Assembly: GCA_026399835.1 (NCBI GenBank)
Contig: JAPLQE010000059.1
Span: forward strand, 1-64,000
DNA from: Burkholderiales bacterium
GTDB lineage: Bacteria; Pseudomonadota; Gammaproteobacteria; Burkholderiales; Burkholderiaceae_E
Direction: 5' to 3'
Length of the DNA: 64,000 nt
Made by a program: the position numbers and the translations under genes. Below, piece by piece: positions 1 through 64,000 of the stretch; positions within the stretch are counted from its first letter, which is position 1, and every line of letters begins with the position of its first letter. The notes below the pieces were generated by a model. That model did not search any database and had not been told where the DNA came from. It worked only from the letters and a program-made list of their open reading frames with translations.

Positions 1-561
1 GGAGTCGGAGGCCACCACCGCCCAGCCGCGGGCGGCGAAGAACGCGGCCACTGCCAGCGTCTCGCGGTCGTCGGGTGTCGTCATCGAGCGGTTGCGGTCG
101 AGGTCGGTGCCGCGCGAGTACGACAGCAGCGGATACGGGCCCGGGCAGCCCGTGCCGCCCGGCAGCATCACCGCACCGGACGCGTTGGTCGGCTCGCCCT
201 TGGGGCCGGTCGTCGGATGGAAGATCGCATGCAGGGTCACGTCGCAGCGCACGGACCCGAGCTGCGCGGTCCATCCCTGCGCGACGGCGGCGGCTTCGAG
301 CGTCGCCTTGGGCAGCGGCGCGACCACCGAGGTGTCGATCAGCCAGGCGGGCTGCGGCGGGGCGACCTGGGTCACGCCACCGACCGCGATCGGCGGCGGG
401 GCGCTCGCGGCGGGCGGCGCTGCGGGTTCGTCGTCATGGCCGCAGGCGGCGACGAGGATCGCGAGGCAGATGGCGACGACGGAGGCGGGTCGGGGCGCAC
501 GGACGCGTCTCGGGGCCGCGGCGACGTCGGGAGCCGGGATGAGGCGGCGATCTCGGTTCAT
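1..561 (-). CDS. Alpha/beta hydrolase-like lipoprotein (partial, C-terminus beyond left edge)
   Basis: An open frame of 187 codons starts at 561 and runs off the left edge without a stop. The N-terminus is basic, then has a hydrophobic stretch ending in a lipobox (LVAAC at residues 36-40), so the protein is probably lipidated at Cys40 and held in the cell envelope. An Ala/Pro-rich linker follows. The later part, with a PYPLLSYSRGTD-like stretch and AFFAARGWAVVASDS, resembles the opening strands of large secreted alpha/beta hydrolases of the lipase/esterase type. The nucleophile region is not in the window, so the substrate cannot be inferred. Lipoprotein call good; hydrolase call moderate. 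Confidence 0.6.
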   Translation of the reverse strand, partial: MNRDRRLIPAPDVAAAPRRVRAPRPASVVAICLAILVAACGHDDEPAAPPAASAPPPIAVGGVTQVAPPQPAWLIDTSVVAPLPKATLEAAAVAQGWTAQLGSVRCDVTLHAIFHPTTGPKGEPTNASGAVMLPGGTGCPGPYPLLSYSRGTDLDRNRSMTTPDDRETLAVAAFFAARGWAVVASDS

Positions 562-621
562 CGCACGAGTGTGCCGCGGGCAGGCCGGCTTCCCGGTCCG
601 GCCGGGTGGGAGTCCGGACCG

Positions 622-642
622 CCGCGGCGTCGGAGGCCGCGG
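622..642 (-). terminator. GC-rich hairpin downstream of tsaC
   Basis: Seven-base arms CCGCGGC (622-628) and GCCGCGG (636-642) flank a 7-base loop, 16 bases past the tsaC stop. It is well placed to end the purE-purK-tsaC transcript, but there is no T-tract, so intrinsic termination is uncertain. Confidence 0.35.
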
Positions 643-658
643 GGTCGCCCGCGCCGCT

Positions 659-1651
659 TCAGCCCGAGTGTGCAGCGCGCTCGAGGCGGTCGCGCAGCGC
701 GTCCCAGTCGGCGCCCGCGGGCGGCGCCTCGACGAGGATGCGCCCCACCCCGAGCCGGTCGAGGCGGCGCAGCACCTCGTACAGCGCCGCCTCGCGGCCG
801 GCGGCATCGGCCGCGGCCGGCTCCCAGTGGCCGACCGCGGCCATGGGCCGCGCCGCCGACCAGACCGCGACCCGCGCGGGACCGAGCGCCGTCGCACGCG
901 CCTCGATGGCTTCGGCCGCGTGCAGCTCGACGGGGGTGGCCGGCTGGTAATGCGCGGCCAGCGTGCCCGAGGCGCGCGGCGCGTCGGCGTCCCGATCGAC
1001 GACCGGCTCGCCCAGCACCGCCTCGATCGCATCGCGGCCGATTCGTCCCGGCCGCAGCAGCACCGCGCGCCCGCGGGTCAGGTCGACGATGGTCGACTCC
1101 ACCCCGACCTCGGCGGCGCCGCCGTCGAGCACCAGCGGCGCATCGGCGCCGAGATCGTCGATCACATGCTCGGCACGGGTCGGGCTCACCCGCCCGAAGC
1201 GGTTCGCCGAGGGCGCCGCCACGCCGCTGCCGCCGAGCGCGACGAAGCGCTCGAGCAGCGCACGCGCGACCGGATGCGAGGGGCAGCGCAGCCCGATGCT
1301 CGCCTGCCCGCCGCAGGCCCAGGCGGGCGCGCCCGCGGCGCGCGTCAGCACCAGCGTCAGCGGCCCGGGCCAGAACGCCGCGACCAGCCGCTCGGCCCGC
1401 GTGTCCACCTCCGCCCAGCGCCGGGCCTGCACGAGGTCCGGCACATGGACGATCAGCGGATGCCCGGGCGGACGGCCCTTGGTGAGGTAGATGCGATCGA
1501 CCGCGTCGCGCTGCGCCGCGTCGGCACCCAGTCCGTAGACGGTCTCGGTCGGCAGCGCCACCAGGCCGCCGGCGAGCAGCACGCGCGCGGCACGGTCGAT
1601 CGCCGCCTCGGTCGCCGGCTCGACGGCGCCGGCGGGCCCCGCGGCGCTCAC
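659..1651 (-). CDS. tsaC: L-threonylcarbamoyladenylate synthase (Sua5/YwlC type)
   Basis: A 330-residue protein that makes threonylcarbamoyl-AMP from threonine, bicarbonate and ATP, the first step of the t6A37 modification of ANN-decoding tRNAs. The YrdC core begins with PTETVYGLG at residues 34-42. A linker containing HYQP leads into a C-terminal Sua5 domain, so this is the long Sua5 form rather than the short TsaC form. The start is GTG at 1651 and overlaps the purK stop by four bases (GTGA), which indicates translational coupling. A Sua5 gene as the last member of a purE-purK unit is common in Burkholderiales. Confidence 0.9.
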
Positions 1652-2811
1652 CGCGCGATGCCCAGGTCCCGCTCGATCGCGGCCGCGACGGCGACGGCCT
1701 CGTCCGCGGTCTCGCCGACCACGGTCACGTGGCCCATCTTGCGGCCGGGCCGCGCCTCGGCCTTGCCGTACAGGTGCAGCTTGGCCTGCGGCCGGCCGAG
1801 CACCGCCGCCCAGTCGGGCTCGCGCGCCCGGTCCGTGCCGCGGAACCAGACGTCGCCCAGCAGGTTCACCATCACCGCGGGCGAGTGCTGGCGCACGCCG
1901 CCCAGCGGCAGTCCGGCGAGCACGCGCGCCTGCTGCTCGAACTGGCTGGTGACGCAGGCGTCGATCGTCCAGTGCCCCGAATTGTGCGGGCGCGGCGCGA
2001 GCTCGTTGACCACCAGCCGACCGTCGTCGAGCACGAAGAACTCGACGCAGAGCACGCCGACGTAGTCGAGTGCTGCGGCGATCGCGAGCGCCCCGTCGGT
2101 CGCGCGCGCGGCGAGCGCCACATCGACACGCGCCGGCACCGTCGACAGTGCGAGGATGCCGCCGCGGTGCTCGTTCTCGGCGACCGGCCAGGCGCGCGCC
2201 TCGCCGTCGAAGCCGCGCGCCACCAGCACCGACACCTCGAGCGCAAGCGGCAGCCGCTGCTCGAGCACGCAGGGCACCCCGCCCATGGCGCGGAACGCCT
2301 CGAGCGCCGCGGCCCGGTCGGCGACGCGTGCCTGGCCCTTGCCGTCGTAGCCGAGCCGCGCGGCCTTCAGGATCGCGGGGAACAGCGTGGCCTCGGCGTC
2401 GCGCAGGTCGGCCTCGCCCAGCACCGCCCGGTAAGGCGCGACCTCGATGCCGGCCTGCACGACGAAGGCCTTCTCGGCGATGCGGTCCTGCGCGATGGCC
2501 ACCGCCGAGGCGCGCGGCGCGACCACGATGTCGCGGGCCAGCCGCTCGAGCGCCTGCGCGGGCACGTTCTCGAACTCGGTGGTGGCCGCCCCGCAGCTCC
2601 GGGCGAGCTCGTCGAGGGCCGCGGCGTCGAGGTAGTCGGCCCGCAGGTGGCGGTCCGCGACGCTGCCGGCCGGGCTGTCGGCGCCCGGATCGAGCACGCA
2701 GACCTTGTAGCCCAGGCTCTGCGCGGCGAAGCAGAACATGCGGCCGAGCTGGCCGCCGCCGAGCAGGCCGAGCCAGGTGCCCGGGGGCAGCGGCGGCACG
2801 GGTCGGTGCAT
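1648..2811 (-). CDS. purK: 5-(Carboxyamino)imidazole ribonucleotide synthase
   Basis: An ATP-grasp enzyme of 387 residues that converts AIR, ATP and bicarbonate to N5-CAIR in purine synthesis. The N-terminus has the nucleotide-fold motif [11 protein letters not shown] and a later TTEFENVP segment typical of PurK. The central ATP-grasp region includes [12 protein letters not shown], and the C-terminal part includes [14 protein letters not shown]. The chosen ATG at 2811 lies 5 bases after the purE stop; the same frame is open further upstream but that part is antisense to nothing and overlaps purE, so it is rejected. purK follows purE and overlaps tsaC. Confidence 0.95.
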
Positions 2812-2816
2812 GCGGG

Positions 2817-3314
2817 TCAGCCCTGCGGCAGCGTCATTGCGCGCGCCGCCTCGGTCTGGCGGGCGCGGAACGCGACGAGCTTCGCGGCGAGCGCCGCATC
2901 GGTGGTCGCGAGCGAGGCGATCGCATGCAGCGCGGCATTGGCTGCGCCGGCCTCGCCGATCGCGAAGGTCGCCACCGGCACGCCGCGCGGCATCTGCACG
3001 ATCGAGGCGAGCGAGTCCTCGCCGCGCAGGTACTTGGAGGGCACCGGCACGCCGTAGACCGGCACGATGGTCTTGGCCGCGAGCATGCCGGGCAGATGGG
3101 CCGCCCCGCCCGCGCCGGCGACGATGGCGCGCAGTCCGCGCGCGGACGCGCCTTCGGCGTACGCGAACATGTCGTCGGGCATCCGGTGCGCGGACACCAC
3201 GCGCGCCTCGTGCGGCACGCCGAACTCGCGCAGCACCGCGACCGCGTGCTGCATCACGTCCCAGTCGCTGCTGCTGCCCATCACCACCCCGACGATCGGG
3301 GACGCCTCGGCCAT
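2817..3314 (-). CDS. purE: N5-carboxyaminoimidazole ribonucleotide mutase
   Basis: A 165-residue class I PurE that rearranges N5-CAIR to CAIR, the step after Pur[11 protein letters not shown] at residues 12-21 and SAHRMPD at 41-47 form the active site, with His43 the expected catalytic residue. A glycine-rich [11 protein letters not shown] loop and VPVPS follow. The length fits the bacterial family. It is the first gene of the purE-purK-tsaC unit and is transcribed away from the fasciclin gene; the 129-base gap between them must hold both promoters. Confidence 0.96.
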
Positions 3315-3443
3315 CGGTCGCTCCGTCCAAACCCCGATTTTAGCCGGTCGAGCATCGCCGTCCTGTCAGGAACCATGCATCCGGATCGACCACGAACCAG
3401 TTGGTCAATTTCTGACCTACAAGTTCAACTCACCGGAGTTTCC

Positions 3444-3920
3444 ATGATCAAGCCCTTCACCTCGATCAAGTTCGCCGCCGCCGCGCTCACGCTGGTCGCC
3501 GGCCAGGCCGCCTACGCGGCGCAGGACATCGTCGACACCGCCGTCGGCGCCGGCCAGTTCAACACCCTCGTCGCCGCGGTCAAGGCCGCCGGCCTCGTCG
3601 ACACCCTCAAGGGCCCGGGCCCGTTCACGGTGTTCGCGCCCACCGACGCCGCGTTCGCCAAGCTGCCCGCGGGCACGGTGGACGGTCTGCTGAAGGATCC
3701 GGCCAAGCTGCGCGCGATCCTCACGTACCACGTCGTCGCGGGCAAGGTGATGGCGAAGGACGTCAAGACCGGCGAGGCGAAGACCGTCAACGGCCAGACG
3801 GTCGCGCTCAAGGCCGAGGGCGGCAAGGTGATGGTCAACGGCGCGAACGTGGTGATGGCCGACGTGGCCACCACCAACGGCGTGATCCACGCGATCGACG
3901 CGGTGATCCTGCCGAAGTGA
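3444..3920 (+). CDS. Secreted fasciclin (FAS1) domain protein
   Basis: A 158-residue protein with an N-terminal signal peptide (hydrophobic stretch about 10-22, likely cleavage after AYA near residue 25) and one FAS1 domain filling the rest. The FAS1 hallmarks [15 protein letters not shown] and TYHVVAGKV are clear, as is the terminal [12 protein letters not shown] strand. FAS1 domains mediate adhesion or surface binding, and stand-alone bacterial versions are exported. ATG 3444 is chosen because GGAG lies 5 bases upstream. It sits on the plus strand between purE and purC, which are normally adjacent, and ends 12 bases from the purC stop in convergent orientation. The ligand is unknown. Confidence 0.88.
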
Positions 3921-3932
3921 TCGCGCGACGGC

Positions 3933-4829
3933 CTAGTCCAGCGTGAGTCCCGTGAGGCGCTCGAGCGCCTCGCGGTACTTCGCCGCGGTCGCCTCGATCA
4001 CCTCGGGCGGCAGCGGCGGCGGCGGCGGCGTCTTGGCCCAGCCCGACAGGGTCTCGAGGTAGTCGCGCACGTACTGCTTGTCGAAGCTCGGCGGCGAGGT
4101 GCCGACCCGATAGGAGTCGGCCGGCCAGAACCGCGACGAGTCGGCGGTCAGCACCTCGTCCATCAGATGCAGCGTGCCCGCCTCGTCGAGCCCGAATTCG
4201 AACTTGGTGTCGGCGATGATGATGCCGCGCGTCGCCGCATACTCGGACGCGCGCCGGTAGAGCTCGAGCGAGATCGCGCGGATCCGCTCGGCGAGCGGCG
4301 CGCCGACGGTCGCGACGACGTCGGCGAACGAGATGTTCTCGTCGTGCTCGCCCATCTCGGCCTTGGCCGCCGGCGTGAAGATCGGCTCGGGCAGCTTCTC
4401 GGCCATCCGCAGGCCCGGGGGCAGCGCGATGCCGCAGACCGCGCCGCTCGCCTGGTAGTCCTTCCAGCCGGAGCCGATCAGGTAGCCGCGCACCACCGCC
4501 TCGACCGGGATCGGCTTCAGGCGCTTGACCACCATCGAGCGGCCGGTGACCTGCGCGGCCTCGGCGGGCGAGACCACCGACTCGGGCGCGATGCCGGTCA
4601 GGTGGTTCGGCACGACGTCGGCGAGCCGGTCGAACCAGAACAGCGCCATGCGGTTCAGCACCCGGCCCTTGTCGGGGATGGGCTCGGCCATGACGACGTC
4701 GAAGGCCGAGAGCCGGTCGCTGGTGACGATCAGCAGCTTGTCCTCGCCGAGGGCGTAGTTGTCGCGGACCTTGCCGCGCGACAGCAGCGGCAGCGAGCGC
4801 AGCTCGCTCTGGTGGAGGGGACGGGCCAT
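3933..4829 (-). CDS. purC: Phosphoribosylaminoimidazole-succinocarboxamide synthase (SAICAR synthase)
   Basis: A 298-residue enzyme that joins CAIR and aspartate with ATP to form SAICAR. Family motifs are [11 protein letters not shown] near the N-terminus, [12 protein letters not shown], the [11 protein letters not shown] active-site stretch and [13 protein letters not shown]. The length fits the longer PurC form found in proteobacteria such as Burkholderiales. In the order's usual layout purC lies directly beside purE; here the fasciclin gene separates them. The upstream neighbour is transcribed divergently across a 67-base gap. Confidence 0.96.
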
Positions 4830-4896
4830 GGGTCGATCCGGAGAGGCGTGAAGGCGGCATTGTGCCCGACCCGACTGTCGGGTTTACGATCGGGGG

Positions 4897-6027
4897 ATGG
4901 ACACCTTCCCCCTGCCCGCCGGCGAGCTCGCGTCCTCCGGCCTTCGTACCGACCGGCTCGAGCGGCTGGCCGGCTTCATCGATTCGCAGATCGCCGAGGG
5001 CCGCTATCCCGGCGCGCAGATCGCGATCGCCCGCCACGGCCGCCTGCTGCTCGAGCGCACCGTCGGCGACGCGCGGCTCGTGCCCGAACGCGTGCCGGCC
5101 GGTCCCGACACCCTCTGGCTGCTCTACTCGAACACCAAGGTGCTGATGGCGACCGCGCTGTGGCGGCTCGCCGAGGACGCGGCCTTCTCGTTCGACGACC
5201 GCGTGTCCGACCACCTCCCCGAGTTCGCGAAGCACGGCAAGAGCGACGTCACGATCCTGCAGGTGATCACGCACCAGGGAGGGTTCCCGAACGCGCAGAT
5301 CTCGCGCGAGGGCTGGCTCGACCGCGAAGCGCGGCTGCGCTCGGTCTGCGACTTCACGCTCGAGTGGACGCCCGGCACGCGCATCGAGTATCACGCGCTG
5401 TCGGCGCACTGGGTGCTCGCCGCGCTGATCGAGCGGCTCACCGGCCGCGACTTCCGCGAGCAGGTGCGCGCCTCGGTGATCGAGCCGCTCGGGCTCGGCC
5501 GGGACCTCTACATGGGCCTGCCGCCCTCGGAGGACGCGCGCGTCTCCGACATGCACGAGCCGGGCGCCGACGGCGGCCAGCAGGTGCGCGCCGACAGCAA
5601 CAACGAGACCTGGCGACGCGCCTGCGCGCCCGGCGGCGGGGCCTACGGCACGGCGCGCGGCATGGCGGCGCTCTACCAGATGATGCTTGCCGGCGGCACG
5701 CTGAACGGCGTGCGGCTGCTGTCGCCCCGCATGCTCGCCTTCGCGATCCGCAACCACACCGGCGACCGCCTCGACCACTTCATGGGCATGCCGATGCACC
5801 GCGGCCTCGGTCCGCACCTGCGCGGCACCACGACCACGATCCGCGGGCTCGGCTCGCACGCCTCGCCCGGCACCTTCGGGCACGGCGGCGTCGGCTCGTC
5901 GTACTGCTGGGCGGATCCGGAGTCGGGCGTGTCCTTCGCCTACCTCACCAACAGCCGCGTCCCCGATCCATGGCACTCGGTGCGGCTCGATCGGGTCAGC
6001 AACCTGGTGCACTCGGCGATCGTCTGA
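4897..6027 (+). CDS. Serine hydrolase, class C beta-lactamase/esterase family
   Basis: A 376-residue protein with the beta-lactamase/transpeptidase-like fold of EstB-type esterases and class C-related hydrolases. The nucleophile motif SNTK is at residues 78-81 (Ser78, Lys81), the candidate second motif begins at Tyr165, and a C-terminal HGG (329-331) replaces the KTG triad, which favours esterase or peptidase activity over true beta-lactamase. No signal peptide is evident, so it is probably cytoplasmic. It is a single gene, divergent from purC. The substrate cannot be told from sequence. Confidence 0.82.
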   Translation: MDTFPLPAGELASSGLRTDRLERLAGFIDSQIAEGRYPGAQIAIARHGRLLLERTVGDARLVPERVPAGPDTLWLLYSNTKVLMATALWRLAEDAAFSFDDRVSDHLPEFAKHGKSDVTILQVITHQGGFPNAQISREGWLDREARLRSVCDFTLEWTPGTRIEYHALSAHWVLAALIERLTGRDFREQVRASVIEPLGLGRDLYMGLPPSEDARVSDMHEPGADGGQQVRADSNNETWRRACAPGGGAYGTARGMAALYQMMLAGGTLNGVRLLSPRMLAFAIRNHTGDRLDHFMGMPMHRGLGPHLRGTTTTIRGLGSHASPGTFGHGGVGSSYCWADPESGVSFAYLTNSRVPDPWHSVRLDRVSNLVHSAIV

Positions 6028-6049
6028 ACGGCCCGCCGCGGGCCGACCG

Positions 6050-6832
6050 TCACCGGTACGGCGCGAACCAGCCGAGGCCGGCGGTCGTGCCGGCGCGCGG
6101 CCGGTACTCGCAGCCGACCCAGCCGTCCCAGCCGAGCTCGTCGAGCAGCGCGAACAGGTACGGATGGTTCACCTCGCCCAGGTCCGGCTCGTGGCGCAGC
6201 GGCACGCCGGCGATCTGGAAGTGGCCGACGCGGCCGGTGGGCAGGTACTGGCGGATCTTCATCGCCAGGTCGCCCTCGACGATCTGGCAGTGGTACAGGT
6301 CCATCTGGACCTTCAGGTTCGGTGCCCCGACCTCGGCGAGCACCGCATGCGCATCGGCCTGCGTGTTGAGGAAGAAGCCCGGGATGTCGCGGGTGTTGAT
6401 CGGCTCGATCAGCAGGTCCAGGCCCGCGTCCGCGCAGCGGCGCGCCGCCTCGCGCAGGTTCTTCACGTAGCGCGCGCGGCGCTCGGCGCGGTCCGCGCCG
6501 GCCGGCAGCAGCCCGGCCATCGCATGCAGCCGCGGACACTTCAGCGCGCGCGCGTAGCCGATCGCGCGGTCCACGCCCTCGAGGAACTCGCGCTCGCGCC
6601 CGGGCAGCGAGGCGAGGCCGCGCTCGCCGGCGTCGAAGTCGCCGGGCCAGGTGTTGAACAGCGCCTGCTGCAGGCCGTGGCGCTCGAGTTCGGCGGCGAT
6701 GGCTCCCGCCTCGAACGCGTACGGGAACAGGAACTCGACGCCCTTGAAGCCGTCCTTCGCGGCCGCGCCGAAGCGCTCGAGGAACGGGACCTCGGTGTAC
6801 ATCATCGACAGGTTGGCGGCGAAGCGCGGCAT
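6050..6832 (-). CDS. hyi: Hydroxypyruvate isomerase family protein (TIM barrel)
   Basis: A 260-residue xylose-isomerase-like TIM barrel. The opening [17 protein letters not shown] and the blocks [29 protein letters not shown] and VGCEYRPR match Hyi. The paired catalytic glutamates fall at Glu143 and Glu242. Hyi converts hydroxypyruvate to tartronate semialdehyde in glyoxylate metabolism; the related OtnI acts on 2-oxo-tetronate, so the exact substrate is open. The start at 6832 is supported by a strong GAGGAGGAG ribosome site 6 bases upstream. The gene is alone, not beside gcl or glxR, and is divergent from the carboxyltransferase gene. Confidence 0.82.
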
Positions 6833-6932
6833 GGAATCTCCTCCTCGGGCCGAAAGGGTACCGCAGGCTATGATCGTCGCCCAACGACGACCGAGCATCG
6901 ACGCCCACGACGGCGAGCGGAGACACCGATCC

Positions 6933-8489
6933 ATGAGCTGGCAACCCGAACTCGACGAGATCGAACGGCGCAGGCGGATCGCCGCCGGCCACGGCGGCCC
7001 CGACAAGGTGGCGAAGCACCGCGCGCAGGGGCGCCAGCCGGTGCGCGAGCGCATCGACGCGATCCTCGACGCCGGCAGCTTCGACGAGGTCGGCTCGGTG
7101 TCCGGCTTCCCCGAGTACGACGCCGACGGGCGCCTGGTCTCCTTCCTGCCGGCGAACCTGATCTGCGGCCGCGGCACGGTCGACGGCCGGCCGGTGTTCG
7201 TCACCGGCGACGACTTCACCGTGCGCGGCGGCGCGAACGACGGCGGCGTGCGCGAGAAGTTCGCGTTCGCCGAGACCCAGGCATCGCGCTGGCGCGTGCC
7301 GCTGGTGCGGCTCGTGGACGGCACCGGCGGCGGCGGCTCGGTCAAGCACCTCGAGACCATGGGCCGCACCTATCTGCCCGACGTCGAGGTGTTCACCGAA
7401 GTGCTCGACGCGCTCAACGAGGTGCCGGTGGTGGCGCTCGGTCTGGGCTCGGTCGCCGGCATGGGCGCCGCACGCGTGTGCGCGAGCCACTACTCGCTGA
7501 TGGTGCGCGGCGCCTCGCAGCTCTTCGCGGCCGGCCCGCCGGTGGTCGAGCGCGCCTTCGGCGAGCCGATCGACAAGGAGACGCTGGGCGGCGCCGCGAT
7601 CCACGCGAAGGCCGGCACCATCGACGACGCGGTCGACAGCGAGGCCGAGGCGTTCGAGCGCGCACGGCGCTTCCTGTCCTACCTCCCCTCGTCGGTGCAC
7701 GACGTGGCCCCGCGCGCACCGGTCGGCGCCGACGACGCGCCGACCCGCCGCGAGGAGCGGCTGCTGTCGGCGGTGCCGCGCGACGCACGCCGGGTCTACA
7801 AGATGCGCACCATCGTCGAGGACGTCGTCGACCGCGGCTCGTTCATGGAGATCGGCCGCGAATGGGGCCGCTCGGTGATCACGGGCCTCGCACGCCTGGA
7901 CGGCTGGCCGGTCGCGGTGCTCGCGAGCGACCCGTACCACTACGGCGGCGCGTGGACCTCCGAAGCCTGCCGCAAGGCGATCCGCCACGTCGACCTGGCG
8001 CAGACCTTCCACCTGCCGGTCGTGCACTTCGTCGACATCCCCGGCTTCCTGATCGGGCCCGACGCCGAGCGCGGCGGCGTGATGCGCGACGGCTCGCGCG
8101 CGCTCGCGGCCGTCCGACAGAGCACCGTGCCCTGGTGCGCGGTGATGGTCCGCAAGGCGTTCGGCATGGCCGCGCTCGCACAGCGCAACGGCTCGCCGGC
8201 CTTCACGCGCATCGCGTGGCCGAGCGCGCAGTGGGGATCGCTGCCGATCGCAGGCGGGGTGGCCGCCGCCTACCGCGCGGTCATCGAGGCCGCGCCCGAC
8301 CCGGAGGCGGCACGGGCCGAGATCGAGGGCCGGCTCGAGAAGCTGCAGGATCCGCTGCGCACCGCGGAGGCCTTCGGCGTGGAGGAGATCGTCGATCCGC
8401 GCGACACGCGCGCGCACCTGTGCCGGTTCGCGACTCTCGCGGCGCCGCTGCGCGCGGCGGGGCGGCCCCGCTTCGGGTATCGGCCCTAG
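6933..8489 (+). CDS. Acyl-CoA carboxylase carboxyltransferase subunit (lone)
   Basis: A 518-residue carboxyltransferase with the two crotonase-like halves of the PccB/MccB family. The N-terminal half carries [19 protein letters not shown] and [11 protein letters not shown]. The C-terminal half carries [18 protein letters not shown] and VRKAFGMA. Members transfer carboxyl groups between biotin and acyl-CoA and normally work with a biotin carboxylase and a biotin carrier protein. Neither partner lies in this window, so the partner must be elsewhere or the protein has another role. The chosen ATG opens the conserved [14 protein letters not shown] start; the frame upstream is open but overlaps the divergent hyi gene. 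Confidence 0.85.
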
Positions 8490-8537
8490 GCCTGGGGCGG
8501 ACGTCACCCCGGCCTCGGGGGGGCTCGGTCCCAGCCC

Positions 8538-9170
8538 TCAGGCGGTCTCGGCCGCCCCGCTCGGGCCGAGCGTGCCCAGCATCGATTCGCACAGGCGCAG
8601 GTGCTCCTCGCTCAGGCTGCCCTGGCGGGCCGCACGGGTCATGCTCTCGAGCACCAGGCCCGTCAGCTCCGCGCGGCTGCGCGCCTGCACGAGGCTGCGG
8701 CGCAGGTGCTCGATGACCTTGTCCTTGGCGTCGATCTCGCGGACCAGCGGATCCCAGTGCGTGATGCGGTACTGGTTCATCAGCGAATCGACGACGTCTT
8801 GGCGGTCGGCGAGCGTCTCGACGTTGAAGTCGCGCGCGCTGAAGTCCCGGAGCCCGTCGATCTGGCGCAGCCCGTCGTCGGTGACGCGCTCGAACCCCAT
8901 GCTCCAGTCTGCGTACTGGCGCTGCTCGATCGTCTTGCGCGAGAGCCGCCGCATCCCGACGTGGCGCGGATCCGCCTCGATGGTGCCGAGCAGGCGATCC
9001 ACGACCGCCTCGTCGCCTTCGATGACCTGCAGGAACGTGCCGTTCCCGTAGAGCAGCATCCCGGTGAGGCCTCGGGCCGTGTTGTTCGTCCGGCACTGCA
9101 TCAGCAGCGCGAGCAGCTGGTCGGCGGACATCGGCGCGCTGGCCTGGCTGAGATAGGACATCTGGATCAT
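8538..9170 (-). CDS. BLUF-domain blue-light sensor with C-terminal helical region
   Basis: A 210-residue protein whose first ~95 residues form a BLUF domain, the FAD-binding blue-light fold. Every key position is present with the spacing of AppA (Tyr21, Asn45, Gln63, Trp104, Met106, from memory): Tyr6, Asn30, Gln48, Trp89 and Met91. RGLTGMLLYGNGTFLQVIEG is the core signature. The remaining ~115 residues look helical and hydrophilic, with a run around HLRRSLVQARSRAEL that could form a coiled coil. No GGDEF, EAL or DNA-binding output is visible, so it probably signals by protein-protein contact. It converges with the carboxyltransferase gene and appears monocistronic. Confidence 0.9.
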   Translation of the reverse strand: MIQMSYLSQASAPMSADQLLALLMQCRTNNTARGLTGMLLYGNGTFLQVIEGDEAVVDRLLGTIEADPRHVGMRRLSRKTIEQRQYADWSMGFERVTDDGLRQIDGLRDFSARDFNVETLADRQDVVDSLMNQYRITHWDPLVREIDAKDKVIEHLRRSLVQARSRAELTGLVLESMTRAARQGSLSEEHLRLCESMLGTLGPSGAAETA

Positions 9171-9318
9171 GGGTCACTCCGGCGGCACGCCTGCGGCGGC
9201 CTCGACGCACGGACCTGCCGCGCGGATGCGGCGTCCGGGCGGGAGCACGACGGCGCTCCAGTCCGCGGACGCGGACCGGGGAGTATAGGCGAGGACCGCC
9301 CCGCAGTCGGTCCGATCC

Positions 9319-9789
9319 TCAGCAGGTCGCCAGCGCACCGGTGCGCACGCAGGGCCGGCCGCCCGGTGCCATCAGCACGCCGCCGCCCGCCGACGGCAGC
9401 GCACGCCCGTTGGCATCGAAGCAGCCGGCCGAACCGCAGGTCGGCAGCGCGATCGGCGGCCCGCCGGGCTCGCCGGCCTGCGGGATCGCGATCCGCGGCG
9501 GCGGCGGCGTCGGCAGCACGGGCGGCGCGTCGGGCGGGATGCGGGGCATCGGCTCGGGCGCCGGCGCGAGACCGCCACGCAACCGGCGGGCGTCACGCTC
9601 GCGCTCGCCCTGCAGCCGCCAGGCTTCGGCTTGCGCGGGATCGATCGGGCGCGGCGGATCGAACAGCCCCCGCACGACCTCGACGGGCGCCGTCTGCGCG
9701 GTCGCGCAGGGCGCGCCGAGCCCCCACAGCCCGAACGCGATGGCTAGCGCGACACGCACCCGCCCGACCCGCAGCCCCCGCCCGTGCAT
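9319..9789 (-). CDS. Small secreted proline-rich protein with C-terminal cysteine pairs
   Basis: A 156-residue hypothetical protein. The chosen ATG (9789) lies one base after the P450 stop and gives a clean signal peptide: basic start, hydrophobic VALAIAFGLWGLG, cleavage near ATA-QT. The mature part has a charged helix, then a proline-rich linker with PPDAPPVLPTPPPPR, then a short C-terminal region with four cysteines in two pairs (TCGSAGC and PCVRTGALATC), suitable for disulfides in the periplasm. It is almost certainly cotranscribed with the P450. No family is recognised and no function is proposed. Confidence 0.6.
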   Translation of the reverse strand: MHGRGLRVGRVRVALAIAFGLWGLGAPCATAQTAPVEVVRGLFDPPRPIDPAQAEAWRLQGERERDARRLRGGLAPAPEPMPRIPPDAPPVLPTPPPPRIAIPQAGEPGGPPIALPTCGSAGCFDANGRALPSAGGGVLMAPGGRPCVRTGALATC

Positions 9790-9790
9790 C

Positions 9791-11026
9791 TCAGTCGCCG
9801 AGCCGCGCCGGCAGCGTGGTGAACCCACGGAAGCGGATCCGCCGGTCGCGGGTGGGCGCCTCGCCCGGCTCGAGCCGCGGGAAGCGCGCGAGCAGGCGCC
9901 CGATCGCGATCCGCCCCTCCATGCGCGCGACGTTCATCCCCGCGCACGCATGCTCGCCGTGTCCGAAGGCGAGCTGCCGGTTGGGCTTGCGGCCGACATC
10001 GAAGCGTTCGGCATCCGGGAACTGCGCCGGGTCGCGGTTGGCGGCACCGATGCACAGCGTCACGAAGGTGCCTTCGCCGAACGGGTGTCCGCCGATCTCG
10101 GACGCCGCGGTCAGCATCCGGTTGTTGAGCTGCAGCGGGCTCTCCCAGCGCAGCATCTCCTCGATCGCGGCCGGCAGCAGCGACGGGTCCTCGCGCAGGC
10201 GCCGCTGCTCGTCCGGGAAGCGCATCAGCGCATGCAGCCCGTTGCCCAGCAGGTTGGTGGTGGTCTCGTGACCCGCATTCAGCAGGAAGATGCAGTTGTG
10301 CAGCAGCTCGCGCTCGGTGAGCCGCTCGCCCCCCACCTCGCCCTGGATCAGCCGGGTCAGCACGTCCTCGTCGGCGTCGAGCGGATGCGCACGCCGATGG
10401 GCGACGAGGTCCCTGAGATAGGTCAGGAAGTCGGTCACCGCGCGGTTGCCGGCGTCGAGCATCGCAGGCGTCGGCCGGGGCTCGAGCGCGGCGAGGATCG
10501 CGAGCGACCAGCCGCGCAGCGGGCCGCGGTCCTCGCGCGGGAACGACAGCAGGTTGCCGATCACCTCGACCGGGATGGCTGCCGCGAAGTCCTCGATCAG
10601 GTCGACCTGGGCGCCGCCGCCGGCACGTGCGGCCATCGACTCGAGCAGCGCGTCGACCAGCGCGAGCACGCCCGGTTCCATGCGCGCGACCGCGCGCTGG
10701 TTCACCGCGCCGAGCATCAGGCGTCGGACCCGCGTGTGGGAGGGCGGATCGTTGAAGACCAGGCTTCCGGTGTGATGCTCGAAGAGCGGCGTGTCGCCGT
10801 ACTTGGGGCCGAACTCGCGCTTCTTGTCCGAGCTGACCGACGCGCTGCGGTAGATGGCCGCGACATCTTCGTAGCGGGTCAGGAATACCGCGCCCGAATC
10901 GAGCACGCGCACCGGGTCGTGCTCGCGCAGCGCACGGTAGGTGGGGTACGGGTCGTCGTAGAACGACGCGAGCGGCGAGGACAGCTGGAACGTGCGGGCC
11001 AGCTCGGCTGCGGACGGTGTCTCCAT
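9791..11026 (-). CDS. Cytochrome P450 (bacterial class I type)
   Basis: A 411-residue soluble P450, the usual bacterial length. The I-helix oxygen-activation motif AGHETTTN is at residues 251-258, the K-helix ExxR at Glu290-Arg293 and the heme loop FGHGEHACAG ends at Cys361, the expected heme thiolate ligand. All catalytic elements are intact. It would insert one oxygen into an organic substrate using electrons from a ferredoxin and reductase, neither of which is encoded nearby. The small secreted protein gene follows after one base. The substrate is unknown; no pathway context is visible. Confidence 0.92.
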   Translation of the reverse strand: METPSAAELARTFQLSSPLASFYDDPYPTYRALREHDPVRVLDSGAVFLTRYEDVAAIYRSASVSSDKKREFGPKYGDTPLFEHHTGSLVFNDPPSHTRVRRLMLGAVNQRAVARMEPGVLALVDALLESMAARAGGGAQVDLIEDFAAAIPVEVIGNLLSFPREDRGPLRGWSLAILAALEPRPTPAMLDAGNRAVTDFLTYLRDLVAHRRAHPLDADEDVLTRLIQGEVGGERLTERELLHNCIFLLNAGHETTTNLLGNGLHALMRFPDEQRRLREDPSLLPAAIEEMLRWESPLQLNNRMLTAASEIGGHPFGEGTFVTLCIGAANRDPAQFPDAERFDVGRKPNRQLAFGHGEHACAGMNVARMEGRIAIGRLLARFPRLEPGEAPTRDRRIRFRGFTTLPARLGD

Positions 11027-11073
11027 GCGGCCATCGTAGCGCAGCCGCCGGTCCGCGCGGCGCCGGAAACGAC

Positions 11074-11097
11074 GAGGCCCCGCCTCGGCGGGGCCTC
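11074..11097 (-). terminator. Perfect 11-bp hairpin terminator after fbaA
   Basis: GAGGCCCCGCC (11074-11084) and GGCGGGGCCTC (11087-11097) are exact complements around a 2-base centre, giving an effective 4-base loop. It begins 26 bases past the fbaA stop and sits before the P450 start, so it should insulate fbaA from the P450 gene. Only a short T-run follows on the minus strand. Confidence 0.65.
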
Positions 11098-11122
11098 TGC
11101 ACGCCCGGCTCCGGTCAGCGCG

Positions 11123-12187
11123 TCAGATCACGGCCTGCGCCAGCTCGCCCTTGCGGTACTTCTCGACCATCACCGACAGGGCCGTCGCCTTGATCTTCGA
11201 GCCCTGGCCCGCGCAGCCGAACTCGGTGTAGCGCTGCACGCAGATCTTCTTGGCCGCCTCGCGCGCGGGCTTGAGGTACTCGCGCGGATCGAACTTCTCC
11301 GGATGCTCGGCGAAGAACTTCCGGATCGCGGCGGTCATCGCCAGACGGATGTCGGTGTCGATGTTGATCTTGCGCACGCCGTGCTTGATGGCTTCCTGGA
11401 TCTCCTCGACCGGCACGCCGTAGGTCTCCTTCATGGCGCCGCCGTACTTGCGGATCTCCTCGAGCAGGTCCTGCGGCACCGACGACGAGCCGTGCATCAC
11501 CAGGTGGGTGTTCGGCAGCCGCGCATGGATCTCCTTGATCCGCGAGATCGCGAGGATGTCGCCGGTGGGCTTGCGCGAGAACTTGTAGGCGCCGTGGCTG
11601 GTGCCGATGGCGATCGCCAGCGCGTCGACCTGCGTGCGCTTGACGAAGTCGGCGGCCTGCTCGGGATCGGTCAGCAGCTGCTCGCGCGTCATCGTCGCGT
11701 CGGTGCCGTGGCCGTCCTCCTTGTCGCCCTTCATCGTCTCGAGCGAGCCCAGGCAGCCGAGCTCGCCCTCGACCGTCACGCCGACCGAGTGCGCCATGTC
11801 GACGACGCGGCGGGTGGTGTCGACGTTGTAGTCGTAGCTGGCGATCGTCTTGCCGTCCTCCTCGAGGGAGCCGTCCATCATCACCGAGGTGAAGCCGAGG
11901 TCGATCGCGCCCTTGCAGACCGTCGGCGACTGGCCGTGGTCCTGGTGCATGACGACCGGTACGTTCGGGTAGGACTCCACAGCGGCCTGGATCAGGTGGC
12001 GCAGGAAGTGCTCGCCCGCGTATTTCCGGGCGCCGGCCGAGGCCTGCATGATCACCGGCGCGTCGATCTCGGCGGCGGCCGACATGATGGCCTGGACCTG
12101 CTCGAGGTTGTTGACGTTGAAGGCCGGGATGCCGTAGCCGTTCACGGCGGCATGGTCGAGCAGCTGGCGCATTGAGACGAGGGGCAT
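11123..12187 (-). CDS. fbaA: Fructose-bisphosphate aldolase, class II
   Basis: A 354-residue zinc-dependent aldolase that splits fructose 1,6-bisphosphate into two triose phosphates and works in reverse in gluconeogenesis and, in autotrophs, the Calvin cycle. Metal-site motif HQDHG places His84 among the zinc ligands, and [23 protein letters not shown] and NIDTDIR are the other class II blocks. The long form with a TMTREQLL insert is typical of proteobacterial CbbA-like enzymes. ATG 12187 is preceded by AGGAG; the frame upstream is open but lacks family similarity. It belongs to the minus-strand glycolysis backbone but is separated from pyk by the orphan gene. Confidence 0.95.
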
Positions 12188-12360
12188 GGGAGGACTCCTG
12201 TGAAGGGTTTGGGACGACCACCGGGACGGGCATCGACTACGACCGGGCCCAAGCGCGCACCGATGCCCATGCACTGAAGGCTGGAGAGTCACGCGCCCTC
12301 GCGGGACGGCGCCGCTCACGGATCGATGGCTTGCCAACGGTGCCCGGTGCGATCGGGGAA

Positions 12361-15069
12361 TCAATACCCCGGGTCGCTCTGTTCTGGGAGGTACTCCCAA
12401 CGCGCGGGATGGTCTGGATTGAGCAGTTTACAGACTTCATTCATCAATTGACTCAAGTCCTGCGGCTCAGGCGACGCTCCAGACTTCGTTCGATCGACGA
12501 CGAAGATCCTCCCGGCGCTCTCCGGATCGGCCTTGAGGATGGCAACAATTCCTGCGCGACCCAGGATGCCGAGGACGCTCTCGTAGATCGACTTCGGAGG
12601 CGGCGTGCTGTTCAGCGCGCGATCGGTACCCGGACTGGGTGTGTCCTGTGACACGGCCCGCCAGACGCCGACCGTTTGCTCGATGTTTCCGATCGAAAGC
12701 GCGTCGAGCAGGTCTGCAGCCATGAATTGCTCACGCAGAGTGGCAAGCAGTTGGCTGCCCTTGTCAGTCGCCAGCGCTTCAAGCGCCCTGAACGGGTTGC
12801 TATACATTCCTGGTTGCATCGCTGAACACATCTTGGCCGCGGCCAGAAGCCCTTCGGAGAACGCAACCGCTGTCCATGGCAGCGAGAAACGAAGGTCAGG
12901 CTCAATCCGGTCCGCAACGTAGCGCGACGCCAGGAGAGCGAATTCCCGACTCTTCAGGTAGGCCTGAAGGGCTCTCGGGTCTGTGAACAATCGGGGCAAC
13001 AACGCGCTGATGAATCTGCGCGTCGCGCGCGCTTTGAACATCTCCGTCGCGGCATGCGTCGAAATCCTTTTCACGGCAAGGGCATCACGACCCGACTCGT
13101 ACGGGCCCATGACATCGGGCAGGCTCCTGTGCCAAGCATCAAGTGTCGACGCGTAGGACTTGCCGAAGTCCAGGTACCTCAGTCCCGGAACCCGCTCCGT
13201 GACCTCTGCCCACGTGCTACCCGTGTTGTTCTGCAAACCCAGCAGCACTTCGTCTGACAGCCCCCCTGACTGCAAGTGGGCCCAGAACGCCATCCGTCCT
13301 GCGACCGTTGATACAAAGCCCGGGGCGCTCGATCGGTTCCACGGCCGCAGCGTGTCGGGTTCTTGTGATGGTGTGTCGACGTGCTCCTGGATTTCGCGCA
13401 AGCGTTGAAGGAGCCACGGTGATGCCGTCATTTCATCGACGGTCGGCCACAACTTCAGACCGCTGAGGGTCTTCATCTCTTGCGGATGGATTGCGCTACC
13501 GACGAATCTCCGGTCGAGCTGAGGGGAGTAGATGCCTCGATAGCCAGGTGCCTCGAGTCCAGCCAACCCGGCAAGATCATCCAGCGTTCCGAACTTTGGG
13601 TCGTTAAAGAGCACCTGGCCCAACTTGACGAGCAGGTCGCCAGTGAGTTCGTCGTAGCGCCTATCCCGCCATGCAGCCCCGACCGACTTCAGCCCGAACC
13701 CTGTGCTGTAGCCCACAACCAGACTGGTGAGCAGCCCGTCCAGCTTGCCTGGCTTCCCGAGCTCGTCCACCAGGCTGCGGTACACCGTACGGACTTCAGG
13801 GTTTAGCCCATCGGGTTCGACGCTGAATGCCGTACCGTCGGGTGACTCAATTAGGTGTTCCGGCTGACCAGCGCTAGTGAGGAAGGCCTTCAGTCGAGCG
13901 GCCGGCGTTAGGCCTGAGACCACTGGGCTTGGCTGAGATAGGAGTCGCGCCACGCTTCGGCCTGACTCGGTAGGAGAGGCGTCGCCGTTGAAAGACCTCG
14001 GGGCTGCCCCCCCGGCGCCCGAGCTCGAGCCTGTGCTCGCCCTGACGCCGCCCGGGCCATGCGCCTCCGAGATGATCCCGAGCGTGCCCGCCTTCGCGAC
14101 GAAAGCCTCCTCGCTCACCCCCAGCGCGCGCAGGCCCGAGTCGGCGTACACCGCTCGCGCAATCTGCGCGACGGTACTACCGCCGGGCAACAGAGTCCTG
14201 CTGAGCGCTTGGACCCTCAGCAGGGCGTCATGCAGGGCCTTGCCGCGCGCCTCCAAGTACTGTTTCGCGAGCCTGGCCGCCTCGGTGCCGGTCACGGCAC
14301 CGGTACCTCGGGTATGCGTGATCTCGGATCTGAGCGCGGGCAGCTTGGGATGCGTCATGGGCCTCTGACGGCCCAGCGCTGGCAGCGTGGCAGGCGAGGA
14401 CGGCCGTGGAGCCAGAGCGCGTGCGGCCTGCGACGCGTAGGCCTGGAAGGCGCGCGGCGTGGCCGGCGTCCGGTGCTGCACTGCATCGCGCCCGTGCAGG
14501 GTCTTGGGCGCGCGTGGGGCAGCCGAGGGCACGGCCGCGGCGGCGGCGGGCCGCAGCCGCGGCATCAAGGTGGACGGCGGCGCAGACGGCCGCGCCCGCC
14601 CCTCCACCTGCCGCGCCAGCAGGCCCATTTCCTGAATGAACTTCCGGTTATTGATCTGGCCTGCCGACCGTTGCTGCTCGAACTTGGCCGCCTGCTCGAC
14701 GACGTGCCCGAACTGCTCGGGCGTCGACGTCGTGGGCATCTTCCACTGGCTATTCCAGCTAGCGAACGCGACCCCTGCAAGCTGCCACTGACGCAGGTTG
14801 ATGCGCCTGGGAACTCTGCCCGATACCTTCAGTACCTCCAGCTCGCCCCAGCTGCTGCCGAACAGGGCAGCCGCGCCGAAAGCTCCCAGCCGGTCCACGC
14901 TTCGCAGAAGCCGCGGGACGATCGACGAATTCACGGCGCCCTTCACCGCGGGCTGCTGCCACATGCGCTCCAGCATTCGCCGGGCCTGTTCCAGCCCTGG
15001 TTCGGCCGGCACCGGCGAAACGGCAAGCGACCTCACCTGGGAAGCCCGAGGCCCGGTCAAAATAGGCAT
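12361..15069 (-). CDS. Unrecognised 902-residue orphan protein, lower GC than surroundings
   Basis: A single long frame without recognisable domains. ATG 15069 is chosen because AGGA lies about 12 bases upstream; the frame is open to 15354 but the extra 95 residues look non-coding. Residues about 1-130 are mixed and helical, 180-300 are rich in Ala, Pro, Ser and Arg and look disordered, and the C-terminal two thirds look globular and largely helical (for example [20 protein letters not shown]). No signal peptide or membrane segment is evident. Hand counts of two 60-base lines gave about 55% and 62% GC, against about 73% in a typical neighbouring gene, and codon third positions are more varied, suggesting recent acquisition. 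A disordered Ser/Pro-rich N-part and lone position would fit a secreted effector, but that is a guess. Confidence 0.75.
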
Positions 15070-15406
15070 GGTGATCAATTCCTCGTGTCGTGCGGCGTCG
15101 TGCGGCTGCAACCGTGCGACTGCCTGACGTTGGCCGAGCCGGGACGGCACCGCCTGCATATCGCCCAGCGACGCCTTGGAATCATCGCGTGGAACGTCGC
15201 CCCCGACTAGCTCGGGGCGACCCGAGGTGGGGAACGTCCGCGCCGTCGACCAGGATGTGCAGCTGGCCCAAGCGAACAGCAGCGCGCCTCGCCGGCAGTC
15301 AGACTCCCAGAGCCGCGATGAAATACGCCGGATAACGTTGGCATGAACGGCCATCCGCGGCGCAGGCTAGCCAATGGCCCGAGATCGTCAGGCCCGCCGC
15401 CCACGC
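15070..15406. other. Intergenic gap between orphan gene and pyk
   Basis: These 337 bases hold no convincing gene. They contain the upstream region of the orphan gene and, near 15196-15221, one imperfect hairpin. No insertion-sequence ends, direct repeats or tRNA remnants were seen at either border of the orphan gene. Confidence 0.5.
15196..15221 (-). terminator. Imperfect hairpin downstream of pyk
   Basis: Arms GTCGCCCCCGA (15196-15206) and TCGGGGCGAC (15212-15221) pair over ten bases with one bulged C around a 5-base loop. It lies about 185 bases past the pyk stop and upstream of the orphan gene, so it could separate the two transcripts. No T-tract is present. Confidence 0.35.
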
Positions 15407-16840
15407 TCACGCGTGGTCGCCGACCCTGACGATCTTGAGCGTATTCGTCCCACCCGACTTGCCGATCGGGGTGCCGATGGTCATCAGCACCAGGTCGCCG
15501 CGCTCGACGATCCCGAGGTCGACCAGCTTCTGCTCGACCTCGAGCAGCAGGCTCTCGCGGTCGGTGCCGGTGTAGGTCATCGGCACCGGGTGCACCTCGC
15601 GGTACAGCGACATCCGGCGCCGGCTGCCCTCCTCGGGCGTGAGCGCGTAGATCGGCACCCCGGAGTCCAGGCGCGACATCCACAGCGCGGTCGAGCCCGA
15701 CTGCGTGAGCGACGCGATCGCCTTGACCTTCATGTGCGCGGCGGTGAACAGCGCGGCCATCGCGATCGCCTGGTCGATGCGGCCGAAGGTGCGGTTCAGG
15801 AACTCCTTGTCGAGCGCGAACGAACCCGAGCGGTCGGCCTCGTCGCAGACCCGCGCCATCGCGGCCACGGTCTCGACCGGATACTTGCCGGCGGCGGTCT
15901 CCGCCGACAGCATGACCGCGTCGGTGCCGTCGAGCACCGCATTGGCCACGTCGGACACCTCGGCGCGCGTCGGCACCGGCGACTCGATCATCGACTCCAT
16001 CATCTGGGTCGCGGTGATCGTGAGCTTGTTGAACTCCTTGGCCATGCGGATCATGCGCTTCTGCAGCGCCGGCACCGCCGCGTCGCCGACTTCGACCGCA
16101 AGGTCGCCGCGGGCGACCATGATGCCGTCGGAGGCCTTCAGGATCTCCTCGAGGTTGCCGATCGCCTCGTAGCGCTCGATCTTGGCGATCATCAGCGCCT
16201 TGCCGCCCGCCGCCCGGCAGAGCTCGCGCGCCATGTACATGTCGGAGGCGTTCTTGGGGAAGGACACCGCGACGAAGTCGGCGGCGAAGCCGACTGCGGT
16301 CTTGATGTCGTCCATGTCCTTCGCGGTCAGCGCGGGCGCCGACAGACCGCCCCCCTGCCGGTTGATGCCCTTGCGGTTCGACAGCACGCCGCCCAGCGTG
16401 ACCGTGCACTCGATGGTCCGCTCGGTCACGCGGTCGGCCCGCATGATCATCCGGCCGTCGTTCAGCAGCAGCGTGTCGCCGGCCTTCACGTCGTTGACCA
16501 GGTCCTTGTAGTCCAGCCCGACCCGAGTCTCGTCACCGACCTCGCAGTCGATGTCGAAGGTGAACCGGTCGCCCTCGATCAGCGTGACCTTGCCGTCGGC
16601 GAACTTGCCGATCCGGATCTTCGGGCCCTGCAGGTCGGCGAGCACGCCGACGTCGCGGCCGAGCCGCTTGCCGATCTCGCGGACCCGGCCGACGACGCCG
16701 ATGTGCTCCTCGGCGGTGCCGTGCGAGAAGTTGACCCGGACGACGTTGACCCCCGACAGGATGAGCCGCTCGAGCGTGGCCGAGTCGGTGGAGGCGGGGC
16801 CGAGCGTGGCCACGATCTTGGTGGCGCGCGGAATGGTCAT
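15407..16840 (-). CDS. pyk: Pyruvate kinase
   Basis: A 477-residue enzyme that transfers phosphate from phosphoenolpyruvate to ADP at the end of glycolysis. It opens with MTIPRATKIVATLGPAS; substrate and metal sites are visible in RVNFSHG, ADLQGPKIRIG, IAKIERYEAI, MVARGDLAVEV and the family signature ITATQMMESMI. The C-terminal regulatory domain ends normally. The same frame is open 54 codons further upstream, but that part overlaps the promoter of ccoI and is not pyruvate kinase-like. It is divergent from ccoI. Confidence 0.96.
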   Translation of the reverse strand: MTIPRATKIVATLGPASTDSATLERLILSGVNVVRVNFSHGTAEEHIGVVGRVREIGKRLGRDVGVLADLQGPKIRIGKFADGKVTLIEGDRFTFDIDCEVGDETRVGLDYKDLVNDVKAGDTLLLNDGRMIMRADRVTERTIECTVTLGGVLSNRKGINRQGGGLSAPALTAKDMDDIKTAVGFAADFVAVSFPKNASDMYMARELCRAAGGKALMIAKIERYEAIGNLEEILKASDGIMVARGDLAVEVGDAAVPALQKRMIRMAKEFNKLTITATQMMESMIESPVPTRAEVSDVANAVLDGTDAVMLSAETAAGKYPVETVAAMARVCDEADRSGSFALDKEFLNRTFGRIDQAIAMAALFTAAHMKVKAIASLTQSGSTALWMSRLDSGVPIYALTPEEGSRRRMSLYREVHPVPMTYTGTDRESLLLEVEQKLVDLGIVERGDLVLMTIGTPIGKSGGTNTLKIVRVGDHA

Positions 16841-16910
16841 CTCGGGCGTGTCCGGAAGAGGTCGCAAGGGCTTGCATTGTGCAACGAAACCCCCCCCCTC
16901 CGACCATGAC

Positions 16911-16924
16911 TTGACCTGGGTCAA
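16911..16924 (+). promoter_or_regulatory. FNR box upstream of ccoI
   Basis: TTGACCTGGGTCAA is a near-perfect inverted repeat matching the FNR/anaerobox pattern TTGAT-N4-ATCAA with C/G at the inner pair. A good -10 hexamer, TATGAT, lies at 16966-16971. The box centre would then be about 60 bases before the start point, the class I activation position. This placement is one reason for starting ccoI at 17013. Confidence 0.75.
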
Positions 16925-17012
16925 GTCACCCCCGGGCATGGCCGCCCGACCGGCGGCGGCGCTGGCTATGATCGACGCGTCCCACTTCGGCAAGATCGCC
17001 ACGCCCGCCCGG

Positions 17013-19334
17013 ATGCCGCCTCCAGACGCCTACCGCCACCTCGACGATCCGGACGAGCTGGCGGAGCTCGCCCGCGAGCTGCCTGCCCGCGCCGACGGCT
17101 CGCGCCGCCTCGAGGCGGTGCTCACGGTCGACGGCGTGCACTGCGCGGCCTGCGTCGTGTCGATCGAGCAGGCGCTGCGCGGGGCGGTCGAGGAGGTGAC
17201 GGTCAACGCGGCGACGCGCCGCGCCCGCCTGGTCTTCCGCCCGGACGTGCAGCCGCTCTCGGGTCTCTTCGCGCGGATCGCCGCGCTCGGCTATGCGCCG
17301 CGCCCGGTGGCACGCGCGGCGATGGCCGACGTGCAGGCGGCGGGACGGCGCAAGGCGCTGTGGCGGATGCTGGTCGCGGTGCTCTGCATGATGCAGGTGA
17401 TGATGTACGCGGTGCCGCGCTACGTCGCAGGCCCCGAGGACATGACCGCCGACGTGCAGCGCCTGCTGATGTGGGCGGAGTTCATGCTGACGCTGCCGGC
17501 GCTGCTGTTCGCCGCCGGCCCTTTCCTGCGCAACGCCTGGCACGACCTGCGGGCGCGCCGCATCGGCATGGACGTGCCGGTCTCGCTCGGCATCGTCGTG
17601 ACCTTCGTGGCGAGCAGCGCCGCCGCGCTCGACGGCGGCGAGGTCTACTTCGACTCGCTCACCATGTTCGTCGCGTTCCTTCTGGTCGGACGCTGGCTCG
17701 AGGCGGCCGCACGCGAGCGTGCGCTGGCGGGGGTGGCCGACCTGCTCGCGCGCCTGCCCGAGACCGTCGAGCGGCTGCTCGGGGACGATCGCATCGAGAC
17801 CGTGACACTGCGCCGCCTGCGCCCGGGCGACCGGGTCCGGGTTGCGGTCGGCCAGGCGGTGCCGGCCGACGGCGTCGTCGAGACCGGGCGCTCGCATGCC
17901 GACGAGTCGCTGCTCACCGGCGAGAGCACGCCCATCCCGAAGCGCCCGGGCGATGCGCTCGCCGCCGGCAGCCTGAACCTGAGCGGGCCGCTGACCGTGC
18001 GCCTGACGCGGGCCGCGCGCGACTCCAGACTGCAGGAGATCGCCGACCTGGTCGAGGCGGCCTCGGCCCGCAAGCCGCGGATCGCGCAGATCGCCGACCG
18101 CTGGGCCGGGCCGTTCCTGGTCGCGGTGCTGGTCCTCGCCGCGCTGGCCTGGGCGGTCTGGCACGTGATCGATCCGTCGCGCGCGATCTGGGTCGCCGCG
18201 TCGGTGCTCGTCGTCACCTGCCCGTGCGCGCTGTCGCTCGCCACGCCCACCGCCCTCCTCGCCGCCGCCGGCACGCTGGCGCGCCGCGGCCTGCTGGCCC
18301 GATCGCCTCAGGCGATCGAGGCACTGGCCTCGATCGACGCCTTCATCTTCGACAAGACCGGCACGCTCACCCACGATCGCCTGTCGCTCGAGCGCCTCGA
18401 CCTGCTCGAGGGCGCGGCCGCACTGTCGCTCGATGAGGCCGGCGTGCTCGCGGTGACGGCCGCACTCGAGGCGGGCTCCCTGCATCCGGCGGCGACGGCA
18501 CTGCGCCGCGCAGCCGCCTCGTGCACGCTCCCCGCGGTGCGCGACCTCGTCGAGCACGGTGGTGCGGGCCTGTCCGGACAGGTGCTGCTCGACGGCCGCT
18601 GGCTGGACGCGCGGATCGGCAGCGCGGCCTTCGCCGGCGTGCGCGACGAGGCGACGGCGGCGGCGCGGTCCCGAGCGGACGCCGTGGCCCCGGGCGGCAT
18701 CCGCCTCGCCCTCGAGGGCCAGCCGATCGCGCGCGTCGAGCTCGCCGAGACGGTGCGCGCCGATGCGGCGAGCGCGCTCGCGGCGCTGCGCGCCGACGGC
18801 GCGAGCGTCGAGATCCTGTCCGGCGACGAGACCGCGCGCGTCGCGCGGCTCGCCGAGCGCCTAGAGCTCGACGCCTGGCGCGCCGAGGCCTCGCCCCAGC
18901 AGAAGCTCGCGACGCTCGCGGCACGCCAGGCGGAGGGCCGGCGCGTCGCGATGGTCGGTGACGGCATCAACGACGCGCCGGTCCTGGCACGCGCCGACCT
19001 GTCGGTGTCGTTCACCACCGCGGCACCCCTCGCGCAGCACCAGGCCGAGCTGCTGCTGCTCGGCGGGCGCCTCGAGACCCTCGTCGACGCCCGGCGGCTG
19101 GCGCGCCGCACGATGCGCATCGTCACCGAGAACCTCGCGTTCGCCGCGCTCTACAACGCGGTCAGCATCCCGCTGGCGCTCGCTGGCCTGCTGCCGCCCT
19201 GGCTCGCGGGTCTGGGCATGGCCGCGAGCTCGCTCGTGGTCGTGCTCAACGCGCTGCGCCTGGCGGACCGGCCGTCGGCGAACGGGTCGCAGACCGCGAG
19301 CCCGATCCCCGCGGATCCGTCGGCGCTCGCCTGA
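17013..19334 (+). CDS. ccoI: Copper-translocating P1B-type ATPase for cbb3 oxidase assembly
   Basis: A 773-residue CcoI/FixI-type heavy-metal ATPase that supplies copper for the CcoN active site. An N-terminal HMA domain has GVHCAAC (Cys44, Cys47). The intramembrane metal motif CPC is at 403-405, the phosphorylation motif DKTGT starts at Asp447, TGES is in the actuator loop and [14 protein letters not shown] lies near the C-terminus. About eight membrane helices are visible. Earlier in-frame ATGs at 16938 and 16968 exist; 17013 is preferred because it lies after the predicted -10 element, though no clear ribosome site is seen for any. ccoS follows. Confidence 0.92.
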
Positions 19335-19370
19335 TCCCGCCGGCTGCGGACATCTCCTACGAGCGCGGCC

Positions 19371-19535
19371 ATGGACATCCTCTACATGCTGGTGCCACTG
19401 TCGGTGGTGCTCGTCCTCGCCATCGTCGGCGTGCTCGCATGGTCCGTCCGGAACGGCCAGTTCGACGACGTCGAACAGGAGGGCGAGCGCATCCTCGAAG
19501 ACGACGACTCCCCGGGAAATCGCCCACCGCATTGA
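19371..19535 (+). CDS. ccoS: Cbb3-type cytochrome oxidase assembly protein CcoS
   Basis: A 54-residue membrane protein, too short for most gene callers. It has one N-terminal transmembrane helix starting [20 protein letters not shown], then the CcoS-type stretch [13 protein letters not shown] and an acidic tail. CcoS is needed for incorporation of heme and copper cofactors into the oxidase. It lies 36 bases after ccoI and before the ccoN promoter, the usual position. Confidence 0.9.
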
Positions 19536-19539
19536 GCCC

Positions 19540-19553
19540 TTGACCTGGATCAA
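19540..19553 (+). promoter_or_regulatory. FNR box upstream of ccoN
   Basis: TTGACCTGGATCAA is an inverted repeat differing from the ccoI box by one base. A possible -10 hexamer CACAAT at 19575-19580 would place the box centre about 41 bases before the start point, the classic class II activation position. It begins only 4 bases after the ccoS stop, so the structural genes have their own low-oxygen promoter. Confidence 0.75.
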
Positions 19554-19611
19554 GGCCGACTGCGGGGTGCGCAGCACAATCGACGCTGGGCACCCAAGGG
19601 GAGAGAAGAAC

Positions 19612-21045
19612 GTGAGCACTTCGGTATCGGCGACCTACAACTACACGGTCGTCAGACAGTTCGCCGTGATGACGGTGATCTGGGGCATCGTCGGCATGCT
19701 GGTCGGCGTGGTGATCGCCGCGCAGCTGGCCTTTCCGGCGCTGAACTTCGACCTGCCGTGGCTCTCGTACGGCCGCCTGCGACCGCTGCACACCAACGCG
19801 GTGATCTTCGCGTTCGGCGGCTGCGCACTGTTCGCCACCAGCTACTACGCGGTTCAGCGCACCTGCCAGACCCGCCTGTTCGGCGGACCGCTGGCCGCCT
19901 TCACCTTCTGGGGCTGGCAGCTGGTCATCCTCGCGGCGGCGGTCTCCCTGCCGCTCGGCTACACCACCTCGAAGGAGTACGCCGAGCTCGAATGGCCGAT
20001 CGACATCCTGATCACGCTGGTCTGGGTCTCGTACGCGATCGTGTTCTTCGGGACGCTCGCCACGAGAAAGGTCCGGCACATCTACGTGGCCAACTGGTTC
20101 TTCGGCGCGTTCATCCTCACCGTCGCGCTGCTGCACGTGGTGAACAGCGCCGCGATCCCCGCCGGGCCGATGAAGTCCTACTCCGCGTTCGCCGGCGTGC
20201 AGGACGCGATGGTCCAGTGGTGGTACGGCCATAACGCGGTCGGCTTCTTCCTGACCGCGGGCTTCCTGGGGATGATGTACTACTACGTGCCGAAGCAGAT
20301 CGGCCGCCCGGTGTATTCGTACCGGCTGTCGATCGTGCACTTCTGGGCGCTGATCTTCACCTACATGTGGGCGGGTCCGCACCACCTGCACTACACGGCG
20401 CTGCCCGACTGGGCGCAGTCGATCGGCATGGTGTTCTCGCTGATCCTGCTGGCGCCGTCCTGGGGCGGGATGATCAACGGGATCATGACGCTGTCGGGTG
20501 CCTGGCACAAGCTGCGCGACGACCCGATCCTGCGCTTCATGATCGTCTCGCTGTCCTTCTACGGCATGTCGACCTTCGAGGGTCCGATGATGTCGATCAA
20601 GACGGTCAACGCGCTGTCGCACTACACGGACTGGACCATCGGCCACGTGCACTCGGGCGCGCTCGGCTGGGTCGGCCTGATCTCGATGGGCTCGCTCTAC
20701 TACCTGATCCCGCGCCTCTTCGGCAAGGAGACGATGTACAGCACCCGCGCGATCGAGGTGCACTTCTGGGTGGCCACCATCGGCATCGTGCTCTACGCGG
20801 TCTCGATGTGGATCAGCGGCGTGACCCAGGGCCTGATGTGGCGCGCGGTCGAGCCCGACGGCACGCTCACCTACTCGTTCGTCGAGTCGGTCAAGGCCAG
20901 CTACCCGTACTACTACGTCCGGCTCATCGGCGGCCTGCTGTACTTCACCGGCATGCTGATCATGGCCTGGAACGTCTTCAAGACCATCGCCGGCGCGCAG
21001 CCGGTGGACGTCCCCGTGCTCGCCGTCGAGCCGGCCCACGCCTGA
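19612..21045 (+). CDS. ccoN: Cbb3-type cytochrome c oxidase subunit I
   Basis: The 477-residue catalytic subunit of the high-affinity terminal oxidase in the inner membrane. It has about twelve membrane helices and the histidines for heme b, heme b3 and CuB, visible in [40 protein letters not shown] and [12 protein letters not shown]. The GTG start at 19612 is supported by a strong GGGGAGAGAAG ribosome site. It heads the ccoNOQP unit and is probably switched on by the FNR box upstream. Confidence 0.96.
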
Positions 21046-21065
21046 CGCGCCGAGGAGAGAAGAAC

Positions 21066-21671
21066 ATGGCCCTGTCCCACGAGAAGATCGAGACCAACAG
21101 CTTCCTGCTGATCGTGCTGACCCTGCTGACGGTCGCGATCGGCGGGCTGGTGGAGATCGTCCCGCTCTACTTCCAGAAGTCCACCACCGAGCCGGTGCAG
21201 GGGCTGCAGCCGTACGACGCGCTGCGCCTCGCCGGGCGCGACATCTACCAGCGCGAGGGCTGCTACAACTGCCACTCGCAGATGATCCGCCCGTTCCGTG
21301 CCGAGACCCTGCGCTACGGCCCGTACTCGGTCGCCGGCGAGTTCGTCTGGGACCATCCGTTCCAGTGGGGCAGCAAGCGCACGGGGCCGGACCTGGCCCG
21401 CGTCGGCGGCCGCTACAACGACGAGTGGCACCGCGCGCACCTGATGAATCCGCGCGACCTGGTGCCCGAGTCGAACATGCCCGGCTACCCGTGGCTGGCG
21501 AAGGACGCGGTCGATCACACGACCATCGCGGCGCACATGTCGGCACTGCGCAAGGTGGGCGTCCCGTATACCGACGAGGACATCGCGAAAGCGCCCGAGG
21601 TCGTGCGCGGCAAGACCGAGATGGAGGCGCTGATCGCCTACCTCCAGGGTCTGGGCACCGTCATCAAGTAA
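21066..21671 (+). CDS. ccoO: Cbb3-type cytochrome c oxidase subunit II (mono-heme)
   Basis: A 201-residue membrane-anchored cytochrome c. One N-terminal membrane helix (about 12-33) precedes a periplasmic domain with the heme motif CYNCH at residues 66-70. An axial methionine candidate lies in [10 protein letters not shown]. It passes electrons to the CcoN heme b. The gene follows ccoN by 20 bases with a GGAGAG ribosome site. Confidence 0.96.
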
Positions 21672-21682
21672 GGGGCACCGAC

Positions 21683-21817
21683 ATGGACGTCAACATGCTG
21701 CGCGGTCTCATTACCGCGATCTCCCTCGCCTGCTTCGTCGGCATCGTCGTCTGGGCCTACTCGCCGCGCAACAGATCGCGCTTCGAGCAGGACGGGCAGA
21801 TCCCGCTCGACGACTGA
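21683..21817 (+). CDS. ccoQ: Cbb3-type cytochrome c oxidase subunit IV
   Basis: A 44-residue single-helix membrane protein with the CcoQ layout: short N-terminus, hydrophobic TAISLACFVGIVVWAYSP, then basic and acidic residues ending QIPLDD. CcoQ stabilises the assembled oxidase. It lies between ccoO and ccoP, 11 and 22 bases from its neighbours. Confidence 0.92.
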   Translation: MDVNMLRGLITAISLACFVGIVVWAYSPRNRSRFEQDGQIPLDD

Positions 21818-21839
21818 GAAGAACGGAAGGAATCCGATC

Positions 21840-22760
21840 ATGGCTGATTTCACGAGTGGGTTCTGGTCGTCGTACATCACGATCGCCACCATCGTCTCCA
21901 TCGTCCTCTGCCTGCTGCTGCTGCTGCTCAACAGCAGGAAGCCGGCGCCGACGGCGGACAACACCACCGGTCACGTGTGGGACGGCGACCTGCGCGAGGC
22001 GAACAATCCCCTGCCGCGCTGGTGGAGCGGGCTGTTCGTCATCACCATCGTCTTCGCGGCGGTCTACCTGTGGATGTATCCCGGGCTCGGCTCGAACGCG
22101 GGCGCGGCAAAGTGGAGCGCACACGGGCAGTACGATGCCGAGCGGGCGGCGCTCGACGCCGAGATGGCGCCGCTCTACGCGAAGTTCCAGCAGCAGCCGA
22201 TCCCCTCGCTGATCGGCGACCCGCAGGCGCGGGCGATCGGCGAGCGGCTGTTCCTCTCGAACTGCGCGCAGTGCCACGGCTCGGACGCGCGTGGCGCCAA
22301 GGGCTTCCCGAACCTGACCGACGGCGACTGGCTGTACGGCAACGCGCCCGAGCAGATCGTCGAGACGCTCGCACGCGGCCGCAACGGCATGATGCCGGCG
22401 CTAGGCGCCGCGGTCGGCTCGGCACCGGAGGTCGAGCAGCTCGCGCAGTACGTGCTGTCGCTGTCGGGCAGCGCCACCGATCCGGTCAAGGCCGAACTCG
22501 GCAAGCCCAGGTTCGCGGTCTGCGCGGCCTGCCACGGACCGGACGGCAAGGGCAACCAGGCGCTGGGCGCGCCCAACCTGACCGACCGCATCTGGCTGCA
22601 CGGCGGCGGGCTGCAGCAGGTGGTCGCGATGATCAACCTCGGCAAGAACAACATGATGCCGGCCTGGGATACCAAGCTGACGGAGGGCCAGATCCACGTG
22701 CTCGCCTCGTACGTGCTCGGCCTGTCACAGCGCACGCCGGACGGCGCGGCCGCCAAGTGA
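21840..22760 (+). CDS. ccoP: Cbb3-type cytochrome c oxidase subunit III (di-heme)
   Basis: A 306-residue membrane-anchored di-heme cytochrome c that takes electrons from soluble carriers. Two hydrophobic helices (about 12-30 and 61-80) surround the conserved HVWDGDLREANNPLPRWW segment. The periplasmic part carries two heme sites, CAQCH at 142-146 and CAACH at 228-232, with methionine ligand candidates in NGMMP and NNMMP. This is the last structural subunit gene. Confidence 0.96.
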   Translation: MADFTSGFWSSYITIATIVSIVLCLLLLLLNSRKPAPTADNTTGHVWDGDLREANNPLPRWWSGLFVITIVFAAVYLWMYPGLGSNAGAAKWSAHGQYDAERAALDAEMAPLYAKFQQQPIPSLIGDPQARAIGERLFLSNCAQCHGSDARGAKGFPNLTDGDWLYGNAPEQIVETLARGRNGMMPALGAAVGSAPEVEQLAQYVLSLSGSATDPVKAELGKPRFAVCAACHGPDGKGNQALGAPNLTDRIWLHGGGLQQVVAMINLGKNNMMPAWDTKLTEGQIHVLASYVLGLSQRTPDGAAAK

Positions 22761-22830
22761 TGCGGGTCCTGTCCGGGCGCATTCCCCTGCGCGCATGCGT
22801 TCGCCCTCCCGTTCCCGTTCCGGGCCGTCG

Positions 22831-24264
22831 ATGACCGAAGTCCGCAAGGTGATCCCGATCCAGCCCGCCGTCGCCGACGATGACGGCGGGCTGTTCTCGA
22901 TCTACCAGGCGCATCGCAAGATCTATCCGCGGGCGGTCACCGGCCTCTTTGCCCGGCTGCGCTGGGCGGCGGTGATCTTCACCCAGCTCGTCTTCTACGG
23001 ACTGCCGTGGCTGAGCTGGAACGGGCGCCAGGCGGTGCTCTTCGACCTCGGCGCCCGCAAGTTCTACCTGTTCGGCGTCGTGCTGTGGCCGCAGGACTTC
23101 ATCTATCTCGCCGGCCTGCTGGTCGTTGCGGCGCTGTCGCTGTTCTTCTTCACCGCGGTGGCGGGCCGGCTGTGGTGCGGCTACGCCTGCCCGCAGACGG
23201 TCTACACCGAGCTGTTCATGTGGATCGAGCGCCGGGTCGAGGGCGACCGGACCGCGCGCATGAAGCTCGACGCCTCGCCGATGTCGGCCGCCAAGCTGGG
23301 CCGCAAGGCGACCAAGCACACGCTGTGGCTCGCGCTCGCGCTGGTCACCGGCTTCACCTTCATCGGCTACTTCGCGCCGATCCGCGAGCTCGGCGGCCAG
23401 GTGCTGGCCTTCTCGCTGGGGCCGTGGCAGTGGTTCTGGATGCTGTTCTACGCGTTCGCGACCTGGGGCAACGCCGGCTTCATGCGCGAGCAGGTCTGCA
23501 AGTACATGTGTCCGTATGCGCGCTTCCAGGGCGCGATGTTCGACAAGGACACGATGATCGTGACCTACGACGCCGAGCGCGGCGAGCCGCGCGGCTCGCG
23601 CTCGAAGAAGGCCGACCCGAAGGCGGCGGGGCTGGGCAGCTGCGTCGACTGCACGCTGTGCGTCCAGGTCTGCCCGACCGGCATCGACATCCGAAACGGC
23701 CTGCAGTACGAGTGCATCGGCTGCGCGGCCTGCATCGACGTGTGCGACACCGTGATGGACAAGATGGGCTACGAGCGCGGCCTGGTGCGCTATGCGACGC
23801 AGAACGGCCTCGAGCGCCACCTCGGTCGCTTCGGCATGCTGCGCAACGTGCTGCGCCCGCGGGTGCTGGTCTACGGCACGCTGCTGGGCGTGCTGGTGGT
23901 CGTGCTGTTCGGCTCGCTCGCGGTACGCAATCCGCTCCGGGTCGATGTGATCCGGGATCGCAACGCGCTCGCGCGGATCGTCGACGCCGGCAACATCGAG
24001 AACACCTACCGGCTGCACTTCATGAATGCGTCCGAGGCCCCCCATCGGCTGCGCGTGACGGTCGAGGGCCTCGACGGCATCCGCCTCGCGAGCCCGCAGG
24101 TCTACGAGGTCGAGCCCGCCTCCAACCGCGCGGTGCCGATCAACGTCCAGATCCCGCCCGGCGTCGGTGCGCCCGGCTCCAACCCGATCCGCTTCGTGGT
24201 GGAGGCGATCGACGATCCGTCGCTCGCCCGCAGCGAGAAGGCGGCATTCATGGTCCCGCGCTGA
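22831..24264 (+). CDS. ccoG: Cbb3 oxidase accessory ferredoxin-like protein CcoG (FixG/RdxA)
   Basis: A 477-residue membrane protein with about five helices and two 4Fe-4S cluster motifs: cysteines 271, 274, 277, 281 and 295, 298, 301, 305. Another CGYACPQ motif lies near the N-terminal helices, and the C-terminus has the Ig-like domain typical of FixG. CcoG reduces Cu(II) for CcoN assembly. An in-frame ATG 12 codons earlier (22795) gives an Arg/Ser-rich extension; 22831 is preferred. It follows ccoP in the usual order. Confidence 0.92.
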   Translation: MTEVRKVIPIQPAVADDDGGLFSIYQAHRKIYPRAVTGLFARLRWAAVIFTQLVFYGLPWLSWNGRQAVLFDLGARKFYLFGVVLWPQDFIYLAGLLVVAALSLFFFTAVAGRLWCGYACPQTVYTELFMWIERRVEGDRTARMKLDASPMSAAKLGRKATKHTLWLALALVTGFTFIGYFAPIRELGGQVLAFSLGPWQWFWMLFYAFATWGNAGFMREQVCKYMCPYARFQGAMFDKDTMIVTYDAERGEPRGSRSKKADPKAAGLGSCVDCTLCVQVCPTGIDIRNGLQYECIGCAACIDVCDTVMDKMGYERGLVRYATQNGLERHLGRFGMLRNVLRPRVLVYGTLLGVLVVVLFGSLAVRNPLRVDVIRDRNALARIVDAGNIENTYRLHFMNASEAPHRLRVTVEGLDGIRLASPQVYEVEPASNRAVPINVQIPPGVGAPGSNPIRFVVEAIDDPSLARSEKAAFMVPR

Positions 24265-24290
24265 GCACGCGGGCCGACACAGGAGACCCC

Positions 24291-24803
24291 ATGTCCGCAA
24301 CCCCGATCGTCCCCGTCCGACCCGCCTGGCGCGAGCCGCTGGTGTGGCTGGTCGTCGGCATCCCCGCCGCGACCGTCGTCGCCGGCGCGTTCACCTGGTG
24401 GATCGCCGCGCAACGGGCGGACAGCAACGTCGCCGACGACTACTACAAGCGCGGTCTCTCGATCAACCGCTCGCTCGAGCGCGAGTCGCGAGCGAAGGCG
24501 CTCGGGCTGCGCGCCGAGCTCACGCTCGCCGGCGAGAACGACCTGCGGCTGCGGCTGACCGGCGGCGCGACACTGCCGCCCACGGTCACCGTCGTCCTCA
24601 CGCATCCGGTGCGCGCAGAGCAGGACCGCAGGCTGTCGCTCGACCGGCAGGCGGACGGCGTCTACCGGATCGTCGCGCCGCAGGTCGGCGCCGGCAACTG
24701 GGACGTCTCGATCGAGGCCCAGGACTGGCGCGTCGCCGGCCGACACGTGGCGCTGCGCGAGGGCGCCGTCGTGCGCCTCGCCGCCGACGGCCGCGTCGAC
24801 TGA
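24291..24803 (+). CDS. ccoH: Cbb3 oxidase assembly protein CcoH (FixH)
   Basis: A 170-residue membrane protein: one N-terminal helix (about 17-40) followed by the conserved ADDYYKRGLSINRS stretch and a periplasmic beta-rich domain with GNWDVSIEAQDW. CcoH binds assembly intermediates of the oxidase. An AGGAG ribosome site precedes the ATG, and the gene follows ccoG by 26 bases. Confidence 0.9.
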   Translation: MSATPIVPVRPAWREPLVWLVVGIPAATVVAGAFTWWIAAQRADSNVADDYYKRGLSINRSLERESRAKALGLRAELTLAGENDLRLRLTGGATLPPTVTVVLTHPVRAEQDRRLSLDRQADGVYRIVAPQVGAGNWDVSIEAQDWRVAGRHVALREGAVVRLAADGRVD

Positions 24804-24817
24804 GCCCAGAGGCCGAC

Positions 24818-25165
24818 GTGCCCCGCAACGCGCGCGAGTGGATCGCGGTCCTGTGGCCCGCGTTCGTCTCGGCCTGCCTGCTCGAGATGGTGGTCTTCGC
24901 GGCCTTCGACCCGCACGACTTCAGCCTCTTCGGCTGGCAGATCGACGCCGAGGAGCCCGATGCCGTCTATTCGCTGGCCTTCTTCGCGTTCTGGGCGATC
25001 GCCACCGCCACCGGCGTGGTCACCTGGTCGCTGTCGCGCTCGTCCGAGGAGATCAACCGCTGGCAGCGTCGGGTGCCGCTGACCGAGCCCCTGCCCGGCA
25101 GCCCCCCGAACCCGGAGTATCGCGGCCCGAACCCGCCGCCGAACGTCCCGCCGGGGGCGGCATGA
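24818..25165 (+). CDS. Small two-helix membrane protein of the cco cluster
   Basis: A 115-residue protein starting at GTG 24818, 14 bases after ccoH, with AGAGG upstream. Two hydrophobic helices (about 8-27 and 49-70) flank an acidic loop; the C-terminus is rich in Pro and Asn. It sits where Burkholderiales often carry an uncharacterised membrane protein between ccoH and a TauE/SafE-like gene, so a role in oxidase assembly is likely by context only. Confidence 0.75.
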   Translation: MPRNAREWIAVLWPAFVSACLLEMVVFAAFDPHDFSLFGWQIDAEEPDAVYSLAFFAFWAIATATGVVTWSLSRSSEEINRWQRRVPLTEPLPGSPPNPEYRGPNPPPNVPPGAA

Positions 25166-25205
25166 CCGGCGCGCGCCTCCGCCCGCCGGGGATGGGCTCG
25201 CGGTC

Positions 25206-26006
25206 ATGAGCCTGCTGGTGCTGCTCGCCACCGCCGCCGCACTCGGGCTGCTGGGCGGGCTGCACTGCGTGGCGATGTGCTCGGCGCTGCAGCGGGTCGC
25301 GGTCCACGGGCTGGGCGGGCGGCGCACGGCCACCGCGGCAGGCACAGCCACCCTGTCGCTCGCCCGCAGCATCCCGCCGCAGCCGGTCGACGCGGTCACC
25401 GGGCGGGCGCTCGCGTCCGCGCTGCCCCGGCGCGACGACCTCGCCTTCCACGCGGCGCGACTGCTCGGCTATGCGGCGCTCGGCGCCGCGGTCGGCAGCG
25501 GCTCGTGGCTGCTGCGCTGGGGGGCGGACGCGATGCCGCTGATGCGCCCGCTGTGGGGCGCCCTGAACCTCGGGCTGCTCGCGCTCGGTCTCGCGCTGCT
25601 GCTGCTCGGCCGGCAGCCGGCCTGGGTCGACGCGCTCGGCGCCCGCGCCTGGCGCGCCGGCGGTGCGCGGCTCGGCGCCTCGGTCGGCCGCGGCCGCCCC
25701 TGGGTCGCCGGCGCTGCCTGGGCCCTGGTGCCCTGCGGCCTGCTGTACTCGGCGCTGGCCACGGCGGCGCTCGCGAGCGATCCGCTGCGCGGCGCGCTCG
25801 CGATGCTGGCCTTCGGGGCCGGCACGGCGGTTCATCTGCTGGGGGCGCAATGGCTGCTGGATGCGCTCGTTCGAGGCTCCGCCGCACGCGCTGCACGCGT
25901 GGAGGCCGTCGGGATGCGCATCGGAGGCGCCCTGCTCGCGGGGATGGCGATCGCAGCACTCCTCGCGCTGGCGCTCGGCCAGCCCCATCCCTTCTGTGCG
26001 ACCTGA
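25206..26006 (+). CDS. TauE/SafE-like (DsbD_2/UreH type) membrane protein
   Basis: A 266-residue polytopic membrane protein with about six helices. The N-terminal GGLHCVAMC and the later LVPCGLLYSA place it in the family related to the DsbD transmembrane domain and nickel/cobalt or copper handling proteins, usually annotated as sulfite exporter TauE/SafE. Its place at the end of the cco cluster suggests a role in metal supply or redox steps of oxidase assembly. It is convergent with fnr. Confidence 0.8.
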   Translation: MSLLVLLATAAALGLLGGLHCVAMCSALQRVAVHGLGGRRTATAAGTATLSLARSIPPQPVDAVTGRALASALPRRDDLAFHAARLLGYAALGAAVGSGSWLLRWGADAMPLMRPLWGALNLGLLALGLALLLLGRQPAWVDALGARAWRAGGARLGASVGRGRPWVAGAAWALVPCGLLYSALATAALASDPLRGALAMLAFGAGTAVHLLGAQWLLDALVRGSAARAARVEAVGMRIGGALLAGMAIAALLALALGQPHPFCAT

Positions 26007-26014
26007 TACGTCCA

Positions 26015-26028
26015 CCGCCCGCGGGCGG
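26015..26028. terminator. GC palindrome between convergent TauE-like gene and fnr
   Basis: CCGCCCGCGGGCGG is a perfect 14-base palindrome placed between two converging genes, 9 bases after one stop and 21 before the other. It could serve as a terminator in both directions, but no flanking T-tracts are present. Confidence 0.35.
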
Positions 26029-26048
26029 ACGGAACCTGTGGCCTCAGG

Positions 26049-26807
26049 TCACTCGAGCGCGCAGGTCGCGCCGGCGATGTCACGCAGCCGCGTTGCATCC
26101 TCGATCTGCAGGCGCTTCTGCTCGACGGTGATCACGCCATCGTCCTGCAGCTTCGAGAAGGTCCGGCTGACCGTCTCGAGCTTGAGCCCGAGATAGTTGC
26201 CGATCTCCTCGCGGGTCATCCTCAGGATGAACTCGCGCGGCGAGAACCCGCGCTGCGCGAAGCGCTGCGACAGGTTCAGCAGGAAGGTCGCGATGCGCTG
26301 CTCGGCGCGCATGGTGCCCAGCAGCATCATCACGCCCTGATCGCGGACGATCTCGCGCGAGAGCACGCGGTGCAGCTGGCGCTGCAGCCCGTTGAACTCG
26401 CGGGTCAGCGACTCGAGCTTCTCGAACGGCACGACGCAGACCTCGGCGTCCTCGAGCGCGATCGCGTCGCACTGGAAGGCCGCGGCACTGATCGCATCGA
26501 AGCCGAGGATGTCGCCCGGCATCGGGAAGCCGTTGACCTGCTCGCGGCCGTCGTCCGAGACGACCCGGGTCTTGAAGAAGCCGAGCCGGATCGGATAGAC
26601 CGCTTCGAAGCGATCCCCGGCGCGGAACAGCGGTTCGCCGCGCTTGACCCGTCGGCGGGTCGAGACCATGCCGGTGAGCCGGTCGAGCTCGGTCGGGCTC
26701 AGGCCTTCGACCAGACAGATGTCATGCAGGCCGCAGTCACCGCAGTTGACGGCATGCGTGACCGTACTCGGCGCAGTCTTGAGGGGCGGAATTGGATGGA
26801 CTGACAC
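26049..26807 (-). CDS. fnr: Oxygen-responsive transcription factor Fnr
   Basis: A 252-residue Crp/Fnr regulator with a complete 4Fe-4S ligand set: Cys22, Cys25, Cys31 and a fourth cysteine in AEVCVVPFE that aligns with E. coli Cys122. The helix-turn-helix has the recognition sequence ETVSR, which reads TTGAT-N4-ATCAA half-sites. Loss of the cluster in oxygen makes such proteins monomeric and inactive. The GTG start at 26807 is preferred because GGGAGAAGAG lies just upstream; the open frame beyond it overlaps the divergent hemN region. The likely targets are the three FNR boxes in this window, including one in its own promoter. Confidence 0.93.
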   Translation of the reverse strand: MSVHPIPPLKTAPSTVTHAVNCGDCGLHDICLVEGLSPTELDRLTGMVSTRRRVKRGEPLFRAGDRFEAVYPIRLGFFKTRVVSDDGREQVNGFPMPGDILGFDAISAAAFQCDAIALEDAEVCVVPFEKLESLTREFNGLQRQLHRVLSREIVRDQGVMMLLGTMRAEQRIATFLLNLSQRFAQRGFSPREFILRMTREEIGNYLGLKLETVSRTFSKLQDDGVITVEQKRLQIEDATRLRDIAGATCALE

Positions 26808-26833
26808 GATCTCTTCTCCCCGTTTGTCGATCG

Positions 26834-26860
26834 ATTCTAGTCGAGTTTGACGATGATCAA
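26834..26860 (-). promoter_or_regulatory. fnr promoter with overlapping FNR box, shared with hemN
   Basis: TTGACGATGATCAA (26847-26860) is the third FNR box in the window. On the minus strand a good -10 hexamer TAGAAT (26839-26834) follows after only 7 bases, so bound Fnr would cover the -35 region and should repress fnr. On the plus strand the box ends 35 bases before the hemN ATG, a position that could activate hemN, although no strong hemN -10 element is seen. Confidence 0.7.
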
Positions 26861-26895
26861 GTGCCCCGAAAGGACCGGGTGCGAGAGTCTCTCCC

Positions 26896-28323
26896 ATGCA
26901 CACGCTCGAACGCTCGCCCCATCCCTCGGGCAACGATCCCGGCGGCTCGATCGCGCCGCGCACGGAGTTGATCGAGCGTTTCGACGTCGCCGGCCCCCGG
27001 TACACGTCGTATCCCACCGCCGACCGCTTCGTCGAGGCCTATGACGCCTCGAACCTGGACCGATGGCTGAGCCAGCGGGCGGCGGTCGGCTGGCACCAGC
27101 CCCTGTCGGTCTACGTGCACGTGCCGTTCTGCGCATCGGTCTGCTACTACTGCGCATGCAACAAGATCGTCACCAAGGACCGCGAGCGCGGGCGCGCCTA
27201 CGTCGAGGACCTGATGCGCGAGGTCGAGCTCTACGGCGAGCGGCTCGGGCGTCGCGAACCGGTCGGCCAGATGCACTTCGGCGGCGGCACGCCGACCTTC
27301 CTGGACGGCGGAACCCTGCAGACGGTGATCGACGGACTCGAGCGCGTCTTCGCGTTCACGCCGCAGGCCGAGCGTTCGATCGAGGTCGATCCGCGCACGG
27401 TCGACGTCGCGCGGCTCCGGGAGCTGCGGGACCAGCGCTTCAACCGGTTGAGCTTCGGCGTCCAGGACTTCGATGCCGATGTCCAGGCCGCGGTGCACCG
27501 CGTGCAGTCGACCGAGCAGGTGTTCGAGCTGACCCGCGCGGCGCGCGAGATCGGCTTCGAGTCGGTGAACGTCGACTTGATCCACGGCCTGCCGCGGCAG
27601 ACCGAGGCAAGCTTCCGCCGCACGCTCGAGACGCTCGTCGAGCTGCGCCCCGACCGCGTCGCGGTCTACGGGTACGCCCACCTGCCCGAGCGCTTCAAGC
27701 CGCAGCGGCGCATCCACACCGCCGAGCTGCCGCCGGCCCGCGACAAGCTCGCGATGATGCGCATGGCGATCCAGACGCTGACCGAGGCCGGCTACGTCTA
27801 CATCGGGATGGACCACTTCGCGCTGCCCGACGACGCGCTCGCCGTCGCGCAGCGGCGCGGCATGCTGCACCGGAACTTCATGGGCTACACCACCGAGCCC
27901 GACTGCGACATGATCGGGCTGGGGGTCTCGGCGATCGGCCGGATGGGGCCGAGCTACGCGCAGAACTTCCGCACGCTCGACGAATACTGCGACGCGGTGC
28001 GGTCCGGGCGCCTGCCGATCCACCGCGGCTACGAGCTCACCCGCGACGACATGCTCCGGCGCAGCGCGATCATGTCGATCATGTGCAGCGGCGAGGTCTC
28101 GTTCGCAGCCCTCGAATCCGGCTTCCTCGTCGATCCGAAGCTGGCGTTCAGCGAGGAGCTCGGGCGCTTGCGCGAGTTCCAGGAGCTCGGGCTGGTGCGC
28201 GTCGACCAGGACGGGATCGCGGTGACCGCACAGGGGCGGTACTTCGTTCGGGCGATCGCGATGGTCTTCGACCGCTACCTGCGCTCGGCGATGCAGCGCG
28301 GCTCGTACTCGCGCGTGCTCTAG
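26896..28323 (+). CDS. hemN: Oxygen-independent coproporphyrinogen III oxidase
   Basis: A 475-residue radical SAM enzyme that decarboxylates two propionates of coproporphyrinogen III to protoporphyrinogen IX without oxygen. The cluster motif CASVCYYCAC has Cys79, Cys83 and Cys86 as 4Fe-4S ligands plus Cys88. Other HemN blocks are VHVPFC, MHFGGGTPTFL, NRLSFGVQDF and the MDHFALP region. The full HemN length and C-terminal domain distinguish it from the HemW chaperone. It supplies heme under low oxygen, matching the neighbouring cbb3 oxidase and fnr. Confidence 0.94.
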   Translation: MHTLERSPHPSGNDPGGSIAPRTELIERFDVAGPRYTSYPTADRFVEAYDASNLDRWLSQRAAVGWHQPLSVYVHVPFCASVCYYCACNKIVTKDRERGRAYVEDLMREVELYGERLGRREPVGQMHFGGGTPTFLDGGTLQTVIDGLERVFAFTPQAERSIEVDPRTVDVARLRELRDQRFNRLSFGVQDFDADVQAAVHRVQSTEQVFELTRAAREIGFESVNVDLIHGLPRQTEASFRRTLETLVELRPDRVAVYGYAHLPERFKPQRRIHTAELPPARDKLAMMRMAIQTLTEAGYVYIGMDHFALPDDALAVAQRRGMLHRNFMGYTTEPDCDMIGLGVSAIGRMGPSYAQNFRTLDEYCDAVRSGRLPIHRGYELTRDDMLRRSAIMSIMCSGEVSFAALESGFLVDPKLAFSEELGRLREFQELGLVRVDQDGIAVTAQGRYFVRAIAMVFDRYLRSAMQRGSYSRVL

Positions 28324-28326
28324 CTA

Positions 28327-28342
28327 GCCGGCGAAGGCCGGC
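28327..28342 (+). terminator. Short hairpin immediately after hemN
   Basis: GCCGGC arms (28327-28332 and 28337-28342) flank a GAAG tetraloop, starting three bases after the hemN stop. It separates hemN from the convergent pgk gene. No T-tract follows, so the call is tentative. Confidence 0.35.
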
Positions 28343-28399
28343 ACCGCACGCCGGGGAGACCGACGGGCGCGGCGACGCGGGGCGCCGCCGCTCGCCGCG

Positions 28400-29581
28400 T
28401 CAGGCACGCGCCTCGAGCGCGGCCACCGCCGGCAGCGTGCGGCCCTCGAGGAACTCGAGGAAGGCGCCGCCCCCCGTGGAGATGTAGTCGACGTCGTCGG
28501 TGATGCCGAACTTGGAGATCGCCGCGAGCGTGTCGCCGCCACCCGCGATCGAGAAGCCGGGCGAGGCCGCGATCGCGCGGGCCAGCGCCTCGGTGCCGCC
28601 GGCGAAGGCGGGGAACTCGAACACGCCGACCGGTCCGTTCCAGACGATGGTCCCCGCAGCATGCAGCTGCGCGGCGAGCCGCCCGGCCGTCTGCGGGCCG
28701 ATGTCGAGGATCATGTCGTCGTCGGCGACGTCGGCAGCCGCCTTGACGGTGGCCGTCGCGTCGGCGGCAAAGGTCTTCGCGACGACGACGTCGGTGGGGA
28801 TCGGCACCTCCGCGCCGCGCGCCTTCATCATGTCGATGATCGCGCGTGCCTCCGCGAGCAGATCGGGCTCGGCCAGCGACTTGCCGATCGGCAGGCCGAC
28901 CGCGGCCATGAAGGTGTTCGCGATGCCGCCGCCGACGATGAGGCCGTCGACCTTGGCCGCGAGCGACTTCAGGATCGTGAGCTTGGTCGAGACCTTGGAG
29001 CCTGCGACGATGGCCACCAGCGGGCGCTTCGGAGAGCCGAGCGCACGCCCCAGCGCGTCGAGCTCGGCCGCCATCAGCGGGCCGGCGCAGGCGATCGGCG
29101 CGAAGCGGGCGATGCCGTGCGTGGTCGCCTCGGCGCGGTGGGCGGTACCGAAGGCGTCGTTGACGTAGACGTCGCAGAGCGCGGCCATGCGGCGCGCCAG
29201 GCCCTCGTCGTCCTTCTTCTCGCCCTTGTTCGTGCGGCAGTTCTCCAGCAGCACCACCTCGCCCGGTGCGACGGTGAAGCCGCCGTCGACCCAGTCGCGC
29301 TGCAGGCGCACGGGTCGGCCGAGCTTCTCGGTCAGGCGTTGCGCGATCGGCGCGAGCGAATCCTCGGGGCGCAGCACCCCCTCGGTGGGACGGCCGAGGT
29401 GCGAGGTGACCATCACCGCCGCGCCCGCCCGAAGGCAATGCTCGATGGCGGGCACCGAAGCGCGGATCCGCGTGTCGTCGGTGATGGCGCCGGCATCGTC
29501 CTGGGGCACGTTGAGATCGGCGCGGATGAACACGCGCTTGCCGGCCAGGTCCAGGTCGCTGAGTCGCTTGAAATGGATCAT
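28400..29581 (-). CDS. pgk: Phosphoglycerate kinase
   Basis: A 393-residue two-domain kinase that interconverts 1,3-bisphosphoglycerate and 3-phosphoglycerate with ADP/ATP. The signature [44 protein letters not shown] and the C-terminal [12 protein letters not shown] and GGGDTLAAI blocks are all present. ATG 29581 gives the usual [17 protein letters not shown] start; the open frame further upstream is not kinase-like. It is part of the minus-strand central-carbon backbone. Confidence 0.96.
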
Positions 29582-29812
29582 GGGGTGCGTCGCAAGGATG
29601 TGAAGGAGGGGTCGCGCGCTCGGCAGGGGCCGGCACGCCGTTCGCGCCGATTCTAGCCGCTCGCAGATGGACCGCCGGTCGGCAAGGGCGGTCATTCGTC
29701 GCGGCATCGTGACGCAACGCACGCTCCCGCACGATGCTCCGCTCAAGCGTCGCACCGCGATGCCGAAGACCTAGTGCGCGGCCTCATGGCCGGGAGCGAG
29801 GAAGTGCCCGAG

Positions 29813-30844
29813 ATGGAAGTGGTGATCGTCGACGACAACCCAGTCAACCTGACGGTGATGGAGCATTTGGTGGGCCGTGTCGGCGGGGCCGAGCCGCGCA
29901 TCTTCCGTCGCAGCGAGGAAGGCCTGTCGTGGTGCCGGGAGCACGATCCGGACCTGGTGATCGTCGACTACAAGATGCCCGACGTCGACGGGCTGACCTT
30001 CATCGAGCGGATGCGCGCGCTGCCCGGCCGCGGCGAGCTGCCGCTGCTGATGGTCACCTCGAACACCGACCGCGACCTGCGCCGGCAGGCGCTCGAGGCC
30101 GGTGCGACCGATTTCCTGCACAAGCCGGTTGACCGCGCCGAGTTCACCGCGCGCGTGCGCAACATGCTGCGGCTGCGCGGCATGACGCGGCGCCTGACCG
30201 ACCGCGCGATCGAACTCGAGCATGCGGTGGCCAAGGCCACGCGGGCGATCGTGACCACCGAGCGCGACACGCTGCTCTGCCTGGCGCGGGCGGCCGAGTT
30301 CCGCAACCCCGAAACCGGCGCCCACGTGATGCGGATGGCCGAGTATTCGAAGACCATCGCGGGCGCGATGGGCGGCGACCTCGAGTTCCAGACGCTGATC
30401 CGCAAGGCGGCACCGCTGCACGACGTGGGCAAGCTCGGCACGCCCGACCTGATCCTGCTCAAGCCGTCGCGCCTGACCGGCGAGGAGATGGACGTGATGA
30501 AGCAGCACACGACCATCGGCTGGCAGATCCTGCGCGAGCACCGCTCGCCGGTGCTGCAGATGGGCGCGACCATCGCCTGGACGCATCACGAGAAATGGGA
30601 CGGCTCGGGCTATCCGCGCGGCCTGTCCGGCGAGGCGATTCCGGTCGAGGGCCGCATCGTCGCGGTCGCCGACGTGCTGGACGCGCTGATCTCGGTGCGC
30701 CCGTACAAGCAGGCATGGGAGCCCGACGCCGCGCGGGCGTTCATCGAGAAGGGCTCGGGCAGGCACTTCGACCCGACATGCGTCGCCGCCCTGAGCGCGG
30801 TCTGGGACGACGTCCTCTCGATCCGGGACGAGTACGTCGACTGA
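29813..30844 (+). CDS. Response regulator with HD-GYP cyclic-di-GMP phosphodiesterase domain
   Basis: A 343-residue RpfG-like protein. Residues 1-120 form a receiver domain with phosphoacceptor Asp52 and Lys104. A short helical linker leads to an HD-GYP domain (about 150-335) with HD at 203-204, HHE at 258-260 and GSGYP at 264-268. Such domains hydrolyse cyclic di-GMP, and phosphorylation of Asp52 probably controls the activity. The start at 29813 has GAGGAAG upstream; GTG 29774 and ATG 29786 are alternatives. The HPt gene follows, and no cognate kinase is adjacent. Confidence 0.9.
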   Translation: MEVVIVDDNPVNLTVMEHLVGRVGGAEPRIFRRSEEGLSWCREHDPDLVIVDYKMPDVDGLTFIERMRALPGRGELPLLMVTSNTDRDLRRQALEAGATDFLHKPVDRAEFTARVRNMLRLRGMTRRLTDRAIELEHAVAKATRAIVTTERDTLLCLARAAEFRNPETGAHVMRMAEYSKTIAGAMGGDLEFQTLIRKAAPLHDVGKLGTPDLILLKPSRLTGEEMDVMKQHTTIGWQILREHRSPVLQMGATIAWTHHEKWDGSGYPRGLSGEAIPVEGRIVAVADVLDALISVRPYKQAWEPDAARAFIEKGSGRHFDPTCVAALSAVWDDVLSIRDEYVD

Positions 30845-30991
30845 CCGGACCCGGCGACGCGGCGACCGCCGATCCGGCCGGCACGCCCGCCCGGTGCGAA
30901 TGGAAACCTGTTCCAGCCGCTGCGATACGATGATCGGGTCCAGCCGGGCACTCGCCCCAGGCCATGCCCCGGCTCGAAGGACACCCGAACG

Positions 30992-31396
30992 ATGATACTG
31001 CTCACCGCCCACGCCGCCACCGATCTCGAGACGACCGCCCCCTTCGACGGCCGGCCGCCCGAGCCGTGCCGCACGCGGGCCGACGCCATGGCGCGCTTCG
31101 AGGGCGACACGCTCTTCTACGAGCGCATCGTGCCGCTGTTCTGCTCGGCCGCGACCGAGCAGGCCTGTGCCCTCGTCGCGGCCAGCGCCGCCGGCGACCG
31201 CGAGCAGATCCAGCACTGGGCCCACACGCTCAAGGGCTCACTGCTGACGGTGGGCGCGACCGCGAGCGCCGACCTGGCCGAGCGCATCGAGCGCGCCGGA
31301 CGCGAGGGTCGCCCGGAGGGGCTGCCGGCGCTGGTGCGCCGCCTCGTCGCCGAGACGGCGATCGTGGTCGCCCACCTGGGCGCGCCGAACGCCTGA
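30992..31396 (+). CDS. Histidine phosphotransfer (HPt) protein
   Basis: A 134-residue protein with an HPt four-helix bundle from about residue 30. The phosphotransfer motif HWAHTLKGS places the reactive histidine at His78, with the following KGS typical of the family. The first 30 residues are unconserved, and an internal ATG at residue 33 is an alternative start. It probably relays phosphate in a multistep pathway, most simply toward the receiver of the neighbouring HD-GYP protein; the hybrid kinase near 42.2 kb is a possible donor. Confidence 0.8.
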   Translation: MILLTAHAATDLETTAPFDGRPPEPCRTRADAMARFEGDTLFYERIVPLFCSAATEQACALVAASAAGDREQIQHWAHTLKGSLLTVGATASADLAERIERAGREGRPEGLPALVRRLVAETAIVVAHLGAPNA

Positions 31397-31436
31397 CGCG
31401 ACCGCTGCCCCGCCGCGAGCGGCAGGGCGGGTCGGA

Positions 31437-32447
31437 TCACTTCGCCGACATCAGCGCGACGGTGGTGTCGAGCATGCGGTTGCTGAAGCCCCACTCGTTG
31501 TCGTACCAGCTCGAGACCTTCACGAGCCGGCCCGACACCTTGGTCAGCGTCGCATCGAAGATCGACGAACGCGGATCGTGGTTGAAGTCGCTGGAGACCA
31601 GCGGCGCGGTGTTGTAGCCGAGGATGCCCTTCAGTTCGCCCTCGGAGGCCGCCTTCATGATCGCGTTGACCTCGTCGGCGGTCGTGTCGCGCGCCGCGAT
31701 GAACGACAGGTCGACGATCGACACGTTGATGGTCGGGACACGGATCGCATAGCCGTCGAGCTTGCCGGCCAGCTCGGGCAGCACGAGGCCGACCGCGGCG
31801 GCCGCGCCGGTCTTGGTCGGGATCATGTTGTGCGCGGCGGCGCGCGCCCGGCGCAGGTCCTCGTGATAGACGTCGGACAGACGCTGGTCGTTGGTGAACG
31901 CGTGGACCGTGGTCATCAGCCCGTTGACGATGCCGATGGTGTCGTTCAGCGGCTTGACGACCGGCGCCAGGCAGTTGGTCGTGCACGAAGCGTTCGAGAT
32001 CACGGTGTGCGAGGCCTTCAGCACGCCCTGGTTGACGCCGAACACGACGGTCGCATCGACGTCCTTGCCGCCGGGCTGCGAGATCACGACCTTCTTGGCG
32101 CCGCCCTTCAGGTGGGCCGAGGCCTGCTCCTTCGTCGTGAAGTAGCCCGTGCACTCGAGCACCACATCGATCTTCTCGTCACCCCAGGGCAGCTTGGCCG
32201 GGTCGCGCTGCGCGAAGACCTTGATCCGGTCGCCGTTGACGACCATCGAGTCGCCGTCGACCGTCACGGTGCCGCGGAACGGGCCGTGCGTGGTGTCGTG
32301 CAGGGTCAGGTGCGCGTTGGTGTTCGGATCGCCGAGGTCGTTGATCGCCACGATCTGCAGGTCGTGGGTCTTGCCGCCCTCGTAGTGGGCGCGCAGGATG
32401 TTCCGGCCGATTCGGCCGTAGCCGTTGATGGCGACTCGCAGGGTCAT
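31437..32447 (-). CDS. gap: Glyceraldehyde-3-phosphate dehydrogenase, type I
   Basis: A 336-residue NAD-dependent enzyme. The N-terminal [10 protein letters not shown] is the nucleotide fold, SNASCTTN (152-158) carries the catalytic Cys155, His182 in TVHAFT is the catalytic base, and [13 protein letters not shown] is the C-terminal signature. It starts 9 bases after the tkt stop, so tkt and gap form an operon, as is usual in Burkholderiales. Confidence 0.96.
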
Positions 32448-32456
32448 GACAGTTCC

Positions 32457-34565
32457 TCAGGTTGAATGCTTGGCGAGCACGGCCCGGACGGTGTCCGCGA
32501 CGTTCTCGGGCGTGAATCCGAAATGCTTGAACAGCGCGCCGGCCGGGGCGGACTCGCCGTAGCGGTCCAGGCCGATCACCGCGTCGCAGCGGTACTTCCA
32601 CCAGCCCTCGGTGACCCCGGCCTCGATCGCGATCCGCGGCAGAGTCTCGGGCAATACGCGTGCCTTGTATGTGACGTCCTGCCGATCGAAGACGGAGGTC
32701 GAGGGCATCGACACGATCCGGACCTCGATCCCGTCGGCGAGGAGCAGCTCGCGCGTGGCCATCGCCAGGCCCAGCTCGGAGCCGGTGGCGATGATCGCGC
32801 AGCGGGGCTCGGCGGCGTCGCGGACCACGTAGCCGCCGTGGCGGACAGCCTCGACCTGCGCATCCGAGCGGCTCACGAAGGGCACCGCCTGGCGCGACAG
32901 CAGCAGCGCGCTCGGGCCGTCGTCACGCTCGATCGCCATCGCCCAGGCAACTGCCGACTCCACCGGATCCGCAGGGCGCCAGACGTCGAGACCGGGGATC
33001 AGCCGCAGGCTCGCGGCGTGCTCGACCGACTGGTGGGTCGGGCCGTCCTCGCCGAGGCCGATCGAGTCATGGGTGAAGACGTGGATGACGCGCTGCTTCA
33101 TCAGCGCCGCCATCCGGATGGCGTTGCGCGAGTAGTCGCTGAAGGTGAGGAAGGTGCCACCGAACGGCAGGTGGCCGCCGTGCAGCGCGACCCCGTTCAT
33201 CAGCGCGGCCATGCCGAACTCGCGGACCCCGTAGTTGATGTGGCGCCCGGCGACGAACGACTGCCCGTCGGGCCCGCCGAAGCTGCGGAACGCGCCGGCA
33301 CCCTTCCAGTCGGTGAGGTTGGAGCCGGTCAGGTCGGCCGAGCCGCCGAGCAGTTCGGGCAGCGCCGGTCCGAAGTGGTTGAGCGCGTTCTGCGAGGCCT
33401 TGCGCGTGGCGATGGTCTCGCCCTTGGAGACAGCCTCGTCGATCGCGCGCTGCGCGGTGAACTCCCAGGTCGCGGGCAGCACGCCGCGCATGCGGCGCTC
33501 GAACTCGCCGGCCTCCCGCGGGAAGCGCTCGGCATAGGCGGCGAACAGGTCATCCCAGGCGGCCTGGCGCTGCGCGCCGGAGCCGGTGGCGTCCCAGGCC
33601 GAATAGACATCGGCCGGGATCTCGAAGGGGCCGTGGTTCCAGCCCATCCAGCGGCGCACGCCGGCGATCTCCTCGGCGCCCAGCGGCTCGCCGTGCGACT
33701 TCGACTTGCCGGCACGCGTGGGCGCGCCCTTGCCGATGATGGTGCGGCACTGGATCAGGGTCGGCGCGAAGCGCTGCCCGTCGGGCATCTCGCGGCCGTT
33801 GGCGCCCCATTCCTTGGCGATCTCGATCGCGGCGTCGACCGCGTCGACGTCATGCCCGTCGACGTCGGCGATCACGTTCCAGCCGTAGGCCTCGAAGCGG
33901 CGAATGGTGTCGTCGCGGAACCAGGCGCCGACCTCGCCGTCGATCGAGATGCCGTTGTCGTCGTACAGCACGACGAGCTTCGACAGGCCCCAGGTGCCCG
34001 CCAGCGAGCAGACCTCGTGCGAGATGCCCTCCATCAGGCAGCCGTCGCCGGCGAACACCCAGGTGAAGTGGTCGACGACCGGGAAGCCCTCCCGATTGAA
34101 CTCCGCGGCCAGCATCCGCTCGGACAGCGCCATGCCGACCGCGTTGGCAAGGCCCTGGCCGAGCGGGCCGGTGGTGGTCTCCACGCCCGGAGTGATGCCG
34201 ACCTCGGGATGGCCCGGCGTCTTCGAGTGCAGCTTGCGGAAGCGGCGCAACTCGTCGATCGACAGGTCGTAGCCGGTCAGGTGCAGCAGCGCGTACAGCA
34301 GCATCGAGCCGTGCCCGTTCGACAGCACGAACCGGTCGCGGTCGAACCAGGTCGGGCGCGCCGGGTTGTGCTTGAGGTGCCGCCCCCAGAGGGCCACCGC
34401 GATGTCGGCCATGCCCATCGGCATGCCGGGGTGCCCCGAGGCGGCCAGCTCGACCGCATCCATCGCGAGCGCGCGGATGGCGGCGGCCATGCGCGCCGGC
34501 TCGCTGCGGTCGCGGGCGGCGTCGACGGGCGCGCCGCTCGGGGCGGCGGAAGAGGGGGTCTGCAT
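32457..34565 (-). CDS. tkt: Transketolase
   Basis: A 702-residue thiamine-diphosphate enzyme that moves two-carbon units in the pentose phosphate pathway and Calvin cycle. The blocks [36 protein letters not shown], the cofactor loop [12 protein letters not shown] and the C-terminal [15 protein letters not shown] are clear. The first ~25 residues are a variable extension. It is the promoter-proximal gene of tkt-gap, and rsmE is divergent across a 98-base gap. Confidence 0.96.
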
Positions 34566-34663
34566 GGGGGCGCCTTGAGGGCCGTCTGGCCCGACCTGAG
34601 GGGAAAGCGTGCATTTTATCAAACGGGCGCGCCCCGCCGGACGGCGCGCTACACTGCGCCGCG

Positions 34664-35467
34664 ATGGCCGCTCCCTCGGTATTCCGCCTGTTCCACGCCG
34701 GCCCGCTCGCCGCGCACGCCACGCTGCGGCTCGATCCGGACGCCAGCCATCACGCGCTTCGCGTGCTGCGGCTGGCCGCAGGCGACACGCTCGAGCTGTT
34801 CGACGGACGAGGCCGGCGCTGCACGGCCACCCTGCTCGATGCCGATCCGCGCGGCGCCTCGGTGCTCGCCGGCGAGCCGGTCGATGCCCGCACCGAGAGT
34901 CCGCTCGCGCTCGGCCTGGCCCAGGCGCTGCCGGCCGGCGACAAGATGGACTGGGTGGTCGAGAAGGCGATCGAACTGGGCGTGGGCGCGATCCAGCCGC
35001 TGTTCTCGCGGCGCTCGGTGCTGAAGCTGGACGAGGCGCGCGCCGCCAAGCGACTCGCCCACTGGCGCCGTATCGCAGTCGCCGCGTGCATGCAGTGCGG
35101 CCGGGACGTGCTGCCCGAGATCGCCGAGCCGATGCCGCTCGCCCGCTGGCTTGCCCGGCCCGGTGGTCCGGGCAGGCCGAGCCCCGCGGGCGTTTCGGCT
35201 TCGTCGCCGCAGGCCGGTGCGGACGGGCGCCCGCCGCAGCGGCTGCTGCTCTCGCCGCACGACGGCGGCGGGCTCGCGGCGCTCCCCCTGCCCCAGGCCG
35301 GGGCGTGGCTGCTCGCCGGACCCGAGAGCGGGCTGGACGACGAGGAGACGGCGCTGGCGATCGCCTCGGACTGGCGGCCGCTGCGGCTGGGGCCGCGCAC
35401 GCTGCGTACCGAGACCGCGGGGCTGGCCGCGCTGGCCGCGCTGCAGGCACGCTTCGGCGACTTCTGA
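34664..35467 (+). CDS. rsmE: 16S rRNA (uracil-1498-N3)-methyltransferase
   Basis: A 267-residue SPOUT-class enzyme that methylates U1498 of 16S rRNA. An N-terminal PUA-like domain ([13 protein letters not shown]) precedes the knotted methyltransferase domain with [29 protein letters not shown] and [18 protein letters not shown], the conserved cofactor-binding end. An insertion rich in Gly, Pro and Ala around residues 164-190 is longer than in most members. ATG 34664 gives the usual start. Confidence 0.93.
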
Positions 35468-35599
35468 AGCCGGGCCGCCCGGGCGGAGTGTGGCGGATGG
35501 TGACGGGCCGGCGCACCGGCGCAGGCGGCGCCGGCATGCGCTAAGCTCGGCGCGCAGGCGCCGTGCTGCGCGCCCTCCACCCGACACAAGGACTTCGAC

Positions 35600-36025
35600 A
35601 TGAGCCTGATTGACTCCCTCCTCGGCGGCCTCGGCGGCGCGCTCGGCGGCCAGGCCCCGCAAGGCAACCCGATGATGCAGGCGGCGATGGCGCTGCTGGC
35701 CGGCGGCCAGCAGGGCGGCGCGGGCGGACTCGCGGATCTCGTCTCGGCCTTCACCCAGGGCGGGCTGGGCGACGTGGTCCAGTCGTGGATCGGCACGGGC
35801 CAGAACCTGCCGATCTCCCCCGAGCAGCTCCAGCAGGTCCTCGGCGGCGACACGGTAGCCGGCCTGGCCAGGCAGCTCGGGCTCTCGCCCCAGGACGCCA
35901 GCCAGGGACTGGCCGGACTGCTCCCCCAGCTCGTCGACCAGCTGACGCCGCAGGGTCAGCTGCCGCAGAACGGACTGGGCGACATCGCCTCGATCATGGA
36001 GAAGCTGGGCGGGCGCCGCGGCTGA
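35600..36025 (+). CDS. YidB-like (DUF937) protein
   Basis: A 141-residue Gly/Gln-rich protein that matches the YidB/DUF937 layout: MSLIDSLLGGLGG start, internal GGLGDVVQSWIGTG, then QVLGGDTVAGLARQLGLS and a conserved LLPQLVDQLTPQG block. The biochemical role of the family is unknown. Its last 32 bases overlap, tail to tail, with the barstar gene on the opposite strand. Confidence 0.85.
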   Translation: MSLIDSLLGGLGGALGGQAPQGNPMMQAAMALLAGGQQGGAGGLADLVSAFTQGGLGDVVQSWIGTGQNLPISPEQLQQVLGGDTVAGLARQLGLSPQDASQGLAGLLPQLVDQLTPQGQLPQNGLGDIASIMEKLGGRRG

Positions 36026-36419
36026 CCGACCAGAAGGTCCGGAACGCGACGCCCCGCTCGCCGAAGGCATCGGCGGCGTCGCGAAAGACGTCCAGCAGCG
36101 CATCGCGCGCGTCGGCGTCGAAGCCCGGGGGGCCGGGCAGGCGCTCGAGCACCAGCACCAGCCCCGGGGCGCGGGCACCGGGCTCGGGCTCTAGATCGGT
36201 CAGGCTGTCATAGAGCGCATCGAGGTTCGCGCCGAAATGCGAGGGCAGCGCGAAGCCGCGCGCCAGCGCGGCCATCACGCCGGCCTTGTCGCGGGCCCCG
36301 CTGCAGTCCGCGTGCAGGAAGCGCTGGCCGGCTTCGTGCGCCTGGCGGCGCAGCGTCTCGGGGCGGCGATCGGCCAGCCGTTCGACCGCATTCGGCGGGA
36401 GGCTCTCGAGCGGGGTCAT
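35994..36419 (-). CDS. Barstar-family ribonuclease inhibitor
   Basis: A 141-residue protein whose core (about 33-135) is a barstar fold. HFGANLDALYDSLTD aligns with the barnase-binding helix and loop of barstar: Asp67 and Asp71 correspond to Asp35 and Asp39, the residues that fill the barnase active site. It starts 4 bases after the ribonuclease stop, so toxin and inhibitor are cotranscribed and inhibitor is made second. It probably protects the cytoplasm from the neighbouring RNase before export. It overlaps the yidB-like gene by 32 bases in convergent orientation. Confidence 0.88.
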   Translation of the reverse strand: MTPLESLPPNAVERLADRRPETLRRQAHEAGQRFLHADCSGARDKAGVMAALARGFALPSHFGANLDALYDSLTDLEPEPGARAPGLVLVLERLPGPPGFDADARDALLDVFRDAADAFGERGVAFRTFWSVSRGARPASP

Positions 36420-36423
36420 CGGG

Positions 36424-36807
36424 TCACTCCCGGATCCGGCGGAACGACGCGTAGTGGTCGTCGGTGTACCAGTACTCGCCCGATGCCCGCGGGTCGCCCC
36501 CCGCGACGATGCGACGCGCGCCGCGATCGCGCGAGCCCGGCGTCCTGACGGTGTACTCGGTGTAGTAGCCGCGGGCCTGCCGCGGCAGCAGGCGCTCGCG
36601 GTTGCCGAACACGGTGCCGTCCTTGGCGTACGGGAACGGGCCGCCCGCACGGATCAGCGCCAGCGTCTCGCGGGCCTCGCGCGGCAGCTCGCGCAGCACG
36701 ATCTCGCTCCCGGCGGCCGGGACCCGCTCGTCGCGCGCGACGGCCAGCGCGCCCGCGAGCAGCGCGAGCACGACCAGGACGATACCCCACCCCCGACGCA
36801 TGGACAT
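36424..36807 (-). CDS. Exported guanyl-specific ribonuclease, RNase Sa/barnase family
   Basis: A 127-residue protein with an N-terminal signal or anchor helix (about 7-24) and a microbial RNase domain. Glu84 in YYTEYTV, Arg99 in GARRIVAG and His118 in YTDDHYASF match the catalytic Glu54, Arg69 and His85 of RNase Sa; the Glu-Arg spacing is identical and the Arg-His spacing three residues longer. The TPGSRDRG and YTDDHY stretches are closest to the Streptomyces type. An in-frame ATG two codons later is an alternative start. It is paired with the barstar gene downstream. Secretion to the periplasm or outside is inferred from the leader. Confidence 0.88.
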   Translation of the reverse strand: MSMRRGWGIVLVVLALLAGALAVARDERVPAAGSEIVLRELPREARETLALIRAGGPFPYAKDGTVFGNRERLLPRQARGYYTEYTVRTPGSRDRGARRIVAGGDPRASGEYWYTDDHYASFRRIRE

Positions 36808-36831
36808 GCCGCGAATGCTACGACAGTCGGC

Positions 36832-39318
36832 TCAGGCGAGCGACAGCGGCGGGCGCTCGAGTTCGGGTTGCGTGTCAGCGAGCGGCGCCGCGCGATGGCC
36901 ACCGCCGGTCCCGGACGCGGCCGGTTCGCCGCCGGTGACCGATCCGATCGCTCGGTCGAAGGTCGAGTCGTCCGGCGCGATCCGCGCCTGCCCGCGCTGG
37001 AGCATGAAGGCGAACTCGGCGCCCTGCAGCGTCAGGCTCTCCTCGGGCTGCCGGGTCAGGATGAAGAGCTTGCGGGCGGGGCTGATCCAGGCGAGCTTGA
37101 AGACGCGCGCCCCGGCCTCGTCCTCGATCTCGATGCGTTGGCCGCGGCGCATCGCCGACAGCACCTGATCGGACGCCGACACGGTCGGGACGCCCTCGGC
37201 CTCCTCCGTACGCGGCTCGAATCGCACGGTGCCATCGGGCTGCATCCGCACCGAGACCGGCGTGCCGCAGGCCGACGCGGCGGCGGGCGCCGGGGCGGAC
37301 GCGGACTGCGAGCGCTTCTTGGCGGCGGCGATCTCGAGCGCGTGGGCGCGCAGCAGCTCGTCGAAGAACGCGGTCCGCTCGGCGTCGGGGATCTCGACCC
37401 GCGCCAGGCCGTCCTTCATGCCGCGGATCAGGTTGGGCAGCACCGTCGCCAGGCGGACGATCTCGTCCGACTGCTTGGGCGCCACGCTCCAGACGAGGTA
37501 GTCGGCGACATGCATCGCCGCCTCCCAGGCCTGGACGGCGGACTCGCCCTCGTGGTCGGCGCGCTGCCTGGCGAGCACCTGGGTCCACCAGCGATACAGG
37601 AACTCGCGCACGAACGGCGGGGTGTCCTTGTCCAGACGCCGCCCGAGCTCGGTGCGCGCCTCGTCCTGGGCGATCGCGAGCGTCTCGCGCATCGCGGCCT
37701 CGCGGGCCACGGCCGCGAGGCCGGCAGCACGGCGCTCGGACTCGTCGCGCGCGAGCGCCTCGATCTCCTCGAGACAGCGCTGGAAGATCGACAGGTCGGC
37801 GTCGAACTCGGCGACGATGCGGTCGACGACGCGGGCCAGCCCTTCGGTCATCGGCGAACCGCGCCCGAGGTCGGCGTCCGGGTCGGCGCCGACGTCGGAG
37901 ATGCGATCGATCAGCCGGCGCATCGGATGCTGGCGGCGCGCGAAGAAGCTGCGGTCGAGCAGCGCGGCCTTGACCGCGACCACCTGCAGCCGCAGCAGCT
38001 GCTGCTTGATCGAGTCCGGCAGGCGCCGGTCGGAATAGATGTAGTCGAACACCATCGAGACGATCTCGACGGTGATCTGATCGAGGGGCGAGCCCTGTTC
38101 GCGCACCCGCTCCAGGATCGCCGGCAGCATGCCCGCGATGTCGATGCGCTCGGGATCGCGCTGGATCGCGGTCAGCGACGCGACCAGGGGGCGCTGCACC
38201 GGCGCGACCGGGATGTCGGCGACGCCGAACATCGCGGGGTTCGACAGCATCCGCGCGACCTGCATCCGGCCGGCCGGCCGGCCGGCGGTCGCCTCGACCA
38301 TCGCCGCCTGCAGCGCCTCCATCGGATCGAGGATCGCGCCGTAGCCGTCGACCGCCGCAGCGCCATCCTCCTCCCACTGTGCGCCCCCCGGGCCGGGCGA
38401 CGTGCCCGCACGGGACGCGCCACCGCGCGTGGGGGTGCCGTACGTGCCGTCGCCGTGCTGCGACACGCCGCCTTGATTCGGACCACCGTGCTGGCCGCCC
38501 CCCGGACCGCCCTGCTGCGGGCCTGCGCCGGCCGCATCGGGCCCGTGCGCGGCGGACTCGCCGGGGCGCCGGGTCGACGGGAAGGTCTGCACCTGCGGGC
38601 GGATCTTCGGCAGCACGTGGTTCGAGCGCAGCCGCTCGTTGACGGCGGCGTACAGGCCGTTGAGGTTCTGCGACACGTGGGGCTCGAATGCGTCGAGCAG
38701 CGCGACCTTGACGTCGGTGCGGGGCGAGAGCTCGGCGAGCGCATTCTTGAGCGCTTCGAACACCGCCTCCGGCGAGACCGGATGCTTGCCTTCGTCGAAC
38801 CAGTCCCGATCGAGCAGCGCGCCGAGCCGCGCCCGGATGCCCAGCACCTCGTCGGGATCGAGGCGACTCTTGGTGCGACCGATCAGGCGATCGACGCTCA
38901 TCTGGTCGCGGATCGCGTCGTCCGAGACCAGCTGCAGCGGCGCGTCGGCGTCCGTGGCCGCGGTCGCGCCGTCGGCAGCCGATGGCCTGTCCAGCGCGTA
39001 CAGCCGGCGCTCGAAGATGTCGCCGAAGCTGCGCCGGAAGCGGGTCTCGATCTCGGTGCGGTTCTCGCGCACCAGCATCACCGCATCGAGCAGCGCCTGC
39101 TGCTGGTCGGAGCGGAACGAGCGCAGGGCCTCGGCCGTCAGCTCGTCGCTCATCTTGTTGAGGGCGTCGGCGACGACCTGACCCATCCGCTGCAGCACGA
39201 GCTCGCGGCACCCCTCGAGCAGCTCGAAGCGCTTGCGTGAGTGCCCGGGCACGCCGGCGGCGCTCCCGGATCCCGGTTGCGCGCCCACGCTGTCCATCGG
39301 ATGTTCGCTGATCGCCAT
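36832..39318 (-). CDS. DUF1631 family protein
   Basis: An 828-residue cytoplasmic protein of the DUF1631 family, common in Beta- and Gammaproteobacteria and of unknown function. Blocks include the N-terminal FELLEGCRELVLQRMGQVV, the central PVQRPLVASLTAIQRDP, RVREQGSPLDQITVEIVS and FARRQHPMRRLIDRI, and the C-terminal domain that ends with an AWISPARKLFILTRQ strand. A Gly/Gln-rich disordered linker (about 255-320) separates the N-terminal domain. ATG 39318 is chosen over an earlier in-frame GTG/ATG because the extension is not conserved-looking. The RNase-barstar pair follows on the same strand after 24 bases. Confidence 0.85.
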   Translation of the reverse strand: MAISEHPMDSVGAQPGSGSAAGVPGHSRKRFELLEGCRELVLQRMGQVVADALNKMSDELTAEALRSFRSDQQQALLDAVMLVRENRTEIETRFRRSFGDIFERRLYALDRPSAADGATAATDADAPLQLVSDDAIRDQMSVDRLIGRTKSRLDPDEVLGIRARLGALLDRDWFDEGKHPVSPEAVFEALKNALAELSPRTDVKVALLDAFEPHVSQNLNGLYAAVNERLRSNHVLPKIRPQVQTFPSTRRPGESAAHGPDAAGAGPQQGGPGGGQHGGPNQGGVSQHGDGTYGTPTRGGASRAGTSPGPGGAQWEEDGAAAVDGYGAILDPMEALQAAMVEATAGRPAGRMQVARMLSNPAMFGVADIPVAPVQRPLVASLTAIQRDPERIDIAGMLPAILERVREQGSPLDQITVEIVSMVFDYIYSDRRLPDSIKQQLLRLQVVAVKAALLDRSFFARRQHPMRRLIDRISDVGADPDADLGRGSPMTEGLARVVDRIVAEFDADLSIFQRCLEEIEALARDESERRAAGLAAVAREAAMRETLAIAQDEARTELGRRLDKDTPPFVREFLYRWWTQVLARQRADHEGESAVQAWEAAMHVADYLVWSVAPKQSDEIVRLATVLPNLIRGMKDGLARVEIPDAERTAFFDELLRAHALEIAAAKKRSQSASAPAPAAASACGTPVSVRMQPDGTVRFEPRTEEAEGVPTVSASDQVLSAMRRGQRIEIEDEAGARVFKLAWISPARKLFILTRQPEESLTLQGAEFAFMLQRGQARIAPDDSTFDRAIGSVTGGEPAASGTGGGHRAAPLADTQPELERPPLSLA

Positions 39319-39522
39319 GGCCTCGGGGCCGCGAGAGATGCGGCCGACGGCGGGTGGAATCACCTGCCTCGGCGGAGGGTAGCCACGCCGCAGCCACCCC
39401 GCAGGCGGCGAGGGCCCGACGCGCATCGGCGGCCGACGAACGGCACGCGCCCGAATCAGTCGCCTGCCCGCCGGTCGGCCCGCGCCGACCGCAAGGCCCG
39501 CGCGGCCATCCGCCCGTGACGC

Positions 39523-41811
39523 TCAGCGCGTCGCGTTGATGTCCACGATGGTCCAGGCGGTCATGTTGACCAGCCGGCGGACGGTCGAGGACGCCGTCAG
39601 CACATGCACCGGACGGGCCGCGCCGAGCAGCACCGGGCCGATCGCGATGTTGTTGCCGGCCGCGGTCTTCAGCAGGTTGTACGAGATGTTGGCCGCGTCG
39701 ATGTTCGGCAGCACGAGCAGGTTCGCCTCTCCCGACAGCGTGGTCCGCGGCAGCAGCCGGCGCCGGTAGTCGCTGTCGAGCGCCGCGTCGCCATGCATCT
39801 CGCCGTCGATCTCGAGATCCGGCGCACGCTCGCGCAGGATCGCCAGCGCATCGCGCATCTTGACCGCCGAGGGCCGGTTGGAGGAACCGAAGTTCGAGTG
39901 CGACAGCAGCGCCACCGAGGGCTTGATCCCGAATCGGCGCAGCTCTTCGGCGGCCATCAGCGTGATCTCGGCGAGCTCGGCCGCCGAGGGGTCGGCATTG
40001 ACGTGGGTGTCGACCAGCGTGACCTGGCGACCCGGCAGCATCAGCGTGTTCATCGCCGCATAGACGCTCGCGCCAGGCTTGCGGCCGATGACCTCGTCGA
40101 TGAACTGCAGGTGCAGGGAATACGGGCCGAATGAGCCGCACAGCATGCCGTCGGCCTCGCCGCGGTGGACCATCAGCGCGCCGATCAGCGTGTTGCGCCG
40201 GCGGACCTCGATCTGCGCGTACTCGGGCGTGACGCCCTTCCTCTCGACCAGCGCGTGGTAGGTCTGCCAGTAGTCGCGGAAACGCTCGTCCCACTCGGGG
40301 TTGATGATGCCGAAATCGCGCCCGGCCCGGATGCGCAGGCCGAAGCGCTCGATGCGGCGCTCGATCACCGCAGGCCGCCCGACGAGGATCGGCTTGGCGA
40401 GCTTGTCGTCGACGACCTGCTGGACCGCGCGCAGCACGCGTTCGTCCTCGCCCTCCGCATAGACGATCCGCCGGGTCTCGCCGCGCCGCGCCGCCGAGAA
40501 GATCGGCTTCATGAAGTTGCCCGAGTGATAGACGAACTGCTCGAGCTGCGAGCGGTACGCATCGAAGTCGGCGATCGGGCGCGCGGCGACGCCCGAGTCC
40601 ATCGCAGCGCGGGCGACCGCGGGGGCGATCTTCACGATCAGCCGCGGGTCGAAGGGCCGCGGGATCAGGAACTCGGGGCCGAACGCCTGGCCGGGCCCGC
40701 CGTAGGCGGCGGTCACGACGTCCGACTGCTCGGCGCGGGCGAGCTCGGCGACCGCGCGGACCGCGGCGATCTCCATCTCGCGGTTGATCGTCGTCGCGCC
40801 CACGTCGAGCGCGCCTCGGAACAGGAACGGGAACACGAGGACGTTGTTGACCTGGTTCGGATAGTCGCTGCGGCCGGTCGCGATGATCGCGTCGTCGCGG
40901 ACCTCGCGCACGAGCTCGGGCAGGATCTCGGGCGTCGGGTTCGCGAGCGCGAGGATGATCGGCTTCGCCGCCATCTTCGCGACCATCTCGGGCTTGAGCA
41001 CGCCGCCGGCCGACAGGCCGAGGAAGACGTCGGCGCCCGCGATCACGTCGGCGAGCGTGCGGGCCTCGGTCGGCTGGGCAAAGCGCGCCTTCTCTTCGTC
41101 CATCAGCACGGTCCGGCCGGTGTAGACGACGCCTTCGATGTCGGTGACCCAGATCTGCTCCCGAGCGAAACCCAGGTCGAGCAGCAGGTCGAGGCAGGCG
41201 AGCGCGGCGGCGCCGGCGCCGCTGACCACCAGCTTGCAGTCGGCGACGCGCTTTCCGACCACCTCCAGGCCATTGAGGATCGCCGCACCGACGACCACCG
41301 CGGTGCCGTGCTGGTCGTCGTGGAACACGGGGATCTTCATCCGCTCGCGCAGCCGGCGCTCGACGTGGAAGCACTCGGGCGCCTTGATGTCCTCGAGGTT
41401 GATGCCGCCGAAGGTCGGCTCGAGCGCTGCGATGATATCGACCAGCTTGTCCGGATCGGTCTCGTCGATCTCGATGTCGAAGACGTCGATCCCGGCGAAC
41501 TTCTTGAACAGCACGCCCTTGCCTTCCATCACCGGCTTGGCGGCCAGCGGCCCGATCGCGCCGAGCCCGAGCACCGCGGTGCCGTTGGTGATGACCGCGA
41601 CCAGGTTGCCCCGCGCGGTGTACCGGAAGGCATTGGCCGGATCCTCGACGATCATCTCGCAGGCGGCGGCCACGCCCGGCGAATACGCCAGCGCCAGGTC
41701 GCGCTGGTTGACCAGGCTCTTGGTGGGGGTGACCGAGATCTTTCCGGGGCGGCCCTGCTCGTGGTATTCGAGCGCCGCACGGCGCAGGTCTGGATTCATC
41801 GGCTGGGCCAT
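39523..41811 (-). CDS. maeB: NADP-dependent malic enzyme with phosphotransacetylase-like domain
   Basis: A 762-residue MaeB-type protein. Residues about 1-430 are the malic enzyme, with [27 protein letters not shown] and [14 protein letters not shown] for substrate and NADP binding. Residues about 445-762 form a phosphotransacetylase-like domain ([20 protein letters not shown] through [17 protein letters not shown]) that in studied homologues regulates through acetyl-CoA but has no transferase activity. It oxidatively decarboxylates malate to pyruvate and supplies NADPH. The divergent histidine kinase gene lies across a long gap. Confidence 0.93.
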
Positions 41812-42172
41812 CGCGAGGCGCCTCGTTTCGTCTTGTGGGGGAGCGGCTGCATTATCACCCGGCGCGCACGCGCCTTCGGTCGCCCCAGGACGCACCGGTC
41901 CGGTGCAAGGCGGCCGAGGCATCGACCGGAGCCCGTCACGGGACCCGCCGGCTGTTGCGTGCAGGTGACGCCGGAGGGCCAGCGCCCGGCGCCTGCGAGA
42001 CCCGCCGGTCGGCCCCGCGCGGTCGGCCGGCGGGCGGCCGGCGGGCGGCCGGCCGGCGGCCCCGGCGCCACACGAGCGCGCCCGCCGATGCGGCTAAGCT
42101 TCCTTGGTCGGGCACCTCGTCCCGGCACGCGGGACCGGGGCGAACACCGAAGATCAACGGACGACAGAGCGG
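41812..42172. other. Divergent intergenic region between maeB and the hybrid kinase
   Basis: These 361 bases contain no convincing gene. They must hold promoters for both neighbours. The only structure seen is a GC-rich tandem repeat near 42024 and an upstream inverted copy of part of it (CCCGCCGG at 42001-42008 pairing with CCGGCGGG at 42027-42034). Confidence 0.5.
42024..42052. repeat. GC-rich 11-base tandem repeat
   Basis: CGGCCGGCGGG occurs twice head to tail (42024-42034, 42035-42045) followed by a partial third copy to 42052. It lies in the divergent region upstream of the hybrid kinase gene. It may be a replication-slippage product; no function is evident. Confidence 0.6.
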
Positions 42173-43429
42173 ATGCGATCGATGGGTGGTGGACACGACG
42201 ACGCGCCGGGCGAAGTCGGCGCGCGCGCCGGACGCGGGGCGACGCCCGTCCATCCGGCGCAGGAGGACGCCCGGGCGCAGGTCGGCGCACCGGCCGCCGG
42301 CGCGATCCGGCGCACGCCCGACGAACTGCTGTCGACGATCGGCCACGACCTGCGCGTGCCCCTGAACGGCCTCGTGGGCATGGTCGAGATGCTGCGCGGC
42401 ACGCGCCTCGACGGCGAGCAGCGCTGCTATGTCGACGCGCTGCAGCGCTCGGCCGACGCGCTGGTGGGCGTGGTCGACGAAATGCTGGACCTGTCGAGCA
42501 TCCACGGCGGCCGCGTGGGCCTGGCGCGCGGCGCGTTCTCGCCGCAGCGGGTCGCTCAGGACGTGATCGCGCTGCTGCGCCCGCGCGCCGAGCGCAAGGG
42601 GCTGTCGCTGCTGTTCTGGTGCCGCGCGATGCCGGAGCGGCTGCTCGGTGACTCGATCCGCCTGCAGCAGGTCGTGACGAAGCTGCTATCCCATGCGATC
42701 GAGTCGACGACGCGCGGCGAGGTGCGGCTGGAGCTGTCGGCGCTGCCGCAGCCGGACGGGCGCTGGCGGCTGCAGGGCACTGTCGCCGACACCGGCGCGG
42801 GGCCCGACGCGGCGCAGCGCCACCGCCCCGAGGGCCTGTTCGCCGGCGAGGCCGCGGGGACGGCGTTCCGCGAGGTGTCCTCGGAGCTGGGGCTCGCGGT
42901 CTGCGCACGCCTGCTCGCGCTGATGGGCGGCACGCTCGGCCTCGACAGCCGGCCGGGCGAAGGCACGCGTCTGCGGTTCGAAGCGGTGTTCGAGTGCGAA
43001 GCCCCCACCGGCCCGACGTCGGGCGCACCGGCCACGCTGGCCGGCCTGCGGGTGCTGGTGGTCGACGACGACGCGGTCTCCCGCACGCTGGCGCTCGGGG
43101 TGCTCGGCCGGCTCGGCATCGCGGCCCGCGTCGCGCACGACGCGCGGGAGGCGATCGTCGAGGTCGCCGAGCATGCCTTCGACGTCGTCGTGATGGACGT
43201 CAGGATGCCCGGCCTCGACGGGCTCGAGGCGACGCGGGCGATCCGCGCGCTGCCGTCCGGCGCGAACCAGCCGTGGATCGTCGCGCTCACCGCGGCGCTG
43301 CAGGTCGACGACCGGAGTCGGTGCATCGAGTCCGGCATGGACGACTTCATCGTCAAGCCCTTCCGCGCCGAGACGCTGAAGGACACGCTGCAGCGCGCGC
43401 TGCAGCGACTGGGTTCGTCGCCCGCCTGA
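42173..43429 (+). CDS. Soluble hybrid histidine kinase with altered ATP-binding N box
   Basis: A 418-residue protein with no membrane helices or sensor domain. A disordered N-terminus (1-48) leads to a HisKA domain with phosphoacceptor His58 in STIGHDLRVPLNG, an ATPase domain (about 155-275) and a C-terminal receiver (292-410) with Asp342 and Lys395. The G1 box DTGAG (206-210) and the G2-like GLAVCARLLALMGG are present, but the N-box asparagine that binds Mg-ATP is replaced by histidine (LLSHAIE, His174). Autokinase activity is therefore doubtful. ATG 42182 is an alternative start. The partner is unknown; the HPt protein at 31 kb is a candidate. Confidence 0.85.
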   Translation: MRSMGGGHDDAPGEVGARAGRGATPVHPAQEDARAQVGAPAAGAIRRTPDELLSTIGHDLRVPLNGLVGMVEMLRGTRLDGEQRCYVDALQRSADALVGVVDEMLDLSSIHGGRVGLARGAFSPQRVAQDVIALLRPRAERKGLSLLFWCRAMPERLLGDSIRLQQVVTKLLSHAIESTTRGEVRLELSALPQPDGRWRLQGTVADTGAGPDAAQRHRPEGLFAGEAAGTAFREVSSELGLAVCARLLALMGGTLGLDSRPGEGTRLRFEAVFECEAPTGPTSGAPATLAGLRVLVVDDDAVSRTLALGVLGRLGIAARVAHDAREAIVEVAEHAFDVVVMDVRMPGLDGLEATRAIRALPSGANQPWIVALTAALQVDDRSRCIESGMDDFIVKPFRAETLKDTLQRALQRLGSSPA

Positions 43430-43447
43430 GGACCGGCGCGGCGCGCC

Positions 43448-46400
43448 TCAAGCCAGAGCGCGCTCCAGCACGCGGGCGACGTGCAGCGCCTCGCGCGAGG
43501 CACCGTCGGCGATCTGATGGCGGCAGCTGGTGCCGTCGGCGACGATCAGCGTGTCGGCGCCCGCGGCGCGCACCGCGGGCAGCAGCGCGGCCTCGGCCAT
43601 CTTCATCGAGACCTCAAGGTGCGCGGCCTCGTAGCCGAAGCTGCCGGCCATGCCGCAGCAGCTCGACTCGATCGGCTCGACGGTCAGGCCCGGGATCAGC
43701 CGCAGCACGGCGAGTGTCGGCGCGAAGGCGTCGAACGCCTTCTGGTGGCAATGCCCGTGCACCTTGGCGCGCGATTGCGGCAGCGCCTTGAGGGCGAGCG
43801 AGAGCCGGCCCGCCGCATGCTCGGCGACGAGGAACTCCTCGAAGAGCATCGCCTTCGAGGCCAGCAGGCGGGCGGCGCCCGGGCGGCCGACGGCCTCGTC
43901 GAGCCGCAGCGCGAGGAACTCGTCGCGCAGCGTCAGCAGGCACGAGGGCTCGAGCCCGACGATCGCGACGCCCCGCTCGGCGAAGGGCAGCAGCGCCGCC
44001 AGCGTTCGCGTGGCCTCGAGCCGGGCCTCGTCGACCAGGCCGGCCGACAGGAAGCTGCGGCCGCAGCACAGCGGTCGCTCGCCTTCGGCGATGCCCGAGC
44101 CGCGCGCACCGGCGACCTGCACGCGGTAGCCCGCGGCGCGCAGCACGCGCAGCGCGGCATGCGCGTTCTCCGGCTCGAAGTGCTCGTCGAAGGTGTCGAC
44201 CCAGAGCACCACCTCGCGGGCGTCCGCGGACGGCGCCACGTCCGCGCCGCGCCCGCCCGCATCGCTCGCGCCGGCGGCATGGCGCCGCGCGAGCGTGCGC
44301 AGGAAGCCATCGCGCCGGAACCGGGGCAGCGTGCGCCGGGCGCTCAGTCCGAGCCAGCGCTCGGTGAGCGCGGCCAGGCCGGGTACCGTGTCGCGCAGGT
44401 TGGCGAGCGGCGCGAGGCGCGCGGCCTTCGAGGCCCAGCGCGGCAGGTAGGCGATCAGCCTGGCCCGCGCCGAGAGCCCGTGCTTCGCCTGCCAGTGGTG
44501 CAGGAACTCGGTCTTCATGCGTGCCATGTCGACGCCCGTCGGACACTCGCGCCGGCAGCCCTTGCACTGCACGCAGAGGTCCATCGCGTCGCGCACCGCC
44601 GGCGAGGCGAGCCCGTCGGGGCCGAGCTGACCGCTGACCGCCAGGCGCAGCGTGTTCGCGCGGCCGCGGGTGACGTGCGCCTCGTCGCGCGTGGCGCGGT
44701 ACGAGGGGCACATCGTGCCGGCGTCGAACTTGCGGCAGTGCCCGTTGTTGTTGCACATCTCGACGGCCTTGCCGAAGCCGCCGGCCGGATCGCCGCCGGC
44801 GCCCGGGGGCGAGATGGCGACGCCGTTGCCCTCGCGCACCCAGCCCGCTCGGGTGGCGTCGGCGTCGGACGGATCGTTGGCGCGGTTCCAGTCCGACCAG
44901 TCGAGCGCGGTCGCCAGCGGGCGGATCGCATAGCCCGGCGCGAACCGGAAGAGGCTCGCGTCGTCCATCCGCGTGGGCCGCACGATCTTGCCCGGGTTCA
45001 TGCGGTCGTCCGGATCGAACAGGCCCTTGACCTCCTCGAAGGCACGCACCAGCCGCGGTCCGAACTGCCAGGCGACCCACTCGCTGCGGACCAGGCCGTC
45101 GCCGTGCTCGCCGGAGAACGCGCCCTTGTACTCGCGCACCATCCCGGCGGCCTCCTCGGCGATCGCGCGCATCTTCGCGGCGCCGCCGCCGTGCTCGCGC
45201 AGGTCGAGGATCGGGCGCACGTGCAGCGTGCCGACCGAGGCGTGCGCATACCAGGTGCCCTGCGTGCCGTGCCGGCGGAACACCTCGGTGAGTCGCGCGG
45301 TGTAGTCGGCCAGGTGCTCGAGCGGCACCGCGCAGTCCTCGATGAAGGACACCGGCTTGCCGTCGCCCTTCATCGACATCATGATGTTCAGACCCGCCTT
45401 GCGGACCTCCCAGAGCGCCTTCTGGCGGGGCTCGTCGACCAGGTCGACGACGCTGCCCGGCAGCCCCAGGTCCGCCATCAGCTCGTGCAGGCGCGGCAGC
45501 TTCGCGAGTTGCGCGTCCCGCGTCTCGCCGGCGAATTCCACCAGCAGCACCGCCTGCGGCTCGCCGACCAGCGCCGAGTCGATGGTCGGGCGGAACGACG
45601 GGTTCGCGCGCGACAGCTCGATCATCGTGCGGTCGACCAGCTCCACCGCGACCGGCCCGAGCCGTACGATGTGCTGGGCGGACACCATCGACTGCTGGAA
45701 GCTCGGGAACGACACCACCCCCAGCACCTTCGCGCCCGGCAGCGGGGCGAGCTTGAGCGTGAGCCGGCGCGTCCAGGCGAGCGTGCCCTCCGAGCCGACC
45801 AGCAGGTGGGCGAGGTTCAGCGAGCCGTCGGCGGTGTACGGGCGCTCCGAGCGCGGCTCGAAGACGTCGAGGTTGTAGCCCCCGACCCGGCGCATCACCG
45901 TCGGCCAGACCCGCCGGATCTCGTCGCGCTCGCGGTCGGCGATCGCGTGCAGCCCGCTGACGATCTCGCGGATCCGCTGGTTCGACAGGCTCATGTCGCC
46001 GGCCGAGCCGTCGCCGCGGGTGAACGTGCCCCAGTAGCCCTGCGTGCCGTCGGCGAGGATCGCGTCGATGCCCGCGACGTTGTGCACCATGTTGCCGTAG
46101 GCGATCGAGCGCGAACCGCAGGAGTTGTTGCCGGCCATGCCGCCCAGCGTCGCCTGCGCCGAGGTCGAGACGTCGACCGGGAACCACAGCCCGTGCGGCT
46201 TGAGCCGCGCATTCAGCGCATCGAGCGCGAGGCCCGGCTGCACGGTGACCGTCGCGTTCGCGGGGTCGGCCTTCGCCGCCTGCTCGTCGAAGCCGACCAC
46301 CTCGTTGAGCCACTTCGAGTGGTCGATCACCAGGGCCGCGCCGATCGTCTGCCCGCATTGCGAGGTGCCGCCGCCGCGCGGCAGCACCGGCACCTTCAGG

Positions 46401-46633
46401 TCGCGCGCGACATCCAGCGCGATCGCCAGGTCGGCCTCGGTGCGCGGCACCGCGACGCCGATCGGCTCGACCTGGTAGACCGAGGCATCGGTCGAATAGC
46501 GGCCACGCGAGCCGGCATCGAACAGCACGTCGCCCTGCATCTCGCGGCGCAGCCGGGTGGCGAGGTCGCCGCGGGCCAGCCGCGGAGACAGGAACACGCG
46601 GCGCGTGCCGTCGATGCGTTCGGGGGCGTTCAT
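43448..46633 (-). CDS. FAD-linked oxidase with 4Fe-4S and cysteine-rich domains (D-2-hydroxyacid dehydrogenase type)
   Basis: A 1061-residue three-part protein of the YdiJ/GlcD-plus-GlcF type. Residues about 40-270 are the FAD-binding PCMH domain (PRGGGTSQCGQ, LGGMAGNNSCG). About 280-560 form the FAD oxidase C-terminal domain (GEHGDGLVRSEW, DPDDRMNPGKIV). A ferredoxin-like region follows, with cysteines 687, 690, 693 and 697, and a C-terminal CCG domain has GHCHQKAF and SSCCGMAGSFGYE. Such enzymes oxidise 2-hydroxyacids such as D-lactate, glycolate or 2-hydroxyglutarate and pass electrons to the respiratory chain. Its ATG overlaps the GntR stop by four bases, so the pair is coupled. The substrate is unproven. 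Confidence 0.88.
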   Translation of the reverse strand: MNAPERIDGTRRVFLSPRLARGDLATRLRREMQGDVLFDAGSRGRYSTDASVYQVEPIGVAVPRTEADLAIALDVARDLKVPVLPRGGGTSQCGQTIGAALVIDHSKWLNEVVGFDEQAAKADPANATVTVQPGLALDALNARLKPHGLWFPVDVSTSAQATLGGMAGNNSCGSRSIAYGNMVHNVAGIDAILADGTQGYWGTFTRGDGSAGDMSLSNQRIREIVSGLHAIADRERDEIRRVWPTVMRRVGGYNLDVFEPRSERPYTADGSLNLAHLLVGSEGTLAWTRRLTLKLAPLPGAKVLGVVSFPSFQQSMVSAQHIVRLGPVAVELVDRTMIELSRANPSFRPTIDSALVGEPQAVLLVEFAGETRDAQLAKLPRLHELMADLGLPGSVVDLVDEPRQKALWEVRKAGLNIMMSMKGDGKPVSFIEDCAVPLEHLADYTARLTEVFRRHGTQGTWYAHASVGTLHVRPILDLREHGGGAAKMRAIAEEAAGMVREYKGAFSGEHGDGLVRSEWVAWQFGPRLVRAFEEVKGLFDPDDRMNPGKIVRPTRMDDASLFRFAPGYAIRPLATALDWSDWNRANDPSDADATRAGWVREGNGVAISPPGAGGDPAGGFGKAVEMCNNNGHCRKFDAGTMCPSYRATRDEAHVTRGRANTLRLAVSGQLGPDGLASPAVRDAMDLCVQCKGCRRECPTGVDMARMKTEFLHHWQAKHGLSARARLIAYLPRWASKAARLAPLANLRDTVPGLAALTERWLGLSARRTLPRFRRDGFLRTLARRHAAGASDAGGRGADVAPSADAREVVLWVDTFDEHFEPENAHAALRVLRAAGYRVQVAGARGSGIAEGERPLCCGRSFLSAGLVDEARLEATRTLAALLPFAERGVAIVGLEPSCLLTLRDEFLALRLDEAVGRPGAARLLASKAMLFEEFLVAEHAAGRLSLALKALPQSRAKVHGHCHQKAFDAFAPTLAVLRLIPGLTVEPIESSCCGMAGSFGYEAAHLEVSMKMAEAALLPAVRAAGADTLIVADGTSCRHQIADGASREALHVARVLERALA

Positions 46634-47391
46634 CGGAAGTCCTCCGCGGGGTCGCCGTCGGCGCCGCGCACGGCCGGCGGCGGGGGCGCGCCGGCATCGA
46701 GCTGCGCGAGCACGGTCGCGCGCTTGTGGTCCAGGTGCCCGCGCATCACCGCAGCGAGCCGCTCGCCGTCGCCCGCGTCGAGCGCATCGATCATCGCCGC
46801 GTGCTCGGCGACCGCCGCGTCCCACTTGTCGCGGTTCAGGTTCGAGCGAAAGCGCAGCGACTGGAGCCGCGCGTTCAGGCGCGCATAGGTGTCGGCCAGC
46901 ACCGGATTGCGCGCGCAGGCGACCAGGCGGCGGTGGATGCTGCTGTTGAGCCGGTAGTAGGCCGGCAGGTCGCGGCGGGCGTGCGCGGCGAGCATCTCGA
47001 AGTGCAGCGCGCGCAGCTCGTCGCGCTCGGCGGCGGTCGCACGCTCGGCCGCGAGCCCGCCGGCGAGCGACTCGAGCGCGGCCATCAGCTCGAATGCATG
47101 CTCGACGTCCTGGCGCGACAGCGCCGCGACCACCGCACCGCGATTCGGCTGCAGCTCGACGATGCCTTCGCCCGCGAGCGTGCGGAAGGCCTCCCGCAGC
47201 GGCGTGCGCGAGACGCCGAGCTGCTCGCAGAGCACACGCTCGTTCAGGTGCGCGCCCGGGGCGAGCACGCCTTCGACGATCAGCCCGCGCAGCCGCTCTG
47301 CGACCGCCTCGTGCAGGACCCGGCGATCGGGCGCGGTCGGCGAGGGTCCGGCGGGCGCAGCGGCTTCGGAAGACAGGCTGTCGAGTTGCAT
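46630..47391 (-). CDS. GntR family regulator with FCD ligand domain
   Basis: A 253-residue FadR-subfamily regulator. The N-terminal winged helix contains RLRGLIVEGVLAPGAHLNE and GVSRTPLREAFRTLAGEG; the C-terminal helical FCD domain (about 100-235) includes the metal/ligand histidines in NSSIHRRLV and AEHAAMIDAL. FCD regulators usually respond to small carboxylic acids. It is transcribed with the FAD dehydrogenase and away from the aminotransferase gene, and its likely operator lies in the gap between. The frame is open further upstream but crosses that operator, so ATG 47391 is preferred. Confidence 0.9.
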   Translation of the reverse strand: MQLDSLSSEAAAPAGPSPTAPDRRVLHEAVAERLRGLIVEGVLAPGAHLNERVLCEQLGVSRTPLREAFRTLAGEGIVELQPNRGAVVAALSRQDVEHAFELMAALESLAGGLAAERATAAERDELRALHFEMLAAHARRDLPAYYRLNSSIHRRLVACARNPVLADTYARLNARLQSLRFRSNLNRDKWDAAVAEHAAMIDALDAGDGERLAAVMRGHLDHKRATVLAQLDAGAPPPPAVRGADGDPAEDFR

Positions 47392-47510
47392 GCGATATCG
47401 GAGCACGGTCCGGCATAGGCCTCGCGGGTTGCTGCCCGGGAAATTGCCTTGAGTGACCGATGAATTGGCCTGGCTCGGCCGCGGGCCAGATTGCACGCCC
47501 GGGACGTTTC

Positions 47511-47523
47511 GCATATTGTATGC
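47511..47523 (+). promoter_or_regulatory. Probable GntR/FCD operator
   Basis: GCATATTGTATGC is a perfect palindrome (GCATA-TTG-TATGC) in an otherwise GC-rich region, 14 bases before the aminotransferase ATG and 119 bases upstream of the GntR start. FCD regulators bind short AT-centred palindromes of this kind. Occupation would block translation start or promoter clearance of the aminotransferase operon. Confidence 0.6.
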
Positions 47524-47537
47524 AAAACGGAGGCGAC

Positions 47538-48761
47538 ATGCTCGACCTGAACTCGCACCCCGCGGGGCGGCACTTCCTGCAGATTCCCGGCCCCACCAAC
47601 GTCCCCGACGACGTGCTGCGGGCGATCGACCACCCGACCATCGACCATCGCGGCCCCGAGTTCCAGAAGCTCGGCCTGAAGATCCTCGCCGACATCAGGC
47701 CGGTCTTCCAGACGACCCGACCGGTGATCATCTATCCGGCCTCCGGCACCGGTGCCTGGGAGGCGGCCCTGGTCAACACGCTCTCGCCCGGCGACGCCGT
47801 GCTGATGGCCGAGACCGGCCACTTCGCGGCGCTCTGGAAGCGGCTCGCCGAGCGCCTGGGACTCGCCCCCGAGTTCATCCCGGGCGACTGGCGCAGCGGC
47901 GTGGACGCCGCCCGCATCCACGAGCGCCTGGCGGCCGACCCGCAGCACCAGATCAAGGCGGTCTGCGTGGTGCACAACGAGACCTCGACCGGCGTCACCT
48001 CCGACATCGCGGCCGTGCGGCGCGCGATCGACGCGGCGAAGCATCCGGCGCTGCTGATGGTCGACACCATCTCTTCGATGGGCTCGGTCGACTTCCGGCA
48101 CGACGAATGGGGCGTGGACGTGACCGTCGCGGGCTCGCAGAAAGGCATGATGCTGCCGCCGGGGCTGTCGTTCAACGCGGTATCGGCCAAGGCGATGGCG
48201 GCCTCGCGCCACGCCCGCCTGCCGCGCGCCTACTGGGACTGGGAAGAGATCGTCGTCGCCAACGAGAAGGGCTTCTGGCCGACCACGCCGTCGACCAACC
48301 TCCTCTACGGTCTGGCCGTCGCGCTCGATCGCCTGCATGCCGAAGGCCTGCCGAACGTCTTCGCCCGCCACGAGCGCCATGCCGAGGCGACCCGCCGCGC
48401 GGTGCGCGGCTGGGGGCTCGAGATCCTGTGCCGCAACCCGGCCGAGTACAGCCCGGCGCTGACCGCGGTGCTGATGCCGGTCGACGCCAGCGGCGCGAGC
48501 CACGACGCCGACGCCTTCCGGCGCATCGTGCTCGAGCGCTTCAACATGTCGCTGGGCACCGGGCTGTCGAAGCTCGCCGGCCGGGTGTTCCGCATCGGCC
48601 ACCTCGGCGACTTCAACGACCTGACGCTGCTCGGCACCCTGGGCGGCGTCGAGATGGGCCTGCAGGCCGCCGGCGTGCCGCACCGCAAGGGCGGCGTGCA
48701 GGCCGCGATCGACTATCTGGCCGAGGCCGGCACGGCACGCGCCGCGCTGAAGGCCGCCTGA
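47538..48761 (+). CDS. Serine-glyoxylate-type aminotransferase (class V)
   Basis: A 407-residue PLP enzyme related to serine-glyoxylate and alanine-glyoxylate aminotransferases. FLQIPGPTNVPDDVLRA is the conserved opening, HNETSTGV and VDTISSMGSVDF line the cofactor site, and Lys202 in AGSQKGMMLPPGL binds PLP. It would move an amino group from serine, alanine or aspartate to glyoxylate or a similar oxoacid. ATG 47538 is chosen because GGAGG lies 6 bases upstream; ATG 47520 overlaps the operator. It is the first gene of a four-gene plus-strand unit. The related BhcA of the beta-hydroxyaspartate cycle is another possible assignment. Confidence 0.85.
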   Translation: MLDLNSHPAGRHFLQIPGPTNVPDDVLRAIDHPTIDHRGPEFQKLGLKILADIRPVFQTTRPVIIYPASGTGAWEAALVNTLSPGDAVLMAETGHFAALWKRLAERLGLAPEFIPGDWRSGVDAARIHERLAADPQHQIKAVCVVHNETSTGVTSDIAAVRRAIDAAKHPALLMVDTISSMGSVDFRHDEWGVDVTVAGSQKGMMLPPGLSFNAVSAKAMAASRHARLPRAYWDWEEIVVANEKGFWPTTPSTNLLYGLAVALDRLHAEGLPNVFARHERHAEATRRAVRGWGLEILCRNPAEYSPALTAVLMPVDASGASHDADAFRRIVLERFNMSLGTGLSKLAGRVFRIGHLGDFNDLTLLGTLGGVEMGLQAAGVPHRKGGVQAAIDYLAEAGTARAALKAA

Positions 48762-48858
48762 GCCACCCGAGCCGCGCGGCCGGGCGCACGCCCGTCCGCG
48801 CAACGCTTCACGACGGCGGCCGACGAGCCGCTGCGACCGATCACGAGGAGACGACCCG

Positions 48859-49848
48859 ATGACGATGACCCGACGTTCCCTGCTCGCCGCGGCCCTCGCC
48901 GCAACGACGCTCGGCGTGCCGGCTGCGGCACTCGCGCAGCAGCAGGCCTGGCCTGCGCGACCGATCCGGCTGCTGGTGGGCTTCGCGCCCGGCGGCGGCA
49001 CCGACATCGTGGCGCGCACGCTCGCCCCGAAGCTCTCCGAGCTCCTCGGGCAGCAGGTGATCGTCGAGAACCGCGCGGGCGCCGCCGGCACGATCGCGGC
49101 GGATGCGGTCGCGAAGGCCGCGCCCGACGGCTACACGCTGCTCGCCGGCCATGCGAACAGCAATGCGATCGCGCCTTACGTGCTCGCGAAGGTTCCGTAC
49201 GACGCGATCACCGACTTCACGCCGATCACCTACATCGGCTACGTACCGAACGTGCTGGTGGTGAATCCCGCGGTGCAGGCGAAGACGGTCGAGGAGCTCG
49301 TCGCGCTCGCCCGCGCGAAGCCGGGCGTGCTCACGTACGCATCGTCCGGCGTCGGCAGCACCCAGCACCTGGCCGGGGCGCTGTTCAACCGGATCGCCGG
49401 CACCCAGATGAACCACGTGCCCTACAAGGGCAGCGGCGCGGCGATCGTCGACCTGCTCGCCGGGCAGGTCGACACGAACTTCGACACCATGCCGCCGGTG
49501 CTCGAGCACATCCGCTCGGGCAAGCTGCGCGCGCTCGCGATCTCGACGCCGCAGCGGCTCTCGCAGCTCGGCGACGTGCCGACCTTCGAGGAGAAGGGCA
49601 TCAAGGGCTTCGACGTCACCAACTGGTATTCGGTGATGGGCCCGAAGGGGCTGCCGCGCGAGATCGTCACGAAGCTCGACGAGGCGATGAAGAAGGCGAT
49701 GGCCGACCCGGAGATCCGGGCCAAGCTCGATCCGCAGGGCGTGCAGTTCGGCGGGCCGCAGACGCCCGAGGCCTTCGCCGCGTTCATCCGAGCCGAGAAC
49801 ACGAAGTACACGAAGCTGGTCAAGGACCTCAACGTCCGCGCCGAATGA
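48859..49848 (+). CDS. Bug-type tripartite tricarboxylate transporter receptor (TctC family)
   Basis: A 329-residue periplasmic binding protein with a Tat-like or Sec signal (MTRRSLLAAALAATTLG, cleavage near ALA-QQ). The Bug signatures WPARPIRLLVGFAPGGGTD, VENRAGAAG, YASSGVGSTQHLAG and VPYKGSGAAIVDLL are present. Bug proteins bind carboxylates or aromatic acids for uptake; the membrane parts TctA and TctB are not encoded here, which is common for orphan Bug genes. The stop overlaps the crotonase start by four bases (ATGA), indicating coupling and a shared substrate pathway. Confidence 0.92.
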   Translation: MTMTRRSLLAAALAATTLGVPAAALAQQQAWPARPIRLLVGFAPGGGTDIVARTLAPKLSELLGQQVIVENRAGAAGTIAADAVAKAAPDGYTLLAGHANSNAIAPYVLAKVPYDAITDFTPITYIGYVPNVLVVNPAVQAKTVEELVALARAKPGVLTYASSGVGSTQHLAGALFNRIAGTQMNHVPYKGSGAAIVDLLAGQVDTNFDTMPPVLEHIRSGKLRALAISTPQRLSQLGDVPTFEEKGIKGFDVTNWYSVMGPKGLPREIVTKLDEAMKKAMADPEIRAKLDPQGVQFGGPQTPEAFAAFIRAENTKYTKLVKDLNVRAE

Positions 49849-50621
49849 GCGAGCTCCTCGTCGAGCGCGACGGTGACATCGCCACCGTCGTGCTGAACCG
49901 TCCCGCGAAGCTCAACGCGATGACCCGGCCGATGTGGCGGATGCTCGGCGACGCGTTCGAGTCGCTGTCGGCCGACGACGCGGTGCGCTGCGTCGTCGTG
50001 CGCGGCGCGGGCGAGCGGGCGTTCTCGCCGGGCAACGACATCGCGGAGTTCGAGACCGAGCGCGCGACCAAGGCCCAGGCCACCGACTACGGCCGCGACA
50101 TGCACCGAGCCGCGGCGGCGATCGCCGGCTGCCGGCATCCGGTGGTGGCCCGCATCCACGGCATCTGCGTGGGCGGCGGGCTGGAGATCGCGGCGCTGGC
50201 GGACCTGAGGATCTGCGGCGCCTCCAGCCGATTCGGCGCGCCGATCAAGAACCTCGGCCTGGTGATGGCCTATGCCGAGATGGCGCCGCTCATCCGGCTG
50301 GTCGGCGAGGCGACGACGCTCGAGATCCTGCTCGAGGGGCGGATCTTCGATGCCGCCGAGGCGAAGGACAAGGGCCTGGTCACCCGCGTGGTGCCCGACG
50401 AGCGCGTCGGCGCCGAGGTCGACGAGACCGCGCGCCGCATCGCCGACGGCGCACCGCTCGTGGCGCGATGGCACAAGCGGTTCGCGCGCCGGCTGGGCGA
50501 GGCGAGCCCGCTGTCGGCGGCCGAACTCGACGAGTGCTTCGACTGCTTCGACACCGAGGACTTCCGGATCGGCTACGCGGCCTTCCTCGCCAAGCGCACG
50601 CCGCGCTTCGAGGGGCGCTGA
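49845..50621 (+). CDS. Enoyl-CoA hydratase/isomerase (crotonase) family protein
   Basis: A 258-residue crotonase-fold protein. The oxyanion-hole segments are RAFSPGNDIAEF and GICVGGGLEIAALADLRI. The usual catalytic glutamate positions fall in a non-standard stretch (IKNLGLVMAYAEMAPL), so the reaction may be hydration, isomerisation, hydrolysis or retro-Claisen cleavage of an acyl-CoA. It overlaps the Bug gene by four bases and the CoA-transferase by one, so the three act together. Confidence 0.85.
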   Translation: MSELLVERDGDIATVVLNRPAKLNAMTRPMWRMLGDAFESLSADDAVRCVVVRGAGERAFSPGNDIAEFETERATKAQATDYGRDMHRAAAAIAGCRHPVVARIHGICVGGGLEIAALADLRICGASSRFGAPIKNLGLVMAYAEMAPLIRLVGEATTLEILLEGRIFDAAEAKDKGLVTRVVPDERVGAEVDETARRIADGAPLVARWHKRFARRLGEASPLSAAELDECFDCFDTEDFRIGYAAFLAKRTPRFEGR

Positions 50622-51820
50622 TGGCCGGCCCGCTCGCAGGGGTGCGCGTGCTCGAATGCGCGCAGATCATGGCCGGACCGACCTGCGGCGCGCTGCTCGC
50701 CGACCTGGGCGCCGACGTGATCAAGGTCGAGAAGATCCCGGGGGGCGACGACGCACGCGCCTACCGCGAGCCGCGCATCGGCGGCGTCTCGGCCCCCTTC
50801 CTGGTGATGAACCGCAACAAACGGGGCATCGCGCTCGACTTCAAGCGGCCCGAAGGCCGCGAGGCGCTGCTGCGCCTGGCGGACTCGGCCGACGTGTTGG
50901 TCGAGAACTACCGCCCAGGCACCATGGACAAGCTCGGGCTCGGCTGGGAGGTGCTCCACGCGCGCCGGCCTTCGCTGATCTACTGCTCGATCAGCGGCTA
51001 CGGGCTGACCGGTCCCATGGGCGGCGGCGGTGGCTTCGACCTGGTCGCACAGGCCTTCGCCGGCCTGATGAGCATCACCGGCGAGCCCGGCCGCCCGCCG
51101 GCGAAGGCGGGCAGCTCGGTCGCCGACCTCAACGCCGGACTGCTCGCCACCAGCGGCATCCTCGCGGCCTACATCCACCGGCTCAGGACCGGCGAAGGCC
51201 AGCGGGTCGACACCTCGCTGATGGAGGCGGCGCTGCACCAGACCGGCTGGCACGCCTCGGTGTGGTTCGCCACCGGCACCTCGCCCGGTCCGCTCGGCTC
51301 GGGTCACGTGCTGACCGCGCCGTACCAGTCGTTCCGCACCCGGGACGGCTGGATCGTGATCGGCGGCGCGAACCAGGCGAACTGGGCGCGGATCTGCGAC
51401 GTGCTCGGCCACCCCGACTGGAAGCACGACCCGCGCTTCGCCGACGGCAGCGCACGGATGGCGAACCTGCCGGTGCTGGTCGAGGCGATGGAGACTGCGC
51501 TCGGCGCCCGCGATTCGGCGGACTGGCTGGCGGCCTTCGAGTCGGCGGGCGTGCCTGCCGGCCCCGTCCATTCGATCGGCGAGGCGCTCTCGCACCCGCA
51601 GACCCTCGCCCGCGGCATGGTGGTCGATCTCGAGCACCCGGTCGCCGGCCCGACGCGCGCGCTCGGGCCGCCGATCAAGCTGTCGGCGACGCCGACCCAT
51701 GTCGCCCGGCATGCGCCCTCGCTCGGCGAGCACACGCGCGAGGTGCTGCGCGAGCACGGCTGGACCGATGCCGAGATCGATGCGCTGCTCGCCTCGGGTG
51801 CCGCGATCCAGGCGTCCTGA
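50621..51820 (+). CDS. Class III CoA-transferase (CaiB/BaiF family)
   Basis: A 399-residue enzyme that moves CoA between carboxylic acids. It opens with MAGPLAGVRVLECAQIMAGP, and the catalytic aspartate is Asp169 in SSVADLNAG, the same number as in formyl-CoA transferase. NRNKRGIALDFKRPEGR and GHVLTAPYQSFRTRDGW are further family blocks. It would activate the imported acid for the crotonase. The ATG shares a base with the crotonase stop (TGATG). Confidence 0.92.
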   Translation: MAGPLAGVRVLECAQIMAGPTCGALLADLGADVIKVEKIPGGDDARAYREPRIGGVSAPFLVMNRNKRGIALDFKRPEGREALLRLADSADVLVENYRPGTMDKLGLGWEVLHARRPSLIYCSISGYGLTGPMGGGGGFDLVAQAFAGLMSITGEPGRPPAKAGSSVADLNAGLLATSGILAAYIHRLRTGEGQRVDTSLMEAALHQTGWHASVWFATGTSPGPLGSGHVLTAPYQSFRTRDGWIVIGGANQANWARICDVLGHPDWKHDPRFADGSARMANLPVLVEAMETALGARDSADWLAAFESAGVPAGPVHSIGEALSHPQTLARGMVVDLEHPVAGPTRALGPPIKLSATPTHVARHAPSLGEHTREVLREHGWTDAEIDALLASGAAIQAS

Positions 51821-51896
51821 GGTCCGTCACGCGGCACACCGGACGACTCCTTCGAGGCGGCGCGTCCGACTTAGGATCGGTCCGGGCGTCGAACGG

Positions 51897-52487
51897 GTGC
51901 TGCTCGGGCCGCGAGCCTCGCTCAAGCCGTTCGCCGAGACCGTGGTGCTCGGCGAAGCGCTGCACGACACGCTGCGCGCGCTGGCCTCGCTGGCCGGCAT
52001 CCTCCGCGCGCAGCTGACGGCCGACACGCAGGCGCCCTGGGCCGACCTCGACCGGATCGGGCGGGTCTGCAGCGCCGCCGATCGCGACGAGGCCTTCGTC
52101 GAGCTGGCCTGGCCTCTGCCAGGAGAGCGCCTCGGCGCCACTCGCCACGGTATCGACCTGTCCGACTCGGTCACGCCCGGCGGCGACCTGTCGGTACTGC
52201 ACCTCGGCGGCTTCGCCACCTACACCACGCTGTCGACCGCACTCGGCTTCGTCGCCGCCGCACTGCCCGCGCTCTCGGGCGATGCGCTGGCCTCGTCGCT
52301 GCTCGGGGCGATGCTCGGGCCGGCGGGTCGACCGGTGCTCGGCGACGCGTCCGCCGGGCGTGCGATCGGCCCGAACGCGCGCCGCATGCTGCGCCTCGTC
52401 GCCACCGTGGCGATGATCCGCCAGGGCGCAGCGGCCAGCGCCCCGCAGGGTGTCCCGCGGCGGACGCGGGAGCCGGCCCCCGCGTGA
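51897..52487 (+). CDS. Hypothetical protein, GTG start, low support
   Basis: A 196-residue frame between the CoA-transferase and the convergent hydrolase gene. No ATG is available; GTG 51897 is the only reasonable start and has no good ribosome site. The predicted protein has an acceptable composition with helical parts (LHDTLRALASLAGILRAQL) and a Gly/Ala-rich hydrophobic middle, but no family is recognised. It ends on the base before the hydrolase stop on the other strand. It could be a real short gene or a chance open frame in GC-rich DNA. Confidence 0.35.
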   Translation: MLLGPRASLKPFAETVVLGEALHDTLRALASLAGILRAQLTADTQAPWADLDRIGRVCSAADRDEAFVELAWPLPGERLGATRHGIDLSDSVTPGGDLSVLHLGGFATYTTLSTALGFVAAALPALSGDALASSLLGAMLGPAGRPVLGDASAGRAIGPNARRMLRLVATVAMIRQGAAASAPQGVPRRTREPAPA

Positions 52488-53174
52488 TCAGGCGCGCGTG
52501 AGATCCGCGAGCGACGCCGTCCAGCCGACGATCCCGCCCTGCGCGCGGATCATCGCGAGCGTGGCATCCCGGAACTCCGGGAAGTAGCTGCCGGTAGCCT
52601 CCTCGACCAGCAGGCACTCGTAGCCGCGGTCGTTGGCCTCGCGCATCGTGGTCTGCACGCAGACCTCGGTGGTGACCCCGCCGAAGATCAGGTGCGTGAT
52701 GCCCCGCGAGACGAGCACGTGCGTCAGATCCGTGTTGTAGAACGCGCCCTTGCCCGGCTTGACGATCTCGACCTCGCCCGGCAGCGGCTCCAGCCCGGGC
52801 ACGAAGTCAGCACCGGCCTCGCCGTCGATCAGGATGCGCCCCATCGGGCCGGGATCGCCGATCCGCGTGGACGGCGCGCCGCGCAGCCGCTTGGCCGGCG
52901 GACAGTCCGAGAGGTCGGGCCGGTGGCATTCGCGCGTGTGCACGAGCAGCAGGCCGCGCCTGCGCGCCCAGGCGATCAGGGCCTTCGCGGGCGCCACCAC
53001 CTGCGCGAGATGCCCGACGTCGTTGCCGAGCGACTCGCCGAAGCCGCCGGGCTCGATGAAGTCGCGCTGCATGTCGATCATCACCAGTGCGGTGGTGCAC
53101 GGATCGAACGAGAAGTCGGCGGGCAGCGCACGGACCGTGCGCGGTGCGCCGTCGGCAGGGGGCGGGGCGTTCAT
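52488..53174 (-). CDS. Isochorismatase-fold cysteine hydrolase, possibly triuret/ureide hydrolase (TrtA-like)
   Basis: A 228-residue alpha/beta hydrolase with the family triad Asp34 (VMIDMQRDF), Lys139 ([11 protein letters not shown]) and Cys172 (TTEVCVQTT). The conserved [17 protein letters not shown] and [16 protein letters not shown] blocks parallel those of the second hydrolase in the operon, so the two are paralogues with different specificity. Family members include BiuH, TrtA and RutB, which split amides of urea derivatives. Its partner is the BiuH-like enzyme, which makes TrtA an attractive guess. The ATG overlaps the ATPase stop by four bases. Confidence 0.8.
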
Positions 53175-54739
53175 GCGGCACCTTCGGCCAGGGCGGGCTC
53201 GGCACGGCCCGCGTTCGTGTCGGGGGTCTCGTGCGCGCCGCCCATGCGCCGGCCGATCTCGGCCCGATCGGCGGCGGCGCTCGAGGTCTGGTAGACGAGC
53301 GCACCTTCGGACATCACGACGACGCGGTCGGACAGCTCGATCAGCTCGTCGAGGTCCTCGCTCACCAGCAGCACCGCCGCGCCGCCATTGCGCGCCTCGA
53401 GCAGGCGGCGGTGGATCTCGTCGACCGCCGCGAAGTCCAGGCCGAACACCGGGTTCATCACGACCAGCACGCGACAGCCGCGCGAGAGTTCGCGCGCGAG
53501 CACGGCACGCTGCACGTTGCCGCCCGACAGCGTGCCGATCGGCGAGTCCGGCCCGCGGGTCTTGACGCCGAAGGCCTCGATGCGCGGCTGCGCGGCCGCC
53601 ACCAGACGGACCGGGCTCAGCCAGCCGGCGCGCGCCAGCGGCGCCACGTCGAACTCGCGCAGCGCCAGGTTCTCGGCCACCGACATCGCCGCCACGCAGG
53701 CGTTGCGCAGCGGCTCCTCGGGCAGGCTGCCCACGCCGTGCCGCGCGATCTCGGCACGCCGCCCGCGATAGCGCTCGCCGCCGATCCGGATGGCGCCCGA
53801 CGCGGCCTCGCGCTGCCCGAGCAGCGTCTCGACCAGCTCGCGCTGCCCGTTGCCCGAGACGCCGGCGATGCCCAGGATCTCGCCGGCGCGCACCGCGAGC
53901 GTCGCATCGCGTACCACCCGCCGGCCGGCGTCGTCGGTCACGGACAGCCCCTCGACCGCGAGCACGGGCGCTGCGCCCTGCCCGACCGGGCCGCGCTCGG
54001 GCAGTTCCCGGCGCCGCGCCGCCCCGATCATCGCGTCGGCCAGCCGCACCGCGTCGAAGTCGCCGACCGGGCCGGCCGCGACCCGCTTGCCACGCCGCAG
54101 CACGGTGACGTCGTCGGCGAACGCCGAGACCTCGCGGAACTTGTGGGTGATCATCACCACCGTCAGCCGGCCCGCGTGCGCGAGGCCGCGGATCGCGCCG
54201 AGCACCTCGTCGGCCTCGTCGGGCGCGAGCACCGAGGTCGGCTCGTCGAGGATCAGCAGCCGGTTGTCGGCGTAGAGCTGCTTGAGGATCTCGGCCTTCT
54301 GCTTCTGGCCGGCCGCCAGGTTCGAGACCGGCACCTCGAGCGGCAGCGTGAACGGCGTGCCGTCCATGAACGCGCGCATCTCGGCGATCCTGGCCGGCCA
54401 GTCGATCACCGCGCCGAGCCCGCCGCGCGCGAGCGCGAAGTTCTCGGCCACCGTCATCGAGGGCACCAGCGTGAAGTGCTGGTAGACCATGCCGACGCCG
54501 AGCGCGCGCGCGGCCTGCGGCGAGCCGATGTCGCGCTCGCGGCCGTCGAGCAGCACCGAGCCCGCGTCGGCCCGCTGGAAGCCGACCAGGCACTTGACCA
54601 GCGTCGACTTGCCGGCGCCGTTCTCGCCGAGCAGCGCGTGGACGGTGCCGGGACGCACGTCGAGGTCGACCGTATCGAGCGCGACGAAGTCGCCGAAGCG
54701 CTTGGTCAGTCCGATGGTCTGCAGCGACGGCGCCTTCAC
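53171..54739 (-). CDS. ABC transporter double ATP-binding protein, BMP/nucleoside type
   Basis: A 522-residue protein with two ATPase halves. The first has Walker [10 protein letters not shown] and [14 protein letters not shown]; the second has the degenerate [10 protein letters not shown] loop and [16 protein letters not shown], as usual for sugar and BMP-type nucleoside transporters. It energises the two permeases encoded upstream in the operon. The GTG start overlaps the BiuH-like stop by four bases, and its own stop overlaps the next hydrolase start, so the ATPase gene is embedded between two hydrolase genes. Confidence 0.9.
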
Positions 54740-55434
54740 GAGGCACCGCCTCCGAGCGCGTCGATCACCTGCGCGGATCGGCCGACCGCGCCGAACACGC
54801 CGCCCTGCATGGTCACCATCTTGATCGCGGCCCGATGGTTGCCGAGGTCGGTCGCACCGCAGCAGTCCTCGAGGATCAGGCACTCGAAGCCGCGGTCGTT
54901 GGCCTCGCGCATCGTCGTGTGCACGCACACGTCGGTGGTGATGCCGGTCAGCAGCAGGTTGCGGATGCCGCGCACGTGCAGCATCAGCTCGAGGTCGGTC
55001 GCGCAGAACGAGCCCTTGCCGGGCTTGTCGACGATCGGCTCGCCGGCGATGGGCGCGAGCTCGGGGATGATCTCCCAGCCGGGCTCGCCGCGCACGAGGA
55101 TGCGGCCGCAGGGCCCCGGGTCGCCGATGCCGGCACCGATGCGCCGCGAGCGCCAGCGCTTGTTCGCGGGCAGGTCGGCGAGGTCGGGCCGATGCCCCTC
55201 GCGGGTGTGGATCACGGTGAGGCCGCGGGCACGGGCTGCCGCCAGCAGGCGCGAGATCGGCTCGATCGGCGCGCGGGTCATCGACAGGTCGTAGCCCATG
55301 CGGTCGACGTAGCCGCCGATGCCGCAGAAGTCGGTCTGCATGTCGATGATCACCAGCGCCGTCTCGTTCGCTCGCCAGCGGCCGTCGTACGGCCAGGGGT
55401 ACGGGTCGGCGGCGATCTGGGGGAGGTCGATCAT
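54736..55434 (-). CDS. biuH: Biuret hydrolase-like cysteine hydrolase
   Basis: A 232-residue isochorismatase-fold enzyme. As remembered, the BiuH sequence of Rhizobium leguminosarum is very similar throughout, including [47 protein letters not shown] and [14 protein letters not shown]. The BiuH triad Asp36, Lys142 and Cys175 corresponds here to Asp31, Lys137 and Cys170 with a constant offset of five. BiuH hydrolyses biuret to allophanate and ammonia in the cytoplasm. No allophanate hydrolase gene lies in the window. It lies between the formamidase and ATPase genes. Confidence 0.85.
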
Positions 55435-55465
55435 CGCGGTCTCCAGGTCGGGCTCGATGGGCGGC

Positions 55466-56527
55466 TCAGGCGGCGCGCACGACGGGCGCAGCAACCGGCG
55501 CGGAGATCGGCACGCCGTCGGGGCCCGCCGGCTGCGGACCGTCGTACGCGCGCGTCGGCGCGGCGAAGCCGCAGGAGGCGCCGTCGACGTGGACGACCTG
55601 CGCCTCCCAGGGCAGCCGGTAGCGCCCGCCCACCATGTCGTGCATGAAGGTGTACGGGCAGTCCTGCGCGCCGCCCTTGACCGCCACGTAGCCGCGGTGC
55701 CAGAGCTGGTAGGGGTTGTTCTCCACGCCCCAGTGCTGGCGGGCCTCGCGGACCAGGTCGGGCCGCAGCTCGCAGGTGACGATCTCGTCGGGCCGGTTGC
55801 CGCCCTCGACCCGCACCGTGCCGTCGAAGTCGCAGACCATGCCCTCGCCCATCGAGTCGAAGGTGCCATCGCTGCCGCACAGGCAGACACTGGCGGTGAT
55901 CATCAGGTTCTGGAAGGCGTTCGCTTGATTGGTGATCTTCCAGGCGTGGCGGATCGGCGCGGTGTAGCCGGCGGTGCGCAGCATGATCTCCGCGCCCTTG
56001 TAGGCGCACTCGCGCGCCATCTCCGGGAACATGCCGTCGTGGCAGATGATCAGCGCGAGCCGGCAGCCCTTCGGGCCGTCGATGACCGGAATGCCGAGGT
56101 TGCCCGGCTCCCAGGCCTCGACCGGCACCCACGGGTGCAGCTTGCGGTAGTAGAGCGCGAGCCTGCCGGTGTCGTCGAAGATGATCCCGGTGTTGTACGG
56201 ATTGCCGCCGGGGTTGACCTCCATGATCGAGAAGCACCCCCAGATGCGGTGCTCGATGCAGGCCTGCCGGAAGGCGGCGACCTCGGGCCCGTCCATCGAC
56301 ACCATCAGCTCCGGCGCGGTGCTCATCGACAGCCCGTGCAGCGCGTACTCGGGAAACACCACCAGGTCCATGCCCGGGCTGTTGCGCCGCGCCTTGCCGA
56401 CCATCGCGACGATGCGTGCGGTCTGCGCGGCGAGCTGCGCCGGCGTCTCGACCACCGGCAGCTGCAGCTGCACCAGCCCCACGACCACGCCGTTCGGCGA
56501 CTTGTTCAATCCGCCCAGTCCGCTCAT
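55466..56527 (-). CDS. amiF: Formamidase (AmiF-type nitrilase-superfamily amidase)
   Basis: A 353-residue nitrilase-fold amidase. The catalytic triad is Glu60 ([10 protein letters not shown]), Lys129 (YYRKLHPW) and Cys162 ([10 protein letters not shown]). The [17 protein letters not shown] opening, [24 protein letters not shown] and [13 protein letters not shown] are closer to formamidase AmiF than to aliphatic amidase AmiE, as remembered. AmiF splits formamide to formate and ammonia; a different small amide is possible here. It lies between the permease genes and the BiuH-like gene in one operon. Confidence 0.88.
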
Positions 56528-56559
56528 CGAGACGCCTCGTTCATGTGATGCGCGCGTCG

Positions 56560-57480
56560 TCAGCGCGTCATGGAGAGTTCGCCCGGCGCGCCGATCGACG
56601 CGCGGGCCTTGGAGGTGCTGGCCAGCATGATCACCAGCGTCAGCACGTACGGCGCGGCGTTCCACAGGTGATAGCCGGCCTGGATGCCGACCGCCTGCAG
56701 CGCCGGGCCGATCGAGCCCGCGCCGCCGAAGATCAGGGCCGCGCGGAAGCAGCCGAGCGGCCGCCAGCGCGCGAAGATGACCAGTGCGACCGCCATCACG
56801 CCCTGCCCGCTCGACAGCGCCTCGTTCCAGCTGCCCGGGTAGTAGAGCGACAGGTAGGCACCGGCCACGCCGCCAAAGAAGCCTCCCATCGCGGTCGCCA
56901 TCACGCGGGTGCGTGCCACCGACAGGCCGAGCGCGCGCGCCGCGTCGGCCGAGTCGCCGACGGTGCGCAGCTGCAGCCCCCAGCGGGTGTTGGCGAACGC
57001 CCAGTGCAGCACGAACGCGAGCACCGCGCCGACGATGAACAGCACGTTGACCTGCAGCGCCGCGCGCAGCGCGGGCCGGTCGCTCCAGGCGCCGAGGTCG
57101 AGCGAGGGCAGGCGCGGCGCGGTCGGCTGGATGTAGCCCTTGCCGAAGAAGTACGCCAGACCCAGCCCCAGCACGATCAGCGAGATCCCGATCGCGGTGT
57201 CGTTGACCCGCGGCAGGCTGCACAGCAGGCCGTGGACCGCGCCGAACACCACGCCCGAGCAGCCGGCCGCGAGCACGCCGAGCCACGGCGAACCGCTGTG
57301 GTACGAGACCGCATAGCCGAACATCGCGCCGAACACCATCGTGCCCTCGAGCCCGAGGTTGATGCGCCCCGACTTCTCGGTGATGCACTCGCCGAGCGAC
57401 ACGAAGAGGAAGGGCGTGGACACCCGGATCGCGCCGCCCATGACGGCGATGAGCACGGTCAGCAGCGCGTCGAGGGTCAT
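56560..57480 (-). CDS. ABC transporter permease, BMP/nucleoside type
   Basis: A 306-residue membrane protein with about eight helices and the family block TEKSGRINLGLEGTMVFGA, followed by GGFFGGVAGAYLSL. It is the second permease of the system and pairs with the gene just upstream. Its start overlaps the previous stop by four bases. The formamidase gene follows after 32 bases. Confidence 0.9.
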   Translation of the reverse strand: MTLDALLTVLIAVMGGAIRVSTPFLFVSLGECITEKSGRINLGLEGTMVFGAMFGYAVSYHSGSPWLGVLAAGCSGVVFGAVHGLLCSLPRVNDTAIGISLIVLGLGLAYFFGKGYIQPTAPRLPSLDLGAWSDRPALRAALQVNVLFIVGAVLAFVLHWAFANTRWGLQLRTVGDSADAARALGLSVARTRVMATAMGGFFGGVAGAYLSLYYPGSWNEALSSGQGVMAVALVIFARWRPLGCFRAALIFGGAGSIGPALQAVGIQAGYHLWNAAPYVLTLVIMLASTSKARASIGAPGELSMTR

Positions 57481-58544
57481 CGCCGTTCCTTCGGCATGAA
57501 CGCCTCGCCGGCGAGGATGGCGACGAACAGCAGGCCCTGCAGCACCAGCGTGGTCGCGTCGGGCAGGTCGAGGCGGCGCTGCAGCAGGCTGCCGGCCGCG
57601 GCGATGCCGCCCATCAGGATCGCCACCGGCACGATCGCCAGCGGCTGCTGGCGGGCCATGAAGGCGACCAGGATGCCGGTGGTGCCGTAGCCGGCGAGCA
57701 CCGAGGCGTTGGCCGCGCTGTGCACCGCCATCACCTCGATCGCGCCGGCCAGGCCCGCGGCCGCGCCGCCGAGCGCGCAGGCCGCGACGATCAGCGCGCC
57801 CACCGGCAGGCCCACCAGCATCGCGGCGCGCGGGTTGCCGCCCGCCACCCGCAGCGCGAACCCCTGGGTGCTGCGGGACAGGGCGAGCTGCGCGATCGCG
57901 CAGGCGACGACGCCGATCGCCAGCCCCCAGTGGACGTCGAGCCAGGGGATCTGGCCGATCATCGCGCTGTCGGCCAGCGGCAGCGTCGACGGCTTGTTCA
58001 GGCTGGCCGGGTCACGCAGCGGACCCTCGACCATGTGGTTGAACACCGCGATCGCGATGTAGGAGAGCAGCAGGCTGCTGATCGTCTCGTTGAGCCCGCG
58101 ATAGGCGCGGAAGAAGCCCGCGAGCGCGAACCACGTGCCGCCCGCCGCGGCCCCCGCGATCGCGCCGGCGACCAGTGCCGCGGGCCCGAGCGAAGGCGCC
58201 AGAGGCACCGCCACCGCCGCCGCGGCCAGCGCACCGAGCGCCAGTGCGCCCTCCCCGCCGATCACCACCAGCCCGGCCTGCGCGGGGATCGCGACCGCGA
58301 GCCCCGTGAGGATCAGCGGCGCGGCCCGCAGCAGCGTGTTGTTCCACGAGAACCCGCTGGCGAAGCCGCCCTCGATGATGGTCGCGTACACCTCCAGCGG
58401 GTTGCGCCCGAGGAGCGACACGAACACCCCGAAGGCCAGCAGCCCGACGACGATCGAGCCGATCGGCACGAGCCACGCGCGCACCGCCGGCGAGACGTTC
58501 ACCGGGCGGAGCGCGGCGGCGAGGACCGACTGGACGGTGGACAT
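57477..58544 (-). CDS. ABC transporter permease, BMP/nucleoside type
   Basis: A 355-residue membrane protein with about ten helices and the branched-chain/BMP-permease features VVIGGEGALALGA, RGLNETISSLLLSYIA and GGNPRAAMLVGLPV. Together with the second permease it forms the membrane channel for the substrate delivered by the binding protein. It follows the binding-protein gene by 28 bases. Confidence 0.9.
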   Translation of the reverse strand: MSTVQSVLAAALRPVNVSPAVRAWLVPIGSIVVGLLAFGVFVSLLGRNPLEVYATIIEGGFASGFSWNNTLLRAAPLILTGLAVAIPAQAGLVVIGGEGALALGALAAAAVAVPLAPSLGPAALVAGAIAGAAAGGTWFALAGFFRAYRGLNETISSLLLSYIAIAVFNHMVEGPLRDPASLNKPSTLPLADSAMIGQIPWLDVHWGLAIGVVACAIAQLALSRSTQGFALRVAGGNPRAAMLVGLPVGALIVAACALGGAAAGLAGAIEVMAVHSAANASVLAGYGTTGILVAFMARQQPLAIVPVAILMGGIAAAGSLLQRRLDLPDATTLVLQGLLFVAILAGEAFMPKERR

Positions 58545-58572
58545 CGTCGGGGCTGCGGGCCGGGCGCTCCGA

Positions 58573-59685
58573 TCAGGCCGGGATCGAGCCGAGCACGCCC
58601 TCGACCAGGTAGTTCATCTTCTCGAGCTCGAGGTTGGTCATCTCGAGCGAGGTGCCCGCCGGGATCACCGTGCCGCCCTTGTTGTCCTTGAGCGGGCCCT
58701 TGAAGATCGCGAAGCTGCCGCTGGTCAGCGCGGTGCGGGCAGCGTCGCCGGCGGCCTTGGCCGCGGGCGTCACCGACGGACCGTAGGCCGACATCTTCAC
58801 GAAGCCTTCCTTCAGGCCGCCGCGCAGGAAGTTCAGGTGCGGCTTGCCGGTGCGGGCCGCGTCGACCAGCATGCCGTACGGCGTCGACCAGTCCCACTCG
58901 GCGCCGGTCAGGTAGCCCTTGGGCGCGAGCGCGGCCTGGCTGGCGTGGTAGCCGCAGGTCATGATGCCGCGCTTCTCGGCGGTCTCGATCATGACCTTCG
59001 GGCCGTCGACGTGGCAGGTGACCACGTCCACGCCCTGGTCCACCAGGCTGTTGGTCGCCTCGGCTTCCTTGACCGCCATCGACCAGTCGCCGGTGAAGAT
59101 CACGCGGGTGGTGATCGACGGGTCGACCGAGCGCGCGCCCATCGTGAACGCGTTGATGTTGCGCAGCACCTGCGGGATCGGCTTGGCGGCGACGAAGCCG
59201 AGCTTCTTCGACTTGCTCATGTGGCCGGCGACGACCCCCGCGACGTACTGCGCACCGTCGATGTAGCCGAAGTAGGAACCGGCGTTCTTCGGATGCTTGC
59301 CGTCGGTCCACATGCCGCCGCCGTGCGCGAAGCGCACTTTCGGGTACTTCTCGGCCATGCGCAGCATGTGCGGGTCGAAGTAGCCGAACGAGGTGGCGAA
59401 GATCAGCGACGCCTTGTCCTGCGTGATCATCGCTTCCATCGTCTTCTGGACGGCGATGGTCTCGGGCACCTTCTCCTCCTCGACCACCTTCACGCCGGGC
59501 AGCTTCTTCAGCGCCGCGGCGGCCTGCGCCTGCGCCTGGTTGTAGCCGAAGTCGTCGCGCGGACCGACGTAGATGACGCCGACGGTGATCGGCGACTGGG
59601 CCGAGGCGCGCAGCGGCAGGCCGGCGGCGGACACCAGGCCGGCGGCGCCGGCGGCTTGGAGCAGGGAGCGACGCGAGGTGATCAT
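58573..59685 (-). CDS. BMP family ABC transporter substrate-binding protein
   Basis: A 370-residue periplasmic protein with a twin-arginine-like signal (RRSLLQAAGAAGLVSAAG, cleavage near ASA-QS). The Bmp fold shows in ITVGVIYVGPRDDFGYNQAQ, FATSFGYFDPHMLRMAEKYP and GYIDGAQYVAGVVAGHMS. BMP proteins carry nucleosides and related nitrogen compounds; here the linked hydrolases suggest a ureide or amide ligand. It is the first gene of the operon, and the ATG at 59685 gives the best signal peptide; a longer in-frame start adds unconserved residues. Confidence 0.92.
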   Translation of the reverse strand: MITSRRSLLQAAGAAGLVSAAGLPLRASAQSPITVGVIYVGPRDDFGYNQAQAQAAAALKKLPGVKVVEEEKVPETIAVQKTMEAMITQDKASLIFATSFGYFDPHMLRMAEKYPKVRFAHGGGMWTDGKHPKNAGSYFGYIDGAQYVAGVVAGHMSKSKKLGFVAAKPIPQVLRNINAFTMGARSVDPSITTRVIFTGDWSMAVKEAEATNSLVDQGVDVVTCHVDGPKVMIETAEKRGIMTCGYHASQAALAPKGYLTGAEWDWSTPYGMLVDAARTGKPHLNFLRGGLKEGFVKMSAYGPSVTPAAKAAGDAARTALTSGSFAIFKGPLKDNKGGTVIPAGTSLEMTNLELEKMNYLVEGVLGSIPA

Positions 59686-59785
59686 GGGGACTCCTTGGAG
59701 GCGGGGCGATGGGGGCGACAGCGGGCGCGGTCTGCGGGTGGGTGGCGAGGCGTGCCCGGGCGGTGGCGCTGGGTACACCAACATG

Positions 59786-59814
59786 AATACAAGATTGCCG
59801 GCGAAGCTTCGCAA
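59786..59814 (-). promoter_or_regulatory. Predicted promoter of the BMP-formamidase-hydrolase operon, with palindrome
   Basis: On the minus strand TTGCGA (59814-59809) and TGTATT (59791-59786) form a -35/-10 pair with a 17-base spacer, about 100 bases before the binding-protein ATG. The -35 region overlaps a perfect palindrome GCGAAGCTTCGC (59801-59812). The surrounding stretch is AT-richer than the rest of the window. The palindrome is a candidate site for the GntR regulator encoded next door. Confidence 0.45.
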
Positions 59815-59956
59815 GATGCGTGCCGGGGCTGCGGGGGGGTCTTCGCACGCCCGGCGGGCGGGCTCGGCGCCAACGCGGTGCGGGTCACCGGAACGGATCC
59901 CGCTCCCGGTCCGGCGCGCTGCACCGTTTGCGGGCGGCACCGGCGCGGCGCCCGGC

Positions 59957-60625
59957 TCAGTCGCCGGCGCGTTCGCGGGCTTCGTGCAGCATGTGCAGCG
60001 TGATCTTGCGGACCTCGGCCTTGCTGGCCTCGATGTGCGTGCGCAGCAGCATCACCGCCTGATCGGCGCGGCGCTGCACGATGGCGCGCAGGATCTTGCC
60101 GTGTTCCTGGTAGGTCGCATCGACGCGCGGCGCCTTGGTGAAGTCGAGCCGGCGGATGATGCGGATGCGCTCGGTGACCTCGGCATGCACGCGCGACATC
60201 TCGCGGTTGCCGGCGCTCGCCACCAGCGTCGCGTGGAAGGCCTCGTCGAGCGTCGCCACCACCCGCATCTCGGTCTCGCGCTCGTCGGCGGGGCCGGTCC
60301 AGGTGCGGCGAAGCGGCTCGAGCTCCGGCCTCGTCTCGGTCTCGCACAGCCGGCGCACCGCGGTGCTCTCGAGCACGATGCGCAGGTCGTAGAGCGCCTC
60401 GAACTGCACGAAGTCGAAGGGCTTGACCCGCCAGCCGGCGCGGAACATGACCTCGAGGTAGCCCTCGTGCTCGAGCCGGTAGAGCGCCTCGCGGACGGGC
60501 GTGCGCGAGGCCTGAGTGCGCTCGGAGATCTCGGTCTCGGTGAACCGGTCGCCCGGCAGCAGCCGGAAGTCGAAGATGTCCTGCTTGACCCGCTCGTAGA
60601 CCAGGGTCGCGAGGTTCACGGCCAT
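59957..60625 (-). CDS. GntR family regulator with FCD ligand domain
   Basis: A 222-residue FCD-type regulator. The winged helix has YERVKQDIFDFRLLPGDRF and ASRTPVREALYRLEHEGYL; the FCD domain follows from about residue 85 with DEAFHATLV and YQEHGKILRAI. ATG 60625 is chosen because AAGGAG lies 10-15 bases upstream; ATG 60661 is an alternative. It lies between the BMP operon and the dipeptide-type ABC genes on the same strand, so it could control either. Confidence 0.88.
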   Translation of the reverse strand: MAVNLATLVYERVKQDIFDFRLLPGDRFTETEISERTQASRTPVREALYRLEHEGYLEVMFRAGWRVKPFDFVQFEALYDLRIVLESTAVRRLCETETRPELEPLRRTWTGPADERETEMRVVATLDEAFHATLVASAGNREMSRVHAEVTERIRIIRRLDFTKAPRVDATYQEHGKILRAIVQRRADQAVMLLRTHIEASKAEVRKITLHMLHEARERAGD

Positions 60626-60665
60626 CGGGCGCTCGCTCCTTCTCGGCGCGGAGGATGCCATGCGG

Positions 60666-61688
60666 TCAGCCGGGCATCTTCAGGCAGGCGACGCGGTGCA
60701 GCGCCACCGAGCCGGGCACCTGGCGCAGCCGCGGCATGGCCTTCGCGCAGCCGGCGTCGCCGTCGGGGCAGCGGCCGTGGAAGCGGCAGGCCGCCGGGTC
60801 CGGATCGACCGGGCTGCGGACCTCGCCGGCGAGCGGCACCGGCGCGCGGCCGCTGCCCGGGATCGCCGACAGCAGCGCGCGCGTGTACGGATGACCGGGC
60901 GAGTCGAACACCTGCGCGGCCGGGCCCTCCTCGACCACGCGGCCGAGGTACATCACCACCACGCGGTCGCACAGCAGCCGCACGACGTTCAGGTCGTGCG
61001 ACACGAAGAGATAGGTCAGCCCGCGCTCGCGGCGCAGGCGCGCCAGCAGCTGCAGCACCACCGCCTGCACCGACACGTCGAGCGCCGCGGTCGGCTCGTC
61101 CAGGATCAGCAGCGAAGGCTCGGGCGCCAGCGCCCGCGCGATGCCGACCCTCGCCCGCTGGCCGCCCGACAGCTGGTGCGGCCAGCGGCCGAGGAGCTCG
61201 GCGGGCAGCCCGACCTCGTCGGCGATGCGGCGCACACGCTCGTCGACGTCGCCGGGAATCCCGAGCCGCAGCAGCGGCTCGGCGATCGCCTCGCGGGCCG
61301 TCTGCCGCGGGTCGAGGCTGTCGGTCGCATCCTGGAACACCAGCTGGATCTTCGCGCGCGTGCCCGAGGTCGCGAAGGCGCGCGCCGGCACTGCGCCGAT
61401 GTCGCGGCCCTCGAAGGTGATCGTGCCCTCGCTCGGATCGAGCAGGCGGGCCAGCAGGCGCGCCAGCGTCGACTTCCCGCAGCCGGACTCGCCGACCAGC
61501 CCGACCGACTCGCCGCGCCGCAGCGCGAGGTCGATCGCGTCGACGGCGTGCAGCACCGGCGCGCGCTTGCCGCTGCCGAGCGGGAAGCGCTTGGACAGGC
61601 CGGTGGCGGCGACCAGCGGTGCGTCATCGCCCGCGACGCCGGCGACGCCCTCGGACGCCGTCAGCCCGGCGGCAGCGGATTCGCGCAT
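60666..61688 (-). CDS. Dipeptide/oligopeptide ABC transporter ATP-binding protein (DppF-like)
   Basis: A 340-residue ATPase with Walker A GESGCGKST, signature LSGGQRARVGIARAL and Walker [13 protein letters not shown], plus the C-terminal oligopeptide-transporter extension HPYTRALLSAIP and CRFHGRCP. It is the second ATPase of a peptide-type importer. Its start overlaps the end of the preceding ATPase gene by 28 bases. The transported compound is unknown; such systems also carry nickel, opines and other small molecules. Confidence 0.9.
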   Translation of the reverse strand: MRESAAAGLTASEGVAGVAGDDAPLVAATGLSKRFPLGSGKRAPVLHAVDAIDLALRRGESVGLVGESGCGKSTLARLLARLLDPSEGTITFEGRDIGAVPARAFATSGTRAKIQLVFQDATDSLDPRQTAREAIAEPLLRLGIPGDVDERVRRIADEVGLPAELLGRWPHQLSGGQRARVGIARALAPEPSLLILDEPTAALDVSVQAVVLQLLARLRRERGLTYLFVSHDLNVVRLLCDRVVVMYLGRVVEEGPAAQVFDSPGHPYTRALLSAIPGSGRAPVPLAGEVRSPVDPDPAACRFHGRCPDGDAGCAKAMPRLRQVPGSVALHRVACLKMPG

Positions 61689-62644
61689 GCGAAGTCCTCG
61701 GTGGCATCCACGCGGACGTGGCGGATCGCGCTCGAGCAGGCCTCGAGCGCATTCGGGCAGCGCTCGATGTAGCGGCACGGCGGCAGGTCGGCGCGACGCA
61801 GGTCGGGCAGGCCGCCGGCGATCGGCTGCAGCTCGTCCAGCGACGCACGCCCGGCCGGCGTCGAGCCGATCAGCGCCCGGGTGTACGGATGGCGGGGCGA
61901 GGCGAAGAGCCGCGCGGTGGCGCCGGCCTCGACGACGTGGCCGGCGTGCATCACGACGATCCGGTCGCAGAAGTCGGCGGCGAGCGCGAGGTCGTGGGTG
62001 ATCAGCAGCGTCGCCACGCGGTCGGCGCGCGCCCGCTCGCGGATCAGCTCGAGCACCGCCGCCTGGGTCGTCACGTCCAGGCCGGTGGTCGGCTCGTCGG
62101 CGATCAGCAGGCGCGGCCGGCTCGACATCGCCAGCGCGATCATCACCCGCTGGCACATGCCGCCCGAGAGTTCGAACGGATAGGCGTGGAAGCGACGCTC
62201 CGGATCGGCGATCGCGACCTCGCGCAGGCAGGCGACGGCGCGCGCGCGCAGGTCGACCGAGCGGATCGCGTGATGGCGCGCGAGCACGTCCTCGAGCTGC
62301 TCGCCGATCTTGCGGATCGGATTGAGCGCCGCGCGCGGGTTCTGGAAGACCATGCCGATCTCGCGGCCCCGCAGGTCCTGCAGCTCGCGCTCGGTCGCCG
62401 CACGCAGGTCGATGCCGTCGAAGCGGATCCGGCCGGAAGTGATCCGCGCCGCGCGGTCCGACAGGCCGAGCAGCGCATGGCACAGCACCGACTTGCCCGA
62501 GCCCGACTCGCCCACCAGCCCGACGATCTCGCCACGGCCGATCGACAGGCTCACGTGGTCGAGCGCGCGCACCGTGCCCGAGCGCGTGCGGAACTCCAGC
62601 GACATGTCGTCGATGGACAGCAGCGGCGGCGCGTCCTGGCTCAT
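61661..62644 (-). CDS. Dipeptide/oligopeptide ABC transporter ATP-binding protein (DppD-like)
   Basis: A 327-residue ATPase with Walker A GESGSGKSV, signature LSGGMCQRVMIALAM and Walker B LLIADEPTTGLD, ending with the HPYTRALIGSTP and CRYIERCP oligopeptide-type extension. Its ATG overlaps the permease stop by four bases. It forms a heterodimer with the next ATPase. Confidence 0.9.
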   Translation of the reverse strand: MSQDAPPLLSIDDMSLEFRTRSGTVRALDHVSLSIGRGEIVGLVGESGSGKSVLCHALLGLSDRAARITSGRIRFDGIDLRAATERELQDLRGREIGMVFQNPRAALNPIRKIGEQLEDVLARHHAIRSVDLRARAVACLREVAIADPERRFHAYPFELSGGMCQRVMIALAMSSRPRLLIADEPTTGLDVTTQAAVLELIRERARADRVATLLITHDLALAADFCDRIVVMHAGHVVEAGATARLFASPRHPYTRALIGSTPAGRASLDELQPIAGGLPDLRRADLPPCRYIERCPNALEACSSAIRHVRVDATEDFACANPLPPG

Positions 62645-63540
62645 GTGCGCCGCCTCGGGTCGAGCAGGTCGCGCAGCGCGTCGCCGAGCAGGTTGAACGA
62701 GAACACCGCGAGCATCAGCACCGCGCCCGGGAAGAGCGCGACCCACCATTCGCCGGACATGATGTACTGCGCGCCCTCCGCGACCATGATCCCCCACTCC
62801 GGGGTCGGCGGCCGCACGCCCAGGCCGATGAAGGACAGCCCGGCCGCGTTGAGGATCGCCCAGCCCATGTTGAGCGACACCTGCACCGCGATCGGCGGCA
62901 GCAGGTTCGGGAAGACGTGGCGCATCAGCACGCCCCATTCCGAGTTGCCCGCCAGGCGCGCCGACTCGACGAAGCCCGCGCTGCGGCGCACGTTCGCCTC
63001 GGCCCGCGCGACGCGGATGTAGAACGGCAGGTTGATGATCGCGGTGGCGATCACGATGTTGGCCAGGGTGTTGCCGAGCGCCGCGACGATGCCCATCGCG
63101 AGCACGAAGAGCGGGAACGCCATGATCGTGTCGGCCGAGCGGGACACGATGCGGTCGAGCCAGCCGCCGAAGAAGCCCGCGGCCGCACCGAGCGTGGCGC
63201 CCACCACGAACGACAGGGCGACCGCCGCCACCGCCAGGCCCAGGTCGAGCCGGGTCGCGACGATGCAGCGCGACAGGATGTCGCGACCGAGTGCGTCGGT
63301 GCCGAACCAGTGGGAGGCCGACGGCGGCTGCAGCGCGATCGAGGGCGCGGTGGCCAGCGGGTCGTGCGGCGCCAGCCAGGGGCCGAACAGCGCGACCAGC
63401 ACCAGCGCGGCGAACAGGCCCGCAGCGAGCAGCGTGACCGGGTTCTCGGTCAGCACGTGCCGCAGGTGGCCGCCGCGCGGCGCAGCGGGCCGGGCCGCGT
63501 CAGGCGCGGCGCGGGCGGCGGAGGGGGGCAGCGCGCTCAT
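62641..63540 (-). CDS. Dipeptide/oligopeptide ABC transporter permease (DppC-like)
   Basis: A 299-residue inner-membrane permease with about six helices. The N-terminal cytoplasmic part precedes the conserved FGPWLAPHDPLAT and HWFGTDALGRDILSR, which are hallmarks of DppC/OppC. A later ESARLAGNSEWGVLMRHVFPN is the coupling-helix region that meets the ATPases. It follows the DppB-like gene by 7 bases. Confidence 0.92.
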   Translation of the reverse strand: MSALPPSAARAAPDAARPAAPRGGHLRHVLTENPVTLLAAGLFAALVLVALFGPWLAPHDPLATAPSIALQPPSASHWFGTDALGRDILSRCIVATRLDLGLAVAAVALSFVVGATLGAAAGFFGGWLDRIVSRSADTIMAFPLFVLAMGIVAALGNTLANIVIATAIINLPFYIRVARAEANVRRSAGFVESARLAGNSEWGVLMRHVFPNLLPPIAVQVSLNMGWAILNAAGLSFIGLGVRPPTPEWGIMVAEGAQYIMSGEWWVALFPGAVLMLAVFSFNLLGDALRDLLDPRRRT

Positions 63541-63547
63541 CGCCGGC

Positions 63548-64000
63548 TCAGGCCTGCATGGCGACCCGCGGGTCGATCAGCAGGTAGGCGAGATCGATCA
63601 GCAGGTTGAGCAGCACGTAGAGCACTCCCATCGTCAGCACGAAGCCCTGCACCGGCGCATAGTCCGAAGCGGTGAGCGACTCGATCGCGAACGAGCCGAT
63701 GCCCGGCCAGGCGAAGACCTTCTCGACCAGCACGTTCGAGCCGAGCAGGAAGGAGAACACCATGCCGAGCGTGGTGACCACCGGCAGCAGCGCGTTGCGC
63801 AGCGCATAGCGCACCAGCACGGTCGGCGAGCGCAGCCCGAGGGCGCGCGCGGTCCGCACGAAGTCCGAGCCGAGCACGCCCAGCATCGAGGCCCGCGTCA
63901 TCCGCGTGATCGGCGCGAGCACGAAGAGCGCCATGGTGATCGCCGGCATCACCAGCTGGCTGGCGCAGGCCCACCAGAGCTCCAGGTCGCGGTCGAGCAA
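63548..64000 (-). CDS. Dipeptide/oligopeptide ABC transporter permease (DppB-like, partial)
   Basis: The C-terminal ~150 residues of a DppB/OppB permease, cut by the right edge of the window. VLGSDFVRTARALGLRSPTVLVRYALRNALLPVV is spread over the coupling region, and FAWPGIGSFAIESL is the family signature. The N-terminal half, and presumably the solute-binding protein gene, lie beyond the window. Confidence 0.9.
   Translation of the reverse strand: MLDRDLELWWACASQLVMPAITMALFVLAPITRMTRASMLGVLGSDFVRTARALGLRSPTVLVRYALRNALLPVVTTLGMVFSFLLGSNVLVEKVFAWPGIGSFAIESLTASDYAPVQGFVLTMGVLYVLLNLLIDLAYLLIDPRVAMQA

Follow-up and report, generated by a model that had tools for sequence, protein, structure and literature searches.

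The window, a stretch of 64,000 nucleotides from a Burkholderiales bacterium (contig JAPLQE010000059.1), contains seven minus-strand genes at 52488..59685. All seven proved to be real and in the order that a first-pass annotation had given, and the expected Pfam family was found for each. The same-strand run extends past the window end, and it comprises a GntR regulator, the genes of a dpp-type importer, atzH-, atzE- and atzG-like genes, dppA and atzF. The features are as follows.

52488..53174, minus strand: trtA, putative triuret hydrolase (CH2, 228 aa), triad Asp34/Lys139/Cys172, best PDB match 6xix
53171..54739, minus strand: ABC ATPase of the BMP importer, 522 aa, GTG start, two ABC_tran stretches
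54736..55434, minus strand: biuH, putative biuret hydrolase (CH1, 232 aa), triad Asp31/Lys137/Cys170, NF050097, best PDB match 6azo
55466..56527, minus strand: AmiF-type formamidase, 353 aa, Glu60/Lys129/Cys162, NF009803, best PDB matches 5g3o and 2dyu
56560..57480, minus strand: BMP-type importer permease 2, BPD_transp_2
57477..58544, minus strand: BMP-type importer permease 1, BPD_transp_2
58573..59685, minus strand: BMP-family solute-binding protein, Bmp 122 bits, best PDB match AtzT 6pi5
59811..59824, minus strand: sigma54-type -24/-12 element GGCACGCATCTTGC before bmp, a pattern match
59867..59881, minus strand: NtrC-like 15-mer upstream of the sigma54 element, one mismatch to the consensus that we assume
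59957..60661, minus strand: GntR/FCD regulator, GntR and FCD domains
60666..61688, minus strand: DppF/OppF-type ATPase of the second importer, by family search on a shorter stretch (to 61628); ATG at 61688
61661..62644, minus strand: DppD/OppD-type ATPase, by family search
62641..63540, minus strand: DppC-type permease, by family search
63548..64000, minus strand: DppB-type permease, truncated at the window end (complete gene at contig 63548-64561)
beyond the window, up to contig position ~70054, minus strand: atzH, atzE, atzG, dppA and atzF, in this order after the DppB-type gene

From bmp to trtA (gene order bmp, permease, permease, formamidase, biuH, ATPase, trtA) the gaps are +28, -4, +32, +31, -4 and -4 nt. 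The several 4-base overlaps reported at first thus amount to three, and two of them flank the ATPase gene, one at each neighbour. Among 35 loci with a BiuH gene over its cut-off, taken from 399 genomes of the order (ours counted), the ATPase gene comes next after BiuH in 30 and TrtA next after the ATPase gene in 25, which excludes chance as the source of this order. The overlaps are not general among relatives: a compatible one is found at 16 of 38 BiuH-ATPase junctions and at 14 of 27 ATPase-TrtA junctions. That the ATPase gene sits between the two hydrolase genes by overlapping stops and starts is therefore correct, but it does not establish the translational coupling claimed from it, being a matter of geometry that varies between relatives.

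The two cysteine hydrolases were compared with BiuH, TrtA and RutB and placed in a tree, where they group with the first two and not with unrelated isochorismatase-fold enzymes. CH1 scores 419.9 bits against NF050097, the NCBIfam equivalog for BiuH (cut-off 370), agrees with 6azo at 14/14 checked positions including the D, K, C triad, and carries the BiuH-type residues Y, Y, S, D, T and V at TrtA positions 35, 41, 134, 160, 187 and 205. Its likeness to BiuH and its triad, both proposed in the first-pass annotation, hold on the protein sequence, and CH1 is a predicted biuret hydrolase. For CH2, which had been described as a paralogous hydrolase of biuret/triuret type, the nearest solved structure in a PDB search is 6xix (287 bits), and again 14/14 checked positions agree, among them F35, N41, A134, E160, Y187, Q202, I205 and the triad. 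It falls within the TrtA clade, apart from BiuH, with support 100/98 in a tree whose bootstrap is not fully settled. By tree and residues CH1 goes with 6AZO/6XJM and CH2 with 6XIX, and CH2 is accordingly a predicted triuret hydrolase. RutB was rejected for both proteins (116.6 bits for CH1 and 93.4 for CH2, with a RutB cut-off of 377.95), as was a YcaC-type hydrolase, for which both lie far below the cut-off. On one E. coli plasmid we observed a TrtA-like gene with neither BiuH nor a BMP importer within the stretch examined.

The allophanate hydrolase that the first pass had suggested looking for elsewhere in the genome belongs to the same gene run, whose continuation the first pass had missed: atzF lies 4.2 kb beyond the window end, and its product scores 749 bits against TIGR02713 (cut-off 511). 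The AtzE-family and HpxZ/AtzH-type proteins are over their own NCBIfam cut-offs and the AtzG-like protein over its Pfam cut-off. The AtzH-like protein has the curated NCBIfam name HpxZ and the Pfam name AtzH-like. We read the cluster, with a probability of about 0.85, as a nitrogen-scavenging catabolic set for triuret and biuret. Gene content, families, diagnostic residues, clades, gene order and promoter-like elements come directly from the analysis. Substrates, flux, regulation and ligand we infer as follows. The BMP importer would take up a planar ureide, and TrtA would remove a terminal amide from triuret to give carboxybiuret, which would lose CO2, either spontaneously or through the AtzH/TrtB-type protein, to yield biuret. 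BiuH would then convert biuret to allophanate and AtzF allophanate to ammonia and CO2, with the AtzEG-like pair as a possible parallel route from carboxybiuret. Together the genes could convert triuret to ammonia, uptake included, and their content supports the earlier suggestion of a set suited to stepwise deamidation of a urea oligomer. The biochemistry of characterised TrtA and BiuH, in the available text of PMC7948467, supports this pathway. Against it count the TrtA-like gene on the E. coli plasmid, the guanine ligand of the nearest solved relative of the BMP protein, and a possible role of the AtzE- and AtzH-like proteins with oxalurate instead.

The core of this set is already in print, and the novelty first attached to the BMP importer with its hydrolases was overstated, because PMC12625717 annotates genes of a BMP transporter next to biuH, trtA and atzF. 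Its biuH clusters in AOB and comammox, as far as the available text goes, have the same core, importer type and proposed pathway (trtA, atzF, bmpA-nupABC and gntR, with trtB in AOB); the comammox clusters have allFGHK, which we did not see in our run, and the word formamidase is absent from that text. Related layouts appear in two other papers. The TrtA-BiuH-AtzF operons of Herbaspirillum and Rhizobium (PMC7948467) have the same three hydrolases, diagnostic residues and clustered genes, but neither an importer nor a formamidase next to them is mentioned in the available text (“transport” occurs in two places, both on plants), whereas our run has both, plus a dpp-type importer and genes like atzGEH. 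In the beta-proteobacterial clusters of PMC6219798, atzF lies upstream of atzGEH on one strand with ABC transporter and amidase genes downstream, as in our run, but in the portion of that paper available the enzymes encoded downstream are not identified as BiuH, TrtA or formamidase.

The claim of a complete BMP-family ABC importer is borne out by the Pfam families: a Bmp protein, two BPD_transp_2 permeases and an ATPase with two ABC_tran stretches. The N-terminus of the BMP protein contains SRRSLL, which we take to be twin-arginine-like. The pocket residues are Y, S, F, Q, N, W, H and D at AtzT positions 45, 97, 98, 165, 169, 194, 218 and 220. AtzT, from the atzRSTUVW importer operon of Pseudomonas ADP, a sigma54-dependent nitrogen operon, is the nearest solved BMP-type binding protein and is described as binding guanine, with Glu165 (PMC6834077, available text). 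Its guanine-site residues Glu165, Asn218 and Asn220 are Gln, His and Asp here, which is not the purine-binding AtzT type. Gln at position 165 is found in 39 of 40 BMP proteins beside BiuH, as against Glu in 39 of 43 others (from all 49 matches; a narrower sample had Glu in 23 of 24), and the triple Gln165-His218-Asp220 is found in 39/40 and 0/43, respectively. We have not found this pocket change in BiuH-block BMP proteins in print. Glu165 is also absent in some cases without BiuH: of three near relatives at 50-59% identity, none with BiuH adjoining, L147 has Gln, L148 Ile and L150 Leu. The pocket change does not by itself establish the ureide ligand that we predict.

The same three relatives, together with the guanine-binding AtzT and the presence of atzD inside the block in R. 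leguminosarum pRL23b6, would also fit an importer for purines or s-triazines, with the hydrolases acting downstream on cyanuric acid or purine-derived ureides. We hold this to be improbable, in view of the near-complete split in pocket residues between BMP proteins beside BiuH and the others. An AtzD model finds no match in the bacterium's own genome, and none in any control genome. The subunits score 54, 147, 170 and 425 bits against NF047927-NF047930, the models of a putative B6 BMP importer (cut-offs 400, 465, 400 and 670). All are below the cut-offs, which does not place the importer in this family, yet the B6 models remain the best NCBIfam matches of the subunits (NF047930 is the nearest for the ATPase), and this counts against the ureide reading. 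Ureides might instead enter by the dpp-type importer, to which we assign no ligand. In the papers that we examined we found no test of which importer takes up biuret or triuret, and the conserved BMP pocket offers a direct route to a binding test.

Nitrogen limitation would switch the cluster on through a sigma54/NtrC-type promoter and the GntR regulator. A sigma54-type element precedes bmp in 19 of 39 loci, our own included (shuffles: mean 0.09, maximum 2), and another precedes atzF; one other minus-strand match occurs in the window, at 32664. We have not found the elements before bmp and atzF in print. The NtrC-like 15-mer, judged by a consensus that we take to be the right one, occurs with at most one mismatch in 14 of 39 loci (shuffles: mean 2.45, maximum 5). 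The best NCBIfam match of the GntR regulator is TIGR03338, below its cut-off, and a GntR at least 50% identical is found in 15 of the 35 fetched BiuH stretches, our own included. A GntR operator before bmp was considered and is not claimed: one motif matches 6 of 39 loci, where shuffles average 1.5 and reach at most 5, and the other matches 0/39. In four of those six loci the motifs are near-perfect palindromes of the type CTTGTACACAAG, with none in the window.

With the core gene set known, what stands unexplained is the formamidase that repeatedly adjoins the biuret enzyme. Its designation as AmiF-type was well founded: the protein scores 555.5 bits against NF009803 (cut-off 406), and 9/9 checked active-site-region positions, including the C-E-K site, are as in AmiF, so that it is a predicted formamidase. 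The nitrilase-superfamily AmiF enzymes of H. pylori and B. cereus (review PMC10781810) share these nine positions, which are kept in 28/28 formamidase sequences compared. Here the gene lies in a ureide cluster; biuret and isochorismatase are absent from the main text of that review as available. Beside Glu60 and Tyr192 the protein differs from both characterised AmiF chains (for example T63L, Q64H, S193T, T194A, Q195P). These consistent replacements could mean that the homologue now acts on a different small amide of the pathway and that formamide is no longer its main substrate, which we think unlikely with the nine positions unchanged and a score well over the curated cut-off.

BiuH is present in every formamidase-bearing genome of two samples, 17/17 among 399 genomes of the order, with the formamidase inside the block in 16 of the 17, and 15/15 among 398 genomes of the phylum (Fisher p ~1e-20 in each, with relatedness ignored). 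We have not found this tie in print. In a scan by name, the fetched stretch contains no BiuH at 6 of 80 formamidase loci; three of these six are cyanobacterial records. From a set of 494 records we left out 356 Klebsiella plasmid records, because 369 of the 494 were below 60% identity and acetamidase operons are described on such plasmids (PMC13209695, available text). At E ≤ 1e-130 there are nine Klebsiella formamidase records, as many as for BiuH, an equality in number that does not imply identity of the records to each other. Among 20 neighbour proteins at eight loci (L106, L109, L116, L158, L181, L221, L224, L231) we found no partner common to all orphan or off-block formamidases. A role as stand-in for a missing allophanate hydrolase was rejected, because atzF belongs to the same run; the fetched stretch includes atzF at 7/16 formamidase-bearing loci and at 6/19 others. 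In some lineages the formamidase truly belongs to the set, and we assign it no catalytic step.

It may be a separate nitrogen-scavenging gene that is controlled together with the ureide genes, through a common promoter and regulator, but has no chemistry in common with them, a possibility to which we give somewhat less than even odds. A different setting, with alpha/beta hydrolase, amidase and formamidase genes together, is seen at L181 and L234, and more than half of the BiuH loci of the order have no formamidase in the block (16/35 have it), but a generic scavenger should also occur without BiuH, which it never does in the two genome samples. Rather less likely is a branch for formyl-capped ureides, in which BiuH or TrtA would cut off the terminal amide of formylurea, the formylcarbamate would lose CO2 to give formamide, and the formamidase would release formate and ammonia. 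The strict co-occurrence and the conserved AmiF positions speak for such a branch, and formylurea is the best side substrate of TrtA (PMC7948467 Table 2), but at 0.3% of the triuret rate, which is weak. Formylurea is absent from the available text of the BiuH paper, and we found it together with biuret only in PMC7948467. The residues flanking the formamidase site, unlike those of characterised AmiF, and the six loci without BiuH also weigh against it. More speculatively still, formyl-capped and carbamoyl-capped urea chains may both be processed, each TrtA/BiuH cut and decarboxylation removing one carbamoyl until the chain ends at AtzF or, via formamide, at the formamidase, with the rebuilt BMP pocket (Gln165, His218, Asp220) recognising ureides. 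If true, formylurea would have a catabolic pathway of its own, encoded by a defined set of genes and served by a BMP transporter specific for ureides. The formamidase link offers a testable reason for a formamide enzyme to accompany ureide hydrolases, and it might mark out formylurea as a nitrogen source in nature.

Fertiliser contains triuret and biuret, as does oxidised uric acid. Both ureides enter soil with urea fertiliser (PMC7948467, available text). In a K. pneumoniae isolate of human origin, a conjugative plasmid carries a block with, by annotation, the same gene order, and the trait can therefore move between hosts.

The seven genes of the block lie on the minus strand at the positions that the first-pass annotation gave them, three times with 4-nt overlaps, and the same-strand run extends upstream of the block, beyond the window end. 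The source genome comprises 4.95 Mb in 93 contigs, and the window is C30:1-64000, C30 being the contig that it begins. A few of the family searches were run with stretches 1-3 codons longer or shorter than the genes, and 20 codons shorter for dppF.

Genes of the minus-strand run (window coordinates, or those of C30 where marked)
52488-53174, minus: CH2, cysteine hydrolase (Pfam isochorismatase domain)
53171-54739, minus: ATPase, GTG start (Pfam ABC_tran, two stretches)
54736-55434, minus: CH1, cysteine hydrolase (Pfam isochorismatase domain)
55466-56527, minus: formamidase (Pfam CN_hydrolase)
56560-57480, minus: permease 2 (Pfam BPD_transp_2)
57477-58544, minus: permease 1 (Pfam BPD_transp_2)
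58573-59685, minus: bmp, importer solute-binding protein (Pfam Bmp)
59957-60661, minus: GntR/FCD regulator, upstream of bmp
upstream of the GntR/FCD gene, minus: dppF, dppD, dppC and dppB, in that order
63548-64561, minus: dppB, spanning the window end
C30:64558-64959, minus: AtzH/HpxZ homologue (190 bits, cut-off 135; Pfam AtzH-like)
C30:64986-66380, minus: AtzE-family amidase (642 bits, cut-off 461)
C30:66377-66559, minus: AtzG-like protein, 60 aa (Pfam AtzG-like, 35.5 bits, cut-off 24)
C30:66575-68179, minus: family-5 solute-binding protein
C30:68192 to about 70054, minus: allophanate hydrolase AtzF (749 bits, cut-off 511)

An allophanate hydrolase, which the first-pass annotation proposed to seek elsewhere in the genome, is thus present in the same run, 4.2 kb beyond the point where the window ends. 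Given the curated name HpxZ of the AtzH homologue, the AtzGEH-like trio might serve oxalurate. A search for AtzD finds no match in this genome or in any of 14 control genomes, so an atzD gene may nonetheless be present. A urease alpha subunit is encoded elsewhere in the source genome. Convergent with trtA is a 262-aa open frame (window 51699-52487, plus) that has no match in a Pfam search and, with these boundaries, is possibly no real gene. The plus-strand stretch 47460-51820 holds a class-V aminotransferase and a TctC-type receptor, then two frames that, from their translations by eye, look enoyl-CoA hydratase-like and CoA-transferase-like.

The two hydrolases, when compared with BiuH, TrtA and RutB as the first-pass annotation had suggested, group apart, one with BiuH and the other with TrtA. 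The BiuH equivalog model, whose cut-off is 370 bits, gives 419.9 bits for CH1 and, below the cut-off, 247.1 for CH2; both are far below the RutB cut-off (116.6 and 93.4 bits against 377.95). The nearest solved chains are 6azo for CH1 and 6xix for CH2, respectively the BiuH of R. leguminosarum and the TrtA of Herbaspirillum (PMC7948467, which also tabulates residues telling the two apart). CH1 matches 6azo, and CH2 6xix, at 14/14 checked positions, and the reference's 14-position string recurs in 42 of 46 BiuH-labelled and 29 of 30 TrtA-labelled relatives. In a tree of 81 rows, without RutB and with a bootstrap short of fully settled, CH1 groups with 6azo and 6xjm (support 100/95) and CH2 with 6xix (100/98). 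These comparisons identify CH1 as a predicted BiuH and CH2 as a predicted TrtA.

BiuH scores over the cut-off in 35 of 399 genomes of the order, this one included. In the stretches around all 35 genes (L075 and L076 left out; at least three end at contig ends), BMP is followed by a permease in 29, permease by permease in 30, BiuH by the ATPase in 30 and the ATPase by TrtA in 25. A compatible 4-nt overlap occurs at 16/38 BiuH-ATPase and 14/27 ATPase-TrtA junctions, loci outside the order included. The placement of the ATPase gene between the hydrolase genes is therefore kept and the exact overlap is not.

The formamidase co-occurs closely with BiuH. An AmiF-type model (E <= 1e-100, all over the cut-off) finds it in 17 of the 399 genomes, all within the 35 with BiuH. 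It is inside the block in 16, between permease and BiuH in 15 and in the TrtA slot in one; in the exception, G286, it is on a different contig. In a phylum-wide sample of 398 genomes, which shares four formamidase-bearing genomes with the first, all 15 genomes with formamidase are among the 26 with BiuH, and the genes lie within 10 kb of each other in 14 (the exception is G491). Fisher tests of co-occurrence give about 1e-20 in each sample, with relatedness ignored. A named scan is biased towards the block, having been seeded with 21 formamidases that mostly belong to it and limited to the best 80 of 570 confirmed stretches; its closest loci are Burkholderiales records, and BiuH (at least 60% identity) is in the fetched stretch at 74 of the 80. 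The other six are three cyanobacterial records, a deltaproteobacterial MAG, a Rhizobacter MAG and a contig that stops just past the formamidase. Nine positions, chosen in part from a review, which we take to be in or adjacent to the AmiF active site, are identical in 28/28 formamidases (29 rows, two of them for the window's); positions flanking Glu60 and Tyr192 differ consistently from two characterised AmiF chains. Away from the block, no partner common to all formamidases appears among 20 neighbour proteins. Two such loci, L234 (NZ_CP022994.1, 6502-12990) and L181 (3011-6562), share a second context, with an alpha/beta hydrolase and an amidase preceding the formamidase, and L234 also has a cytosine permease and a porin.

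TrtA and BiuH would each remove the terminal amide of a urea chain and the carboxylated product would then shed CO2, so that each round would leave the chain shorter by one carbamoyl. With a formyl cap, the last product would be formamide, and we tentatively infer that the formamidase could handle it. Formylurea, the best side substrate of TrtA at 0.3% of triuret (PMC7948467, Table 2), is a weak point in favour of this. It is somewhat more likely that the formamidase is a separate nitrogen-scavenging activity under shared control.

The nearest solved relative of the BMP protein is AtzT, in which guanine contacts Ser97, Phe98, Glu165, Asn218 and Asn220 and lies between Tyr45 and Trp194 (PMC6834077). 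The window protein reads Y, S, F, Q, N, W, H and D at AtzT positions 45, 97, 98, 165, 169, 194, 218 and 220, with Gln165, His218 and Asp220 where AtzT has Glu165, Asn218 and Asn220. This triple is found in 39 of 40 BMP proteins in BiuH blocks (the exception, L114, has Thr165) and in 0 of 43 outside. Glu165 is found in 39 of these 43: 4/5 in fetched stretches, 19/19 and 16/17 among the distant matches of a 120-genome search, whose neighbours were inspected in a minority of cases, and 0/2 among its closer matches. Nine other block BMPs of that search were already among the 40; L127/L149 (Gln165, Gln218; beside a BiuH paralogue) and L122 (triple present; 3-kb contig) are left out of the counts. 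A planar-ligand sandwich minus the purine-reading carboxylate would fit a ureide as a putative ligand. Outside the block, Glu165 is replaced in L107/L150 (Leu), L147 (Gln), L148 (Ile) and L248 (Pro), and all but the last share 50-59% identity with the window protein and lack a directly adjacent BiuH. Because such near relatives have also lost Glu165, its loss may mark a BMP clade rather than linkage to BiuH as such. The Leu165 protein of L107/L150, which also has Trp45, adjoins a lone TrtA relative (L150 10186-12434 in genome G668; same genes in L107); this pair stands apart from the same genome's BiuH block, and its BMP is possibly part of a second importer with another ligand. Genome G097 has BMPs at L147 (6647 onward, 59% identical) and L148 (6178 onward, 55%), with Q/D/Q and I/H/D at 165/218/220 and, over the 15 and 12 kb retrieved, no match to a BiuH block gene.

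At 19 of 39 loci the 300 bp that precede the aligned bmp start contain GGCAY-N5-TTGC (mean 0.09 and maximum 2 in shuffles); the other six genes of the block have 0 to 5 matches ahead of them. C30:52001-84000 has two, upstream of bmp (59824-59811) and of atzF (70094-70081), and the remainder of the window one further minus-strand match, at 32664. The elements upstream of bmp and atzF are putative sigma54-type elements, resembling in this the atz operons of Pseudomonas ADP, which are sigma54-dependent (PMC6834077). An NtrC-like 15-mer with at most one mismatch occurs at 14/39 loci (shuffles: mean 2.45, maximum 5), and exactly at 2/39.

The core of the cluster is already known, since such clusters are described in two papers: ammonia oxidisers have co-located atzF, biuH, trtA and bmpA-nupABC, with trtB as well in AOB, and the same pathway is proposed there (PMC12625717), and in beta-proteobacteria an allophanate hydrolase gene clusters with atzGEH and with genes for ABC transporters and amidases (PMC6219798). 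In the literature covered, which included few subscription papers, we met neither the formamidase association (a formamidase-biuret gene link, judged largely by term counts) nor the BMP pocket change nor the sigma54-type elements, and PMC7948467 is the sole match for formylurea together with biuret.

The block, or single genes like those in it, also occurs on plasmids. By annotation, the conjugative IncFII plasmid p19-10_02 of K. pneumoniae (L232, NZ_CP023489.1, 9034-18657) carries atzF, a BMP protein, two permeases, formamidase, an isochorismatase-family hydrolase, the ATPase, another such hydrolase and GntR, all of it lying between an IS1 and an IS1/IS26 flank. Formamidase (E <= 1e-130) and BiuH (E <= 1e-70) each match plasmid records of Klebsiella (9), Enterobacter (7) and Citrobacter (3); the gene order given above was read from one such plasmid. 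TrtA-like matches are found in 77 Escherichia plasmid records, with the neighbourhood taken from one, E. coli pSCZP1 (L235, NZ_CP051220.1, 5983-12612): there the hydrolase (62% identical) neighbours DUF2877, fdrA and DUF1116 genes, a carbamate kinase and a cytosine permease, and the stretch has no BiuH. In R. leguminosarum pRL23b6 (L233, NZ_CP050088.1, 9774-19351) an atzD gene inside the block separates the hydrolase that follows the formamidase from the ATPase gene, with a cupin gene placed after the second hydrolase.
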